Assembly: GCF_002159625.1 (NCBI RefSeq)
Contig: NZ_NFIZ01000017.1
Coordinates: forward strand, 1-47,828
Source: Olsenella sp. An285
GTDB taxonomy: Bacteria; Actinomycetota; Coriobacteriia; Coriobacteriales; Atopobiaceae
Reading direction: 5' to 3'
DNA length: 47,828 bases
Under the pieces are notes generated by a model. It was not told the DNA's origin. It did no database searches and saw only the letters and a list, made by a program, of their open reading frames with translations. The translations under genes and the position numbers were made by a program. Shown here in pieces: positions 1 to 47,828 of the stretch; the first letter of the stretch is position 1; each line of letters opens with the position of its first letter.

Positions 1-31
1 CTTCCGGCTTTTCGTCACTCAGCACCGCCAT
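1..31 (-). CDS. 5' end of a leftward gene cut by the window edge
   Basis: Only about ten codons are visible, reading MAVLSDEKPE on the minus strand from an ATG at 29-31. A purine-rich GGGGGAG lies just upstream. A GTG at 23-25 (MLSDEKPE) would have better ribosome-binding spacing and is an alternative start. The call rests mainly on the well-formed promoter at 60-88, which points this way. Function cannot be read. Confidence 0.35.
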   Translation of the reverse strand, partial: MAVLSDEKPE

Positions 32-59
32 CGCTCCCCCATCTATATGGTGTTCCAAA

Positions 60-88
60 ATGATAGGGGAGGGGGTATATTCTGACCA
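60..88 (-). promoter_or_regulatory. Sigma-A-type promoter for the leftward gene at the window edge
   Basis: On the minus strand a TGGTCA -35 box (83-88) is separated by 17 bases from a TATCAT -10 box (60-65). The spacer contains ACCCCCTCCCC. The same C-rich block precedes the TATAAT box at 19538-19543 upstream of the polysaccharide operon. Placement about 30-35 bases before the start codon is sensible. Confidence 0.5.
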
Positions 89-116
89 GAGAGGCATGTC
101 GGCGTGATGGGAGTTG

Positions 117-320
117 ATGTCCGTGGACCAGACAGGCAGCGGCTATTCCGACAGCACCGAATCGCACAGGCGCCTCGAAGCACTCCTTGCCCAATGGCAG
201 CATCTGGACGGTTTCATAAACAGCACCGAGGCGCGCTATAACACGATTCTCATGGTGTTGGTCACCCTGCTTACTGCCGGAAACTTTTACGTAGCCAGCA
301 ACGAAGCCCATTACAGTTTG
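117..320 (+). pseudogene. Small membrane protein gene truncated by the IS110 insertion
   Basis: The frame opens at ATG 117 (an in-frame TTG lies at 114) behind a GGGAG. It reads about 67 residues that look like real protein: a polar N-terminus (MSVDQTGSGYSDSTESHRR), an amphipathic stretch (LEALLAQWQHLDGFINS) and one hydrophobic segment (TILMVLVTLLTAGNFYVA, about residues 43-60). It then runs into IS110 non-coding sequence near base 312-320. The remaining translation to 1421 is out-of-frame transposase DNA. I do not recognise the family. If the IS is removed at the shared CCAT (308-311 and 1844-1847), the frame would rejoin and end at a TGA near 1900, giving an ORF of roughly 80 codons. That reconstruction is inference. 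Confidence 0.45.
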
Positions 321-579
321 AGCCGGCCCTCGCGCCGGCTCCTTTGTATTCTCCCAAGCCTTGGAAATACGATTGAAGTCGACCCCGAGGGGTCGCTGGC
401 CGACCGCCCCGGACGGCCCTTCCGCCCTGCCTCTCGCGAAGGCCCGGGGGGTGTTGCCGCCGGGGACGGCTCGCCGCGGCAGGCGACTGATAGAGACATG
501 CCGGGGATCCCCCACGGCTCCGTAATGTGGTTGTCGCTCCCGCGGACGGCGGTCAGCCAACTTGAGGAGAGGATACACC
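320..579 (+). ncRNA. Candidate bridge (seek) RNA region in the IS110 left end
   Basis: The stretch upstream of the transposase is rich in dyads. A perfect 8-bp stem (GAGCCGGC 320-327 with GCCGGCTC 334-341, loop CCTCGC) is followed by GACCCC 381-386 pairing with GGGGTC 389-394, and by further GC-rich complementary blocks to about 500. IS110 transposases are known to be guided by an RNA from this position that has a 5' hairpin and two internal recognition loops. The match here is positional and structural only; no loops were assigned to target or donor. Confidence 0.4.
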
Positions 580-1755
580 ATGGAAGAGAGAGCAAGGCCA
601 GGGGCCGCCTTCCTCGCCTTCGACGTCGGCAAGTCGTCGCACCGCGCCTGCGCCGTCGACGCGTCCGGGGAGGTCCTGTTCAACCGGGAGGTCGCCAACA
701 GGCCGGCCGACATAGACCGCGCCCTCGCCGAGGCCGGTGCCGGGGCCAGGGTCGTCGTCGACCAGAAGCGCAACATCGGGGCGCTCGTGGTCGCGAGGGC
801 CCGCGCCGCGGGCAACCCGGTCTCCTACCTGCCCGGCATCGCGATGAAGAAGGCCCGCGACATGTTCCCGGTCACGGCGAAGACGGACGCGATGGACGCG
901 GAGGTGATCGCGCGGACGGCGGCCGGCATGCCATGGACGCTGCGCGAGGTCGCCGAGGAGACGCCCGCCGCCGCGTCCCTCAGGATGCTCGCCGCCCAGC
1001 GCGACTTCGCGGTCGGCTCGAGGACGCGGGCCGTCAACCGGCTGCGCGCGGTGCTGCTCGAGGCGGACCCGGCGTTCGAGTCGGCGGTCGACCCGTCGAG
1101 CCGCTGGCAGCTCGCCGTGCTCGCGGAGCTCGGCGGGCCGTTCGGCATCAGGGCCGCCGGGCTCAGGCGCTTCCGCTCGGTCGCCGAGCGCGCGGGAGGG
1201 GCCAGGCGGGCCGCCTCCGACCGCCTCTGGGCGGCGGCCGCGGCCTCCGCCTCGTCGGGCCGCCCCGAGCTCGCCGCGGAGTCGGAGCTCGTGCGCTCGC
1301 TCGCCGCGAGGGCGGCGGCGGACTCGGCGGAGGCCGCTCGCCTCGACGCGCTCATCTCCGACTCGCTCGCCGGCGACGAGGCCTACGAGGCCCTGCCCAC
1401 CGTGCCCGGCGTGGGTCCTAAGACGGCCGCGGCGCTCGTGACGCTCGTGGACGTGTCGATGTTCCGCAGCCACGACGAGCTCGCGGCGTACGCGGGCCTG
1501 GCGCCCTGCAACCGGCAGTCGGGGACGTCGCTCAACTCGTCGTCGCCGTCGCGGAGCGGCAACCGGACCCTGAAGAACCTGCTCATATACTCCTGCACGT
1601 CCCTGGTCGGGACGGACAACCGCTTCGGTCGCTACTACGACTCCTGCAGGGCGCGCGGCATGCGGCACAACAAGGCGCTCAAGGCGGTCGCGCGCAAGCG
1701 CCTCAAGGTGATCTACGCGATCATGCGGGACGGGACGCCGTACCGGGAGGGCTGA
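580..1755 (+). CDS. IS110 family transposase (DEDD recombinase)
   Basis: This is a 391-aa transposase, within the usual 330-420 aa of IS110. It starts at ATG 580 behind GAGGAGAGG. The N-terminal RuvC-like DEDD domain shows AFDVGKSSH (D15), VVVDQKRNIG (D61) and KTDAMDAEVIA (D103, D106). The second acidic position is usually Glu but is Asp here. The C-terminal transposase_20 domain shows LPTVPGVGPKTAAALV, DELAAYAGLAPCNRQSGT (with the conserved Ser of the second catalytic module) and SGNRTLKNLL. It is expected to catalyse RNA-guided excision and insertion through a circular intermediate. The frame is intact with no stops or frameshifts, so the copy could be active. Confidence 0.93.
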   Translation: MEERARPGAAFLAFDVGKSSHRACAVDASGEVLFNREVANRPADIDRALAEAGAGARVVVDQKRNIGALVVARARAAGNPVSYLPGIAMKKARDMFPVTAKTDAMDAEVIARTAAGMPWTLREVAEETPAAASLRMLAAQRDFAVGSRTRAVNRLRAVLLEADPAFESAVDPSSRWQLAVLAELGGPFGIRAAGLRRFRSVAERAGGARRAASDRLWAAAAASASSGRPELAAESELVRSLAARAAADSAEAARLDALISDSLAGDEAYEALPTVPGVGPKTAAALVTLVDVSMFRSHDELAAYAGLAPCNRQSGTSLNSSSPSRSGNRTLKNLLIYSCTSLVGTDNRFGRYYDSCRARGMRHNKALKAVARKRLKVIYAIMRDGTPYREG

Positions 1756-1834
1756 CGCCGCGGGACACCGGACTTCTCAGCGGCTCCGTCCCCGGGGCCG
1801 GCGTCAGCATGTCGGGAGGTCGCGAGCCCGAGGC

Positions 1835-1840
1835 TTGACA
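1835..1840 (+). promoter_or_regulatory. TTGACA -35 box near the right end of the IS110
   Basis: A consensus TTGACA points outward on the plus strand a few bases inside the right end. In IS110 elements a promoter is known to assemble across the right-left junction of the excised circle, driving the guide RNA and transposase. A TACAGT (312-317) near the left end could act as the -10 box, depending on the exact ends. Confidence 0.4.
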
Positions 1841-1874
1841 AAACCATAGAGACACCCCCCACACACAAGATTGC

Positions 1875-1941
1875 GAGAGGGGCATAACGAGGAGCATGTG
1901 ACTCCCCGGTAATCAAGCACAAACAGCAAGATGCCCCTCTC
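1875..1941 (-). terminator. Nested inverted repeat after the polysaccharide operon, possible terminator
   Basis: GAGAGGGGCAT (1875-1885) and ATGCCCCTCTC (1931-1941) form a perfect 11-bp inverted repeat. In the minus-strand transcript the loop holds a second stem, GGGGAG with CUCCUC (one G-U pair). It begins at the stop codon of the last polysaccharide gene. No clear T-tract follows, so an intrinsic terminator is plausible but unproven. The 1756-1874 stretch is IS right end and shows nothing else. Confidence 0.45.
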
Positions 1942-3421
1942 ATCTACCTGGCATCTGCGCATCTTTCTTGTGCAACAAGAGCGCCTTGGTTGATTGGAAG
2001 ACTCCGCGGTTGAGAGCTATAGATAACGCATAACCGGCTAACGGAACAATCTCAGTCCAGAATCCGCCAAAAAAAACGGCAATCATGAAGGAGAGTGCCA
2101 TGGCGCATTCACAGACCAAAAGCCTGTAACAGGGAAAGGACAGACGACGCTTGGCAAGGTAAAGTTCACTAGCTATGCTTCGAAGAAGTATTGCTAACAC
2201 CAGCCCGCAAACAACGAAGTCAACGCTGTCCAAGACAAGTGCTCCAACGCACGAAAACAGAGCGCTCACCACAAGAGCCAGGACGTTGAATCCCATAAGC
2301 TGTCTGGTGTCACCGTAAACCTTCAAATAGGTTGAGCAGAGTATATTCATCTTTCCATCAAAAACAAGCAATGGCATAAGCAGTCCGAGATAGTGAAAGC
2401 TATCGGCATACTGCGGGAGCCACATCCCCAGAAGCGTACACCCAGGAAGGTAACAAAGGTACGATAGGGAGGCCAAGACAAACAACGTATCGCGCAGCTG
2501 CCTGTATCTTGAATTAATGGAGCCTACGTCGAGCCTCCTAAGAACGGGAAAAAGGACAAGGCTGAACTGCGCGATGAATGCCAGAACAAAAGAGACCATG
2601 GAAAAAGCGAATGACATCTGGCCAAACGCCTCAAGCCCCCACCGCATTACAATAATCTGCCTTGCAACCCCAACGATAAGCGAGGATGCGTAGTAGGCGG
2701 CCATGACCTGCGCACCCGTGCGAAGATCATCCAAAGTTATCTTGAAAGCCTCTACCCAAGAACCGCTTTTAGCAAATAAAATGTCCCTCCCACATGCAAG
2801 GCAATATAGGAGGGAGGCGCCCATGCCCGCAATATACCCAACGGCAAGGGGCTCATAGCCACTTCCCTCCGACAATAGAAAGACGAGAAGGATGAGCAGA
2901 AATGCAATCTTATTTATCGCTATGCCGATTGAATAGAGGCGTGTCAGATTTACAGCTTGGAATATCGGCGATATGAACCCGTAGAGATTCTGAAAAACAG
3001 AATACAGTAGTAGCAGCAATAATACAGTTCGAAAATTGCTGTTGAAATTAAAAATATAAATAGCCAGCAGAAGCGCGAGGGCGATACTCACCTGCATGCC
3101 GAAGACAATTCCCATCTCGGCCTTCAGCGCACCCTTGTCCAATTCCTCATAATGCCTTCCTCCCAAGCGAAGATAGACCCCGTCTCCAATACCGAAGAGC
3201 AAAACGGCAACATAACCAGCATAAAAAATAAAAAGTTGCCAGTAAGCGTACTCGAGCACACCCAAGACTTTTGGAACAACGAGAGTCATGAGAAAACTCG
3301 AAATAAGGGCGATTCCCTGAGCTGCAAAGGCGTAAGCCACGTTACTCGCTATACCACCTTTTTCCTCTACCGAAAAAAGGCCCCTGACAGTCGAAGTGAA
3401 CCTATTCGTCATTTGATACAA
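1940..3421 (-). CDS. Wzx-type polysaccharide repeat-unit flippase
   Basis: This is a 493-aa polytopic membrane protein of the MATE/MOP exporter (RfbX/Wzx) type, with about 12-14 hydrophobic segments and few charged residues between them. The N-terminus (SNVAYAFAAQGIALISSFLMTLVVPKVLG) is the usual first-helix pattern of the family. It would flip undecaprenyl-linked repeat units across the cytoplasmic membrane. The TTG at 3419-3421 is preferred as start because GGAGGG lies 6 bases upstream; an ATG at 3412 lacks a good site. It is the last gene of the leftward polysaccharide operon, separated from wzy by a gene-poor gap. Codon use is more AT-rich than in flanking chromosomal genes, a sign of transfer. 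Confidence 0.85.
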   Translation of the reverse strand: MYQMTNRFTSTVRGLFSVEEKGGIASNVAYAFAAQGIALISSFLMTLVVPKVLGVLEYAYWQLFIFYAGYVAVLLFGIGDGVYLRLGGRHYEELDKGALKAEMGIVFGMQVSIALALLLAIYIFNFNSNFRTVLLLLLLYSVFQNLYGFISPIFQAVNLTRLYSIGIAINKIAFLLILLVFLLSEGSGYEPLAVGYIAGMGASLLYCLACGRDILFAKSGSWVEAFKITLDDLRTGAQVMAAYYASSLIVGVARQIIVMRWGLEAFGQMSFAFSMVSFVLAFIAQFSLVLFPVLRRLDVGSINSRYRQLRDTLFVLASLSYLCYLPGCTLLGMWLPQYADSFHYLGLLMPLLVFDGKMNILCSTYLKVYGDTRQLMGFNVLALVVSALFSCVGALVLDSVDFVVCGLVLAILLRSIASELYLAKRRLSFPCYRLLVCECAMALSFMIAVFFGGFWTEIVPLAGYALSIALNRGVFQSTKALLLHKKDAQMPGR

Positions 3422-4101
3422 AGCCGTCCCTCCGCATATTTGCAGAATTACTCGTTGTTAACGAATGCGCGCTCGAGCCCGTCTATCCAACAGGTGCTTT
3501 CACCTGCGTTCGCACTGTCGCCCAGCTTCTCCCTGAATTCGTCGCGAAGCTCTCGTGAGATTTGAGATAGTAGAGAGAAGGCCGGTGAAAAAACCTGATT
3601 GGGAGGGCGTCCAAATTACGCTCCATGCAAAGACGGTGCATTGTGCAAGCTTTTTGCTATTCCCTTGCGCCGTATGTAGTAGTCCACCACAGAGCAGACG
3701 TGCCTTCCGGACCTCCCAGACGAAGCCTCCCTCGGGGAGGCCGAGCCCGGGCAGGCCGCACCGACGACATTGTTGTCACTCATAGTCATTCGCGGAAGAA
3801 CCGCACGGCCCCAACCGAGTAATACGTGGTATCCATCTTAACCGGTTTCTGACTCTCCGGGACCTCCCATGCACCCATACTTATGTATCGCCAGCTCCAT
3901 AGACATGCGTGAGGATGGTCACAGAGCCAGTCACCACTACGAGTGACTCAAGAGAAGCCGGACGAAAAGAGGCCGGACGATAACTATGTTCGCCGGTAGT
4001 CCACCCCCCGGCGAGAAGACGGCCGCACCCCCAGCCCTACACCGATTTACTTGAGGTAAGTGGAGCATGCTTCGAAAGGCACGATGCCCGCGCGCATCCT
4101 C
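3422..4101. other. 680-base gap between wzy and wzx
   Basis: Apart from the possible remnant at 3448-3789, this holds a strong short hairpin, GCCTCCC (3725-3731) with GGGAGGC (3735-3741) and a 3-base loop. From 3790 to 4101 I see no open frame with a ribosome-binding site and no recognisable RNA. A gap this long inside an otherwise overlapping operon suggests that a gene was lost or that a cassette boundary lies here. Confidence 0.5.
3448..3789 (-). pseudogene. Possible decayed short gene with an in-frame stop
   Basis: On the minus strand one frame opens at ATG 3787-3789 (second ATG 3781-3783), reads about 55 codons to a TAA at 3616-3618, then continues open in the same frame for another 55 codons to TAA 3448-3450. 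The second half looks protein-like (SRELRDEFREKLGDSANAG, then CWIDGLERAFVNNE). There is no convincing ribosome-binding site and no family is recognised. It may be a gene remnant between wzy and wzx, or chance. Confidence 0.25.
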
Positions 4102-5535
4102 TTACCGACTCAAATGAGTCTTAGTCCCATCTTCGGTGCCAAGCTCGCGGCCCCCACTCCCCTTGCAATCTCTTGATACTTCTATTGCCGCAAGCGCAAA
4201 GAGGCACCATGCAATAGGGATAAGACCGGACCCATTGCCAGCTTGGAAGCCCATAAGCGCCATTATGCTGACCGCCAACCCAATTCTATATGCTCGACAA
4301 TCTGAAGAATGACTCAATAGGTTGATAATGAGCTTTACTACAAAGTAGCCGTATGCAATAAGGCCTGGGATTCCAAGCTCAACGAGCAGTGTTAGAAAGT
4401 AACTGAAAGTGGTATTCGTTCCATAATCTACCCTAAGAACCGATGAGGCCATATTGTAACCAACCCCCCACGGGGATTGCATAAATTCGGCGATAGCATT
4501 TGACATGCACAAAAAGCGGCCTTCGTTCTCACCGCCAGCTATATCGGTCGATTCTATGCCTTTTTTCAGCCCGCCGGTAATCGTATCCACGTCGACGAAG
4601 GCACCTATATCTCGGTTCTCAAAAAGAACGTAAGCGCTGAACGATATCGTCAAAAAAAGAACCGCTCCCATCGCAATCCATTCGAGGGGCGATCTCTTTC
4701 TGCGGAGAATGCCGACGTTTCCGACGCCCGAAATACGCCGAAGAATATAAGCCAGCAAGATAAACGCAACAAAAAAGACCATGTTTCCAGTTGCCGACAT
4801 TGCGAATAGTACGAATAGCGTAATGAGGACTATCGTTCTTAGCAGATCGCTCCCTGTCTTCTTTCCACCTGTCACAACATAAATCATGGTTGCTGCCGCG
4901 ACAAAATAGGAACATTCAAGGTATAGGCCCTGTGCCCGATAGGAAAAAACCAAATAGTCGGCATTCGAAGCCCATGAAGAGGAGGCTTCCCAAGGGACGG
5001 AGATATAAAAGGCTGGCTGAGGAAAGAGGCTGTAGAACGTAAACGCGCCGCCATTCTGAAAGGCGAAATACTGCGCAATGGAGACGATGACACTTATGAG
5101 AAGACCCACCCAGAGACCCCTGAGGATGTAACTTATATATGCCCTAAGCGAGAGAACAGTCAAATAGACGGCTATTGAAGTTGCCAGTATAATTAATCCA
5201 TTAGCATATGAGCTTATCTGCACTCCAGAACGCACTACAGTCGCAACGAGAGCAAGGACGAGCGACAGCGCAACAACAACCAAGAACGGCAACATGCGCC
5301 TATCAAAGCAAACAAAGATGTCACGTTCAGTCTCTGCGGGGCTGAGAACCACACGCAGCATCAGGATAACCAATGCCACGGGGTACAGGACGTCCACGTA
5401 AAGGTTGCCTATTCTTCCTACATAACAGATATCCTGTGCGAAACAAAGCCCGAGAAACAAGGCAGCAAAAGACCAGAAGTCTCTTTTCTCACGATGCCGA
5501 AGGATTTCCCCTTTTTTCCTCCAGGCGTTTGCCAT
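4102..5535 (-). CDS. Wzy-type O-antigen/capsule polymerase
   Basis: This is a 477-aa integral membrane protein with about 11-12 transmembrane segments and one large extracytoplasmic loop (about residues 310-370, from ENRDIGAFVDVDTITGG to SPWGVGYNMAS). That layout, with the GVGYN-type motif after the loop, is typical of the O-antigen ligase/polymerase family. It would join flipped repeat units on the outer face of the membrane. The ATG overlaps the stop of the upstream glycosyltransferase (TGATG), so the two are translationally coupled. Sequence between Wzy proteins diverges fast, so the call rests on topology and context. Confidence 0.8.
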   Translation of the reverse strand: MANAWRKKGEILRHREKRDFWSFAALFLGLCFAQDICYVGRIGNLYVDVLYPVALVILMLRVVLSPAETERDIFVCFDRRMLPFLVVVALSLVLALVATVVRSGVQISSYANGLIILATSIAVYLTVLSLRAYISYILRGLWVGLLISVIVSIAQYFAFQNGGAFTFYSLFPQPAFYISVPWEASSSWASNADYLVFSYRAQGLYLECSYFVAAATMIYVVTGGKKTGSDLLRTIVLITLFVLFAMSATGNMVFFVAFILLAYILRRISGVGNVGILRRKRSPLEWIAMGAVLFLTISFSAYVLFENRDIGAFVDVDTITGGLKKGIESTDIAGGENEGRFLCMSNAIAEFMQSPWGVGYNMASSVLRVDYGTNTTFSYFLTLLVELGIPGLIAYGYFVVKLIINLLSHSSDCRAYRIGLAVSIMALMGFQAGNGSGLIPIAWCLFALAAIEVSRDCKGSGGRELGTEDGTKTHLSR

Positions 5536-6632
5536 CAGGACTCCCCGTTTATATCGGAGATGATCTTGGCGACATTGCCCGTGAAATCGAGCTCGTGTTT
5601 CGCATACGCACGTCCCGCCTCGCCCATGCGCCTCACAAGGTCATCATCAAGAAGCTTGTCCATAGCTGCAGCGAGCCCCACTTCGTCCTTAACCACAAAC
5701 CCGGTCACTCCATCGACCACAAACTCGGAAAGACCAGGTGCATCACTCGTAACGACAGGTTTACCAAAGCTATAGGAAATCGGCAGGACGCCACTTTGGG
5801 TTGCCTCTAGATATGGAAGCAACGTGGCGCGGGCGCCCATCATCAAATACGCCAGCTCTCCATCGGAAATATACCTATTCAGAAGAACTATTGAGCGATG
5901 GTGTTGTTTTATTATCCTAAGCGTCTTTTCCTCAATAGCGCCCCTTCCCGCTATGATAAGTCTTGCGAACGGGCGCTCCGTGAGAAGCGAAGAGAACGCG
6001 CGAACGAGACCCTCCACGTTTTTATACTTCTCAATGGCCCCAAAGAACAGGAAAAACCCGCCATCAAACGCTTCGTCCAGCTCGGGAGGAACTAAAGCCG
6101 AGCAGTTCGGCGCAGTCGCACCAAGCCTTAGCACAGAGACTCTGTCATAGAATCTATCTCCGTATTGAGTCAACAGGTCATCTCTCGCCGTATTAGACAT
6201 AACCACGACGCGAGAAGCCCTAGCGATTGCCCGCCTCCTGTCCATAAGAAGGCACAAGAATCGAAGTCGAGATTTCACACTCATCTTTACGAGATGCGGC
6301 CTAACATCATGTATGAAAATGACGGGATCATCGCAAGCAGCTCTGGCCGCCGCCGAGGTGATGGTTTCGTCCGTGAACCATATGCTGTCAGGTGAGAATG
6401 CCTCCAGATGAGACGCGATTGAACGTGCGGCGGTAAACCCATTACTTATCCCCCTGCGATCATCGTAAACGCAGACTCTTCCAACCGCTTCGAGAGGCTT
6501 AAGGTCAACGGCAGCTCGCTGCGGAAAGATTACCATGGCATCCTTTCCAAGTTCAGCAATTGCACGAAAGCAACTCTGAGCAAAATGCACCATCCCTCCA
6601 TCAGATACCGTGCAGACTACCGCGACCCTCAT
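5535..6632 (-). CDS. GT4-family glycosyltransferase
   Basis: This 365-aa GT-B fold enzyme has an N-terminal acceptor domain (MRVAVVCTVSDGGMVHFAQS) and a C-terminal glycosyltransferase family 1 domain. The C-terminal half shows FFLFFGAIEKYKNVEGLVRA, ARLIIAGRG and TQSGVLPISYSFGKPVVTSD. It reads PYLEATQSG where many GT4 enzymes have PSxxEGFG, with the Glu kept. It should transfer a sugar from a nucleotide donor to the lipid-linked repeat unit; the sugar cannot be read. It overlaps the upstream GT by an ATGA and the downstream wzy by one base. Confidence 0.85.
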   Translation of the reverse strand: MRVAVVCTVSDGGMVHFAQSCFRAIAELGKDAMVIFPQRAAVDLKPLEAVGRVCVYDDRRGISNGFTAARSIASHLEAFSPDSIWFTDETITSAAARAACDDPVIFIHDVRPHLVKMSVKSRLRFLCLLMDRRRAIARASRVVVMSNTARDDLLTQYGDRFYDRVSVLRLGATAPNCSALVPPELDEAFDGGFFLFFGAIEKYKNVEGLVRAFSSLLTERPFARLIIAGRGAIEEKTLRIIKQHHRSIVLLNRYISDGELAYLMMGARATLLPYLEATQSGVLPISYSFGKPVVTSDAPGLSEFVVDGVTGFVVKDEVGLAAAMDKLLDDDLVRRMGEAGRAYAKHELDFTGNVAKIISDINGES

Positions 6633-7789
6633 ATGCTGACCCCCACGCCCTTCAATGCATCCAAGTAGAAAGCCTCAAGGCGACGCGTAGCCTCGACAAT
6701 CTCAAAGCCCTTGTCCGAGACGATTCCGAGCGCGAGACTTCGGTCCCCACCCCTTGCCGAGAGAATCTCCCTCGCCCACTCGTCCGGAGTGCTTGAGAGA
6801 GAAACCCTCTTTGAGCCGGGTATAAGAACAGCCTCGGGCGTGACCTCCTCCGAAAAGACGCAAGGCAATCCTGATGCTTGCGCCTCCACGGCAGAGACCG
6901 GCAACCCCTCAAACAGCGAGGGCATCACGAAGATGTCCATAGCCTGCACGACCCGATCAACATCTGAGCGTAAGCCAAGGAACGAAACCTGTTCATCGAT
7001 TCCCAACGAACGGACCTGTTCTTTAACTTTCTCCTGTAGTTGGCCCACACCAACGAGGATTAGGCGAGTATCCGGCCGTTTTTTGAGGACGGAAAACATA
7101 ACCTCCACGAGAAACGAGTGGTTTTTTGGGGGCATAAATCTTCCGATGTGACCTATTACAAAACTATTATCCAACCCGAGCTCCGCCCTCATTCTCTCTC
7201 GAACGGACGAATCAAATGAGAAGCGCCCCAGCTCTATGGCATTTGGAATTATCGTTACCTTGCCAGCGGCCATGCACGTCCTCCCAAAGAGAAACTCGCC
7301 GGCTTTCACCGAACAGGCAGCTAGATTCGTGCTCTCCCTTCTTGCTGCACCTTTCAGGGTGTTCGCCATAAACTTTTTGAATGGCTGCTCAGTCACGACC
7401 CGCGCCGCATGGGCGTGGAGAATGCGGACCGGCACTCCGTTTCTCCTCGCTTCTTGCAACACAAAGATTGCTTTTGCAGAGGAATGCGCGTGAAGTACAT
7501 CATATTGATGAGTTTTGAAAAAGAGCTTTGTTTCGCGGAGACTCCGTACGACACTTCCCCCTTCCGCATACGGAGCAATCAGGAATAGTTTACTCCCTAA
7601 TGCTTCGAGCCTTTCGGGATAATCATCCCTTACGCCGTTAGTCCGATTGTAGGAGAGGACATCCACTTGAAAAATGCTGTGATCTATATTGGAAATCCAG
7701 CGAATACACTGCTCCTGAATCCCTCCTCCATTGCCATACCCGTCAATGAAAAACAGCACGCGGATTCTGCCTTTCGGAGATTCAGCCAT
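6629..7789 (-). CDS. GT4-family glycosyltransferase (EpsF-like)
   Basis: This is a 386-aa GT-B glycosyltransferase. Visible marks are the N-terminal GNGGGIQEQCIRWI glycine loop, YDVLHAHSSAKAIF, IPNAIELGRFSF, the donor-domain start IGHIGRFMPPKNHSFLVEV, and the nucleotide-sugar signature PSLFEGLPVSAVEAQASGLP. Its pattern closely matches the GT at 14560-15654 (shared PNAI/YNAI, FLG-RSDV and SLFEGLPVS-VEAQASGLPC blocks), so the two are probably distant paralogs using similar donors. It overlaps the neighbouring reading frames on both sides. Confidence 0.9.
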   Translation of the reverse strand: MAESPKGRIRVLFFIDGYGNGGGIQEQCIRWISNIDHSIFQVDVLSYNRTNGVRDDYPERLEALGSKLFLIAPYAEGGSVVRSLRETKLFFKTHQYDVLHAHSSAKAIFVLQEARRNGVPVRILHAHAARVVTEQPFKKFMANTLKGAARRESTNLAACSVKAGEFLFGRTCMAAGKVTIIPNAIELGRFSFDSSVRERMRAELGLDNSFVIGHIGRFMPPKNHSFLVEVMFSVLKKRPDTRLILVGVGQLQEKVKEQVRSLGIDEQVSFLGLRSDVDRVVQAMDIFVMPSLFEGLPVSAVEAQASGLPCVFSEEVTPEAVLIPGSKRVSLSSTPDEWAREILSARGGDRSLALGIVSDKGFEIVEATRRLEAFYLDALKGVGVSI

Positions 7790-8969
7790 GGACCCTCGCT
7801 TTCAGAACCCGTGCCAGTGAGAAGAGTCCGACTTTGTCAAGACAAACCTTAATCTGCTGCTTAAGGGGCAGTGACCGCATCAAGGCGCTGTCCGCCGACA
7901 CACCTTCCCGTATGTTGCGGAATAGACGCTCGCGCGCACCTCCAGGGGATGACGACGAGTTAAGAAGCATATTCGACCTCTTCAGGACAAGGGAAATCTG
8001 TTCTTGGTCAAGCTCCAGCAAGTTTCCTCGCCCCGGGAGAACCCCCCTAATCCAATTCTCCCCCTTGGGGGTAACGCACAAAATCAACGTGGCCCCTCTC
8101 GGAGACCCGACATGCAGCACGTCATCTCCAAGAATGACATCGGCATTGGAATAACCCTTGGCAGGACACCGATAACAGCTTTCACGAAGCGTGATTCCGC
8201 TTGCAAAACAGTTTGTATACAAATCGGATATGTAAGTTGAGCGCTTAAGGACGGTTCCGTTCTCGAATTCATAGCGGCAAGCCGGCTGACTGTATCCTGT
8301 AGACTTGTCTCTCTGGTTGACCGCAACAAGCCTTGAGCCAACCCTACGCTCTAGCCCCCGCATGTAATATTCCCAGACAGACGGAGATGAAGCCCCCCGG
8401 CATACCAAAGAGACTAAGAGGAGATTGTCCCGGTCCTTTCCACAATAGCGGCCGATCGCCTCAACCTGACAAGGCGTTCCACCAAAGACAACCTTGCGAC
8501 CGAACTCGAGCTCATTTTTCACTTCTGTATAGATGCCTTCAATCTTACTTTGAACATATTTTGAACTCTCGAACCGCCTAGCATCACCGCGATTTCGAGC
8601 CACCCTATGCTCAGCCGTGAGTTTCTCAGTCCACACGCAACCACATGCGCAGCCGCCGGCATCCACCGCTTCGTATGCAAGCTCGGAAAACGCACCGCCC
8701 GAAGCCGACCCCAACGCCGTTTCACAATTATCCGATGAAAAGACGAATCCCGAAAGGAAGCCAGAACACTTGGCTTTAGACCGCATGAAAGTCGGACACA
8801 CTTGTTCGCACCTATGGCAACCCACGCACGCATCCCTATCGATATCAGGAATCGCAAAGCCTCCTTCAATCTGGATGAAGGATATTGCTCCCTTTGGACA
8901 AACAGAAGCGCATGCGGAGCATCCAGTACATTTCTCCTTTTTGTTGAAATCGAGGACCTTCTCTCTCAT
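7782..8969 (-). CDS. F420H2 dehydrogenase beta-subunit-like iron-sulfur protein
   Basis: This 395-aa protein has two N-terminal ferredoxin-type 4Fe-4S motifs, CTGCSACASVCP (C14, C17, C20, C24) and CVGCHRCEQVCP (C48, C51, C54, C58). A coenzyme F420 hydrogenase/dehydrogenase beta-subunit type domain follows (VVFGGTPCQVEAIGRYCG, RECRCPAKGYSNADVILGD-like region). Such proteins occur in polysaccharide loci beside pyruvyl transferases, as here, where the upstream gene ends within this start. The reaction is not established. It is likely a cytoplasmic redox enzyme acting on a sugar or lipid intermediate, not a true F420 enzyme; no F420 synthesis genes are in the window. Confidence 0.8.
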   Translation of the reverse strand: MREKVLDFNKKEKCTGCSACASVCPKGAISFIQIEGGFAIPDIDRDACVGCHRCEQVCPTFMRSKAKCSGFLSGFVFSSDNCETALGSASGGAFSELAYEAVDAGGCACGCVWTEKLTAEHRVARNRGDARRFESSKYVQSKIEGIYTEVKNELEFGRKVVFGGTPCQVEAIGRYCGKDRDNLLLVSLVCRGASSPSVWEYYMRGLERRVGSRLVAVNQRDKSTGYSQPACRYEFENGTVLKRSTYISDLYTNCFASGITLRESCYRCPAKGYSNADVILGDDVLHVGSPRGATLILCVTPKGENWIRGVLPGRGNLLELDQEQISLVLKRSNMLLNSSSSPGGARERLFRNIREGVSADSALMRSLPLKQQIKVCLDKVGLFSLARVLKARVHG

Positions 8970-10078
8970 CAGACCGCAAGCGCTCCTTTCAAGTATTCCA
9001 AAGCGTGCTCTCGCTGAGCCGAAATGGCGCGCCTCGATGTTGAAGGATCGAATTCCCCAAGTTCGGTAAAATTAAGGTCTTCTGCGGAGCGAAGGCGATC
9101 AACAAGCCCAAGCGATTTCAAGAGAGAAGTTCTCCTCGTTTCACCAGGATCGGAAGTAATCGAAACGAATGGCTTGCCGAATATGGCAGAGAAGACTGTT
9201 CCGTGGAATGAGTTGGTGACAACAAAGCGCGCGCTTTCCACCAAACCGAGAAACTCTTTTGGACCCACATCTAGCCTGCGTCGAATACCGGAAAACATCG
9301 CTCTAGGGGGTGGCACTATATTAATTACAGGAATGCCAAAGGTCTTCTCAGCAGCTTTGGCGGCCTCAATTGAGTCCTTCGTGCCACTCCATGCAAAATA
9401 GAGCACGTAAGGCTTGTCAGGAACAACATCGCGATTGGCTATCCGAGCGTAGTCATCCTTCCCCAACAGGAGGGTAGGATCACAAACGTGTTCACATTCA
9501 AATCCCCATGATCTCAGGAGGTCCACACCCGAAGTCTCTCGCATTGAAAGAGCATCAAAGGTCGAAATCATGGGATACAGATAGTCTTTCTGTTTCTCTG
9601 CCTCAACTACCCAGTCAGAAAAGGAGGTCGCATACGCGATGCGACGCTCCCTTTTGGGAAAGTTAAGGTAATACACAGGACTTTGATAGCGGATGCCCGA
9701 ATCAAGATTCCAAGTCTGATCGCTGCCGCATATCACGGTGTCGAATTGCCTCACTTCGTTCTCGACGTCTCTCGACGTCAAGCATCTCTCCGTGGTATCC
9801 AAGACTTCTTGACCAAAGGAAACAAACAGCTCATCGCGCCTTGTCAGAGGCTTTCTGTACGGAATCCGAGAAATAGTCTTGATGAGCTCTTTAGGATGGT
9901 CAATATGCTTAGCGAACGGAGTCACGATATTCATCATGACCTCCGAACGATAGTCGATTATCTTACAGGTTCCGCCAGTCCCTAAAAGCCTATTGACCAT
10001 CACCTGAAGTGCGAAAGCCTGCAATGACGCACCGTAATTATTACAAGCATGATAGGTAAGAATGCCAACTCGTCTCAT
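8969..10078 (-). CDS. Polysaccharide pyruvyl transferase family protein
   Basis: This 369-aa protein belongs to the WcaK/CsaB/AmsJ pyruvyl transferase family. Visible marks are the N-terminal VGILTYHACNNYGASLQAFAL, the FDTVICGSDQTWN block, and the C-terminal VVTNSFHGTVFSAIFGKPFV block containing the family's conserved S-F-H-G. It is expected to add a pyruvate ketal to a sugar of the repeat unit, giving the surface polymer negative charge. Its stop overlaps the start of the Fe-S gene, and its start abuts the stop of the preceding glycosyltransferase, so it is co-translated with both. Confidence 0.87.
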   Translation of the reverse strand: MRRVGILTYHACNNYGASLQAFALQVMVNRLLGTGGTCKIIDYRSEVMMNIVTPFAKHIDHPKELIKTISRIPYRKPLTRRDELFVSFGQEVLDTTERCLTSRDVENEVRQFDTVICGSDQTWNLDSGIRYQSPVYYLNFPKRERRIAYATSFSDWVVEAEKQKDYLYPMISTFDALSMRETSGVDLLRSWGFECEHVCDPTLLLGKDDYARIANRDVVPDKPYVLYFAWSGTKDSIEAAKAAEKTFGIPVINIVPPPRAMFSGIRRRLDVGPKEFLGLVESARFVVTNSFHGTVFSAIFGKPFVSITSDPGETRRTSLLKSLGLVDRLRSAEDLNFTELGEFDPSTSRRAISAQREHALEYLKGALAV

Positions 10079-11166
10079 TAAGCCCCTATCTTCGTCTTTA
10101 AATCGTCATATACAGTGCTTGCCATCCTCGCGTAGTCGCACTTGGCAAGAACGGCCTCAGGCGAGTTAACAGGCTCGGAGAGCAACTTGTCTAAATCGAC
10201 ATTCGGATCTCTCGGATTGATGTAATGCACTGCATCTTCATATATTTCGGGGAGGCACGTGACGTTTGAGACCACCACCTCAGCCCCAACACTGAGCGCC
10301 TCAAGCGGCGGAATGCCAAAGCCCTCGTATTCAGAAGGGAGAATGAAAGCCTTGCATCGCTGCATGAGGTACTTACTTTCGCCGTCACTCACATATCCAA
10401 CAAACAGCACATTCCGAGGAATAGCTTTCCCCAGAAGCGACCCGTAAGCTTTTGCGTTAAGTCCTCCCGCCACTACAAACAGTGAGTTTGCGTTATGCCT
10501 CGCCGCACAAATAATCCAGCCAAGATTCTTGTTGGGAGCTAAACTGCCAAGCGAGTAGTAGAATTCACCTTCCATTACGACGGGATATCGCTCACCTATC
10601 TTGGGGTTTGGCTCAACAGCTTCGAAATAACGCCACCCAGGATATACCACCTTCACCAGCGAAGGGTCGATCCCGTACACCTTTACTATTCTGCTCTTCG
10701 AGTATTCCGAAACTGTGTACACCCTATCGGCGCGATGCCAAGCATACTGGTAATTTATTTTATGCCAGATTTGAGAGATGCGAGCATAAGGGGACTTGAA
10801 ATATCTTGGTCGTTCCTTATAACAGATATCATGAATGAAGATTGCGCCCCTACTAATCAATGGAGCAATGGAACATATATTCAAACAGTATGCCCTCTCT
10901 TTAACCGCGTAAGGTCCGAGGCATAGCTGTTCCCAGAGAGATCCTCTGGCCCTTCCCATTCGGATAACGGAAATATGGTCGAGCTTTGGAACATCCTTAG
11001 CATACTCGGGAACAATAAGACGGACGGCGAGCTCATCCTCGATCAACTTGTCAAGCTCAATGACGAGCTCTCTCGCCACGCGCTCCTGACCCGTCAACCT
11101 ACGAGCGCAAAATTCGCCATTTATTATTATACATTTATACTGTTTATTTAATTTTGTTTTAATCAC
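10078..11166 (-). CDS. GT4-family glycosyltransferase
   Basis: This 362-aa GT-B enzyme shows GQERVARELVIELDKL (acceptor domain), YSLGSLAPNKNLGWIICA, LFVVAGG, VLFVGYVSDGE and the donor signature LPSEYEGFGIPPLEALSVGAE. The C-terminal half resembles mannosyl- or rhamnosyl-transferases of the WbaZ/MtfB type, which would fit the GDP-mannose genes just upstream. That link is inference. The likely start is GTG 11166 with only a weak GGTGATA upstream. The first 15 codons are strikingly AT-rich (Lys, Asn, Ile), unlike the GC-rich neighbours. Confidence 0.87.
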   Translation of the reverse strand: MIKTKLNKQYKCIIINGEFCARRLTGQERVARELVIELDKLIEDELAVRLIVPEYAKDVPKLDHISVIRMGRARGSLWEQLCLGPYAVKERAYCLNICSIAPLISRGAIFIHDICYKERPRYFKSPYARISQIWHKINYQYAWHRADRVYTVSEYSKSRIVKVYGIDPSLVKVVYPGWRYFEAVEPNPKIGERYPVVMEGEFYYSLGSLAPNKNLGWIICAARHNANSLFVVAGGLNAKAYGSLLGKAIPRNVLFVGYVSDGESKYLMQRCKAFILPSEYEGFGIPPLEALSVGAEVVVSNVTCLPEIYEDAVHYINPRDPNVDLDKLLSEPVNSPEAVLAKCDYARMASTVYDDLKTKIGA

Positions 11167-11447
11167 TGGATATCACCCAACTTGCTTTCTGTGGAGTCCC
11201 AGGGGCCGAGCACTCCGAACACCCCCCAAAAGACGAAGCCGCCCTCACTGCCGAAGAGAAAGCCTAGGGATGCAGCCAATCTAAAGACTCAGAAGGCAAA
11301 TTCGAAGAACCCCTACCTTGGAAAGGCGAGATTGGCTTCTCTTCGCCTACGACGTCAAGGAGATAAACTCCGTACAAGAGATCCTAGCTACTGTTCCTGC
11401 AAAGTTCACCCGTATCGTTTTCAACACAATCGACCCTTGCAAGTGTC
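11167..11447. other. 281-base gap between manC and the distal glycosyltransferase genes
   Basis: No gene is supported here. A plus-strand frame (11318 onward) is open but has no ribosome-binding site and runs antisense into manC. No strong hairpin or consensus promoter was found on the minus strand. It falls exactly at the step from moderately GC-rich genes (manC, mutase) to the AT-rich distal cassette and may be a recombination junction. Confidence 0.45.
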
Positions 11448-12797
11448 TCAATTCCAGAAGTCCCCAAATCTCTCGACATCCCCCTCATCCAGCCGGTCAC
11501 CGAGGTGCACTTCGACGATGTGAAGGTCTGTGCCGACGGCGCGGACGGCATGCTTAACTTTGGGCTTGATTTTCACGACCGAGCCAACGAACAGGGGGGA
11601 GGTCTCCCCGTCGAGCACGGTCTCGCCAGCGCCGGAAATCACAGTCCAGACCTTAGTGCAGCAAAGATTGCTCTGGTAGGTGGTCTGTTCCCCGTCTTCG
11701 ATTACGAGCTCCCGGGTGAGCGATCCTCCGCCGTCGGAACGCTCGGAGACTCCAAGCACACGGTACTCGCCCCAAGGGAGGCGACCGCACATCGGGAGAG
11801 CCCTTGCCACCCTAGAGACGAGCGGTTTTACGCTTGCTGAAGCCCACTTACCACAGGCGAGGATACCGTCGCTCGTAGCAACGACTACGGCGTCCGAGAG
11901 CCCGGCAACCACCATCGGGAGGCACGTCTCATTGACCGCGTGCACGTTACTGCAAGTCACATCATCCATCACAACGCACCCAGAAGCGCGCTCCGCCATC
12001 TCCTCGGTAAGGGCGCCCCAAGTGCCGAGATCCTTCCAGATGCCAGAGTAGGGGACCACTCCGACCGAAGAGGCCTTCTCTACGATCTCGTAGTCAAAGC
12101 TGTTCTTAGGCAGCTCGGCATAGCGGGCATGGAACTCGTCATAGTTCGCGGCCTTGAGGTAGCCCTTCGTGACGGAGGTGAGGTAGCCCAGCCTAAACGC
12201 AAAGACACCGCAGTTCCAGAGGGCGCCCTGGGAGATGAGCTTCCGCGCAGTCGCCTCGTCAGGCTTTTCGGTAAACCGCTCGACCCGACATGGTCTCCTC
12301 TTTGGACTAGCGGGGACGATGTAGCCGTACTTCGAGGACGGAGTAGTCGGCTCCACACCCAGTAGCACAAGGTCGGCGAAGCCTGACTGAACCGCCTCGT
12401 CGAGCCTCACAACCTCATCGTAGTAAGTCTGGTCGGCGTAGGTGTCGATGGGCATCACGACCACGGTGTCTCTCGCATCAGCGCCTTGCTCCATCGCCAG
12501 GCTAGCGCAGGCGAGCATTATGGCCGGCGCAGTATCGCGCCGTTCGGGCTCCAGCACCAGCGCATAGCTGCCCTCCACCTGATTGCGGATGGAGAGCTCC
12601 TGGTCCGCGCAGGTGGCAATGGTTACGTCGAGATCAGCATCGACCGCGCGAATCTGCGAGAAGACTCGCTGGACCATGGAGACATGATTCCCGCCGCCGT
12701 CCCGCAGGACCTTAAGGAACTGCTTGGAACGGGAGGGATTGGAAAGCGGCCACAGGCGCGTGCCCGAGCCGCCAGATAGCAGGACAAGATGAATCAT
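11448..12797 (-). CDS. manC: Mannose-1-phosphate guanylyltransferase with C-terminal cupin domain
   Basis: This is a 449-aa enzyme making GDP-mannose from mannose-1-phosphate and GTP. The nucleotidyltransferase domain shows LLSGGSGTRLWPLS near the N-terminus, EPERRDTAPAI, the metal and sugar-binding FTEKPD, and GALWNCGVFAF. The C-terminal part (about residue 340 on) matches the mannose-6-phosphate isomerase type II cupin (GEYRVL, GGSLTRELVIEDGEQ, WTVISGAGE, IVEVHLGD). The length is slightly below the usual 465-480. It overlaps the mutase gene by 4 bases, which suggests a mannose-1-phosphate to GDP-mannose pair. The cupin may be non-catalytic. Confidence 0.9.
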   Translation of the reverse strand: MIHLVLLSGGSGTRLWPLSNPSRSKQFLKVLRDGGGNHVSMVQRVFSQIRAVDADLDVTIATCADQELSIRNQVEGSYALVLEPERRDTAPAIMLACASLAMEQGADARDTVVVMPIDTYADQTYYDEVVRLDEAVQSGFADLVLLGVEPTTPSSKYGYIVPASPKRRPCRVERFTEKPDEATARKLISQGALWNCGVFAFRLGYLTSVTKGYLKAANYDEFHARYAELPKNSFDYEIVEKASSVGVVPYSGIWKDLGTWGALTEEMAERASGCVVMDDVTCSNVHAVNETCLPMVVAGLSDAVVVATSDGILACGKWASASVKPLVSRVARALPMCGRLPWGEYRVLGVSERSDGGGSLTRELVIEDGEQTTYQSNLCCTKVWTVISGAGETVLDGETSPLFVGSVVKIKPKVKHAVRAVGTDLHIVEVHLGDRLDEGDVERFGDFWN

Positions 12798-14563
12798 GCG
12801 CTTCCCCCTAGGATCGAATCAAAATCCCCAGTCATTTCGGCAAGAAGAGAACTGGCTCCCTCTCCCGTCTGGGACTTGGCGAAGAGGTACGCTTTTATCT
12901 TCGGCTCTGTCCCGGAAGGGCGGACAATGGCGCTCGAGCCGCCGGAAAGGCGCAGCTCGATGACATTCGAGGGAGGTAAGACCTGGAGAAGGGAGCCAGA
13001 GGGGTTCACCACAGGCATGGGAGCCCCTTGGGCATAGTCGACAACCCGCTCGACAGGGAGTCCCGCAAGCCTAGTGGGTGGATTCTCTCGAAGACGTCGC
13101 ATGACAACGGACATGCTCGCAGTGCCGGCAGGGCCCTCGTAGGCCCTGGAGAGGGAAGAACCCGCCCAGAATCCGTAGCGTTTGTAAAGAAGCCGCAGCG
13201 CCTCAAAGAGGTCGAAGCCCTTACGCTTCCAGTGGGCAACCAACTCGCAGGCAAGAACAGATGTGACAACTGCGTCTTTATCGCGGGTGTAAGTGCCAGC
13301 AAGATAGCCGTAGGACTCCTCGAAGCCGAAGAGGAAGTCCGCTCCGCGCCCTTCGGACTCGAGGAGGCTAATCTGCTCCCCAATGAACTTGAAGCCAGTG
13401 AGCGTTCGTCGCAGCTCAAAGCCGTAATCCCTAGCGAGATCGTTCGCCATGGGAGCTGAGACTACAGTTGTGCAAGCAACCTTTCTAGCGAGCTCCGCGC
13501 CACCTCCCACGGCCTTCTCTGCTAGGAAGTCGAGTAGAAGTAGACCGAGCTCGTCACCAGAGAGCGGAGAGGGTTTCCCTCCGTGTGGCACGGCAATACC
13601 CAGCCGGTCGCAGTCTGGGTCGGTGGCGAGAAGAAGGTCGGCACCGATCTTCGCACAGAGTTCGAGGCCCAGTGTTAGCGCTAAGCGCTCCTCCGGGTTG
13701 GGCCTAGGGCAGGTCGGAAAGCCTCCGTCCCGAGATGCCTGCTCCTCGACCACACGAAAGTCGGTCACGTCCACGGCGGCAAGTGCCCTCGACACGCACT
13801 CCAGCCCCACGCCATGTAGCGGAGTGTAGGCGACACGCAGGCCTGAGCAATCGATACCAGTAGACTGGGCCGCCGCGCAGGAAATGAACCTTTTTACAAC
13901 GGATTCATCAATGACAAGAGCAAAGCCCCTGTTGACGGCTTCCGCGTAGGGTATCGCCCTGACGTCCTCGAAGGGGTCTAAGACGTCGATTGCATCCTGA
14001 ATCGCCTCCGCCGCAGCAACGGTGATTTGGCAACCGTCTGATCCATACACCTTATAGCCATTGTAAGTCGCGGGGTTATGGCTGGCGGTGATGTTCACCC
14101 CCGCAGAACAGCCAAGCTCGCGGACCGCAAAGCTGAGCGCCGGAGTAGGCTCGACACGCTCATACATGTAAGAGCGGATGCCATTGGCAGCCAAGACAGA
14201 GGCAGTGCGACGGACGAACTCCTCGCTACCATGGCGCGTATCGCGGCAGAGCGCGACCGTCGGGACATCGAAGTTGGAGTTCAGCCAGTTAGCTAGTCCC
14301 TGCGTCGCTCTTCCAACGGTATAGAAGTTCATGCGATTGGGTCCCATACCGAGCTTGCCGCGCAGCCCTCCGGTACCGAATACAAGATCACGGTAGAACG
14401 CGTCCTCGACGAGAGCGACGCCCATTCTCTCGAGCCTCATGCGTTCTGGTCTATCGACACATTCGAGCCATCTCTTGTACCTGCTATCTATATCTCTTCT
14501 CTTTAAACCACTCTCGCTCTTACGGTCCGCAACAATGATCGAGGTCTGAGACAGAGACTTCAT
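12794..14563 (-). CDS. Alpha-D-phosphohexomutase (phosphomannomutase/phosphoglucomutase)
   Basis: This 589-aa enzyme of the PgcA-like long phosphohexomutase group interconverts hexose 6- and 1-phosphates. Domain marks in order are FGTGGLRGKLGMGPNRMN, the catalytic serine loop ITASHNPATYNGYKVY, the Mg-binding ATDPDCDRLGIAV, the sugar loop GFEESYGYL and the phosphate-binding RPSGTEPKIKAY. Next to manC it most likely supplies mannose-1-phosphate. About 20 extra residues precede the usual start of the family, but the ATG overlaps the upstream stop as ATGA and is the natural start. Confidence 0.9.
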   Translation of the reverse strand: MKSLSQTSIIVADRKSESGLKRRDIDSRYKRWLECVDRPERMRLERMGVALVEDAFYRDLVFGTGGLRGKLGMGPNRMNFYTVGRATQGLANWLNSNFDVPTVALCRDTRHGSEEFVRRTASVLAANGIRSYMYERVEPTPALSFAVRELGCSAGVNITASHNPATYNGYKVYGSDGCQITVAAAEAIQDAIDVLDPFEDVRAIPYAEAVNRGFALVIDESVVKRFISCAAAQSTGIDCSGLRVAYTPLHGVGLECVSRALAAVDVTDFRVVEEQASRDGGFPTCPRPNPEERLALTLGLELCAKIGADLLLATDPDCDRLGIAVPHGGKPSPLSGDELGLLLLDFLAEKAVGGGAELARKVACTTVVSAPMANDLARDYGFELRRTLTGFKFIGEQISLLESEGRGADFLFGFEESYGYLAGTYTRDKDAVVTSVLACELVAHWKRKGFDLFEALRLLYKRYGFWAGSSLSRAYEGPAGTASMSVVMRRLRENPPTRLAGLPVERVVDYAQGAPMPVVNPSGSLLQVLPPSNVIELRLSGGSSAIVRPSGTEPKIKAYLFAKSQTGEGASSLLAEMTGDFDSILGGSA

Positions 14564-15654
14564 ACACGGACCCTCTCGAACAATTCCTCATACCTCTCGG
14601 TCAGCCGCTTGCCCGCGCGGACAATGTCGTAGTCCGCAAAGTCCCCGTTGCAGACCCCCACGCGCCCGCTTGACCTCACCGTGCACAGGACGTCCGCCCA
14701 GAGGTCGGAATCGACTATGGGCAAGAACCGTACGTTGCCTGTCACGTCCACCTCGCGCGTAATCTGATCCGACAGGAGACACGGCAGACCCGAGGCCTGT
14801 GCCTCAACAGAGACGACTGGAAGCCCCTCATAGAGGCTCGGCAAGACAAAGGTGTCGGCGGCGGAGTAGAGCCGCTCGACGTCAGACCTCTGCCCAAGGA
14901 ACTTCACCCGATCAGCGAGACCAAGCTCCGAGACCCGCCTCTCTATGGAGGGCCTTGAGTCGCCCTCCCCCGCGAGCAAGAGGATTGCATCCGGCCTGCG
15001 ACGGGAAGCTTTTGCGAAGGCTTCAATTAGGAAACGGTGGTTCTTCTGCTCCGTGAAGCGGCCCACGTGGAGGACGGCAAGCTGGCCTTCCATGAGCCCC
15101 AATTCGGCACGCACCCTCACGCGGACCCCAGCATCGAATGCAAAGCGCGCGAGATCTATCGCGTTGTAGAGGACCTCGAAGTTCACCCCTCCACCAAAGA
15201 GCCACTCCCCGGCGTAGCGACTGCACGCCATACGGTAGGTGGGATAGACATTAGAGAGGGGTCTAAGCGCCGCCTTCATAGCGTTCCTAACCGGCTCGCC
15301 TCTTCCTGAGGTGGAGTGGCTGTGCGCGATACGCACAAGTACGCCCGCTCTCTTCGCCGCGCACAGCGGGAAGACGGAGAGGGCGTTCACGTGACTGTGG
15401 ACAATCGGCCAGCGCTCCTGGCGGAAGAGGCGCTCGAGCGCACGCATGAAGCGGGGCAGATTCCCGTATCCGGGGACCATGAGGACTCTACCACCCAGCC
15501 CCTCGACCTCGTCGCGCGGGACCATACCCGATCCCTCGCAGACGAGAAGGTCGAACTGCGCTGTCGCACGGTCAACGTGACGGTAGTAGTTCATAACCAC
15601 CTGCTCAACGCCGCCGCCGTCCATGTAGCCCATGACCTGCGCAACACGAATCAT
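14560..15654 (-). CDS. GT4-family glycosyltransferase (EpsF-like)
   Basis: This 364-aa GT-B enzyme shows VMGYMDGGGVEQVVMNYY (glycine loop), WPIVHSHVNALSVFPL, YNAIDLARFAF, LHVGRFTEQKNHRFLIEA, KFLGQRSDVERLYSAAD and the donor signature PSLYEGLPVVSVEAQASGLP. It is homologous along its length to the GT at 6629-7789. It probably adds the second sugar after the initiating transferase, whose start overlaps its own neighbour by 4 bases. The sugar is not determinable. Confidence 0.9.
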   Translation of the reverse strand: MIRVAQVMGYMDGGGVEQVVMNYYRHVDRATAQFDLLVCEGSGMVPRDEVEGLGGRVLMVPGYGNLPRFMRALERLFRQERWPIVHSHVNALSVFPLCAAKRAGVLVRIAHSHSTSGRGEPVRNAMKAALRPLSNVYPTYRMACSRYAGEWLFGGGVNFEVLYNAIDLARFAFDAGVRVRVRAELGLMEGQLAVLHVGRFTEQKNHRFLIEAFAKASRRRPDAILLLAGEGDSRPSIERRVSELGLADRVKFLGQRSDVERLYSAADTFVLPSLYEGLPVVSVEAQASGLPCLLSDQITREVDVTGNVRFLPIVDSDLWADVLCTVRSSGRVGVCNGDFADYDIVRAGKRLTERYEELFERVRV

Positions 15655-16376
15655 CGGCCTCTCCTGTCCCTACCAAACATCGCCCCGAAGGTGGCAAGGA
15701 AGACGCGTATGTCTTCCCTAATGCTTGCGTCGCGGACGTACCGGAGCTCTATTCGCTGTCGCGCGCCGTTCTCGAAAGTCGCCTCGTTCCTGGGACCTGC
15801 CTGCCAGGCGCCGGTGACACCCTGGGGCACGCTGAGCAGAAGCGCGGTGTCGCACCCATATTCGGTGAGCTCATCGTAGGTAATCGCTCGAGGACCGATG
15901 AGGGACATATCGCCTCGAAGCACGTTCAGAAACTGCGGTAACTCATCGAGAGAAGTCGAGCGGATGATACGCCCGAGGCGCGTGATACGCGGGTCGTCCG
16001 TCACCTTGCGCTCACGACGCCACTCGACGAGCTGCTCGGAGCTCAGATACTTCTCGACATCGTCAGCATCGGCGACCATTGAGCGGAACTTGTAAATACT
16101 GAAGGACTTCCCGAGCCTGCCCACACGCTCCTGAGAGTAAATTGGCGAGCCTTTAGTGTCAGCTGCTATCGCCACGGAGAGCAGCGCGCAGGGTATAAGC
16201 CCCACAACGATGGCGACAACACTAAACGTGACGTCGAAGACGCGCTTCACAACACGGTAGCCGAGCGGCCTACAATCTAGCGATTGACAGAGCCCAGCGA
16301 ACTCATCGGTGCCGGGCTTTGGCGCCGTTTCGAGGATGAGGTTCTTCTCTCCACCAACGCAGCCAACCTGGGTCAC
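15651..16376 (-). CDS. Initiating undecaprenyl-phosphate glycosylphosphotransferase
   Basis: This bacterial sugar transferase (WcaJ/WbaP/CpsE type, catalytic domain only) attaches the first sugar-1-phosphate to undecaprenyl phosphate at the membrane. Marks are the hydrophobic hairpin FDVTFSVVAIVVGLIPCALL, SPIYSQERVGRLGKSFSIYK, KFRSMVADAD, ITRLGRIIRSTSLDELPQFL, NVLRGDMSLIGPRA and PQGVTGAWQ. I place the start at GTG 16374-16376, four bases after the loaP stop. A longer frame from TTG 16409 overlaps the loaP coding region and has no usable ribosome-binding site. At about 241 aa it lacks the N-terminal multi-TM domain of long members. Confidence 0.9.
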   Translation of the reverse strand: MTQVGCVGGEKNLILETAPKPGTDEFAGLCQSLDCRPLGYRVVKRVFDVTFSVVAIVVGLIPCALLSVAIAADTKGSPIYSQERVGRLGKSFSIYKFRSMVADADDVEKYLSSEQLVEWRRERKVTDDPRITRLGRIIRSTSLDELPQFLNVLRGDMSLIGPRAITYDELTEYGCDTALLLSVPQGVTGAWQAGPRNEATFENGARQRIELRYVRDASIREDIRVFLATFGAMFGRDRRGR

Positions 16377-16377
16377 A

Positions 16378-16893
16378 TCAAGCGCTCTTTCTGACAATCT
16401 CCAGCCCAACCTTGATCGTCTTGGTTCTGCCGAACATGCGCATGTCCAGGTAGGCCAGCCGCTTGTGACGATCGATCTTGCTGATGAGGGCCTCCTGGCC
16501 CACGAGGGGGCCGTCGGTCACGATGACCTTCTCGCCCTCTATGACGCCCACGCTCATCTCGACCACCTTGTCCAGCGGTTGCAAAAGCGCGGTGAGCCAG
16601 GCAACCTCGTCCTGGCTCAGGGGGATGATTCGCTCGTCGCTCACTCCCAGAAGACGCGTGAACGCCGGGATGCTCGCAAGGCGCTCGGACACGTGCTGGA
16701 TGTCGTTGGTTTTGACGAAGAGGTAGCCGGGAAAGAGCGTCTCTCGCACGCGCCTCCACTGGCCCTCATCGCGGCGCATCACTTCGCGCCGCGGGACGAA
16801 ACAGTCGTCCACGATGTCGTTCAAAAGCTTGTTGATGAGGTCACAGACACGGCTCTCCGTGCCGCCCATAACCTGTATAACATAAAGCGTCAT
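16378..16893 (-). CDS. loaP: LoaP-type NusG paralog, transcription antiterminator
   Basis: This 171-aa protein has an NGN domain (MTLYVIQVMGGTESRVCDLI, then VRETLFPGYLFVKT) and a KOW domain (VGVIEGEKVIVTDGPL, then SKIDRHKRLAYLDM and VGLEIVRKSA). The VGVIEGxxVIVTxGPLxG and KIDRHKR blocks are typical of LoaP rather than housekeeping NusG or RfaH. It should bind RNA polymerase and a leader RNA hairpin and prevent premature termination in the long operon downstream. The start at 16893 has GAGAGGAG six bases upstream; a longer open frame to 17346 lacks this. The next gene starts 4 bases after its stop. Confidence 0.9.
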   Translation of the reverse strand: MTLYVIQVMGGTESRVCDLINKLLNDIVDDCFVPRREVMRRDEGQWRRVRETLFPGYLFVKTNDIQHVSERLASIPAFTRLLGVSDERIIPLSQDEVAWLTALLQPLDKVVEMSVGVIEGEKVIVTDGPLVGQEALISKIDRHKRLAYLDMRMFGRTKTIKVGLEIVRKSA

Positions 16894-17191
16894 GTGCGCT
16901 CCTCTCATGAGCGCCCAGCAAAAGGCGAACAAGACGTTCCCGGCGTGCCGCGCGGACAGCCAACGCACGGCACGCCAAGGCTTCGCCATGGACGGGTCTT
17001 CTCCGCCTTGAGCGACGATATTCATCCCCCGCAAGTCCATCGACAACGCGCCCTTGGCGACGATTGGCGGCCTTACGGATATGCGCCGGCCCGCTCGCGC
17101 GGACCGTTGGAGGCAAGAGCCTCCTTCGTCGAGCTCGTCGTCACGGGGAGGGCGACGGCGAGCCCGGCGAAGGGGCCTCTCGCACCCGGCG
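16894..17191 (-). promoter_or_regulatory. Leader region of loaP and the distal polysaccharide operon
   Basis: This 298-base gap separates cpsB from loaP. It contains a perfect 6-bp stem with tetraloop (17109-17124; in the transcript GGAGGC, UCUU, GCCUCC) and several weaker GC-rich dyads. A weak promoter-like pair, TTGTCG and GAATAT with 17 bases between, lies about 130 bases before loaP. LoaP is known to recognise RNA hairpins in operon leaders, so a target here would make the operon self-regulated. The assignment is inference. Confidence 0.35.
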
Positions 17192-17833
17192 CTAGGGCAC
17201 CCCCGCAGGGAACTCCCTGAGTGCCTGGGCAAGGTGGTCGTAGTGCGCGGGGCGATGGGCGTCGCTCGCCACGCAGCTGTAGAGGCCGCGTTTGAGGAGC
17301 TTCCGCGCGCAGCGGGACGCGGGGTCCAGGAGGCCCCCCGCGACAAAGCCGGCGGATGCCTGGAGCTGGCATCCCAGGTCCACGAGACGCCCCGCGAGCT
17401 CGGGCTTCTTCTGGATGGCGCGATAGCGCTCCGGGTGGGCGATTACCACGGCAAGGCCGCGGCCCTGGAGCTCGAATATGGTGCGCTCGTACACGCGGAA
17501 GTCCGCCTCCGAGCAGCCGAAGTCCAGCTCCAGGAGGAACTCGCCGGTGCCCTGGATGGCAAGGCGCTCCGCCCACTCCTCCGCACCGAGCTCCATGAGC
17601 TTCTGGTGCGCCACCTCAAAGCCCATGGAGAGCGGCATGTTGGTGTGGCGGCAGAGCTCGTGGTAGGCGGACCACATGGACTCGTAGTCGAAGTAGGGAT
17701 CGCGCGCGTGCGGCGTGCAGACGATGCTGGTCACGCCCGCCCTGCGCGCGGCGTCTATCATGGCCAGGCTCATCTCAAGGTCCCTGGCGCCGTCGTCCAC
17801 GCCCGGCAGGATGTGGCTGTGCATGTCCCTCAT
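17192..17833 (-). CDS. CpsB/CapC-type PHP-domain tyrosine-protein phosphatase
   Basis: This 213-aa manganese-dependent phosphatase of the PHP superfamily shows MHSHILPGVDDGARD (metal-binding H-x-H at the N-terminus), VCTPHARDPYFD, GEFLLELDF, VIAHPERYRAI and CVASDAHRPAHY. It should dephosphorylate the tyrosine kinase encoded just upstream and so tune polymerisation and export. The start at 17833 is fixed by GGGAGGA six bases upstream; an upstream extension of the frame is arginine-rich and not credible. It is slightly shorter than the usual 240-255 aa, mostly at the N-terminus. Confidence 0.9.
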   Translation of the reverse strand: MRDMHSHILPGVDDGARDLEMSLAMIDAARRAGVTSIVCTPHARDPYFDYESMWSAYHELCRHTNMPLSMGFEVAHQKLMELGAEEWAERLAIQGTGEFLLELDFGCSEADFRVYERTIFELQGRGLAVVIAHPERYRAIQKKPELAGRLVDLGCQLQASAGFVAGGLLDPASRCARKLLKRGLYSCVASDAHRPAHYDHLAQALREFPAGVP

Positions 17834-17891
17834 GTGGTCCTCCCTTCGCGTGCGATCGTTGGATGCGTCTTTGTGCCGAGGACCCGAGGTC

Positions 17892-18800
17892 CTACTCGTC
17901 TGTGTACGTGCGCGCCTGGTAGTGCGTGCCCACCAGGAACTGCGCCGTGGAGTCCGGCGAGGCCGGTTGGGCACCGGGCGTCACCGTTGGGATCTCGCGC
18001 AGGCCCGCCGGCGAGGGTGCGGCCTCCTGAGGCGCCGTCGTGGGGGCAGCCTTGGCCGGGGCGCGGTCTATGACAACGTCATCGCCCCCGCCGCGGGCGC
18101 CGGAGCCGGCGTCCTTCTCGGCACTGCCGTAGTGGCTGTAGTAGCCGTAGTAGCCATAGCCGTAGCCGCCGCCGCTTGCGTCGCAGTAGTTGAGGACGGT
18201 GCCCACCACATGGGCTCCGGCCTGCTTGAGCTGGGTGTAGGAGGCCACAACGTCGTCCCTGCGAACGTAGTCCTCGCGCACCACGAGCAGCGTGGCGTCT
18301 GCCACGGAGCCCAGGACCGCTGCGTCGACGAAGACGGAGAGCGGCGGGGTGTCCAGCACCACATAGGCGAACTCGCGCCTCAGGGACTTGAGCAGGCCGC
18401 GGAAGCGCTTGGACGAGAGGATGTCCGTGGGGTTGGGGATGTTGGGCTCGCAGTCCAGGAAGTAGAGGTTGGGCGTGGAGGTGCGGACCACGGCCTCGTT
18501 GACGTCGACCTCTCCGGAGAGGACCCCGTAGAGGCCGTGGCGGCAGTGCGCGCCGAGCCTGGGGGCCAGCGAGCGCTTGCGCATGTCGCACTCCATGATG
18601 AGGACGGGCCGGCCGCCGGCGGCGAGCGCCTGGGCGAGGAGCTCCGCCACGAAGGTCTTGCCCTCGTTGGGGATGGTGGAGGCAACGACGATGCTGCAGA
18701 CGGGCTCGTCCACGGAGGCGAAGCGGATGTTTGCGGCGAGGGTCTTGACCGCGTTCTGCACGGCGACCTTGTCCGCGGCGCGACGGCGCTTCTTGGGCAT
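17892..18800 (-). CDS. CpsD/CapB-type bacterial tyrosine kinase
   Basis: This 302-aa cytoplasmic BY-kinase shows a Walker A of the form STIPNEGKTFVAELLAQAL, Walker A' VLIMECDMRKRSL and Walker B YVVLDTPPLSVFVDAA. A tyrosine cluster follows the ATPase domain (GGGYGYGYYGYYSHYGS, about residues 210-226) and is the expected autophosphorylation site. Unusually, about 75 more residues rich in Ala, Pro, Thr and Gly follow it, ending QARTYTDE. It pairs with the Wzz-like membrane adaptor one base upstream. Ribosome-binding site GGGAGG sits before ATG 18800. Confidence 0.9.
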   Translation of the reverse strand: MPKKRRRAADKVAVQNAVKTLAANIRFASVDEPVCSIVVASTIPNEGKTFVAELLAQALAAGGRPVLIMECDMRKRSLAPRLGAHCRHGLYGVLSGEVDVNEAVVRTSTPNLYFLDCEPNIPNPTDILSSKRFRGLLKSLRREFAYVVLDTPPLSVFVDAAVLGSVADATLLVVREDYVRRDDVVASYTQLKQAGAHVVGTVLNYCDASGGGYGYGYYGYYSHYGSAEKDAGSGARGGGDDVVIDRAPAKAAPTTAPQEAAPSPAGLREIPTVTPGAQPASPDSTAQFLVGTHYQARTYTDE

Positions 18801-18801
18801 G

Positions 18802-19461
18802 CTACCTCCCTCCCTTCATGGCGGGGATGCGCCCGATAACGGGGACGTCGAGAAGGGCCTCGATCTCCTCCTGGCTGCGGACCTTGGTGTTGAGCATGTC
18901 CGCCATCACGACGATGGCCACGGCGAGGAAGAGGCCCGCCATGAGGGCCACGGCCACGTAGAGCTTGCGGTTGGGGCCGCTGGGCTCGTCCGAGGCGACG
19001 GCGAGGTCGATGGCATTGACGCTCTCCACGTCCATGACCTCGCGGGCGATGGTGGAGACGTTGTCCACCATGCCGTTGGCGATGTCCGCCGCCACCTGCG
19101 GGTCAGCCCCGGTGACGGAGAGACCGATGACGCGGGAGTCGGTCTCGCTGGTGACGGAGACGGAGTAGCCGGTGAGGTCCTTGAGGCCCAGCTGCTCCGC
19201 GGTCTCGCTCTGGACGCGGTCGCTCGAGAGGAGGGTCGCCACGTCCGTGGAGATCATCTGGGAGGCGGAGAGGTCCGAGTAGAGCGTGGTGTTGCTCACG
19301 GTCTCCTGCTCCACGAGGACGTACATACTCGTGGAGGCGGTGTAGGTGTCGCGCATGAGCACGACGCTGTACAGGCCCATGAGGAGCGCGCACGCCAGGG
19401 GCAGCGCGATCACGAGCTTGAGGTGCTTCCTCAGCAGTTGCAGCAGCTCGAGGAGGGTCAT
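18802..19461 (-). CDS. Wzz/CapA (YveK)-type chain-length regulator and kinase adaptor
   Basis: This 219-aa protein has two transmembrane segments (about residues 16-36, VIALPLACALLMGLYSVVL, and 165-188, LYVAVALMAGLFLAVAIVV) flanking an extracytoplasmic domain. It carries the Wzz start TYTASTSMYVLVEQ. The short cytoplasmic tail (NTKVRSQEEIEALLDVPVIG) ends with the pattern that activates the separate CpsD kinase. It is the first gene of the leftward polysaccharide operon, controls polymer length, and recruits the kinase to the membrane. Confidence 0.9.
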   Translation of the reverse strand: MTLLELLQLLRKHLKLVIALPLACALLMGLYSVVLMRDTYTASTSMYVLVEQETVSNTTLYSDLSASQMISTDVATLLSSDRVQSETAEQLGLKDLTGYSVSVTSETDSRVIGLSVTGADPQVAADIANGMVDNVSTIAREVMDVESVNAIDLAVASDEPSGPNRKLYVAVALMAGLFLAVAIVVMADMLNTKVRSQEEIEALLDVPVIGRIPAMKGGR

Positions 19462-19770
19462 GCCTTCGCGGTCCTTTCTTGCGCGGAGGTTACCGCCCTC
19501 TGCGCCGAAGCTTCGTCTCTACGTCAAGCAATCGTACATTATAGGGGAGGGGGTGCCTGAAAATGTACTGAGAGAGACATTATTCAATCAGATGTACGCA
19601 AAGATGCTACATGCCCAGTTATCTGGGATTTCTTTTAGTTAGCTTAAACTAACCTCTTGTAGAGCGGCGGATTTTGCCCCTGAGCTTGCTGAATAGAGTA
19701 TGAGGGGGGCCAGCATAAATTGTTAGCATGTGTCGGGAGCGGGTTGGCCGGGCGGCACGGGTCGTGTGCC
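19462..19770 (-). promoter_or_regulatory. Promoter and leader region of the polysaccharide operon
   Basis: On the minus strand a perfect TATAAT lies at 19538-19543, about 75 bases before the first gene. It is preceded by ACCCCCTCCCC, the block also present before the -10 box at 60-65. No good -35 box is present at 16-18 bases, so activation by a factor is possible. A second, weaker candidate further upstream is CTAACA and CATACT (about 19690-19715). Between the two lie tandem hairpins: CCCAG/CTGGG (19615-19628) and TTAGTT/AACTAA (19635-19652). A short plus-strand frame ending at 19642 has no proper start. Confidence 0.5.
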
Positions 19771-21165
19771 CTACTCAACCGCTGCGACGTCCTCCGTTGT
19801 GAGGGCAGCGCTCTCCGCGAGGGCGCGGTAGTCGCGCGGGCCGGCGGCGTTGGTGGCCGCGCCGAGGCGCTCGTCCTCCGCCTGCTCCTGGGGGATCTCC
19901 GCCGAGGAGTCGCTGGGGTCGAGCCCGGCGTCCACGCGCCGCATCATCGCGCGCCACTCGTCGTACATCGTGGCCACGTAGGAGACGCCGCCCTGGGAGA
20001 GGCTGTAGCTCGGCGCCGCGGCGGAGTAGATGGTGAGGCTCTCGCCGGAGCGCTGGATCTCCAGCGCGTAGGACGCGATGTCCGCGGAGGAGAGGTCGGT
20101 GGAGACTGATGAGGCGAGCTGGCCCACAAGCCCGGGAATCTGGACGGGACTCGCGGCGAGCACCTGACGCACGATGGCCTCCACAATCTGGCGCTGGGCC
20201 TGGGCGCGTCCGAAGTCGCCGCCGGAGACGTTGTAGCGCTCGCGCGCGTAGGAGAGCGCCTGCTCGCCGGTGAGGGTCTGCTCGCCCGCGGAGAAGGCCG
20301 TGCCGCCGTTGCCGGCGGGTATGTCCTCGGGGATGGTGACGGTCACGCCGCCGAGCGCGTCGACGACCTGCTCCAGGCCCTCGAAGTCGACCTCGACGTA
20401 GTGCGCTATGTCCACGCCGGCGAACTCGGAGACGGCGCGGACGGCGAAGGCGGGGCCGTAGTTGTACGAGGCGTTGATCTTCTCGGTCCCGCCATTGGAG
20501 GCCTGGACCATGGTGTCGCGCGGGATGGAGACGAGGGTCACCGTCGCGCGCGCCGTGTCCACGCGAGCGAGCATGATGACGTCCGCCCGGGAGATCTCAT
20601 CTGCCTCTCGGGCGTCGGAGCCGAGAATGAGCACGTAGAAGGACCTGTCCTCCTCTGCCGTTGCGGGCTCGGGGTCGACGAGGGCCCCCTCGAGCTCCTC
20701 GCGCTGGTCCTCGTCCACGCTCATGGCACTGTCCAGGCCGCGGACCCAGAGCCCGGCCGCCACCGCCACGACGGCGAGCACGGCCACGAGACCGATGAGG
20801 ATCTTCGCGGCGAGCGGCACGCGGCGCCTTCCGTCGGACGACGCCGACGGCCTTGCCTCCTCGCGGAGGGCGGTCTCGTACCTGTCGTGCGCGCGGGCGT
20901 GGCGCGCCACCGAGGGCCTGAGGGACTCCGCGCGGGAGGAGGTGAGCTCGTCGAGGCTCTCCGCCTCGGGACTTACGGGATGCGCGACGGCGCCCTCGAG
21001 CTCGTCGCGCGTGCGGGCGTGGGAGGAGCCGGCGGCGAAGTGGGCGCCGGGGGCTGGGGCGTCGTCTGCGGGGGCGGTGCCGGCAGCCGCATCGTCAGAG
21101 GGGCCGGACACGGAGTCCGCGCGCTTCTCGAGCTCCTCGTCCTTCTTGGCCTCATGCTCCGCCAT
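19771..21165 (-). CDS. LytR-CpsA-Psr (LCP) family phosphotransferase
   Basis: This 464-aa protein has a long disordered cytoplasmic N-terminus (about 115 residues), one transmembrane segment (ILIGLVAVLAVVAVAAGLWV) and an extracellular LCP domain. LCP marks are FYVLILGSDAREADEISRAD, VSIPRDTMVQ (the conserved Arg), the EKINASYNYGP block, FEGLEQVVDALGGVTV and LTGEQALSYARER. Enzymes of this family move undecaprenyl-linked glycopolymers onto peptidoglycan. Directly upstream of the polysaccharide operon it is the likely wall-anchoring ligase for that polymer. Ribosome-binding site AGGGGAGGGGG lies before ATG 21165. Confidence 0.92.
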   Translation of the reverse strand: MAEHEAKKDEELEKRADSVSGPSDDAAAGTAPADDAPAPGAHFAAGSSHARTRDELEGAVAHPVSPEAESLDELTSSRAESLRPSVARHARAHDRYETALREEARPSASSDGRRRVPLAAKILIGLVAVLAVVAVAAGLWVRGLDSAMSVDEDQREELEGALVDPEPATAEEDRSFYVLILGSDAREADEISRADVIMLARVDTARATVTLVSIPRDTMVQASNGGTEKINASYNYGPAFAVRAVSEFAGVDIAHYVEVDFEGLEQVVDALGGVTVTIPEDIPAGNGGTAFSAGEQTLTGEQALSYARERYNVSGGDFGRAQAQRQIVEAIVRQVLAASPVQIPGLVGQLASSVSTDLSSADIASYALEIQRSGESLTIYSAAAPSYSLSQGGVSYVATMYDEWRAMMRRVDAGLDPSDSSAEIPQEQAEDERLGAATNAAGPRDYRALAESAALTTEDVAAVE

Positions 21166-21242
21166 GAGCTACCCCCTCCCCTGTTTTGACACTCAGGTGA
21201 TGATACCCAATCGCGCGCGGGGAGCCGGAGCCGTTTCACGGG

Positions 21243-21292
21243 AGAAACAGGGTGGCGCCGGCAGCGCCTTGCGGCCAGCTGCCCCGCCACCC
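21243..21292 (-). terminator. Intrinsic terminator after the PRC-barrel gene
   Basis: GGGTGGCG (21250-21257) pairs with CGCCACCC (21285-21292), and inside it GGCAGC (21260-21265) pairs with GCTGCC (21278-21283). On the minus strand the stem is followed by TGTTTCT. It sits 15 bases beyond the stop codon at 21307, ending that transcript before the LCP gene. Confidence 0.65.
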
Positions 21293-21306
21293 CTTGTTAC
21301 CACACT

Positions 21307-22335
21307 TTACTTGCGGGCCTTGTCGAACTCGTCCTTGAAGGAACCGAACATCTTGCCAAGGGAACCGAGCTGCTTGCCGGCTGCCTTGGCCACCTTGTCG
21401 CCGGTGGAGGCGGACTTGGGCCTGGGCTTGGCGGCGGGCTTGGGCGCCTGCTTTGCCGCGGACTTCGTCGCGCCTGCGCCCTTGGGCGCGGGGGCGTACG
21501 TCTTGGGCTTCTGACGGCTGGGCTCGGCCGTGGCGGTCTTCTCGGGCAGGCCCTCGACCGGGCGCTCCACGCGCACGTCCGCCGCGCTTATCGCCGGCGC
21601 CTGCTGGACGGGCTCGGGTTCGTCTGCCGTGGCGTCCGCGATCGCGCGCTTGGCCTTGCCCAGGGCGCGGCCCAGCGCGAAGGAGCCCTTGTCCACGGCC
21701 TCCCCCGCGGCGGCGCCGACCTTCTTGCCCACCTGGGAGGCGCCGGCCTTGGCGCGGGCATAGCCCTCGCCCGCCGCGCCGGCGAGGCCGCCGTCGAGCT
21801 CCGGGGCGCGGCCGCCGGTGTCCACGACCATGTAGCCGTCGCGGTAGCCCACGACCATCCCGGGCTCGATCACGAAGGAGCCCAGGAGGGCGCGCGCCAT
21901 GCCGCCGTCGGTGGTGGAGAAGCGCTGGACGCGACCGTTCTTCTCGTCAAACTCTGCGTCGGAGACGTAGCCGAGGGGCTTGCCCTCCACGGTCCTGGCG
22001 TCCATGCCGGACCAGATGATGCAGGAGTCCCAGTCCACGCCCAGGCGACGGACCGCGGCGGCGTCCATGCCGTCCTCGGGCCGCGTGACCATGACGTTGG
22101 CGCCGTCGAGCGCGAAGGAGTCGAGCGCGACGAAGGCGTCGTCACGCTTGACCACTCCCGCGACGTCCGGTCGCTTGACCATGAGGCCGATGACGAGCTT
22201 GCCGCCCGGGGAGAACACGGCGTTGTGCACCTTGCCGAGCTTCTGGAAGCGCTCGGTGACGGTGCCGTCCTTTGCCGTCTTGGGCTTTTTTGGAAGGAGA
22301 ACGCGCCTGCCGACGAGCTCGGAGACTTTGAGCAC
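21307..22335 (-). CDS. PRC-barrel domain protein with basic Ala/Lys/Pro-rich tail
   Basis: This 342-aa protein starts MLKVSELVGRRVLLPKK and has two PRC-barrel-like repeats in the first ~180 residues (GKVHNAVFSPGGKLVIGLMV, then GKPLGYVSDAEFDEKNGRVQ and IEPGMVVGYRDGYMVVDTGG). After that it is low in complexity: an Ala/Gly/Lys amphipathic stretch, then Pro/Lys/Ala repeats ending GSLGKMFGSFKDEFDKARK. PRC barrels bind partner proteins or RNA; the role here is unknown. It lies 2 bases downstream of the YtxH gene and ends at a good terminator, so it is the last gene of a small unit. Confidence 0.75.
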   Translation of the reverse strand: MLKVSELVGRRVLLPKKPKTAKDGTVTERFQKLGKVHNAVFSPGGKLVIGLMVKRPDVAGVVKRDDAFVALDSFALDGANVMVTRPEDGMDAAAVRRLGVDWDSCIIWSGMDARTVEGKPLGYVSDAEFDEKNGRVQRFSTTDGGMARALLGSFVIEPGMVVGYRDGYMVVDTGGRAPELDGGLAGAAGEGYARAKAGASQVGKKVGAAAGEAVDKGSFALGRALGKAKRAIADATADEPEPVQQAPAISAADVRVERPVEGLPEKTATAEPSRQKPKTYAPAPKGAGATKSAAKQAPKPAAKPRPKSASTGDKVAKAAGKQLGSLGKMFGSFKDEFDKARK

Positions 22336-22337
22336 GC

Positions 22338-22787
22338 CTAGGCCTCGGGGGTCTCGTCCTCGTCCACGACCTCAACGTGGACGGCCTCGGCCGCGGTCTC
22401 GCCGGCCTCGGACGGGGCGTCCGCCATGGCGGCCACGCGGTCAGTCACGGTGGTCACGGCGTCCTGCACCTGGGCGGAGGCGTCGGCGACGGCGTCGGAG
22501 AGGGACTCGCGGAGCTGGTCCATGCGCTCGCGGGCGAGGTCGACCTTGGCGCGGAGCTCGTCGGTCTTGGCGTCGACGGTGGGACGGAAGTCGTTGATCT
22601 TGTCGGTCACGACGCCGGCACCACGCTCGTAGGTGTCAACGGCGGAGTCCCAGGCGTCGTTCATGGCATCAGCGGCCATGGCGCGGCTCTCGGCACCGGA
22701 GCGCGGGGCGAGCATGAGGCCGGCGACGACACCGGTCGCGGCGCCGAAGATGCTGCCAAGGATGAAACCGACGGTCTTCTTGTTCAT
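22338..22787 (-). CDS. YtxH-like membrane-anchored protein
   Basis: This 149-aa protein starts MNKKTVGFILGSIFGAATGV, a glycine-rich single transmembrane segment followed by LAPRSGAESR, the classic YtxH (gas-vesicle/stress-like) opening. The rest is a long charged amphipathic helix predicted to form coiled coil, ending acidic (VHVEVVDEDETPEA). ATG 22785-22787 with GGAGGA five bases upstream is preferred over an upstream TTG/GTG-type extension. Its function in other bacteria is unclear, but the family is often stress-linked. Confidence 0.85.
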   Translation of the reverse strand: MNKKTVGFILGSIFGAATGVVAGLMLAPRSGAESRAMAADAMNDAWDSAVDTYERGAGVVTDKINDFRPTVDAKTDELRAKVDLARERMDQLRESLSDAVADASAQVQDAVTTVTDRVAAMADAPSEAGETAAEAVHVEVVDEDETPEA

Positions 22788-22833
22788 GTCTTCCTCCTGT
22801 TGGTAGGTGCACATCGGGGCGCGTGGGCGCCGG

Positions 22834-23754
22834 CTAACGAACGAGGTGCGGACGGGGGACGTCCTTCATGCCCCAGGGGTCGTCGTCCTCGAGGTCAGAG
22901 TCGGAATCGGGGTCGGCGGCCTGGTCTTCCGCGGGCTCGGGATCATCTGCGGAATCGGGGTCGTCCGGGTCGTCGAGGTCGTCGAAGTCTTCGGCGGAAT
23001 CGGCGTCTGCCGCGGGCTCCGGCTCTTCGAGGTCGTCAACGGGCTCGTCGACGGGCTCGAGGTCCTTCTCGGCCTCGTCTGCCACGGGCTCGGTCACGGC
23101 AGTGTCGGAGAGGTCGTCCGCCTCGTCCCAGTCCGCGGGCTCGTCGTCCGCGGGCTCGTCCTCGGTGATGGGCTCGTAGGCCGCGTCGACGAACTCGGTC
23201 ACGACGGTCTCCTCCTCGTAAGGGAGCTCATCGTCGAAGGGGTCGTCGAGGGGCTCGGAATCATCCTCCGGCTCCGACTCCGGCTCGCCGAGGCTGTCCA
23301 CGAGGTCGACCAGGCCGCTCGCAATGGCCTCGACGTCGGGCTCCGGCTCGCCGCCGCCCGAGTACGCCCACTGGAGAATCCAGACGGCGCTCGAGAGGGC
23401 GCCGGCCACGAGGACGTCGTCCGGGCAGGCGAGGGTAATCTTGTAGGTGCGCTCGTCAACCTCGACGGTCTGGCCGCCCGTCACGTCGCCGGCGGCATTC
23501 GTCTGAGCGAGGAGCTCCACCGTCACGTGCTCGAGCAGGTGCGCGAGCTCGGTGTCCGCGACGACCTCACCAAAGCTGGAGGAGGCGTCGCCCAGGCACA
23601 TGTGGTCGACGAGGCCGGGCATGATCTCGAGCACGTGCTCGGTGCCCTCGGGGTCCTCGCTGGTCAGCAGGGGCGCATCGGGGGAGACGGCAACCACGGC
23701 CTCGAGGTTCCTCGGCCCCACCGTGACCTTGATGATGTCAAAAAGCTGGGCCAT
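22834..23754 (-). CDS. Orphan cyanophycin-synthetase-N-like domain with long acidic tail
   Basis: This 306-aa protein begins at ATG 23754 (AGAGGAG five bases upstream). Residues about 10-125 read like the N-terminal domain of cyanophycin synthetase: NLEAVVAVSPDAPLLTSEDP, then HVLEIMPGLVDHMC, TELAHLLEHVTVELLAQTNA, YKITLACPDD and SAVWILQWAY, matching the family's LPGL-H-C, LAHL-EH-ALELQ and YEE positions. The ATP-grasp and Mur-ligase domains that make cyanophycin are absent. About 160 residues of almost pure Asp/Glu/Pro/Ala/Ser follow (EPESEPEDDSEPLDDPFDD and similar), ending WGMKDVPRPHLVR. The homology is my reading of motifs and the function is unknown. Confidence 0.55.
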   Translation of the reverse strand: MAQLFDIIKVTVGPRNLEAVVAVSPDAPLLTSEDPEGTEHVLEIMPGLVDHMCLGDASSSFGEVVADTELAHLLEHVTVELLAQTNAAGDVTGGQTVEVDERTYKITLACPDDVLVAGALSSAVWILQWAYSGGGEPEPDVEAIASGLVDLVDSLGEPESEPEDDSEPLDDPFDDELPYEEETVVTEFVDAAYEPITEDEPADDEPADWDEADDLSDTAVTEPVADEAEKDLEPVDEPVDDLEEPEPAADADSAEDFDDLDDPDDPDSADDPEPAEDQAADPDSDSDLEDDDPWGMKDVPRPHLVR

Positions 23755-23808
23755 CGAGGCTCCTCTCACTTCCGCCGGGTGTGCGGGCTGGTGACAGTGT
23801 ACCCGTAC

Positions 23809-23814
23809 ATTGTA
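23809..23814 (-). promoter_or_regulatory. -10 box upstream of the acidic-tail gene
   Basis: The minus strand reads TACAATGTACG, close to the TATAATGTACG at the polysaccharide promoter. It is about 55 bases before ATG 23754 and downstream of the CNNM gene stop. No clear -35 box is present. Confidence 0.35.
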
Positions 23815-23835
23815 GTTAAACTGCCGCCGCGGAGC

Positions 23836-25182
23836 CTACTCCTTCGAGGAGTCGTCGCCCTTCTCGCCGTCAGCGTTGTTCTCGCCCGCCTCGGCGGCGG
23901 GCTCGGGCGCCACGACGCGCAGCATCGAGAGTCGGCGGCCGCGCATGGACTGGACGCGGAACTGGTAGTCGTCCTTCTCGATGACGTCGCCGGGGTGGGG
24001 CACCTTGTCCGCGAGCTCCAGGACGAAGCCGGCGATGGTCTCGTACTCCTCGCTGTCCTCGATGGGCCAGCCGAGCTCGATGGCATCGTCGATGGAGAAG
24101 CGGCCGTCCACGAGCCACTCGCGATCGGAAAGCTTGGTGAGGTACTTGTTGTCGGGGTCAAACTCGTCCTCGATCTCTCCCACGACCTCCTCGACGATGT
24201 CCTCAATCGTGATGATGCCGGCGGTGCCGCCGTACTCGTCCACCACGATGACCATCTGGTCGTGGCTGGACTGCATCTCGGAGAGCAGGGGGATGATGTC
24301 CTTGGTGTCGGGCACGAAGTCGGCCGCGCGCACGTGGGACGCCACGGAGTCGGCGGACTTGCCGTCGTCCAGGATGGGGCTGATGAGGTCCTTGATGTGG
24401 GCGATGCCCACGATCCTGTCCACGGACTCGTGGTAGATGGGGATGCGGGAGTAGCCGGTGCGGCGCATGACGGCCATGACCTCGGAGAGCGTGGAGGTGT
24501 CCTCCATCGCGGTCATATCGACGCGCGGGACCATGACCTCGCGGGCGATGGTGTCGCCCATGTCGATGACCTCGTGGATCATCGACTTCTCCTGGTCCGT
24601 GAGCTCGTCGGCGTCCGTGACCATGTACTTGATCTCCTCCTCGGAGACGCTGTCGCGCTCGTCGGCGGACTTGACGCCCAGGAGGGCGGAGAGGCCGTTG
24701 GCGGACTTGGCCGTGAGCCAGACGAGCGGGCGCGCGACGTGCATGAATCCGCGAATGGGGCCAGAGACGGACTTGGCGACGGCCTCGGCGTTGGAGAGTG
24801 CCATGCGCTTGGGCACGAGCTCGCCCACCACGATGGAGAGGTAGGAGACCGCGAGGGTGATGAGGACGGGCGCGAGGGGCTGCGCGATGGACTCGGGCAT
24901 GCCGAGGCTCACGAACCAGCTGCCGAGCGGGTCGGAGAGGCTGGTGCTCGCGAAGGCGGAGGACGCAAAGCCCACAAGGGTGATTGCCACCTGGATGGTA
25001 GCGAGGAACTGCTCCGAGTTGGAGGCGAGGTCGAGGGCGCTGCGTGCTCTGCGGTCACCCTCCTCAGCCTCGGGTTCGAGAACCGCTCGCTTGGCGCTCA
25101 CCACCGCGAGCTCGGACATCGAGAAATAGCCGTTGGCCAGCGTGAGCAGGAAAGTGACCACAATACTTATCGCTACGTCCAT
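23836..25182 (-). CDS. CNNM/CBS-domain (hemolysin C / CorC-like) membrane protein
   Basis: This 448-aa protein of the UPF0053/CNNM family has an N-terminal DUF21 transmembrane domain with about four segments (VVTFLLTLANGYFSMSELAV, ITLVGFASSAFASTSLSD, LITLAVSYLSIVVGELVPKR). A CBS pair follows (about 205-325, MVPRVDMTAMEDTSTLSEVM, YSRIPIYHESVDRIVG) with the acidic DEYGGTAGIITIEDIVEEVV block, and then a CorC_HlyC domain (WLVDGRFSIDDAIELG). Members are linked to Mg or Co ion efflux and to membrane-protein quality control. It ends with an acidic DUF-less tail. The nearest ribosome-binding site (AAGGAGG) is about 14 bases before ATG 25182, further than usual. Confidence 0.88.
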   Translation of the reverse strand: MDVAISIVVTFLLTLANGYFSMSELAVVSAKRAVLEPEAEEGDRRARSALDLASNSEQFLATIQVAITLVGFASSAFASTSLSDPLGSWFVSLGMPESIAQPLAPVLITLAVSYLSIVVGELVPKRMALSNAEAVAKSVSGPIRGFMHVARPLVWLTAKSANGLSALLGVKSADERDSVSEEEIKYMVTDADELTDQEKSMIHEVIDMGDTIAREVMVPRVDMTAMEDTSTLSEVMAVMRRTGYSRIPIYHESVDRIVGIAHIKDLISPILDDGKSADSVASHVRAADFVPDTKDIIPLLSEMQSSHDQMVIVVDEYGGTAGIITIEDIVEEVVGEIEDEFDPDNKYLTKLSDREWLVDGRFSIDDAIELGWPIEDSEEYETIAGFVLELADKVPHPGDVIEKDDYQFRVQSMRGRRLSMLRVVAPEPAAEAGENNADGEKGDDSSKE

Positions 25183-25199
25183 GCGCCTGTGCGCAACCT

Positions 25200-25268
25200 C
25201 CTTGGTCGGGGATCAGATGCGTGCCTTGGTCGGGACGATGGGACCGCCGGCACAATGGGATGATTCTA
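25200..25268 (-). promoter_or_regulatory. Upstream region of the CNNM gene: direct repeats and -10 box
   Basis: CCTTGGTCGGG occurs twice, at 25200-25210 and 25224-25234 (24-base period, about two helical turns). A minus-strand TAGAAT lies at 25263-25268. The repeats fall in the leader of the CNNM transcript and could be a regulator site or part of an RNA structure. No -35 box stands out. Confidence 0.3.
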
Positions 25269-25396
25269 GCAGGTCACGGCAGTTTGTGCCTTACAATCCA
25301 TCTTTCTTTTAAGGACCAGGCACCTGTGCGCGCGCCTCCAGCCTGCACTCGCCAGCGGCAGCCGCCCAGAGTCTTTGTCAGCGACAACGTACCCGC

Positions 25397-25623
25397 ACAT
25401 AACGCGCTCGGGCCGGCTCGGCAGATCGGCGCCTGCAAAACCGGGCTTCGGGCCGGTGGATTTTGGGCGCCGGACGTGCAAGAGCGACTTGGAATCACTG
25501 TGTTATGCCATATGGCGCTTGTCCAACATCGGCCAAGAAGACGCCTTGACGTCAAAATCCACCGGCCCGAAGCCCGGTTTTGCTGACGAAAGATCGGCTC
25601 ACCGACCCGAATGCGTTATGTGT
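25397..25623. repeat. Large intergenic inverted repeat (about 225 bp)
   Basis: Bases 25435-25465 and 25553-25583 are perfect 31-base reverse complements (the inner parts read CCGGGCTTCGGGCCGGTGG and its complement). Outside these, the arms continue as an imperfect match to about 25397 and 25623; for example CACATAACGC at 25397-25406 reappears inverted near 25612. The 87-base centre contains the palindrome GCCATATGGC (25507-25516) almost exactly at the symmetry point. The element fills the gap between two genes. It resembles a MITE or large palindromic repeat and would fold into a very stable hairpin if transcribed. Confidence 0.8.
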
Positions 25624-26638
25624 GCCCCTGGCCAGCATGATTCAGGGCCGCCAAGGCAGCTTCCTTGGTCTCGGAGCCAAAGAGCCTCTCCCTGAGCTGG
25701 GCTCTTCTCTCTTCCATGCGGTCGCTCATTGGTCGCCTTTCGATCCCCAGGCTTTCTTCAAGATCCTCAACAAACAGATTGAGCAGCGCATTGCTTCTAA
25801 GTATCCCGTTTGTGAGCGTGAGGCAATCGAGGCCCTCGGCCTTATACGCCCGACGCTTTGCCTCGTCTCGTGCCCTCGCCTCGGGCGAAAGGTGCTCCTG
25901 TGTGCTGTCGTACTCGACAACGGTCCCATTGTCCCAAGTGAAGTCGGGAATCACCGTCTCTTTGTTGAGCCGCTTCGCCAGGCCGGGGGGAAGCTTAATC
26001 CTCCTGTTCATAGAGAATCCTCCAAGGTCGGCTCCACCGCGGGCCCGGCTTAACTTGAGAAAGATTGCGACGTCCGTCTCTCGAGGCGAGTTGGAGCCGG
26101 GCGCCGATATGTCCAGCGCCGCGGCCGCACGAGCACCTCCGCGAACGCCCAAGGCACGGAGAGCGCCAACATAGCCTTCAAGCTCAGCAAGGCCAACCAG
26201 CGCTTCTAGGTCTCCGACGCTCCCCTCTTCGGTCCAGGGCGCCAGGCCGTATGTTCCGGCCATCTCGCACGCCACCTCAGCGAGGTCAATCTCGTCCATC
26301 TTGGTGGCAAGCTGACAGAACACAGCTGGAATCCGGCAGACGTATATTCCGTTTCCTATCCCATGAAGGTGTTCGTCCGTGAGCGGGCCTCGCCAAACAT
26401 GGTCGTCGATGTTCGCGTATCCGCGTCGCTTGCCCTTGGCTTTCACCACGACATCGAGCGGGGCTTTCGTGTTGCAGAGGTTGATCGCGAGGTTCGCCCG
26501 CTCGGACAGCGTGAGCGGCCTCGCGCCGTACGTCTTTCCCGTTGGCTCGAGCACGTCTCGCTCCGCGGTGGCCGCCCTGACCGCGCGCCAGAAGTCCAGT
26601 GCTGACTCGTACCCGACCACCAATCGTCTCTCGCTCAT
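25616..26638 (-). CDS. DUF559/Vsr-like (PD-D/E-XK type) domain protein, paralog 1
   Basis: This 340-aa protein starts at ATG 26638 with AAAGGAG five bases upstream. The N-terminal part begins GYESALDFWRAV. The C-terminal third carries VIPDFTWDNGTVVEYDSTQE followed by H and an Arg/Asp/Lys-rich helix (ARARDEAKRRAYKAEGLDC), which resembles the V-E-x-D-G-x-Q-H core of DUF559/Vsr-like restriction folds. The first Asp (PDF) and Glu (VEYD) fit the catalytic acids. It is clearly homologous to the protein at 31867-32835. Such multi-copy proteins look like AbiEi or nuclease-domain accessory genes. No partner toxin or methylase is adjacent. Function is not known. Confidence 0.7.
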   Translation of the reverse strand: MSERRLVVGYESALDFWRAVRAATAERDVLEPTGKTYGARPLTLSERANLAINLCNTKAPLDVVVKAKGKRRGYANIDDHVWRGPLTDEHLHGIGNGIYVCRIPAVFCQLATKMDEIDLAEVACEMAGTYGLAPWTEEGSVGDLEALVGLAELEGYVGALRALGVRGGARAAAALDISAPGSNSPRETDVAIFLKLSRARGGADLGGFSMNRRIKLPPGLAKRLNKETVIPDFTWDNGTVVEYDSTQEHLSPEARARDEAKRRAYKAEGLDCLTLTNGILRSNALLNLFVEDLEESLGIERRPMSDRMEERRAQLRERLFGSETKEAALAALNHAGQGHT

Positions 26639-26709
26639 GCCGCTCCTTTCCCCATGGCACCACAATGAGGCAACGGCTTCGGCTGAGCAACGAGAGATTA
26701 AATCTCTAC

Positions 26710-26745
26710 ATTATGTATATGAATGTTCGTGTAACATTCGTGTAA
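26710..26745 (-). promoter_or_regulatory. Promoter and operator-like repeats upstream of DUF559-like paralog 1
   Basis: On the minus strand a CATAAT -10 box (26710-26715) is overlapped upstream by GAATGTT/AACATTC (7-bp arms, 26721-26739, 5-base centre). The same bases include two direct copies of TTACACGAA (26726-26734 and 26737-26745) with an 11-base period. Both arrangements fit a dimeric repressor binding over the -35 region. Confidence 0.45.
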
Positions 26746-26755
26746 GCATGAGAAA

Positions 26756-26788
26756 GGCGCTGCTCAGAGCCACGCCCTGAGCAGCGCC
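26756..26788 (-). terminator. Bidirectional intrinsic terminator after the flavodiiron gene
   Basis: GGCGCTGCTCAG (26756-26767) and CTGAGCAGCGCC (26777-26788) form a perfect 12-bp stem with a 9-base loop. TGTTCTTTTT follows on the plus strand and TTTCT on the minus strand. It lies 38 bases beyond the flavodiiron stop codon. Confidence 0.8.
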
Positions 26789-26826
26789 TGTTCTTTTTCG
26801 TTACCGTTCGCCTTGGGCGGACGACT

Positions 26827-28014
26827 TTACGCCATGAGCTCCTTCACGGCGTCGCTCGCGGCAGTGAGCTGCTCGTCCGTGGGAATCCAGTTCACGGCGA
26901 GGGTCTTCACCGGCATCTGGAAGCCCGCGGCCTCGAGCTCCTTGGCCACGTTGTTGGGGCCGAGGGGCGCCCAGCCGTAGGAGCCAAAGGCCAGACCCAC
27001 GCGGTTCTCGTTCTTGGGCGAGAGGCCCTTCATGTACGTGAGGAACGCGGAGACAGTGGGCAGCATCTGGCTGTTGAGGGTGGGCGAGCCCACGCAGACG
27101 TACTTGCAATCCAGGAAGACGTCCATGACGTTGGAGATGTGGTTCTCCTTGAGGTCCATGAGCTGCGCGGGCACGCCGGCGGCGAGGAAGCCGTCGACGA
27201 GCGAGCGAGCGATCTTCTCGGTGGAGTGCCACATGGAGTCGTAGACCACGAGCGCGCGCTCCTTGACGGCGCCGGAGACGAAGTCCTCCTCGTAGGCGCG
27301 CAGGATGTCCTCGACGTGGCTGCGCCAGATGACGCCGTGCGCCGGGCAGATCATGTCGATGGCGTCCGGGCCGAGGCTGCGCACGGCCTTGACCGCCGCG
27401 GTGGCCTGAGCGCGGTACGGCTGCACGATGTTGGCGTAGTACTTGCGCGCCTGGTGCATGATCTCGCAGAGTTCGTTCTCGTCGTCAAAGCGGGCGGAGC
27501 TGGCAAAGTGCTGGCCAAAGGCGTCGTTGGAGAAGAGGATCTTGTCGTAGGCGTCGTAGGTGACCATGTTGTCCGGCCAGTGGACCATCGGGGTCTGGAC
27601 AAAGGCCAGCGTGCGCTTGCCGATGCAGAGGGTGTCGCCGGTCTTGACGCCGTTGTAGCCCAGGTCGCCGAAGTGGGCGGTCATGTTCTTGACGCCCTGC
27701 GGGGCGGAGCTGTAGATCTGGGCGCCCGGGGCGAGCTCGTGGATGACGGGCGTGGAGCCGGAGTGGTCCATCTCCACGTGGTTGGCGATGAGCACCTCAA
27801 TCTTGGACGGGTCAATCACCGAGGAGATGCGCTCGAGCAGCTCGTCCTTGAAGGTGATCTTGGCGGTGTCGATGAGCGTTACCTTCTCGTCGAGGATGAG
27901 GTAGGCGTTGTAGGTGATGCCGGCCTCGGTGGTGTAGCCGTGGAACTCGCGGGCGTTCCAGTCGAGCGCGCCGACCCAGTAGACGTCCGGCTTGATCTGA
28001 ACTGCGGAAAGCAT
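26827..28014 (-). CDS. FprA-type flavodiiron protein (A-type flavoprotein)
   Basis: This 395-aa oxygen (or NO) reductase of anaerobes has an N-terminal metallo-beta-lactamase-like diiron domain. NHVEMDHSG supplies H79, E81, D83 and H84; later ligands are in PMVHWPDNMVTYD, LFSNDAFGQH and MICPAHGVIWRS. The C-terminal flavodoxin domain (from about residue 250) shows ALVVYDSMWHSTEKIARSLV, KYVCVGSPTLNSQMLP and AFGSYGWAP for FMN binding. It detoxifies O2 to water using electrons from a partner not encoded nearby. Start ATG 28014 with AGGAGGA upstream. No rubredoxin domain is fused. It appears to be monocistronic. Confidence 0.95.
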   Translation of the reverse strand: MLSAVQIKPDVYWVGALDWNAREFHGYTTEAGITYNAYLILDEKVTLIDTAKITFKDELLERISSVIDPSKIEVLIANHVEMDHSGSTPVIHELAPGAQIYSSAPQGVKNMTAHFGDLGYNGVKTGDTLCIGKRTLAFVQTPMVHWPDNMVTYDAYDKILFSNDAFGQHFASSARFDDENELCEIMHQARKYYANIVQPYRAQATAAVKAVRSLGPDAIDMICPAHGVIWRSHVEDILRAYEEDFVSGAVKERALVVYDSMWHSTEKIARSLVDGFLAAGVPAQLMDLKENHISNVMDVFLDCKYVCVGSPTLNSQMLPTVSAFLTYMKGLSPKNENRVGLAFGSYGWAPLGPNNVAKELEAAGFQMPVKTLAVNWIPTDEQLTAASDAVKELMA

Positions 28015-28075
28015 GCTGTCCTCCTGTTGCACGACGGCCTCATTTGTTGGCCGACTGGTAGCATTTTACCCAACT

Positions 28076-28144
28076 GCGGGCGGTCGGACGCTGAGGACCG
28101 ACCGCCCGCGTGGGGGTTCTGTTAATTGGGGACTGTCCCCAATT
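28076..28144 (-). terminator. Hairpin pair between the EF-G-like gene and the flavodiiron gene
   Basis: GCGGGCGGTCGG (28076-28087) and CCGACCGCCCGC (28098-28109) form a perfect 12-bp stem with a 10-base loop. Directly upstream on the minus strand, right after the EF-G-like stop, is a 21-base palindrome (28124-28144, arms AATTGGGGAC and GTCCCCAATT around one T). Together they should end the EF-G-like transcript. A T-tract is weak. Confidence 0.6.
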
Positions 28145-28150
28145 TACAGG

Positions 28151-30226
28151 CTACTTCTCGCCGGCGGCGCGGCGGGCGGCGTACTCGGCTGCGAGCTTCT
28201 GCTGGATGTCGTGCGGGACCTGCTCGTAGCCGGAGACCTCCATCTCGAACTCGCCGGTGCCGCGGGAGAGCGAGCGCAGGCGGGTGGCGTAGTCGGTGAC
28301 CTCGGCGTACGGGATGGTGGCGACGACGGTGGTCTCGCCGGCGGTGGCGCCGGTACCGGCCTCCATGCCCTCGACGCGGCCGCGGGAGGCGGAGACGTCG
28401 CCCATCACGGAGCCGGCGTAGCTCTCGGGCACGGTGATGCGCAGGTGCGCCATGGGCTCAAGCAGAACGGGCTCGGCCTGGTCGACGGCCTTCTGGAAGC
28501 CGATGCGCGCGGCGGTCTTGAACGCCATCTCGTTGGAGTCGACGGGGTGGTAGGAGCCCTCGTAGACGGCGACCTTGACGTCGATCATCGGGTAGCCGGC
28601 GAGCACGCCCTCGCGCATGGTCTCCTGGACGCCCTTGTCGATGGCCGGGATGAAGCCGCGCGGGATGTGGCCGCCCACGACCTCGTCGGCGAACTCGTAG
28701 CCGGCGCCCGGGTTGGGCTCGATGCGCAGCCAGCAGTCGCCGTACTGACCGGCGCCACCGGTCTGCTTCTTGTGACGGCCCTGGGCGGAGGCAACGCGGC
28801 GGATGGTCTCGCGATACGGAATCTTGAGCGCCACGGTGTGAGCGGTGATGCCGGCGCGGTCCTCGAGGCGGTCAAGAAGGACGCTGACCTGCGCCTCGCC
28901 GATGGCGGAGATGACGGTCTGGCCGGTGTCCTCGTCGCGCTCGACCTTGAGGGTGGGATCGGCGTCCGCGGACTTCTCCAGGAAGGCGTAGAGCTTGCCC
29001 TCGGTGCCGCGCGCGTCGGGCTCGATGGCGATGCGGTAGAGCGAGTTGGGGAAGCGGAACTCGGCGGCCTCGACCTTGCCGGTGACAGAGAGCGTGTCGC
29101 CCGTCATGGCCTCGAGCTTGGGAACCACGACGATGTCGCCGGCGGCCGCGGACTGGACGTCCGTGGTCTCCTTGCCGCACATCTGATAGAGGTGGCCGAG
29201 GCGCTCGGTCTTGCGGGTGCGGGCGTTGGTGAGCTCGATGCCCGGCGTGATGGTACCGGCGAGGACCTTGAGGAAGGAGAGGCGGCCGTTCTGCGGGTCG
29301 TTGAGGGACTTGAAGGCAAAGACCACGGGACGCTCGTCGTCCTCGGAGATGTCGAGCTGCTCGCCGTTGACCAGCGGGATGCGGCCGAAGTCGGCCATGG
29401 TGGGGAACCACGCCACGGCGGCGTCCATGAAGGAGATGACGCCCTCCTCGCGCACGCAGCTGCCGGAGAAGACGGGCACGAAGACGCGCTCGCGGATGGC
29501 CTTGGCAAGCAGGCCCTCGAGCTCGTCCTGGGTGACCTCCTCGCCCTCGAGGTACTTCATCATGATCTCGTCGTCGGCCTCGACCACGAGCTCGGTGAGC
29601 TGGGCGCGCGCGGCCTCGGCGGCATCGGCGAACTCGGCGGGGACGTCGCCCACCACGGGCTTGCCGTTATCGAGGTGACGGGCCTTCATGTGGACGACGT
29701 CGATGATGCCCTGGAACGCCTCGCCGGAGCCCATCGGGATGGTCACGGCACCGAGGTTGGAGCCAAAGCGGTCCTGCAGCGCGGCCATGGCCACGTCAAA
29801 GTCCGCATCCGGGCGGTCGAGGCGGTTGATGAAGAGCGCGCGGGCGAGGGAGAGGTCCTCGGCCGCGTACCACAGACGGGTGGTGATGGTGCCCGGGCCC
29901 GAGGCGGCGTCCACGACAAAGACGGCGGTCTCGCAGGCGCTCATGGCCGCGTAGGCGTCACCCACGAAGTCGGGGTAGCACGGAGCGTCGAGCACGTTCA
30001 GGCGCGTACCCTCCCAGGTGATGGGCGCGATGGCGGTGGAGATGGAGAAGCCGCGCTCTCCCTCCTCGCCGTCGTAGTCGAGCGTGGGCTTGGTGCCGGC
30101 GTGGCCGCCCAGACGAGTGGTACGCCCCGTCAGGTGGAGCATGGCCTCGGCCAGCATGGTCTTGCCCACGCCGCCTTGGCCCACAAGGACCACGTTCTTA
30201 ACCTTCTCGGTTCCCTTTGCAGCCAT
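28151..30226 (-). CDS. Elongation factor G-like GTPase with degenerate G motifs
   Basis: This 691-aa protein is collinear with EF-G2-type translation factors: GTPase domain (1-260), domain II (GRLSFLKVLAGTITPGIEL), domains III-V (IGEAQVSVLLDRLED, ITAHTVALKIPYRETI, GGAGQYGDCWLRIEP, RGFIPAIDKGVQE, MEAGTGATAGETTVVATIPY). Motif G1 is intact (GQGGVGKT). G3 reads DAPCYPDF where DTPGxxDF is expected, so the switch-II glycine is Cys, and G4 reads NRLD instead of NKxD. The paralog is therefore probably not the main translocase; roles in ribosome rescue or recycling or in stress are possible. Ribosome-binding site GGGAGG lies before ATG 30226. Confidence 0.9.
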   Translation of the reverse strand: MAAKGTEKVKNVVLVGQGGVGKTMLAEAMLHLTGRTTRLGGHAGTKPTLDYDGEEGERGFSISTAIAPITWEGTRLNVLDAPCYPDFVGDAYAAMSACETAVFVVDAASGPGTITTRLWYAAEDLSLARALFINRLDRPDADFDVAMAALQDRFGSNLGAVTIPMGSGEAFQGIIDVVHMKARHLDNGKPVVGDVPAEFADAAEAARAQLTELVVEADDEIMMKYLEGEEVTQDELEGLLAKAIRERVFVPVFSGSCVREEGVISFMDAAVAWFPTMADFGRIPLVNGEQLDISEDDERPVVFAFKSLNDPQNGRLSFLKVLAGTITPGIELTNARTRKTERLGHLYQMCGKETTDVQSAAAGDIVVVPKLEAMTGDTLSVTGKVEAAEFRFPNSLYRIAIEPDARGTEGKLYAFLEKSADADPTLKVERDEDTGQTVISAIGEAQVSVLLDRLEDRAGITAHTVALKIPYRETIRRVASAQGRHKKQTGGAGQYGDCWLRIEPNPGAGYEFADEVVGGHIPRGFIPAIDKGVQETMREGVLAGYPMIDVKVAVYEGSYHPVDSNEMAFKTAARIGFQKAVDQAEPVLLEPMAHLRITVPESYAGSVMGDVSASRGRVEGMEAGTGATAGETTVVATIPYAEVTDYATRLRSLSRGTGEFEMEVSGYEQVPHDIQQKLAAEYAARRAAGEK

Positions 30227-30324
30227 GATGCCTCCCTAGAACGGGTGTATGCACGATGCCATTCACCATACCCACGTTTGGACACGGCGTTGCGCACATA
30301 TCGGGCAGCGGGCGAGAAGAGCGG

Positions 30325-30354
30325 TGGGGGCGGAACGTCACCGTCCCGCCCCCA
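30325..30354 (-). terminator. Hairpin terminator after the SPFH/RHH operon
   Basis: TGGGGGCGG (30325-30333) pairs with CCGCCCCCA (30346-30354), with further pairs inside (ACG/CGT). It begins 4 bases beyond the RHH stop. Only a modest T content follows on the minus strand. The remaining 30227-30324 stretch shows no clear feature beyond the leader of the EF-G-like gene. Confidence 0.55.
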
Positions 30355-30357
30355 TCG

Positions 30358-30540
30358 TCACTTCTTGGGGTTATCGTCGCCCTCGCCCTTCTTGGGCAGG
30401 CGGCCGGCGCGACGCAGGGCGTCGCGCAAGATCCACTCGACCTGGCCGTTGGCGCTGCGCATCTCGTCCACGGCCCAGCGCTCGACCGCGGCCCAGACCT
30501 CCGGGTCTATGCGGAGCGGATATTGCTTGCGCGCGGCCAC
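30358..30540 (-). CDS. Small Arc-type ribbon-helix-helix DNA-binding protein
   Basis: This 60-aa protein reads [19 protein letters not shown] (ribbon strand and helix 1), then [19 protein letters not shown] (turn and helix 2), with a basic/acidic tail. That is the Arc/MetJ-type RHH fold, usually a dimeric repressor. Start is GTG 30540, 12 bases after the SPFH stop, so the two are co-transcribed. A 22-base palindrome over the operon promoter (31625-31646) is a natural candidate operator, which would make it an autorepressor. That is inference. Confidence 0.8.
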
Positions 30541-30552
30541 GTCGTCAGCGTC

Positions 30553-31572
30553 CTACTGGTAGAGGGACCCGGTGTTGAGCACGGGCTGAGCCTCGGACTC
30601 GCCGCAGAGGACGACCATCAGGTTGGAGGCCATCACGGCCTTGCGGTCGTCGTCGAACTCCACCACGCCGCCGTCGGAGAGCTCCTTGAGGGCCATGTCC
30701 ACCATCGAGACGGCACCCTCCACGATCTTCTTGCGGGCGGCGATGATGGCCTCGGCCTGTTGGCGGCGCAGCATCGCCTGGGCGATCTCCGGCGCGTAGG
30801 CAAGGTGCGTGAGGCGAGCGTCGTCCACCGAGACGCCAGCCGGGGCCAGGCGACGGTCGAGCTCCTCCTTGAGGGACTCGGAGACCTCCTCGATGTTGGA
30901 GCGCAGCGTGATGGACTGGTTGGAGGCGTCATCGTCCTCCATGTGGTCGTAGGCGTAGACGCTGGCCACGTGACGCAGGGCCGTCTCCGTCTGCATGGCC
31001 ACGTAGCTGGGGTAGTGGTCCACGTCAAAGAGCGCCTTGGCGGTGTCGGCCACGTGCCAGACCACGACGGTGGCGATCTCGATGGGGTTACCCATCTTGT
31101 CGTTGACCTTGAGGCGGTCGCCGTTGAGCGTGCGGGCGCGCAGGGAGACCTTGGTGGAGAGCGCCTTGGCGGCTGCGGCTGCCTTCACGGACGGGGTGCC
31201 CTCCTCCAGACTCACGTCGATGGAGGCGCCGGTACCATCGGAGCCCAGGCTGTGGCTGTAGAACGGGTTGACCCAGTAGAACCCGGACTCGCGGACGGTA
31301 CCCACGTAGTTGCCAAAGAGCACGAGCACGCGGGCCTGACCCGGCTGCAGCGAGAAGAACCCGCTGCTGACGATGATGTTCGCGATGAGCAGCACGATGC
31401 CGCCGACGAGGAGGACAACGCCCGGGATCGGCAGCGGCTGGCCAGCCTCATCCGCCGTGCCCAACATGATGATGCCCTGGACCATACCCCAGATGGCGAC
31501 GACGTACACGACGAGGTTGACGAAGAGCATGGGCCAGCCGGACGCGGCGCGGGCCTGCTTCTCTACGGTCAT
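30553..31572 (-). CDS. SPFH (stomatin/band 7) domain membrane protein
   Basis: This 339-aa protein has two N-terminal transmembrane segments ([20 protein letters not shown] and [20 protein letters not shown]) followed by an SPFH domain: [48 protein letters not shown], and the helical [44 protein letters not shown] proteins assemble into ring- or cage-like membrane microdomain scaffolds. Start ATG 31572 has AAAGGA six bases upstream; an extension from 31587 is unlikely. It is the first gene of a two-gene operon with the RHH protein and has a strong promoter. Confidence 0.9.
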
Positions 31573-31624
31573 TGCGGTTCCTTTCAACGGCGCTGCGGCC
31601 CCCTATGGGTCGCGATGCGCTGAT

Positions 31625-31656
31625 ACCATTGTGATATCACATTGGTTTCTTGTCAA
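31625..31656 (-). promoter_or_regulatory. SPFH/RHH operon promoter with overlapping palindromic operator
   Basis: On the minus strand TTGACA (31651-31656), 17 bases and CACAAT (31628-31633) form a good sigma-A promoter. A 22-base dyad covers the spacer and -10 box: ACCA (31625-31628), T, TGTGATATCACA (31630-31641), T, TGGT (31643-31646). It is perfect apart from one base pair. A protein bound there would block polymerase. Confidence 0.75.
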
Positions 31657-31866
31657 CGCAACCGCAGGAGGAGCGGCGTACGGCAGTGAATAGTCGATGG
31701 ACGGCGCCGGCGCCGACCGACCGCACCGGCGACGAGCGCGTGCCGTGCTACCCGCCATTTTGCTCGTCCCTCCCTTTTGCCTGGCAGATTGCCCAAAGCT
31801 GCCGGTCAGCTTTGCGTACGCGGCATCCGCTAGGCTGAGGCCGAGTTTCGAGATGGGAGGCAGGAG
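31657..31866 (+). other. Intergenic region upstream of DUF559-like paralog 2
   Basis: This holds one clear hairpin, AAAGCTG (31795-31801) with CAGCTTT (31807-31813), about 55 bases before the start codon. No consensus plus-strand promoter was found. Plus-strand short frames here show no ribosome-binding sites. Confidence 0.35.
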
Positions 31867-32835
31867 ATGGGGCTGTGTCTGGGATTTGAGTCGGCGCTGC
31901 AGTACTGGCTGACAAAGGGAGAGGACGAGGCCGTACCAGAGGGCACGGACACGGGCAGGTTCGCATTTGCGCAGGCCAGCTCGAGGCTGGCTCGACGCGA
32001 GCACCTCCCGCTGGAGCCCTCCGAGAAGCGCCCCCTTCACCTCATGGTTCCCAACCAGACGGTAAAGCACCGTCTTGACGGCTTTGAGGTGCACGTCTGC
32101 AGCACCCGCCTTCCCGAGCACTCGTTCAGGCGACTGAGCGGAGACAACCTCGTGGCGTCCCCCGGGCTCACGTTCCTCCAGATGGCTCCGCACCACACCC
32201 TGTGGGAGCTCGTCGAGATTGGCTGCTATCTCTGCTCGACGTTCTCGATCTCGGAGCGCGGGCGCGACTACACGGGAGAGCGCGAGCAGCTGGTCTCCCT
32301 CGACGACCTTCGCAGGTACGTGAGCTCCCTCCCAAAACGCACGTACGGCATGCGGCAGGCGCGCCGCGCCCTCGAGTACGTCGTCGAGCTGACGGCCTCC
32401 CCAAAGGAGGTCCACCTTGCCATGCACTACGGGATGCCTCCCGATCTGGGCGGCAGGGGGCCAATCGCAATCTCGGCGAACCAGATAATCAAGATCGAGG
32501 AACACGGCCAGCGGCTCCTGGACGAGCATCACCTCAAGGGCGACCTGTACCTGTCGGACTACAGGAGCGACCTCGAGTACGACAGCCTGACCTATCACAC
32601 GGGCCGCTTTCGTCTTGACCACACGCAGACTCGGAGAAACGTCCTGGAGGCCATGGAGATCAAGACCATCTCGGCAACCCATGGACAGATGGACACCCTC
32701 CAGCACTTCGATGACTTCACCTGGCTGCTCGAAGAGCGAATCGGCCGGGAGCACTCCGAGGCGACGAAAGACCAGAGAAGCGCTCAGGTCGACCTATTCC
32801 AGTGGATGAACGACAGGGAGCGGGTGCTTTTCTAG
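31867..32835 (+). CDS. DUF559/Vsr-like domain protein, paralog 2
   Basis: This 322-aa protein (GGAGG six bases before ATG 31867) is homologous to the protein at 25616-26638. Both open with G-(F/Y)-ESAL, share a central S-P-(R/K)-E block, and share the C-terminal core, here YLSDYRSDLEYDSLTYHTGR, then DHTQTRRNVLEAMEIKTISA. The D...LEYDS...H pattern resembles DUF559/Vsr-like restriction folds, though the lysine of PD-(D/E)XK is not evident. The surrounding inverted-repeat elements and lack of conserved neighbours suggest an accessory gene. Function is unknown; a winged-helix N-terminus as in AbiEi antitoxins is possible but not shown. Confidence 0.65.
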   Translation: MGLCLGFESALQYWLTKGEDEAVPEGTDTGRFAFAQASSRLARREHLPLEPSEKRPLHLMVPNQTVKHRLDGFEVHVCSTRLPEHSFRRLSGDNLVASPGLTFLQMAPHHTLWELVEIGCYLCSTFSISERGRDYTGEREQLVSLDDLRRYVSSLPKRTYGMRQARRALEYVVELTASPKEVHLAMHYGMPPDLGGRGPIAISANQIIKIEEHGQRLLDEHHLKGDLYLSDYRSDLEYDSLTYHTGRFRLDHTQTRRNVLEAMEIKTISATHGQMDTLQHFDDFTWLLEERIGREHSEATKDQRSAQVDLFQWMNDRERVLF

Positions 32836-32882
32836 CGACTTCGAGGCCGGCGGAGCGCCCGAGAGGGTCACCTGCCGCCCGT

Positions 32883-33019
32883 CTCTCATTTGTAGGGTAT
32901 TTCCAGGAGGGTTTGCCAGATACCCAACAAATGAATGGAGGAAGAAACCCCAGCTAGGGAGCTTGCCGCATTTTGAGTGTATCTCACCCAAGCCCCGTGA
33001 AATACCCTACAAATGAGAG
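32883..33019. repeat. 137-bp element with 21-bp terminal inverted repeats
   Basis: Bases 32883-32903 and 32999-33019 are perfect reverse complements (core CATTTGTAGGGTATTTC). A third, internal inverted copy (ATACCCAACAAATGA, 32920-32934) lies near the left end. The element is flanked by the trinucleotide CGT on both sides (32880-32882 and 33020-33022), a possible target duplication. No ORF is inside. It may be a MITE-like insertion or a structured regulatory RNA in the leader of the downstream methyltransferase gene. Confidence 0.7.
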
Positions 33020-33107
33020 CGTCCGCACGAGGAGGCCAATTACGATGGCCGAGGGACCCGGCACGCTCGGATATGATGGGCTGTGACTCAATGAAAGCGG
33101 AGGTCAC

Positions 33108-34274
33108 ATGGGATACAGGACCTACACCTGTCAGATTGCGCGCGACTGCGGGGGCTGCGAGTGGCTCGCGGTTCCCTACCCCATACAGCTGCGGCGCAAG
33201 CAGGAGCAGGTGGAGGAGCTGCTGGGCGCAATGGCCCGCGAGGACGACGCAGCGCTCGAGCCCATCCGCGGGATGGACGAGCCGGTGCGCTACCGCCACA
33301 AGGCGGCCACGCCGTTTGCGCACGGCCCGCGGGGGCGCGTGCGCTGCGGCTTCTACGCTGCGGGAACGCACCGCATCGTGCCATGCGAGACCTGCCTCGT
33401 GGAGGACGAGCGCGCACGGCGCATTCTCAACTCCGTCGCACGCGTGGCGGAGCGGCTGCACATCCCTCCCTATGACGAGGACCGCGGCGTTGGCGTGCTC
33501 CGCCACGCCGTCGTTCGCTGCGGCTGGAAGACCGAGGACGTCCTGCTGGTCCTCGTGACCCGCGTGGACGAGCTGCGCGACCCCGGCCGCCTGGTGTCCG
33601 AGCTCCGCGCCGCGTGCCCCGAGGTCACGAGCATCGTGCAGAACGTGAACGACCGCCGGACCAACGCGATCCTGGGACGGCGCTGCCGCACCCTCTTTGG
33701 CCCCGGCGTCATGCACGACCAGCTGCTCGGCTGCACCTTCGAGATAGGGCCCACGAGCTTCTACCAGACCAACCCGGAGCAGACCGAGGTCCTCTACCAG
33801 CTTGCCCTTGAGGGCGTGGCGGGCTCCGCGCGCGTGCTGGACGCCTACTGCGGCACGGGCACCATCGGCATCTGCGCCGCCCGCGAGTCCGAGGACGCGC
33901 GCGTCACGGGCGTCGAGCAGGTAACGGGAGCCGTTGCCTGCGCCCGCCGCAACGCCGAGGCCAACGGCGTGCAGGACCGCTGCCGCTTCGTTGCCGCGGA
34001 CGCCACCGAGTGGATGGCCCGCGAGGGCGCGAGGGAGCGCTTCGACGCCGTGATCATGGACCCGCCGCGCGCCGGCAGCACGCCGGAGTTCCTGGCAGGC
34101 GTGGCCGCGCTCGCACCCGAGCGCGTGGCCTACGTCTCCTGCAACGTGGTCACCCAGGCGCGCGACCTCGAGCTGCTCCGAAAGCGCGGCTACCGCCTCG
34201 AGCACGTGACGCCGGTGGACATGTTCCCCCACACGCGCCACGTCGAGAGCGTGGTCACCCTCAGGCGCCGGTAG
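33108..34274 (+). CDS. RlmD/RumA-like 23S rRNA (uracil-5-)-methyltransferase
   Basis: This 388-aa SAM-dependent RNA m5U methyltransferase has an N-terminal Fe-S cysteine set (C8, C14, C17 in YTCQIARDCGGCEW and a fourth in VPCETCLVED). The middle region carries SFYQTNPEQTEVLY. The Rossmann SAM motif is VLDAYCGTGTIGI, with GVEQV, then MDPPRAG and the catalytic Cys in AYVSCNVVTQARDL. It lacks the N-terminal TRAM domain of E. coli RlmD and resembles the shorter Gram-positive RlmCD group. Target could be U747 and/or U1939 of 23S rRNA. Start ATG 33108 with GGAGG upstream. Confidence 0.88.
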   Translation: MGYRTYTCQIARDCGGCEWLAVPYPIQLRRKQEQVEELLGAMAREDDAALEPIRGMDEPVRYRHKAATPFAHGPRGRVRCGFYAAGTHRIVPCETCLVEDERARRILNSVARVAERLHIPPYDEDRGVGVLRHAVVRCGWKTEDVLLVLVTRVDELRDPGRLVSELRAACPEVTSIVQNVNDRRTNAILGRRCRTLFGPGVMHDQLLGCTFEIGPTSFYQTNPEQTEVLYQLALEGVAGSARVLDAYCGTGTIGICAARESEDARVTGVEQVTGAVACARRNAEANGVQDRCRFVAADATEWMAREGARERFDAVIMDPPRAGSTPEFLAGVAALAPERVAYVSCNVVTQARDLELLRKRGYRLEHVTPVDMFPHTRHVESVVTLRRR

Positions 34275-34322
34275 CAGCCGGCAGCGAGCCCCAGAACGAC
34301 CGACCCAAGAACAGGAGACACC

Positions 34323-35009
34323 GTGACTGCCCCCATCACGCTCCCCGAGCACCTGGACTTCGCCCTCTTTGACTTTGACGGCGTCATCGCGGACACCGAG
34401 CCACTCTACGTTGAGCTCGACCGCCAGGCCATCCGGCACTTTGGCTACGACCCCACAGACGAGGAGGTCCTCTCCTTCGTAGGCCATCCCTCAGAGATCC
34501 TGGCGCCGGAGCTCCTCGCAAAGCACGGCATCAGCATCACGACCGAGCAGTACCTCGAGGTGTGGGATGCGGACGGCATGATCTACGGCAGCCCCGACCT
34601 CGAGCCCAGCCCCGGCCTACCCGAGCTCTGGAACGAGCTCGCGGCGCGCGGCACGAAGATCGGCGTGGTCTCCACGACCCCGTGCTCGAGCCTCGTGCGC
34701 GCCCTCAACCACTTTCAGCTGCTGTCCCTCGTCTCTGTCATCGTGGGACGCGAGCTCGTGAGCGAGCGCAAGCCCAGCCCCGAGCCCTACCGGACGGCCC
34801 TCTCGTATCTCGCGCCGGGCGAGAAGAACCCCGAGCTCCGGGCGGTTGCCGTGGAGGACTCGCGCGCGGGAATCACCGCGGCGCGCGCGGCGGGCATCTG
34901 GACCGTGCAGTACCTGGGCGCGGCCAGCGCGGACCGCGGCGCCGGCGAGGCAGCCGGGGCCAACGCCTTCGCGCCGAGCATGGCGGACATCATGCGCGCG
35001 CTGCGGTAG
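34323..35009 (+). CDS. HAD-superfamily phosphatase (beta-phosphoglucomutase-like)
   Basis: This 228-aa hydrolase shows motif I LFDFDGVIADTE (nucleophile D17, acid D19), motif II IGVVSTTPCSSLVR, motif III Lys in SERKPSPEPYRTAL, and motif IV AVEDSRAGITAARAAG. The cap is the helical C1 type found in phosphoglycolate phosphatase/beta-PGM proteins. The substrate is unknown. GTG 34323 is the start, with AGGAG six bases upstream. It is 48 bases downstream of the methyltransferase on the same strand and may be co-transcribed. Confidence 0.88.
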   Translation: MTAPITLPEHLDFALFDFDGVIADTEPLYVELDRQAIRHFGYDPTDEEVLSFVGHPSEILAPELLAKHGISITTEQYLEVWDADGMIYGSPDLEPSPGLPELWNELAARGTKIGVVSTTPCSSLVRALNHFQLLSLVSVIVGRELVSERKPSPEPYRTALSYLAPGEKNPELRAVAVEDSRAGITAARAAGIWTVQYLGAASADRGAGEAAGANAFAPSMADIMRALR

Positions 35010-35012
35010 AAA

Positions 35013-35049
35013 ACGGGCGCCCGGCGAGCAGGCTCAACCGGGCGCCCGT
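35013..35049. terminator. Bidirectional terminator between the HAD and PTS EIIB genes
   Basis: ACGGGCGCCCGG (35013-35024) and CCGGGCGCCCGT (35038-35049) are a perfect 12-bp stem with a 13-base loop. TTTTCTA follows on the minus strand. It sits between convergent genes, 4 bases after the HAD stop and 14 before the end of EIIB. Confidence 0.8.
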
Positions 35050-35062
35050 AAGGCAGCAAGCG

Positions 35063-35332
35063 TTACTTGAGGTTCTTGACCAGCTCCTCCCGGATGGAGT
35101 CAACGGAGATAAAGTCGGTCAGCACAATGGTGTGGTCCTTGGCGCTCTCCGGCATGTTGTCCGCCAGCTCCCGCGTGGTTACGTACCAGTCGGAATCCTG
35201 AGCAGAAACCGAACCGAGGTCGCAGTTATCAACCTCAGCGTCAATCCCCTCCTGAGAGAGAATGCTCTCGATGTTCATCTTGGCAATGAGGGAGCTGCCC
35301 ATCCCCATGCCGCAAACGCACGTGATCTTCAT
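35063..35332 (-). CDS. PTS EIIB component, ascorbate (UlaB) type
   Basis: This 89-aa protein reads MKITCVCGMGMGSSLIAKMN, the phosphocysteine loop of lactose/ascorbate-type EIIB (Cys5 or Cys7 with the following GMGMGSS). It carries a UlaB-like remainder ending TDFISVDSIREELVKNLK. It receives phosphate from EIIA and passes it to the sugar carried by the EIIC at 37426-38727. The start is four bases after the regulator's stop. A long upstream extension of the frame is antisense-like and rejected. Confidence 0.88.
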   Translation of the reverse strand: MKITCVCGMGMGSSLIAKMNIESILSQEGIDAEVDNCDLGSVSAQDSDWYVTTRELADNMPESAKDHTIVLTDFISVDSIREELVKNLK

Positions 35333-35336
35333 GACC

Positions 35337-37346
35337 CTACTTCCCTTCTGCCTCTTTGAGGCATTGACTGACTGTTTCTGCAAACTCCTCGTACGTGCCA
35401 ACGGCACGCACGCGATCGATGAAGTCGCTTCGACTCAGCAGCATTCCCACCTGCTGAATCGCTCTCTGATTTACCAGCTTGTCCCTCGTGCAAAGGGACA
35501 GCGCGCAGAACACCTCCTTCCCGTTCACGTAAATGGGCCTCCGTATCCTCACGAAGCTAAAGCCGGTCCCGCGCACGTGATCGCTTATCCCGGCGTGAGG
35601 CATGATGATGCCCGGCGCTATGAGAATCGTCGTGAGCGGACCAAAGCAGTGCGCGGCGCTCACCATCTGTCGTGGGTACTCCTCGTCGCAGAGTCCCGCT
35701 TTGTGGAGAAGGCCACCGCCGAGCAAGATGAGCTCGTCCATGCCCTCAACCTCGTCACAGACCCCAAAGCACCTCTCGCCAAGAAGGTCGAGGAGGCCGG
35801 GAGCCTCAGGTTCCTCGTCGCCCACCGAGGTGAAGACGCGACGCACAAGGTGGCTGCCCAGTCGTTGATAGTCGTCGTCCGTGAGGAGGGGCGACACCCT
35901 CAGAAACGGCACGTCCCCGTACGCGGACCGATTGACGTCCACGACGCTGATGACGAGGTCGACCGGGGAAGAGCCGCGGAGCGCCGCGGCGAGGTCCGCC
36001 GCACCCACCGTGGCCACCACCTTGATGCTGAACGCGTTGATGAGCTTGTACTGCAGAAGGCGCGAGACCGCGTTTCCAGCGTTGCAGACGATCACGACCC
36101 GCGTCGCGCCCCGCCTTGCATTTGACAGCTTCTCGATCGAGGAGGCCAGGTAGAGCGTGAAGAAGGAGCACTCGTCATCGGTCAGCTCGGCGTGGGCGAA
36201 CCCCTCCAGCTCGGAGACGGATTCCCTGACGGCGGCATGCAGCTTGCCGTACTTGCCCATCACGCTCTCCAGCAGAGGGTTGGAAATCTGGGCATTGAAG
36301 CGCAGCCGATACACAAGGGGGATCATGTGTCCCACCACAATGCCAAAGAGCTCGGAGTCCGCGCCAAAGTCATAGTCGTAGCGCTCGCTCACGGCAAGGA
36401 TGAACCGCTGGGCTATTACCTCGAGCTCGAATGGGTAGTTCTGCTCTGCGTAGCGGGGGCTCGTGGTGGGCAGGGACTGGAGGATGATGCCCAGGTAGTA
36501 GTTCTCATCCTCCGAAAGCTCCACGCCCAGCAGCTCGGAGGCGCGAGCTCGCAGGAAGCGTGCGAGCTCGAATCCCGCGCTTCTCTCAAGATAGGATCGG
36601 TCGTCATCATTAAGACCATAATCGTGGCCGGCACCTCGCTCCAGCGAGATGAGCACGACCTGAAGCAGAATCGTCCACTGGACTCCCCGCTCAAAGTGGT
36701 TCGGAAGGACGTCCTCGAGGGTCTGCTGAAGCTGACCCACCTGCGTCGCGCCAAACCGATCAAACTCTGTTTCGGCCATCCCGTAAAGGCCCCGGACAAC
36801 TCGCTCGACCTCTCGGCAGGTGTCCATGACGCATGCCTCGCGAAGACTCGACAGCAGGAGATTGCGCACAACGAAGAGGTTTCCCTTGACCTGGTAGCCA
36901 TGCTGCTTGTCAAAGACGAGCTGCAGCCCCTGCCCTGTAAGGGTGCGACGCAGGGAGCTCATGTCGTTGCTTACGGTTCTGGCGGACGTCTGCATCTGGT
37001 TTGCCATCCGCTCCACGGTGCTGCGGGCATCTACGCACAGTATCGAGAAGAGCACGAAGAGCCGCCTGCCCTTCGGGTCGGCTGGATCTATCACCACATC
37101 TGAAGAGACGTCCTCGTCAAGCAGCGCAAACGCCCTTGAGCGCTGAGCCTCGGCGAGGCGAAGGCCCTTGCCCGGCACACGCTCGACCGCCTGGAGGCCT
37201 CCAGCCTCCAGCAGCTCGTCGACCTCTCCAAGCGCATACGTCAGGGCACGCCGGCTGAGACCAAGCCGATCGGCAAGCTCCTGCGAGCTGACCCAGCCGG
37301 GCTGCCTCAGCAGCTGGCGAAGAATCATGTTGACGCGCTTCTTCAA
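35337..37346 (-). CDS. BglG-type PTS-regulated transcriptional regulator with EIIB and EIIA domains
   Basis: This protein of about 669 aa has an N-terminal HTH (LRQPGWVSSQELADRLGLSR), a second Mga/HTH region (RMANQMQTSARTVSNDMSSL), two PRD domains (about 180-400, with ERGVQWTILLQ and GHMIPLVYRLRFNA), an EIIB-like domain (VVIVCNAGNAVSRLLQYKL) and an EIIA-like domain with the phosphohistidine in APGIIMPHAGISDHV. It is an activator of the LicR/MtlR type, whose activity depends on phosphorylation by the PTS. I use TTG 37346 (GGAG six bases upstream); ATG 37328 is an alternative, and the frame upstream is not protein-like. Confidence 0.87.
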   Translation of the reverse strand: MKKRVNMILRQLLRQPGWVSSQELADRLGLSRRALTYALGEVDELLEAGGLQAVERVPGKGLRLAEAQRSRAFALLDEDVSSDVVIDPADPKGRRLFVLFSILCVDARSTVERMANQMQTSARTVSNDMSSLRRTLTGQGLQLVFDKQHGYQVKGNLFVVRNLLLSSLREACVMDTCREVERVVRGLYGMAETEFDRFGATQVGQLQQTLEDVLPNHFERGVQWTILLQVVLISLERGAGHDYGLNDDDRSYLERSAGFELARFLRARASELLGVELSEDENYYLGIILQSLPTTSPRYAEQNYPFELEVIAQRFILAVSERYDYDFGADSELFGIVVGHMIPLVYRLRFNAQISNPLLESVMGKYGKLHAAVRESVSELEGFAHAELTDDECSFFTLYLASSIEKLSNARRGATRVVIVCNAGNAVSRLLQYKLINAFSIKVVATVGAADLAAALRGSSPVDLVISVVDVNRSAYGDVPFLRVSPLLTDDDYQRLGSHLVRRVFTSVGDEEPEAPGLLDLLGERCFGVCDEVEGMDELILLGGGLLHKAGLCDEEYPRQMVSAAHCFGPLTTILIAPGIIMPHAGISDHVRGTGFSFVRIRRPIYVNGKEVFCALSLCTRDKLVNQRAIQQVGMLLSRSDFIDRVRAVGTYEEFAETVSQCLKEAEGK

Positions 37347-37391
37347 GAGACACTCCAAGACGAATTCCCGTTTGGGCGAGATGCGTGAGAA

Positions 37392-37416
37392 GGGGTGCGG
37401 GGCGAACCCGCACCCC
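37392..37416 (-). terminator. Hairpin between the EIIC and regulator genes
   Basis: GGGGTGCGGG (37392-37401) and CCCGCACCCC (37407-37416) form a perfect 10-bp stem with loop GCGAA. On the minus strand TTCTC follows. It lies 9 bases after the EIIC stop and could reduce read-through into the regulator and EIIB genes, giving less regulator than transporter. Confidence 0.6.
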
Positions 37417-37425
37417 CCAGGAGGA

Positions 37426-38727
37426 CTAGGCGAGGCCGAGAGCGTGGCCGATGCCGGAGAGAATCGACATGACCGGCATCCAGAAGATGCTGTAGTCGGT
37501 CTGCGAGTAGGTGAGGCCCCCGCCATAGAGCACGCCCGTGAGGGGATAGAGGAACATCACGAGCATATGGACGGCAAAGACGATCACGAACCCGGCAACG
37601 ATGGAGCCCTTCCAGCCACCGAACTTGTTGCCAAAGACGCCAAGGGTCATTCCGTCAAACACGACAACATTGGGGCTCGGAAACACCACGACGGGCATCT
37701 GAAAGACGATGGTGATGAGCATGGCGCACAGCGCGCCCACGGCGGCGGACACAAAGCCGAGCATCGCCCCCGTACCGGAAAGCGGATAGAAGACCGCGCA
37801 GTCCAGGGCGGGAATGGAGCCCTTGGCATACTTGTCAGCGATGCCCTTGAAGGCGGGCAGAAGCTGGTTGATGAACATGCGGACGCCGGCAAGCAGGATG
37901 GTAAAGCCTGCGGTGAAGGAGATTCCCTGCAGGAAAAGCCAGACGAGCCAATAGGTGGAGCCAGCGAGCTCCTCGATGCCCGCCTGGCCAATGGCGATAC
38001 CCATCCCAATGAAGATGAGCGGCATGAGGATGGCCATGGCAACGGTGACGTCCTTCAGGACCTCGAGACCCTTGGGAAGCTTGATCTTGTCCGCATCCTC
38101 CTCGGGGTTGCCCACCGCCTTGGCGAGAAGGACGCCCAGGCCGGTACCAATCTGCAGCTGGTGACCAAGGGTGTAATTGTCTCCGGTGAAGTTCTTGGTG
38201 TAGAGGCGCGCCACCGCGGGAGAGAACGTGTTGTATATGCCAAGAAGCACTGCGGCGGTCACAATGGTGGGAACGGAGACTATCTCCCAACCAAAAGCGG
38301 CAGAGAGGGACGCGCAGAGGAACGAGGACAGGATAAGGGCAACGTGAACGGTGAGGTACACGTTCTTGCACTGCTTCCAGGGCACGATCTTAACCAGAAT
38401 GAGGTTGATCACAAAGCCGCCAAGGAAAGCCAGAACGACGGCGGTCGTGTACTCAGAGAGCATCGTGCCGTAGACCGAGAAGTTCTGCGGGACGACGCCC
38501 GTAACGCCCGTCACATCGTTGAGCTTCTGGATAACCGGCGTGAGCGTGCTGGTGAGCAGGTTCGAACCCGTAGAAAGCATCGTCATGCCAACGAGCGTCT
38601 TGATGACGCCATCAAGAATCTCGTGGGCCTTCTTCCTCTGCAGAAGCAGGCCGACGAGCGTGACCAGGCTCAAGAAGATCGGTGCCTGGGTGAATGACTG
38701 AACAAGCGTAGATACGATGTCTGGCAT
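37426..38727 (-). CDS. PTS EIIC permease, ascorbate (UlaA/SgcC) type
   Basis: This 433-aa polytopic membrane protein has about 10-11 transmembrane segments and the family blocks LLLQRKKAHEILDGVIKTLV, MLSTGSNLL, TTAVVLAFLGGFVINLILVK, LGHQLQIGTGLG, and VVVFPSPNVVVFDGMTLG. These match EIIC proteins for ascorbate and galactitol-like substrates rather than glucose types. It carries and couples phosphorylation of an unidentified sugar. The start ATG is four bases after the EIIA stop. No downstream catabolic enzyme is in the window, so the substrate cannot be inferred. Confidence 0.9.
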   Translation of the reverse strand: MPDIVSTLVQSFTQAPIFLSLVTLVGLLLQRKKAHEILDGVIKTLVGMTMLSTGSNLLTSTLTPVIQKLNDVTGVTGVVPQNFSVYGTMLSEYTTAVVLAFLGGFVINLILVKIVPWKQCKNVYLTVHVALILSSFLCASLSAAFGWEIVSVPTIVTAAVLLGIYNTFSPAVARLYTKNFTGDNYTLGHQLQIGTGLGVLLAKAVGNPEEDADKIKLPKGLEVLKDVTVAMAILMPLIFIGMGIAIGQAGIEELAGSTYWLVWLFLQGISFTAGFTILLAGVRMFINQLLPAFKGIADKYAKGSIPALDCAVFYPLSGTGAMLGFVSAAVGALCAMLITIVFQMPVVVFPSPNVVVFDGMTLGVFGNKFGGWKGSIVAGFVIVFAVHMLVMFLYPLTGVLYGGGLTYSQTDYSIFWMPVMSILSGIGHALGLA

Positions 38728-38730
38728 GGT

Positions 38731-39186
38731 TTAGCAGCCTCCCTTGTTAAGCTCGTCGACTATGGCGTGCGCATCCTCGTCCGTGCGGGCAGCTCGGAGC
38801 GCGCTCACGTGCCGCTCGTCACCCAGGAACTGGGCGATGCGCCTGAGCTGGTCAATGTGCTCCTTAGCGTCAACGGACGCAATCACGCACACGAGAAAGA
38901 CCGGGTCGTTGGCGGCGCTGCCAAAGTTGACCGGGTTTTTCAGGGTAATGAGCGAGAGCCCGGTGCGCTTGACGCTGGGAGAGGGCTTTGAGTGCGCGAA
39001 CGCCATTCCCGGGGACAGCACGAAATATGGACCGAGCTCATCAAACGCCGCGTTCATTTCGTCGACGTACCCCGATGTGATGCAGCCCTTTTCAATCAGC
39101 ACGTCTGCCGCCTTTTGGATTGCGTCGCGGCAGTCCGCAACCTCGACCTGGAGGCGCAGGTTGTCATAGTCGAACTTGTCTTCCAT
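38731..39186 (-). CDS. PTS EIIA component, fructose/ascorbate type
   Basis: This 151-aa protein has an EIIA-2 domain: MEDKFDYDNLRLQVEVADCR, YVDEMNAAFDELGPYFVLSP, and the phosphohistidine in GMAFAHSKPS, then NDPVFLVCVIASVDAKEHID. It is the first gene of the leftward PTS operon. ATG 39186 with AGGAGAC upstream is preferred. The frame stays open for 66 more codons to an ATG at 39384 beside the palindromic operator, but that region has no ribosome-binding site and weak protein character. Confidence 0.88.
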   Translation of the reverse strand: MEDKFDYDNLRLQVEVADCRDAIQKAADVLIEKGCITSGYVDEMNAAFDELGPYFVLSPGMAFAHSKPSPSVKRTGLSLITLKNPVNFGSAANDPVFLVCVIASVDAKEHIDQLRRIAQFLGDERHVSALRAARTDEDAHAIVDELNKGGC

Positions 39187-39385
39187 AAGGACGTCTCCTG
39201 TGTCTATCTTTACGAACAGGCTGGAGTCTCGTCGGCCCCGCGGAAGCCGAACCCCTCGGTACCTATGGTTGGGGAAGCGAGTCAAGAAAAACATAGAAAA
39301 CTTGTCATCATCCGCTGTGACATCGATTGCGTAGTCGGATGCCACACCGTCCTCGCGTAGATACCCCCAATCCGAGAGCGCCATT

Positions 39386-39414
39386 CAAACCGTTCACAGT
39401 CTGTGAACGGTTTG
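39386..39414. promoter_or_regulatory. 29-base palindromic operator between the PTS operon and deoR
   Basis: A near-ideal dyad has 14-base arms (39386-39399 and 39401-39414, core CGTTCACAG and CTGTGAACG) around a single T. TGAACGGT recurs at 39425-39432. It sits about 200 bases before EIIA and 150 before the DeoR gene, suited to control both. The DeoR protein encoded on the right is the obvious candidate ligand. Confidence 0.7.
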
Positions 39415-39562
39415 TTCTTCTCTCTGAACGGTCATTCAAAATAATCACAGTGAATGGACCGATTTGATGGTTTACTGTGTAATGTAACCAAATACTTGCT
39501 CATATTGTTCAGCAGTTTGAGCAGCACCATAGAGCGACGACTATCCGCAAGGGGGCCTTGCC
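39415..39562 (+). promoter_or_regulatory. Divergent promoter region with a second, imperfect dyad
   Basis: CGGTCATTCA (39429-39438) faces TGAATGGACCG (39451-39461) with one bulged base, repeating the half-site sequence of the main operator. The stretch is clearly AT-richer than its surroundings, as expected of promoters, but I could not fix -35/-10 pairs with confidence. The 39187-39385 side is the PTS leader and holds no other feature. Confidence 0.4.
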
Positions 39563-40348
39563 ATGGGATCCGGGAGAAGCAGGGGCTTCGTGAGACAGAG
39601 GCGAGAGACCATCGCCAACATCCTCAAGGACGAGGGGCGCGCCGGCGTCTCCGACCTTGCCGACAGGCTCGGCACCTCCCCGCTCACCATACGCCGCGAC
39701 CTCGACGCCCTGGAGGAGCGCGGCGTCGTCGTCCGCCGCTACGGCGAGGCGGTCCTCGCGGAGGCCGACGGCAGCGAGGCCAAGGAGGCCTTCGCCGCCG
39801 AGCGCGCCGCCATCGCGCAGGCGGCGGCCAAGCTCGTGAGCAGCGACGAGCTGCTCTTTGTCAACACCAGCTCCACCGCCCTCGACATGGTTCCCTACAT
39901 CAGGGCGCAGGGCGTGACCGTGGTCACCAACAGCGCGAACGCCTACAAGCTGCCCATCCCGCCCAACGGCATGGTGCTCGTGACCGGCGGCGAGGTCCGC
40001 CGCCCGCGCGGCGTGCTCTCTGGCGTGTTCGCTCTCGCCAACGTGGGGAGCGTCTCGGCCACCACGTGCTTCGTGGGCTGCGCCGGCATCTCCACCTCCG
40101 CGGGCGTCACGTCGACCACGCAGCAGGAGGCTGCCGTGAACTCCCTCATGGTCGAGCGCGCGGACAGGATGATCCTCCTTGCGGACTCGAGCAAGCTGGG
40201 CATGGCCGCCGGGTTCTCCTACGCCACGCTCGACCAGGTCTCGATTCTCATCACGGACACCGGCGCCACGGACGAGGACGTTGACGCCCTCCTGGCGGCC
40301 GGAATCCACGAGGTACGTCGCGTCGACCCCCTGGCGGCGGAGGTATAG
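39563..40348 (+). CDS. DeoR-family transcriptional regulator
   Basis: This 261-aa protein has an N-terminal HTH_DeoR (RRETIANILKDEGRAGVSDL, then LADRLGTSPLTIRRDLDALE and RGVVVRRYGEAVL) and a DeoRC sensor domain (LLFVNTSSTALDMVPYI, VVTNSANAYKLP, GMVLVTGGEVRRP, CFVGCAGISTSAGVT, MILLADSSKLG). Members repress sugar genes and respond to phosphorylated sugars. It is divergent from the PTS operon with a 29-base palindrome between, so it probably represses that operon and itself. ATG 39563 follows AAGGGGG at good spacing. Confidence 0.9.
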   Translation: MGSGRSRGFVRQRRETIANILKDEGRAGVSDLADRLGTSPLTIRRDLDALEERGVVVRRYGEAVLAEADGSEAKEAFAAERAAIAQAAAKLVSSDELLFVNTSSTALDMVPYIRAQGVTVVTNSANAYKLPIPPNGMVLVTGGEVRRPRGVLSGVFALANVGSVSATTCFVGCAGISTSAGVTSTTQQEAAVNSLMVERADRMILLADSSKLGMAAGFSYATLDQVSILITDTGATDEDVDALLAAGIHEVRRVDPLAAEV

Positions 40349-40393
40349 CCGGACCCCTCGCCGCAACAGGGCAAGACGCGTATACCCATACGA

Positions 40394-40442
40394 ACGGGCC
40401 GGCGCCCGACGGGTCCTCCTTCCCCGTCGGGCGCCGGCCCGT
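40394..40442. terminator. Bidirectional terminator between deoR and purN
   Basis: Two 20-base arms (40394-40413 and 40423-40442) are perfect reverse complements with a 9-base loop (TCCTCCTTC). The genes on either side converge. There is little T-tract on either strand, but the stem is exceptionally strong. Confidence 0.75.
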
Positions 40443-40486
40443 ATCTGTGGCGGGAGGCGGAACGGGTCCGCCCCCGCTTCGCCCCG

Positions 40487-41143
40487 CTACGCGGGGTCAA
40501 TCGCCACGGTGAGGTTCTCGCGCACGTGGACGCGGCCCGCGGCGAGCAGGCCCACGACCTCGGGATAGAGCTCGTGCTCGATGGCGTGGATGTGCTCCTC
40601 CAGCTCGTCCACGGTCCAGCCCTCCTCGACGGGCAGCGCGCGCTGCGCGATGATGGGGCCGGCGTCGTAGTCCGCGTTGGCAAAGTGCACGGTCACGCCC
40701 GTGACCTTGACGCCCCGGTCGTAGGCGTCCTGGATGGCGTGCGCGCCGGGGAAGCTGGGCAGCAGCGCGGGGTGCAGGTTGACCACGCGGTTGGGGAACG
40801 CGGCCAGGATGGGGTCGTGCACCTTGCGCATGTAGCCGGCCATGATGACGTAGTCCACGCCGCGGCGCCTGAGCTCGGCGGCGATGATCTCGTCCGCTTC
40901 CTCGGGGTCGGCGTAGATCTCCTTGGAGAGCGTGAGGGTCTGGAGCCCCGCGGCCTCCGCGCGCTTGAGGCCAAAGGCGCTCGGACGCGAGCTCACCACG
41001 AGCTCGATCGAGGCGTCCAGCGTGCCGTCAGCGATGCGGTCGATGATGGCCTGGAGGTTGGTGCCGCTTCCGGAGATGAGGACGCCGAGCCTGATGGCGG
41101 GCGACGAGGCGACGTTCTTCTCGTCCGTCGTGCTAGCGCTCAT
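40487..41143 (-). CDS. purN: Phosphoribosylglycinamide formyltransferase
   Basis: This 218-aa 10-formyl-THF-dependent GAR transformylase catalyses step 3 of purine synthesis. Marks are LGVLISGSGTNLQAIIDRI (ribose-phosphate loop), VNLHPALLPSFPGAHAI (catalytic Asn and His) and VTGVTVHFANADYDAGPIIA (catalytic Asp). It overlaps the end of purM by 11 bases and is the last gene of the leftward purine operon. The first 16 residues are a low-similarity extension. Confidence 0.95.
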   Translation of the reverse strand: MSASTTDEKNVASSPAIRLGVLISGSGTNLQAIIDRIADGTLDASIELVVSSRPSAFGLKRAEAAGLQTLTLSKEIYADPEEADEIIAAELRRRGVDYVIMAGYMRKVHDPILAAFPNRVVNLHPALLPSFPGAHAIQDAYDRGVKVTGVTVHFANADYDAGPIIAQRALPVEEGWTVDELEEHIHAIEHELYPEVVGLLAAGRVHVRENLTVAIDPA

Positions 41144-42224
41144 CGTCGTACACCACCTTCCCCTTGGCGCCCGCCTCGCCAGCGATCACGCGACCGACCG
41201 AGAAGGGCGCGAGCCCCTGGGCCTCGAGCGCCTCGCGCACGGCGGCCTCGTCCTCGGGCGCGCAGATGACGGCCATGCCCACGCCCATGTTGAAGGTGCG
41301 GTAGGCCTCGTCCAGCGTGAGCCCGGCGGCCTTGATCATGTACGTGATGACGGGCGGGACGTCCCACGCGGGGCCGGCCTCGCCGCCGCGGGAGACCAGC
41401 GCATCCAGGCCCTCGGGCATGGCGCGGTCGAGGTTCTCGGTGATGCCGCCGCCGGTGATGTGCGCCATCGCGTGGATGGGCGCGCCGGCGCGCAGGGCGG
41501 CCAGGAGCTGGCCGGCGTAGATGGTGGTGGGGCGCATGACGGCGTCGGCCAGGGACTCGCCGCCCAGCTCGGGCAGCGGGGTCTCCAGCTCCTCCACGGT
41601 CTTGCCCTCGATAGCCACCTTGCGCACGAGGGAGTAGCCGTTGGAGTGGATGCCGGAGCTGGGGAGGCCCAGGATGACGTCGCCCTCGCGCACCTTGTCC
41701 GGGCCGATCATCTTGGGACGGTCCACGACGCCCACCACAAAGCCGGCGAGGTCGTAGTCGCCCTCGGCCATGACGCCGGGGTGCTCGGCCATCTCGCCGC
41801 CCACGAGGGCGCAGCCGGACTTGCGGCAGCCCTCGGCGATGCCGCCCACGATCTTGGCCACGTGCTCGGCGCGCAGCTTGCCAATGGCCACGTAGTCGAG
41901 GAAGAAGAGCGGCTCGGCGCCCATGGGCACGATGTCGTCCACGCACATGGCCACGAGGTCCTCGCCCACCGTCTCGTGACGGTCGAGCAGCTGCGCGATG
42001 GCGAGCTTGGTGCCCACGCCGTCCGTGCCGGAGACCAGGATGGGCTCCTCCATGTCCTTGAGCGCGGCGGCCGAGAAGCACGAGCCAAAGCCGCCCAGGC
42101 CACCTATGACCTCGGGGCGGTTGGTGGCTGCGACGGCGGCCTTGATCGCGTCGACGGCGCGGGCGCCCTCGGCGGTGTCCACGCCGGCGTCCGCATAGCT
42201 CACGTGCTTGGTGTTCTCGGCCAT
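41133..42224 (-). CDS. purM: Phosphoribosylformylglycinamidine cyclo-ligase (AIR synthetase)
   Basis: This 363-aa ATP-dependent enzyme makes aminoimidazole ribotide. It shows SYADAGVDTAEGARAVDAIK, the nucleotide loop VSGTDGVGTKLAIAQ, CVDDIVPMGAEPLFFLDYVA, CALVGGEMAEHPGVM, GLPSSGIHSNGYSLVRKV and AMAHITGGGITENLDR. It starts 15 bases after the purF stop with AAAGGACC upstream. Confidence 0.96.
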   Translation of the reverse strand: MAENTKHVSYADAGVDTAEGARAVDAIKAAVAATNRPEVIGGLGGFGSCFSAAALKDMEEPILVSGTDGVGTKLAIAQLLDRHETVGEDLVAMCVDDIVPMGAEPLFFLDYVAIGKLRAEHVAKIVGGIAEGCRKSGCALVGGEMAEHPGVMAEGDYDLAGFVVGVVDRPKMIGPDKVREGDVILGLPSSGIHSNGYSLVRKVAIEGKTVEELETPLPELGGESLADAVMRPTTIYAGQLLAALRAGAPIHAMAHITGGGITENLDRAMPEGLDALVSRGGEAGPAWDVPPVITYMIKAAGLTLDEAYRTFNMGVGMAVICAPEDEAAVREALEAQGLAPFSVGRVIAGEAGAKGKVVYDDER

Positions 42225-42241
42225 CTTGGTCCTTTCTTCTG

Positions 42242-43828
42242 TCAGCGAGTCAGAAGGGGGCTGTCCCCCTCCGGCCCATTATCAAGGAAGTCCTGGGCGT
42301 CCTCGAGCGGCATCTGCGAGGTCGCGGAGGCCGACTCCAGGTTGCGCGGCTCGAACCCGGGGAGGAACCGGTCCTCCCAGAACGAGCGTGGTATCTCGAC
42401 GGGGTACTCCCCGGTGAAGCACGCCTTGCAGTAGCCGCAGCCCGCGCCGGAGGGCACGCAGGCCAGCAGCCCCTCGGTGGAGAGGAAGCCCACGGAGTCC
42501 GCCTCTATGTGGGCGCGGATCTCCTCCAGCGACATGCGGGCGGCGATGAGCTGGTCCTGGCTGCCGGTGTCTATGCCGTAGAAGCACGGCCACTTGACCA
42601 TGGGCGAGGCCGAGCGCACGTGCACCTCGGTGGCGCCGGCGGCCTTGAGCATGCGCACGATCTGGCGCGAGGTGGTGCCGCGGACGATGGAGTCGTCCAC
42701 CATCACCAGGCGCTTGCCGCGCACCACGTCCGGCAGGGCGTTGAGCTTGAGGCGCACGCCCATCTGACGGAGCTCCTGCGTGGGCTGGATGAAGGTGCGC
42801 GCCACGTAGCGGTTCTTGATGAGGCCGGTGCCAAAGGGGATGCCCAGCTCCTGGGCAAAGCCCTCTGCCGCGGGGGTGCCCGAGTCCGGCACGGAGATCA
42901 CGAGATCGGCGTCCACGGGGGTCTCGCGGGCGAGCCGGCGGCCCATGTTGTGGCGCATGAGGTAGAAGCTCTCCCCGTCCTGGACGGAGTCGGGGCGCGA
43001 GAAGTACACGTGCTCGAAGACGCAGGCCGCGCGGCGGCCCGGCGCGCAGCCGCGCTCGGAGCGCAGGCCGTCGTCGGAGACGCGGACGATCTCGCCGGGC
43101 TCGATCTCGCGCACGAAGGTGGCGCCGGTGATGTCGAGGGCACAGGTCTCGCTCGCCACGACCCAGCCGTCCTCGCCCAGCCGGCCCAGCACGAGCGGTC
43201 GGATGCCGTGCGGGTCGCGGAAGGCGTAGAGCGCGTTGTCGCGCACGAGCACCATGGCGTAGCCGCCCTCGAGCATGCGCATCGTGTGCGCGATGCCCGT
43301 GCGCAGGCGCCCCGCGCGCTGCGTGAAGTAGCCGATGAGCTTGGCGGCGACCTCTGAGTCCGTGTTGGAGCGGAAGGGGATGCCCATCTCGATGAGCTCG
43401 CGGCGCAGCGCGTCAAAGTTCACGAGCGTTCCGTTGTGTGCGAGCGCGATGATCACGTCGTTGATGGTGGAGAGGTGCGGCTGCGCGGCCTCCCAGCCGC
43501 GCGCCCCGGCGGTGCCGTAGCGGCAGTGCCCGCAGGCCACGTGCCCCGGCATGGCCGAGAGGTCGGCGTCCGAGAAGACCTGCGTCACGAGGCCCAGGTC
43601 CTTGCGCACGAGCACGGTACGCCCGTCGCCCACCGCGATGCCGGCGGACTCCTGGCCGCGGTGCTGGAGCGCGCGCAGGGCGAAGTAGGTCATGCGGGCC
43701 GCGTCGCGCCCGGGCGCCCAGACGCCAAAGACGCCGCACTCCTCATGGAGGCCCCGGGGCTCGAGGTCCTTCTCGGCGCTGCCCGCGGTCTGCGGCTCAG
43801 CGCCAGTATCGAGGTCCTGGATGGTCAC
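42242..43828 (-). CDS. purF: Amidophosphoribosyltransferase
   Basis: This 528-aa enzyme catalyses the first committed step of purine synthesis. The N-terminal glutaminase should be exposed by propeptide cleavage before the Cys in HEECGVFGVW; HRGQESAGIA and SNTDSEV follow. The phosphoribosyltransferase half has RLVMVDDSIVRGTTSRQIVR. Cysteines in WPCFYGID and GAGCGYCKAC mark the oxygen-sensitive 4Fe-4S type, as in Bacillus. Start GTG 43828 behind TAGGAGGG; the longer frame overlaps the sortase gene. The last codons contain an AGGGGG-CTGT-CCCCCT palindrome (42253-42270 area), so a hairpin forms at the purF-purM boundary. Confidence 0.95.
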   Translation of the reverse strand: MTIQDLDTGAEPQTAGSAEKDLEPRGLHEECGVFGVWAPGRDAARMTYFALRALQHRGQESAGIAVGDGRTVLVRKDLGLVTQVFSDADLSAMPGHVACGHCRYGTAGARGWEAAQPHLSTINDVIIALAHNGTLVNFDALRRELIEMGIPFRSNTDSEVAAKLIGYFTQRAGRLRTGIAHTMRMLEGGYAMVLVRDNALYAFRDPHGIRPLVLGRLGEDGWVVASETCALDITGATFVREIEPGEIVRVSDDGLRSERGCAPGRRAACVFEHVYFSRPDSVQDGESFYLMRHNMGRRLARETPVDADLVISVPDSGTPAAEGFAQELGIPFGTGLIKNRYVARTFIQPTQELRQMGVRLKLNALPDVVRGKRLVMVDDSIVRGTTSRQIVRMLKAAGATEVHVRSASPMVKWPCFYGIDTGSQDQLIAARMSLEEIRAHIEADSVGFLSTEGLLACVPSGAGCGYCKACFTGEYPVEIPRSFWEDRFLPGFEPRNLESASATSQMPLEDAQDFLDNGPEGDSPLLTR

Positions 43829-43845
43829 GAAATCGGTCCCTCCTA

Positions 43846-44967
43846 TCAGTTGGCTGCCGAGGCGGCCGCCGCGGCGGCGGCGTCCACGGCGGACACGGGC
43901 GCGCACACCAGGACCACGCGGCCCTTGTCCGCGTCATCGTAGTAGCACGTGCAGAGGGAGAGCACCTGCGACGTGCCGGCAATGACCTCGGCGGCGTCCG
44001 CGCGGCTTGCGGTGGACATGCCGAGAAGCCCGTTGAGGTAGGCGTGGAAGTCGTCCATGGAGGCGAAGTTGAACTGCCGCACGTTGACGTCATCCGCGGA
44101 GGTGGGGTAGGCCATCAGCGGCCTGAGCTGGTAGGTGGCCGCCTCGGTCACGTACCAGATGGTGGACACGCTGTCGAACATCTCCTGACCCTGCATGTCG
44201 GACACGGCCTTGAACATGGAGCCGTCGCGCAGGTGGTGACCGTAGATGATGGTCTGGGAGTCCACCATGCCGGGCGCGGCGTTCTCGTAGTCCATGAAGA
44301 TCTGCCCGCCGATGGTGTACTCGCCCTCGGCGCTGGTGTGGAGATACTTCTCGTTGTCAGAGGCCTGGTAGACGGGGAAGTTGACCACGGTGCCGGGAAT
44401 CTGCACCCAGCCCACGACCTCGTCGTTCACGGCCTTGAGGGCCTCCCAGTCAACCCGGGGCGGCTCCTCGCCGCTCTCCGAGACGTCCACGAACGCGGCG
44501 AGCTCCTCGTTCACGCGCTCCTGCTCCGCGTACTGCCGCTGGTTGTTGAACCAGAGCACGCCCGCGGCCACGATGAGGCCTATGCCCGCAAGGAAGAGCA
44601 GGACGGAGAGCACGCGGCCGATGCGCTTCCAGACGCTGCGGCTGCGGCGGCCGGAGAGGTCGTAGGGGTCCGTCTCGACGAAGTGCGGCGCCTTGAGGCG
44701 CCGGTCGTGCCCGCGGCGCTCCTCCTCGGGCTCGGTCACGACCGAGACGAAGCCCTCGGCGCCGTGCGGGATGCTCGCGGCGTGAGGGTTGCCGTCCGGC
44801 GCGTGAAAGGACTCCTCCCCGCCGCGACGGGTGGTGAGGCCCGAGCGGGGGTTGGCCGAGCGCGGGCGCTGGGACTCCTGCGCGAAGTGCGCCCCGGAGC
44901 CCGAGGACCCGCGGGCGGCATGCGCGCCGCGGGGAGCCTCGTCGGGTTGTCTGAAGTGCGAAGCCAT
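43846..44967 (-). CDS. srtB: Class B sortase
   Basis: This is a 373-aa protein. A disordered cytoplasmic N-terminus (about 105 residues) precedes one transmembrane segment (RVLSVLLFLAGIGLIVAAGV). The sortase domain shows DEVVGWVQIPGTVVNFPVYQ, GGQIFMDYENAAP, catalytic His in TIIYGHHLRDGSMFKA, and the Cys-Arg pair in VLSLCTCYYDDADKGRVVLV. Class B enzymes attach NPQTN-type proteins or assemble pilin-like structures. No sorting-signal protein is in the window. It lies inside the purine operon, 17 bases after purE and 17 before purF. The start at 44967 has AAGGGG upstream; a longer frame runs antisense-like over purE. Confidence 0.92.
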   Translation of the reverse strand: MASHFRQPDEAPRGAHAARGSSGSGAHFAQESQRPRSANPRSGLTTRRGGEESFHAPDGNPHAASIPHGAEGFVSVVTEPEEERRGHDRRLKAPHFVETDPYDLSGRRSRSVWKRIGRVLSVLLFLAGIGLIVAAGVLWFNNQRQYAEQERVNEELAAFVDVSESGEEPPRVDWEALKAVNDEVVGWVQIPGTVVNFPVYQASDNEKYLHTSAEGEYTIGGQIFMDYENAAPGMVDSQTIIYGHHLRDGSMFKAVSDMQGQEMFDSVSTIWYVTEAATYQLRPLMAYPTSADDVNVRQFNFASMDDFHAYLNGLLGMSTASRADAAEVIAGTSQVLSLCTCYYDDADKGRVVLVCAPVSAVDAAAAAAASAAN

Positions 44968-44984
44968 CCTGAGCCCCTTGGGAC

Positions 44985-45446
44985 CTACGCCTCCGCCATC
45001 TGGCGCTTGAACTCGACGATCTTCTCGCGATACTCGGGCATGGTGGCGCCGAGGATCTGCGTGGCGTAGATGGCGGCGTTCTTGGCGCCGTTGATGGCGA
45101 CGCAGGCCACGGGCACGCCGGAGGGCATCTGGACCATGGAGAGCAGCGAGTCCATGCCGCCGAGGTCGGAGGTCTTCATGGGCACGCCGATGATGGGCAG
45201 CGGGGTGAACGCCGCGACGACGCCGCCGAGGTGGGCGGCCTTGCCGGCAGCGGCGATGATGACCTTGAGGCCGCGATCGGCCGCGGAGCCGGCCCACTCG
45301 TGGACCTTGTCGGGGTTGCGGTGCGCGCTGGCGATGACCAGCTCGTAGGGAACGCCGAGCTCCTCGAGCTGGGCGGTGCAGGCCTCCATCGTGGGGAGGT
45401 CGGACTTCGAGCCCATGATGATACCAACAAGCGGCTGCTCTGCCAT
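44985..45446 (-). CDS. purE: 5-(carboxyamino)imidazole ribonucleotide mutase
   Basis: This 153-aa protein shows [80 protein letters not shown], the class I PurE pattern. It interconverts N5-CAIR and CAIR. It is the first gene of the purE-srtB-purF-purM-purN operon. ATG 45446 has GAGAGGAG five bases upstream. A longer frame to 45569 runs through the inverted repeats and is rejected. No purK is in the window. Confidence 0.95.
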
Positions 45447-45478
45447 GATGCTCCTCTCGTCGTTGCATATGCCGTTCA

Positions 45479-45484
45479 AGTATA
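45479..45484 (-). promoter_or_regulatory. -10 box of the purine operon
   Basis: TATACT on the minus strand lies 33 bases before purE. No consensus -35 box is found at 17 bases; the inverted repeat at 45503-45539 begins there, which suggests regulated binding. Confidence 0.45.
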
Positions 45485-45502
45485 GAACGTGCTGGCCCGC
45501 GA

Positions 45503-45539
45503 CGTTATGACAAAGGGGACAGGGTGGTTTGTCATAACG
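45503..45539. promoter_or_regulatory. 12-bp inverted repeat at the purE promoter
   Basis: CGTTATGACAAA (45503-45514) and TTTGTCATAACG (45528-45539) are perfect complements around GGGGACAGGGTGG. Position just upstream of the -10 box suggests an operator for purine control; a hairpin role is also possible. Confidence 0.55.
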
Positions 45540-45540
45540 A

Positions 45541-45626
45541 GCGGGGCGTGAAGCTGGACCATACAACACCCGGCTTTATTGGGCAGATTCGGGGCCAAAC
45601 CCCGGGTGTTGCATGGTTCGCCCCGC
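45541..45626. repeat. Second, imperfect inverted repeat in the purE-kinase gap
   Basis: GCGGGGCG (45541-45548) and CGCCCCGC (45619-45626) are the outer arms; the inner arms ACCATACAACACCCGG (45558-45573) and CCGGGTGTTGCATGGT (45602-45617) differ by one base. The 28-base loop is CTTTATTGGG... to GGGGCCAAAC. It follows the first repeat by one base. The remaining 45627-45730 holds the kinase leader with a weak TATGCT box. Confidence 0.65.
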
Positions 45627-45730
45627 GCTGCCGCGGGAATTTGTCGCAAACGTAACATGCCGCGGCGGGAAAAGGGCTATGCTGTCCCCTTGTACGCTGG
45701 TCCATCAGTCCGCGGACAAAGGAGAATCCC

Positions 45731-46615
45731 ATGAACACAGCCAGCAATCTGCACCTCTACCAGCGCGAGGGCGGCTACCTGCCGCGCGTCGCTGCCGTCC
45801 ACGACCTCTGCGGCTACGGCAAGTGCTCGCTCGGGGTGGCCATCCCCGTGCTCTCGGCGGCGGGCATCGACGTGTGCCCCGTCCCCACGTCGCTCTTCTC
45901 GGCGCACACGCGCTTCCCCAAGTTCTACATGCACGACACCACGCCCATGCTGGACGAGTACCTCGACGCCTGGCGCGAGGAGGGCATCGAGCTCGACGGC
46001 ATCTACTCCGGCTTCCTGGGCTCGGCCGAGCAGGTGGGCGCCATCCTGCGCCTCTATCGCGAGTACCCCAACGCGCTGCGCATCGTTGACCCGGTGATGG
46101 GCGACGGCGGCTCCAAGTACCCCACCTACACCGACGAGATGTGCGCCGCCATGCGCGACCTCGTTGACGGCGCGGACGTGCTCACGCCCAACCTCACCGA
46201 GGCCTCCATCCTCACCGGCATCCCCTACGAGGGACAGGACGTGGACGTGGCGTACGTCACGCGCCTCATGGACGCGCTGCTGGGCATGGGCGCCAAGTCC
46301 GTGGTGATCAAGGGCATCGTCCACGAGGGCGAGCAGGTCATCCGCAACTACGTGGCCGTGAACGGCGAGGGCGAGACGCAGGTCGAGGAGGTCTCGAGCG
46401 TGCTCCTTCCCTTCATGCTGCACGGCACGGGCGACCTCTTTGCCTCCGGCCTCACCGCGGCGATCTACGCCGGCGAGAGCCTGCTCTCCAGCGTGGAGTT
46501 TGCCGGCGCTCTGGTGCGCCACGCCATGCAGATCACGCCCGACCAGCCGGACTACCAGGTGCGCGGCGTGAGCTTCGAGAGCGTGTTGGGAGACGTGACA
46601 GCGCTTCTGGGCTAG
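45731..46615 (+). CDS. Pyridoxal/pyridoxamine kinase family protein
   Basis: This 294-aa ribokinase-fold enzyme shows VAAVHDLCGYGKCSLGVAIP (N-terminal substrate loop of PdxK/PdxY), PTSLFSAHTRFP, LDGIYSGFLGSAEQV, RIVDPVMGDGGSKYPTYTDE, DVLTPNLTEASILTGIPYEG, VVIKGIVHEG and the catalytic anion hole LPFMLHGTGDLFASGLTAAI with Asp. It phosphorylates B6 vitamers to make PLP. The start at 45731 has AAAGGAG six bases upstream. It is divergent from the purine operon and alone in its unit. Confidence 0.9.
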   Translation: MNTASNLHLYQREGGYLPRVAAVHDLCGYGKCSLGVAIPVLSAAGIDVCPVPTSLFSAHTRFPKFYMHDTTPMLDEYLDAWREEGIELDGIYSGFLGSAEQVGAILRLYREYPNALRIVDPVMGDGGSKYPTYTDEMCAAMRDLVDGADVLTPNLTEASILTGIPYEGQDVDVAYVTRLMDALLGMGAKSVVIKGIVHEGEQVIRNYVAVNGEGETQVEEVSSVLLPFMLHGTGDLFASGLTAAIYAGESLLSSVEFAGALVRHAMQITPDQPDYQVRGVSFESVLGDVTALLG

Positions 46616-46670
46616 GCTCGGGCAGCCGGCCCTTCCGGTCATCGGCAACGCCAAGCGGCAGGACAAAAAA

Positions 46671-46704
46671 GCGCCCCGCGGGTCGAGAAGAACCCGCGGG
46701 GCGC
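46671..46704. terminator. Bidirectional intrinsic terminator after the kinase and DUF6273 genes
   Basis: GCGCCCCGCGGGT (46671-46683) and ACCCGCGGGGCGC (46692-46704) form a perfect 13-bp stem with an 8-base loop. On the minus strand TTTTTTG follows, a classic Rho-independent terminator for the gene to the right. Confidence 0.88.
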
Positions 46705-46724
46705 CGTCGTCTCTCTGGACGCGC

Positions 46725-47828
46725 CTAGAGGCAGAAGCCGAGGATGATGGCGTCCGACGTGCCCGTGCGATGGCCGTACGGGGTGCCGCCCTCGGGGGAG
46801 ACCACGAGGTACCAGTAGTCGGTCACGACGTCCGGGCTCCTGGTCCACCAGTACTCGCCCAGGGCGAGCGTGGCGTTGTCGCCCACGGAGGTCACGCCGG
46901 AGTCGGTGTAGAGCTGGTACTGCTCGCCCTCGCTCTGGTAGATGCCGTAGCGGCGGTTGCTCGAGTCGAGCGGGCCCACGACCTCGGAGTACGAGGGGAT
47001 CCACAGGTACTCGGACGTGACGCTCTGGCCGCTGCCGTAGGCCATGGGCAGGTTGGTGGTCTTGTTCACGGGCACCACGAGCTCGGCGAGCTCGGCGGGA
47101 ATCTCCGCCATGAGGCTCTGGTTGAGCCAGGAGCGCAGGGGCGTCTCCTCCCAGGCGGTCGCGATGCCGGAGGGATCGACGGCCTGGTTGCCCACGGACG
47201 CGCGGGTGATGAACGTGATGCCCGAGACGCCGGTGCCGTCGGACTTGGCGTCATGCCTGAAGCCGCCGATGGCCACGGGCACGACCGCGCCGCTGGAGAG
47301 CTCGAGGTTCTTGACGTTGTTGGCGTCGATGGAGCCGCTCTCGGCGCAGAGGTTGTAGCGACGGGCGATGTCGATGCCCTCCTCGTCGCTGGGCGCTGCG
47401 GCAATGAGCGCGGAGATCTGGGAGAGCTCGGTCCAGGAGTAGGCCTGGAGCGTGTCGCGAACCTCGGGCCCGCCCTCGATGGGACCCTCGTCCTCGGGCT
47501 CCTCCTCGGCCACCTCGGGCTGGATGGGCTCGATGCTGCCGTCGGAGGGCTCCTCGAACTGCGGGGTCTCGGCGGTGCGGTCCGCGAAGGGGCTGAACCA
47601 GCCGGTGGAGATGTACGCCAGGGCCACGCCCACCACGGCGAGGATCACGAGCGCGATCGCGATTGCGGGGACCTTGTCCGGCCCGAGGGACTCGAAGCGC
47701 TCCGCCACGGAGTGCCCAAAGTCGACCACGGCATCCTTTGCGCTGCCGGCAACCTCCTTGGCGCGCTCGGCAAACTCACCGGCGCGCTCGGCGGGCGTGG
47801 GGCCGGCGGGAGCGGGGGGCTCCGGCTC
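46725..47828 (-). CDS. Membrane protein with C-terminal DUF6273-like domain (5' end missing)
   Basis: The frame is open to the right edge, so the true start lies outside. From the edge it reads a Pro/Ala linker and a coiled segment (AERAGEFAERAKEVAGSAKD), one transmembrane segment (AIAIALVILAVVGVALAYIS), an acidic linker (EVAEEEPEDEGPIEGG) and an extracellular domain. That domain's RSWLNQSLMAEIPAEL, EYLWIPSYSEVVGP and GEYWWTRSP blocks match DUF6273-type domains, which are common in gut Gram-positives. A zinc-ribbon N-terminus is usual in such proteins but is not visible. Function is unknown. The GTG at 47729 is internal. Confidence 0.75.
   Translation of the reverse strand, partial: EPEPPAPAGPTPAERAGEFAERAKEVAGSAKDAVVDFGHSVAERFESLGPDKVPAIAIALVILAVVGVALAYISTGWFSPFADRTAETPQFEEPSDGSIEPIQPEVAEEEPEDEGPIEGGPEVRDTLQAYSWTELSQISALIAAAPSDEEGIDIARRYNLCAESGSIDANNVKNLELSSGAVVPVAIGGFRHDAKSDGTGVSGITFITRASVGNQAVDPSGIATAWEETPLRSWLNQSLMAEIPAELAELVVPVNKTTNLPMAYGSGQSVTSEYLWIPSYSEVVGPLDSSNRRYGIYQSEGEQYQLYTDSGVTSVGDNATLALGEYWWTRSPDVVTDYWYLVVSPEGGTPYGHRTGTSDAIILGFCL

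Follow-up and report, generated by a model that had tools for sequence, protein, structure and literature searches.

A free-standing, predicted metallohydrolase of the cyanophycin synthetase N-domain family with an acidic tail in Coriobacteriia

Introduction

Why would a bacterium keep one domain of cyanophycin synthetase (CphA) as a gene of its own, with a long acidic extension behind it? This question was raised by a single ORF in the window, i.e. the whole stretch of 47,828 nucleotides analysed here, to which all coordinates refer. An earlier note, made from the letters of this DNA, had described the product as an orphan N domain, had ascribed to that domain a role in positioning the growing polymer, and had suggested that the tail might act as a primer or as a mimic of the polymer.

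Most CphA1 N domains hold a hidden metallopeptidase site, Cx19HxxEH, that cuts cyanophycin into primers (PMC9262961), and the full motif is found in 83% of CphA1s (nr70) (PMC9262961). In SuCphA1, C59, H79 and H83 bind a metal, tentatively zinc, E82 is the base, and H83 is surrounded by H57, F67 and E87; the active-site residues were established by mutation and cryo-EM, and the extracted N domain, carrying two solubilising changes, was active in trans (PMC9262961). The site is slow and has no transition-state residue (PMC9262961). It is also not present in every homologue: TmCphA1 has none of the four motif residues and CphA2 is without the motif (PMC9262961). A role confined to positioning the polymer leaves out this endo-cyanophycinase active site, the residues of which are kept in the window protein (see below). 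No description of a stand-alone CphA N domain was found among the titles and abstract openings of the open-access literature, and the terms Coriobacter, N domain, stand-alone and orphan do not occur in the main text of PMC10206079.

Results

The window protein is a member of the CphA N-domain family that lacks the synthetase domains. The features of the locus are presented in Table 1. A purine-rich stretch, GAGAGGAG, lies ahead of the ATG of the ORF. Its product passed the curated Pfam cut-off of PF18921 (Cyanophycin_syn, the CphA N-terminal domain) across residues 35–127 (E = 1.8e-8; 34.8 bits versus a cut-off of 27) and is a member of that family. The full-length synthetase models TIGR02068 and PRK14016 aligned through their own N-terminal part alone, the first 134–153 model positions, and remained far under their cut-offs (TIGR02068, 35.5 bits versus 850). 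When the PDB was searched with the single sequence, the top three of six matches were CphA chains (E = 0.0037–0.043); when it was searched with a profile of 117 family sequences, CphA chains alone were returned (7wac, 2.4e-15; 7lg5, 1.7e-12; 7txv, 5.3e-11). Taken together, these matches to the CphA N domain go well beyond chance. A Pfam scan of the protein at E values up to 1 gave PF18921 only, in agreement with the earlier reading that no ATP-grasp or ligase domain follows the N domain. No signal peptide was seen by eye, which suggests a cytosolic location. An 818-aa antisense open frame (22807–25263, forward strand) spans this gene and the CNNM gene and looks like a high-GC shadow.

Table 1 Features of the stand-alone CphA-N locus and its immediate neighbours.
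Feature	Coordinates	Strand	Basis
Stand-alone CphA-N-type predicted metallohydrolase with acidic tail	22834..23754	-	ORF, 306 aa plus stop; Pfam
Folded domain, residues 1–157	23284..23754	-	AlphaFold; fold match to CphA1 N domains
H51-x-C53, corresponding to SuCphA1 H57 and metal ligand C59	23596..23604	-	Alignment to 7lg5
H72-L-L-E75-H76, inverted zinc motif HxxEH, corresponding to SuCphA1 H79, E82 and H83	23527..23541	-	Alignment
E80, corresponding to SuCphA1 E87 (second-shell H-bond network)	23515..23517	-	Alignment
Acidic, proline-rich disordered linker, residues 158–291	22882..23283	-	pLDDT, alignment, dN/dS
Conserved C-terminal peptide, residues 292–306, DPWGMKDVPRPHLVR	22837..22881	-	Motif counts
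YtxH-like small membrane protein, next gene downstream	22338..22814 (start possibly 22786)	-	PF12732, 2.2e-19
PRC-barrel protein with basic C-terminal tail	21307..22335	-	PF05239, 2.3e-6
CNNM/CorC transporter-family gene, directly upstream	23836..25182	-	PF01595, 2.7e-44

The predicted structure gave the same assignment. AlphaFold returned a confident model for residues 1–142 (pLDDT 91.7, pTM 0.90), and this model matched the motif-bearing CphA1 N domains (SuCphA1, 7lg5 and 7txv; TeCphA1, 7wac and 7wae) with Z scores of 16.1–16.7 over 132–134 residues at 22–24% identity, compared with a Z score of 6.6 for the best non-CphA chain. The likeness to the CphA N domain that had been noticed in the order of sequence motifs was therefore borne out by both fold comparison and profile search. 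Its proposed extent was only partly right; the domain does lie at the N-terminus, but instead of ending at residues 125–130 the folded part reaches to about residue 157, since the full-length model remained ordered up to that point with helices at 113–131 and 141–156. The homologues that have lost the catalytic motif were also recovered, with Z scores of 13.7 for TmCphA1 and 12.1–12.6 for CphA2.

Aligned to 7lg5, the window protein carries H51, C53, F61, H72, E75, H76 and E80 at the positions of the SuCphA1 site, so that the second-shell residues H57, F67 and E87 have equivalents as well as the predicted ligands and base. H72, E75 and H76 sit on the helix 70–84 of the model, in the manner of the HxxEH helix of the M16 inverzincins, and the spacing from the Cys to the first His is x18 versus x19 in CphA1. 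Conservation was scored in 140 aligned relatives, 106 from the order of the window and 34 from the rest of the class, a set that includes some near-copies (the same species drawn from two collections). C53, H72, E75, H76, P46 and T68 were identical in all 140, and the H51 position was His in 139. Second-shell positions were slightly more variable, with Phe in 125/140 at F61 and Glu in 121, Asp in 17, Gln in one and Ser in one at E80. The same columns, including H72, E75 and H76, were invariant after thinning at 88% identity (alignment A1, 117 rows including the window; truncation at a contig end led to the exclusion of one thinned row). Because the motif formed part of the patterns or profiles used to gather the relatives, these counts are biased and motif-less copies could be missed; nevertheless, HxC...HxxEH was present in 28/28 further relatives (19/19 and 9/9) recovered with A1 from class genomes that were Pfam-negative. 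Pairwise dN/dS values of 0.06–0.25 (six pairs) indicated purifying selection on the domain.

An unlikely alternative is that the protein is a non-catalytic scaffold or regulator, zinc-binding or apo, within a YtxH/PRC-barrel membrane complex, the C-H-H-E residues forming a structural or sensory metal site. Its neighbour genes are largely of membrane or scaffold type, and active metallopeptidases rarely use Cys ligands, which are commoner in structural zinc sites (PMC9262961); both points fit that alternative. However, E75, which aligns with the general base and is not among the predicted metal ligands, is just as invariant as they are. Moreover, folding alone fails to explain the invariance of the motif, because TmCphA1 and CphA2 keep the fold without it.

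In LuxS (S-ribosylhomocysteine lyase) the metal site is likewise formed by HxxEH plus a Cys. LuxS chains were the first non-CphA matches of the window model in Foldseek (E = 0.04–0.08, probability 0.30–0.35), which, together with the changed side chains at the cyanophycin contacts (described below), could be taken to indicate a small-molecule metallohydrolase with LuxS-like chemistry and no peptidase activity. These matches were weak (TM 0.24–0.25), LuxS chains were absent from the 50 VIA matches listed, and the LuxS family (PF02664) had no Pfam match in the protein. A true LuxS is encoded in the window genome, as in 28/99 class genomes, so the window protein is not a LuxS replacement. We regard LuxS-like chemistry as improbable, more so than the scaffold.

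Other metallohydrolases have sites that resemble this one. The M16 peptidases or inverzincins (pitrilysin, insulin-degrading enzyme) have the HxxEH active-site motif in common with the window protein, which is much smaller, and CphA1 N domains are distantly related to them (PMC9262961). Their third ligand is a downstream Glu, Asp or His versus the upstream Cys of CphA1 (PMC9262961). In the window family this upstream Cys (C53) is the invariant residue aligned with the CphA metal ligand. Peptide deformylase also has C-H-H metal ligands in a geometry similar to that of CphA1, but differs from CphA1 in motif orientation and fold (PMC9262961). Neither M16 nor deformylase chains were among the matches listed in the Foldseek and VIA fold searches.

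While the catalytic residues were retained, most of the residues that contact cyanophycin were not. At the R70 position, Arg was found in all 12 actinobacterial CphA N domains compared and in 0/140 relatives, where it was replaced by Val (63), Glu (35), Cys (25), Ala (11), Ser (5) or Ile (1), with Glu in each of the 34 deep relatives. The S60 position was Ser in 12/12 CphA domains versus 2/140 relatives. E90 was Ala in 100/140 relatives, but this column holds Arg or Gln in the 12 actinobacterial CphA proteins (Arg in 11/12), and thus E90 is not general in CphA and says little. Only T101 (Thr in 138/140) and Y110 (Tyr or Phe in 119/140) were largely retained among the substrate contacts. The changes at R70 and S60 suggest the same chemistry on a different substrate, and because just two contacts are largely kept, even a specificity for peptide bonds is putative.

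We further investigated the occurrence of the gene across the class, taken as Coriobacteriia because the named relatives of the window protein belong to Atopobiaceae, Olsenella, Thermophilibacter and Collinsella. Pfam detected PF18921 in 256/296 class genomes, with one match per positive genome and open frames of 114–701 aa among the matches listed; frames of this size are too short for CphA. Searching 40 Pfam-negative class genomes with the family profile A1 recovered the gene in 19/20 and 9/20 of them, giving a total of 284/296 genomes, so 'unusual', the word used previously, does not describe it. It is also not universal, since 12/296 genomes (two from the order of the window and ten from the rest of the class) had no match to either profile, and all three genomes of one family were without a match.

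A separate ligase in the genome had been suggested as something to look for. No full-length CphA was found in any of the 296 class genomes, whether judged by E value (1e-150) or by the score cut-off, with three candidates scored per genome among the matches listed. Within the window genome, CphA was likewise not found over the cut-off; TIGR02068 gave sub-cut-off matches on ligase-type pieces and on the stand-alone gene itself. Cyanophycinase was found over the cut-off in 0/99 class genomes, although ten weak matches at 1e-5 occurred among them, none in the window genome. Since neither CphA nor a cyanophycinase over the cut-off was found, these hosts probably lack cyanophycin that could be primed.

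It could still be argued that the protein is a scavenging cyanophycinase, which cuts cyanophycin or beta-Asp-Arg polymer made by other organisms and taken up by the cell, given that its active site corresponds to the endo-cyanophycinase site of CphA1 (PMC9262961). We consider this very unlikely. The protein has no signal peptide by eye, the R70 column is never Arg and the S60 column is almost never Ser, cyanophycinase over the cut-off was absent from all 99 genomes searched, and retention in nearly every class genome is unlike an optional scavenging trait.

At the phylum level, Pfam detected PF18921 in 41/296 sampled genomes, 21 of which belonged to the class. The 20 others scored 113–147 bits; 18 of their frames were at least 924 aa long, and two were 235 and 262 aa. 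With A1, 62/396 genomes matched, including 38 of the class, 20 frames of at least 924 aa, the 235- and 262-aa frames again and, beyond the class, two stand-alone genes (190 and 198 aa). Both of the latter retained C...HxxEH, the second without His at the H57 position. One outside-class copy from the same phylum (locus L221, 3451–4708) adjoins, by eye, holin-X-like and small-membrane-protein-like genes on the opposite strand. Plasmid and phage collections gave no tblastn match for the stand-alone gene, and an origin from either was rejected. In an unrooted tree (85 rows), one long branch (2.14, support 100/100) separated the 12 CphA N domains from the stand-alone rows; it attached beside two deep rows (98/81, 99/90), possibly through long-branch attraction. 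As the tree is unrooted, it gives no direction of descent, including for a recent origin from an actinobacterial CphA through loss of the G and M domains.

The tail is strongly acidic and predicted to be disordered. Of the 173 aa past residue 133, 44 are Asp and 30 are Glu (net charge -70), and pLDDT in the full-length model was about 48–61 per ten-residue block from residue 161. The earlier description of an acidic, disordered tail holds for most of its length, but not to the end, as the protein closes with a slightly net-basic, conserved peptide (...VPRPHLVR in the window). Among Atopobiaceae and Collinsella, tails ranged from 40 to about 410 aa in uncut loci, several of the Collinsella type having FGGAAA near the end, and the linker was variable across 36 aligned sequences. 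In contrast, the 34 deep relatives had at most 45 residues past position 133 and no strong acidic bias. Tail dN/dS was 0.41–0.65 in the same six pairs used for the domain; the 15-residue end gave 0–0.82 and is too short for a firm value. A PxPxxVR-type end was present in 46 of 86 uncut tails of at least 40 aa and RGP[RS]MSxKI[IFL] in a further 10, with neither in 30, compared with a mean of 0.12 and a maximum of 2 in 1000 residue shuffles, both patterns having been composed after inspection of the tails. Docking of the peptide on its own domain was not seen in the full-length model, where the last 16 residues had pLDDT values of 49–61.

Rapid change along the linker and retention of its terminal peptide are what would be expected of a tether that carries a docking element, and not of a primer; judging from its sequence, the tail is probably such a tether in many members of Atopobiaceae and Collinsella, with the peptide as the candidate docking element. 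The proposal of a polymer-positioning domain with a primer-like or polymer-mimicking tail, which can draw on the loose binding of cyanophycin by CphA1 N domains (PMC9262961) and on an Asp-rich tail, is the least probable of all, given that no CphA or cyanophycinase was found, that R70 is replaced, and that the tail is missing in deep relatives that have the active site and is variable in length and sequence except at its very end.

The YtxH and PRC-barrel neighbours named in the earlier note were both confirmed by Pfam (Table 1), and they recur. Across 141 loci, PRC-barrel (99), YtxH (89) and CNNM (81) clusters were found near the gene using a crude ORF caller, and YtxH and PRC-barrel genes were both downstream in 78. 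In 26 of 60 loci (34 outside and 26 within the order of the window), the downstream genes included both an aminotransferase of class I/II and an ATP-grasp ligase of the Ddl type, versus 0 of 80 close relatives; where present, they mostly lay between the CphA-N gene and YtxH. All 12 genomes checked had two Ddl-type ligases of at least 98 bits; in seven of them one was the neighbour of the CphA-N gene, and it was the lower-scoring of the two every time. The genes upstream in the deep loci encode UPF0182, a DPBB (RlpA-like) protein and a small membrane protein that matches holin-X below the cut-off. Loci L132–L191 show a recurrent block of UPF0182, DPBB/RlpA-like, holin-X-like, small membrane protein, CphA-N, aminotransferase, Ddl paralogue, YtxH, PRC-barrel and GNAT genes. 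As context, and resting on neighbours called by a crude ORF caller, this arrangement points to the cell envelope.

The PRC-barrel protein ends in a basic tail rich in Lys, Ala and Pro (net +14 across its last 157 aa). Electrostatic pairing of this tail with the acidic one was considered and rejected; charge covariation was apparent across 96 filtered loci (rho = -0.53), but was not significant within the 62 close loci (L002–L081 and the window; rho = -0.19, P = 0.13), which leaves the pairing unsupported. Other genes of the window also recurred near the CphA-N gene, including clusters for an ODP-type metallo-beta-lactamase and flavodoxin protein (26830–28032; 24/141 loci) and an EF-G-type protein (28154–30226; 37/141 loci). 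On the reverse strand at 4102–19461, Pfam identified a long polysaccharide locus, encoding an O-antigen ligase, four glycosyltransferases, a pyruvyl transferase, NTP_transferase/MannoseP_isomer, PGM/PMM, a bacterial sugar transferase, AAA_31 and Wzz, along with a NusG-family protein at 16378–17346. GC content was about 50% at 2–12 kb of the window versus 60–72% elsewhere.

Discussion

We propose, with a probability of roughly two in three, that the window protein is a stand-alone, cytosolic zinc metallohydrolase of the CphA N-domain family that acts on a peptide or isopeptide other than cyanophycin. By analogy with SuCphA1, from which metal binding, catalysis and peptide-bond chemistry are all carried over, C53, H72 and H76 would hold the metal as C59, H79 and H83 do, and E75 would activate water for cleavage of a peptide or isopeptide bond as E82 does. 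The most plausible place for its substrate would be the inner side of the cell envelope, although this is a guess. The conserved C-terminal peptide probably docks the enzyme on a partner, the identity of which is likewise a guess, with YtxH and the PRC-barrel protein as candidates. The disordered, mostly acidic linker would be an addition made in Atopobiaceae, the family of the window, and in Collinsella.

Compared with the CphA1 N domain, the window protein belongs to the same sequence family and has the same predicted fold and the same metal and catalytic residues. It differs in being free-standing, without the ATP-grasp (G) and Mur-ligase (M) domains and in a host in which no CphA was found, in the replacement of the R70 and S60 contacts, in the Cx18HxxEH spacing and in the added acidic tail.

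On a wider view, which we put forward as evenly balanced between right and wrong, Coriobacteriia would possess a near class-wide, single-copy, free-standing version of the third enzyme of CphA1, a minimal C-H-H inverted-zinc (iso)peptidase of about 140–160 aa with a role other than cyanophycin metabolism, which might lie in the peptide metabolism of the envelope, together with an aminotransferase and a second Ddl-type ligase. The CphA N domain would then derive from an enzyme of this type, and the Atopobiaceae version would be tethered through an acidic linker bearing a docking peptide.

The profile libraries searched give this gene a cyanophycin-synthetase name only, and the reading proposed here would supply a testable function for a gene found in nearly all sampled class genomes, including those of common gut bacteria (Olsenella, Collinsella). 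A free-standing relative with its site intact, in hosts where no cyanophycin enzymes were detected, shows that the domain is able to stand and be maintained as a protein in its own right, and offers a small system in which the ancestral or alternative chemistry of the CphA N domain may be tested.
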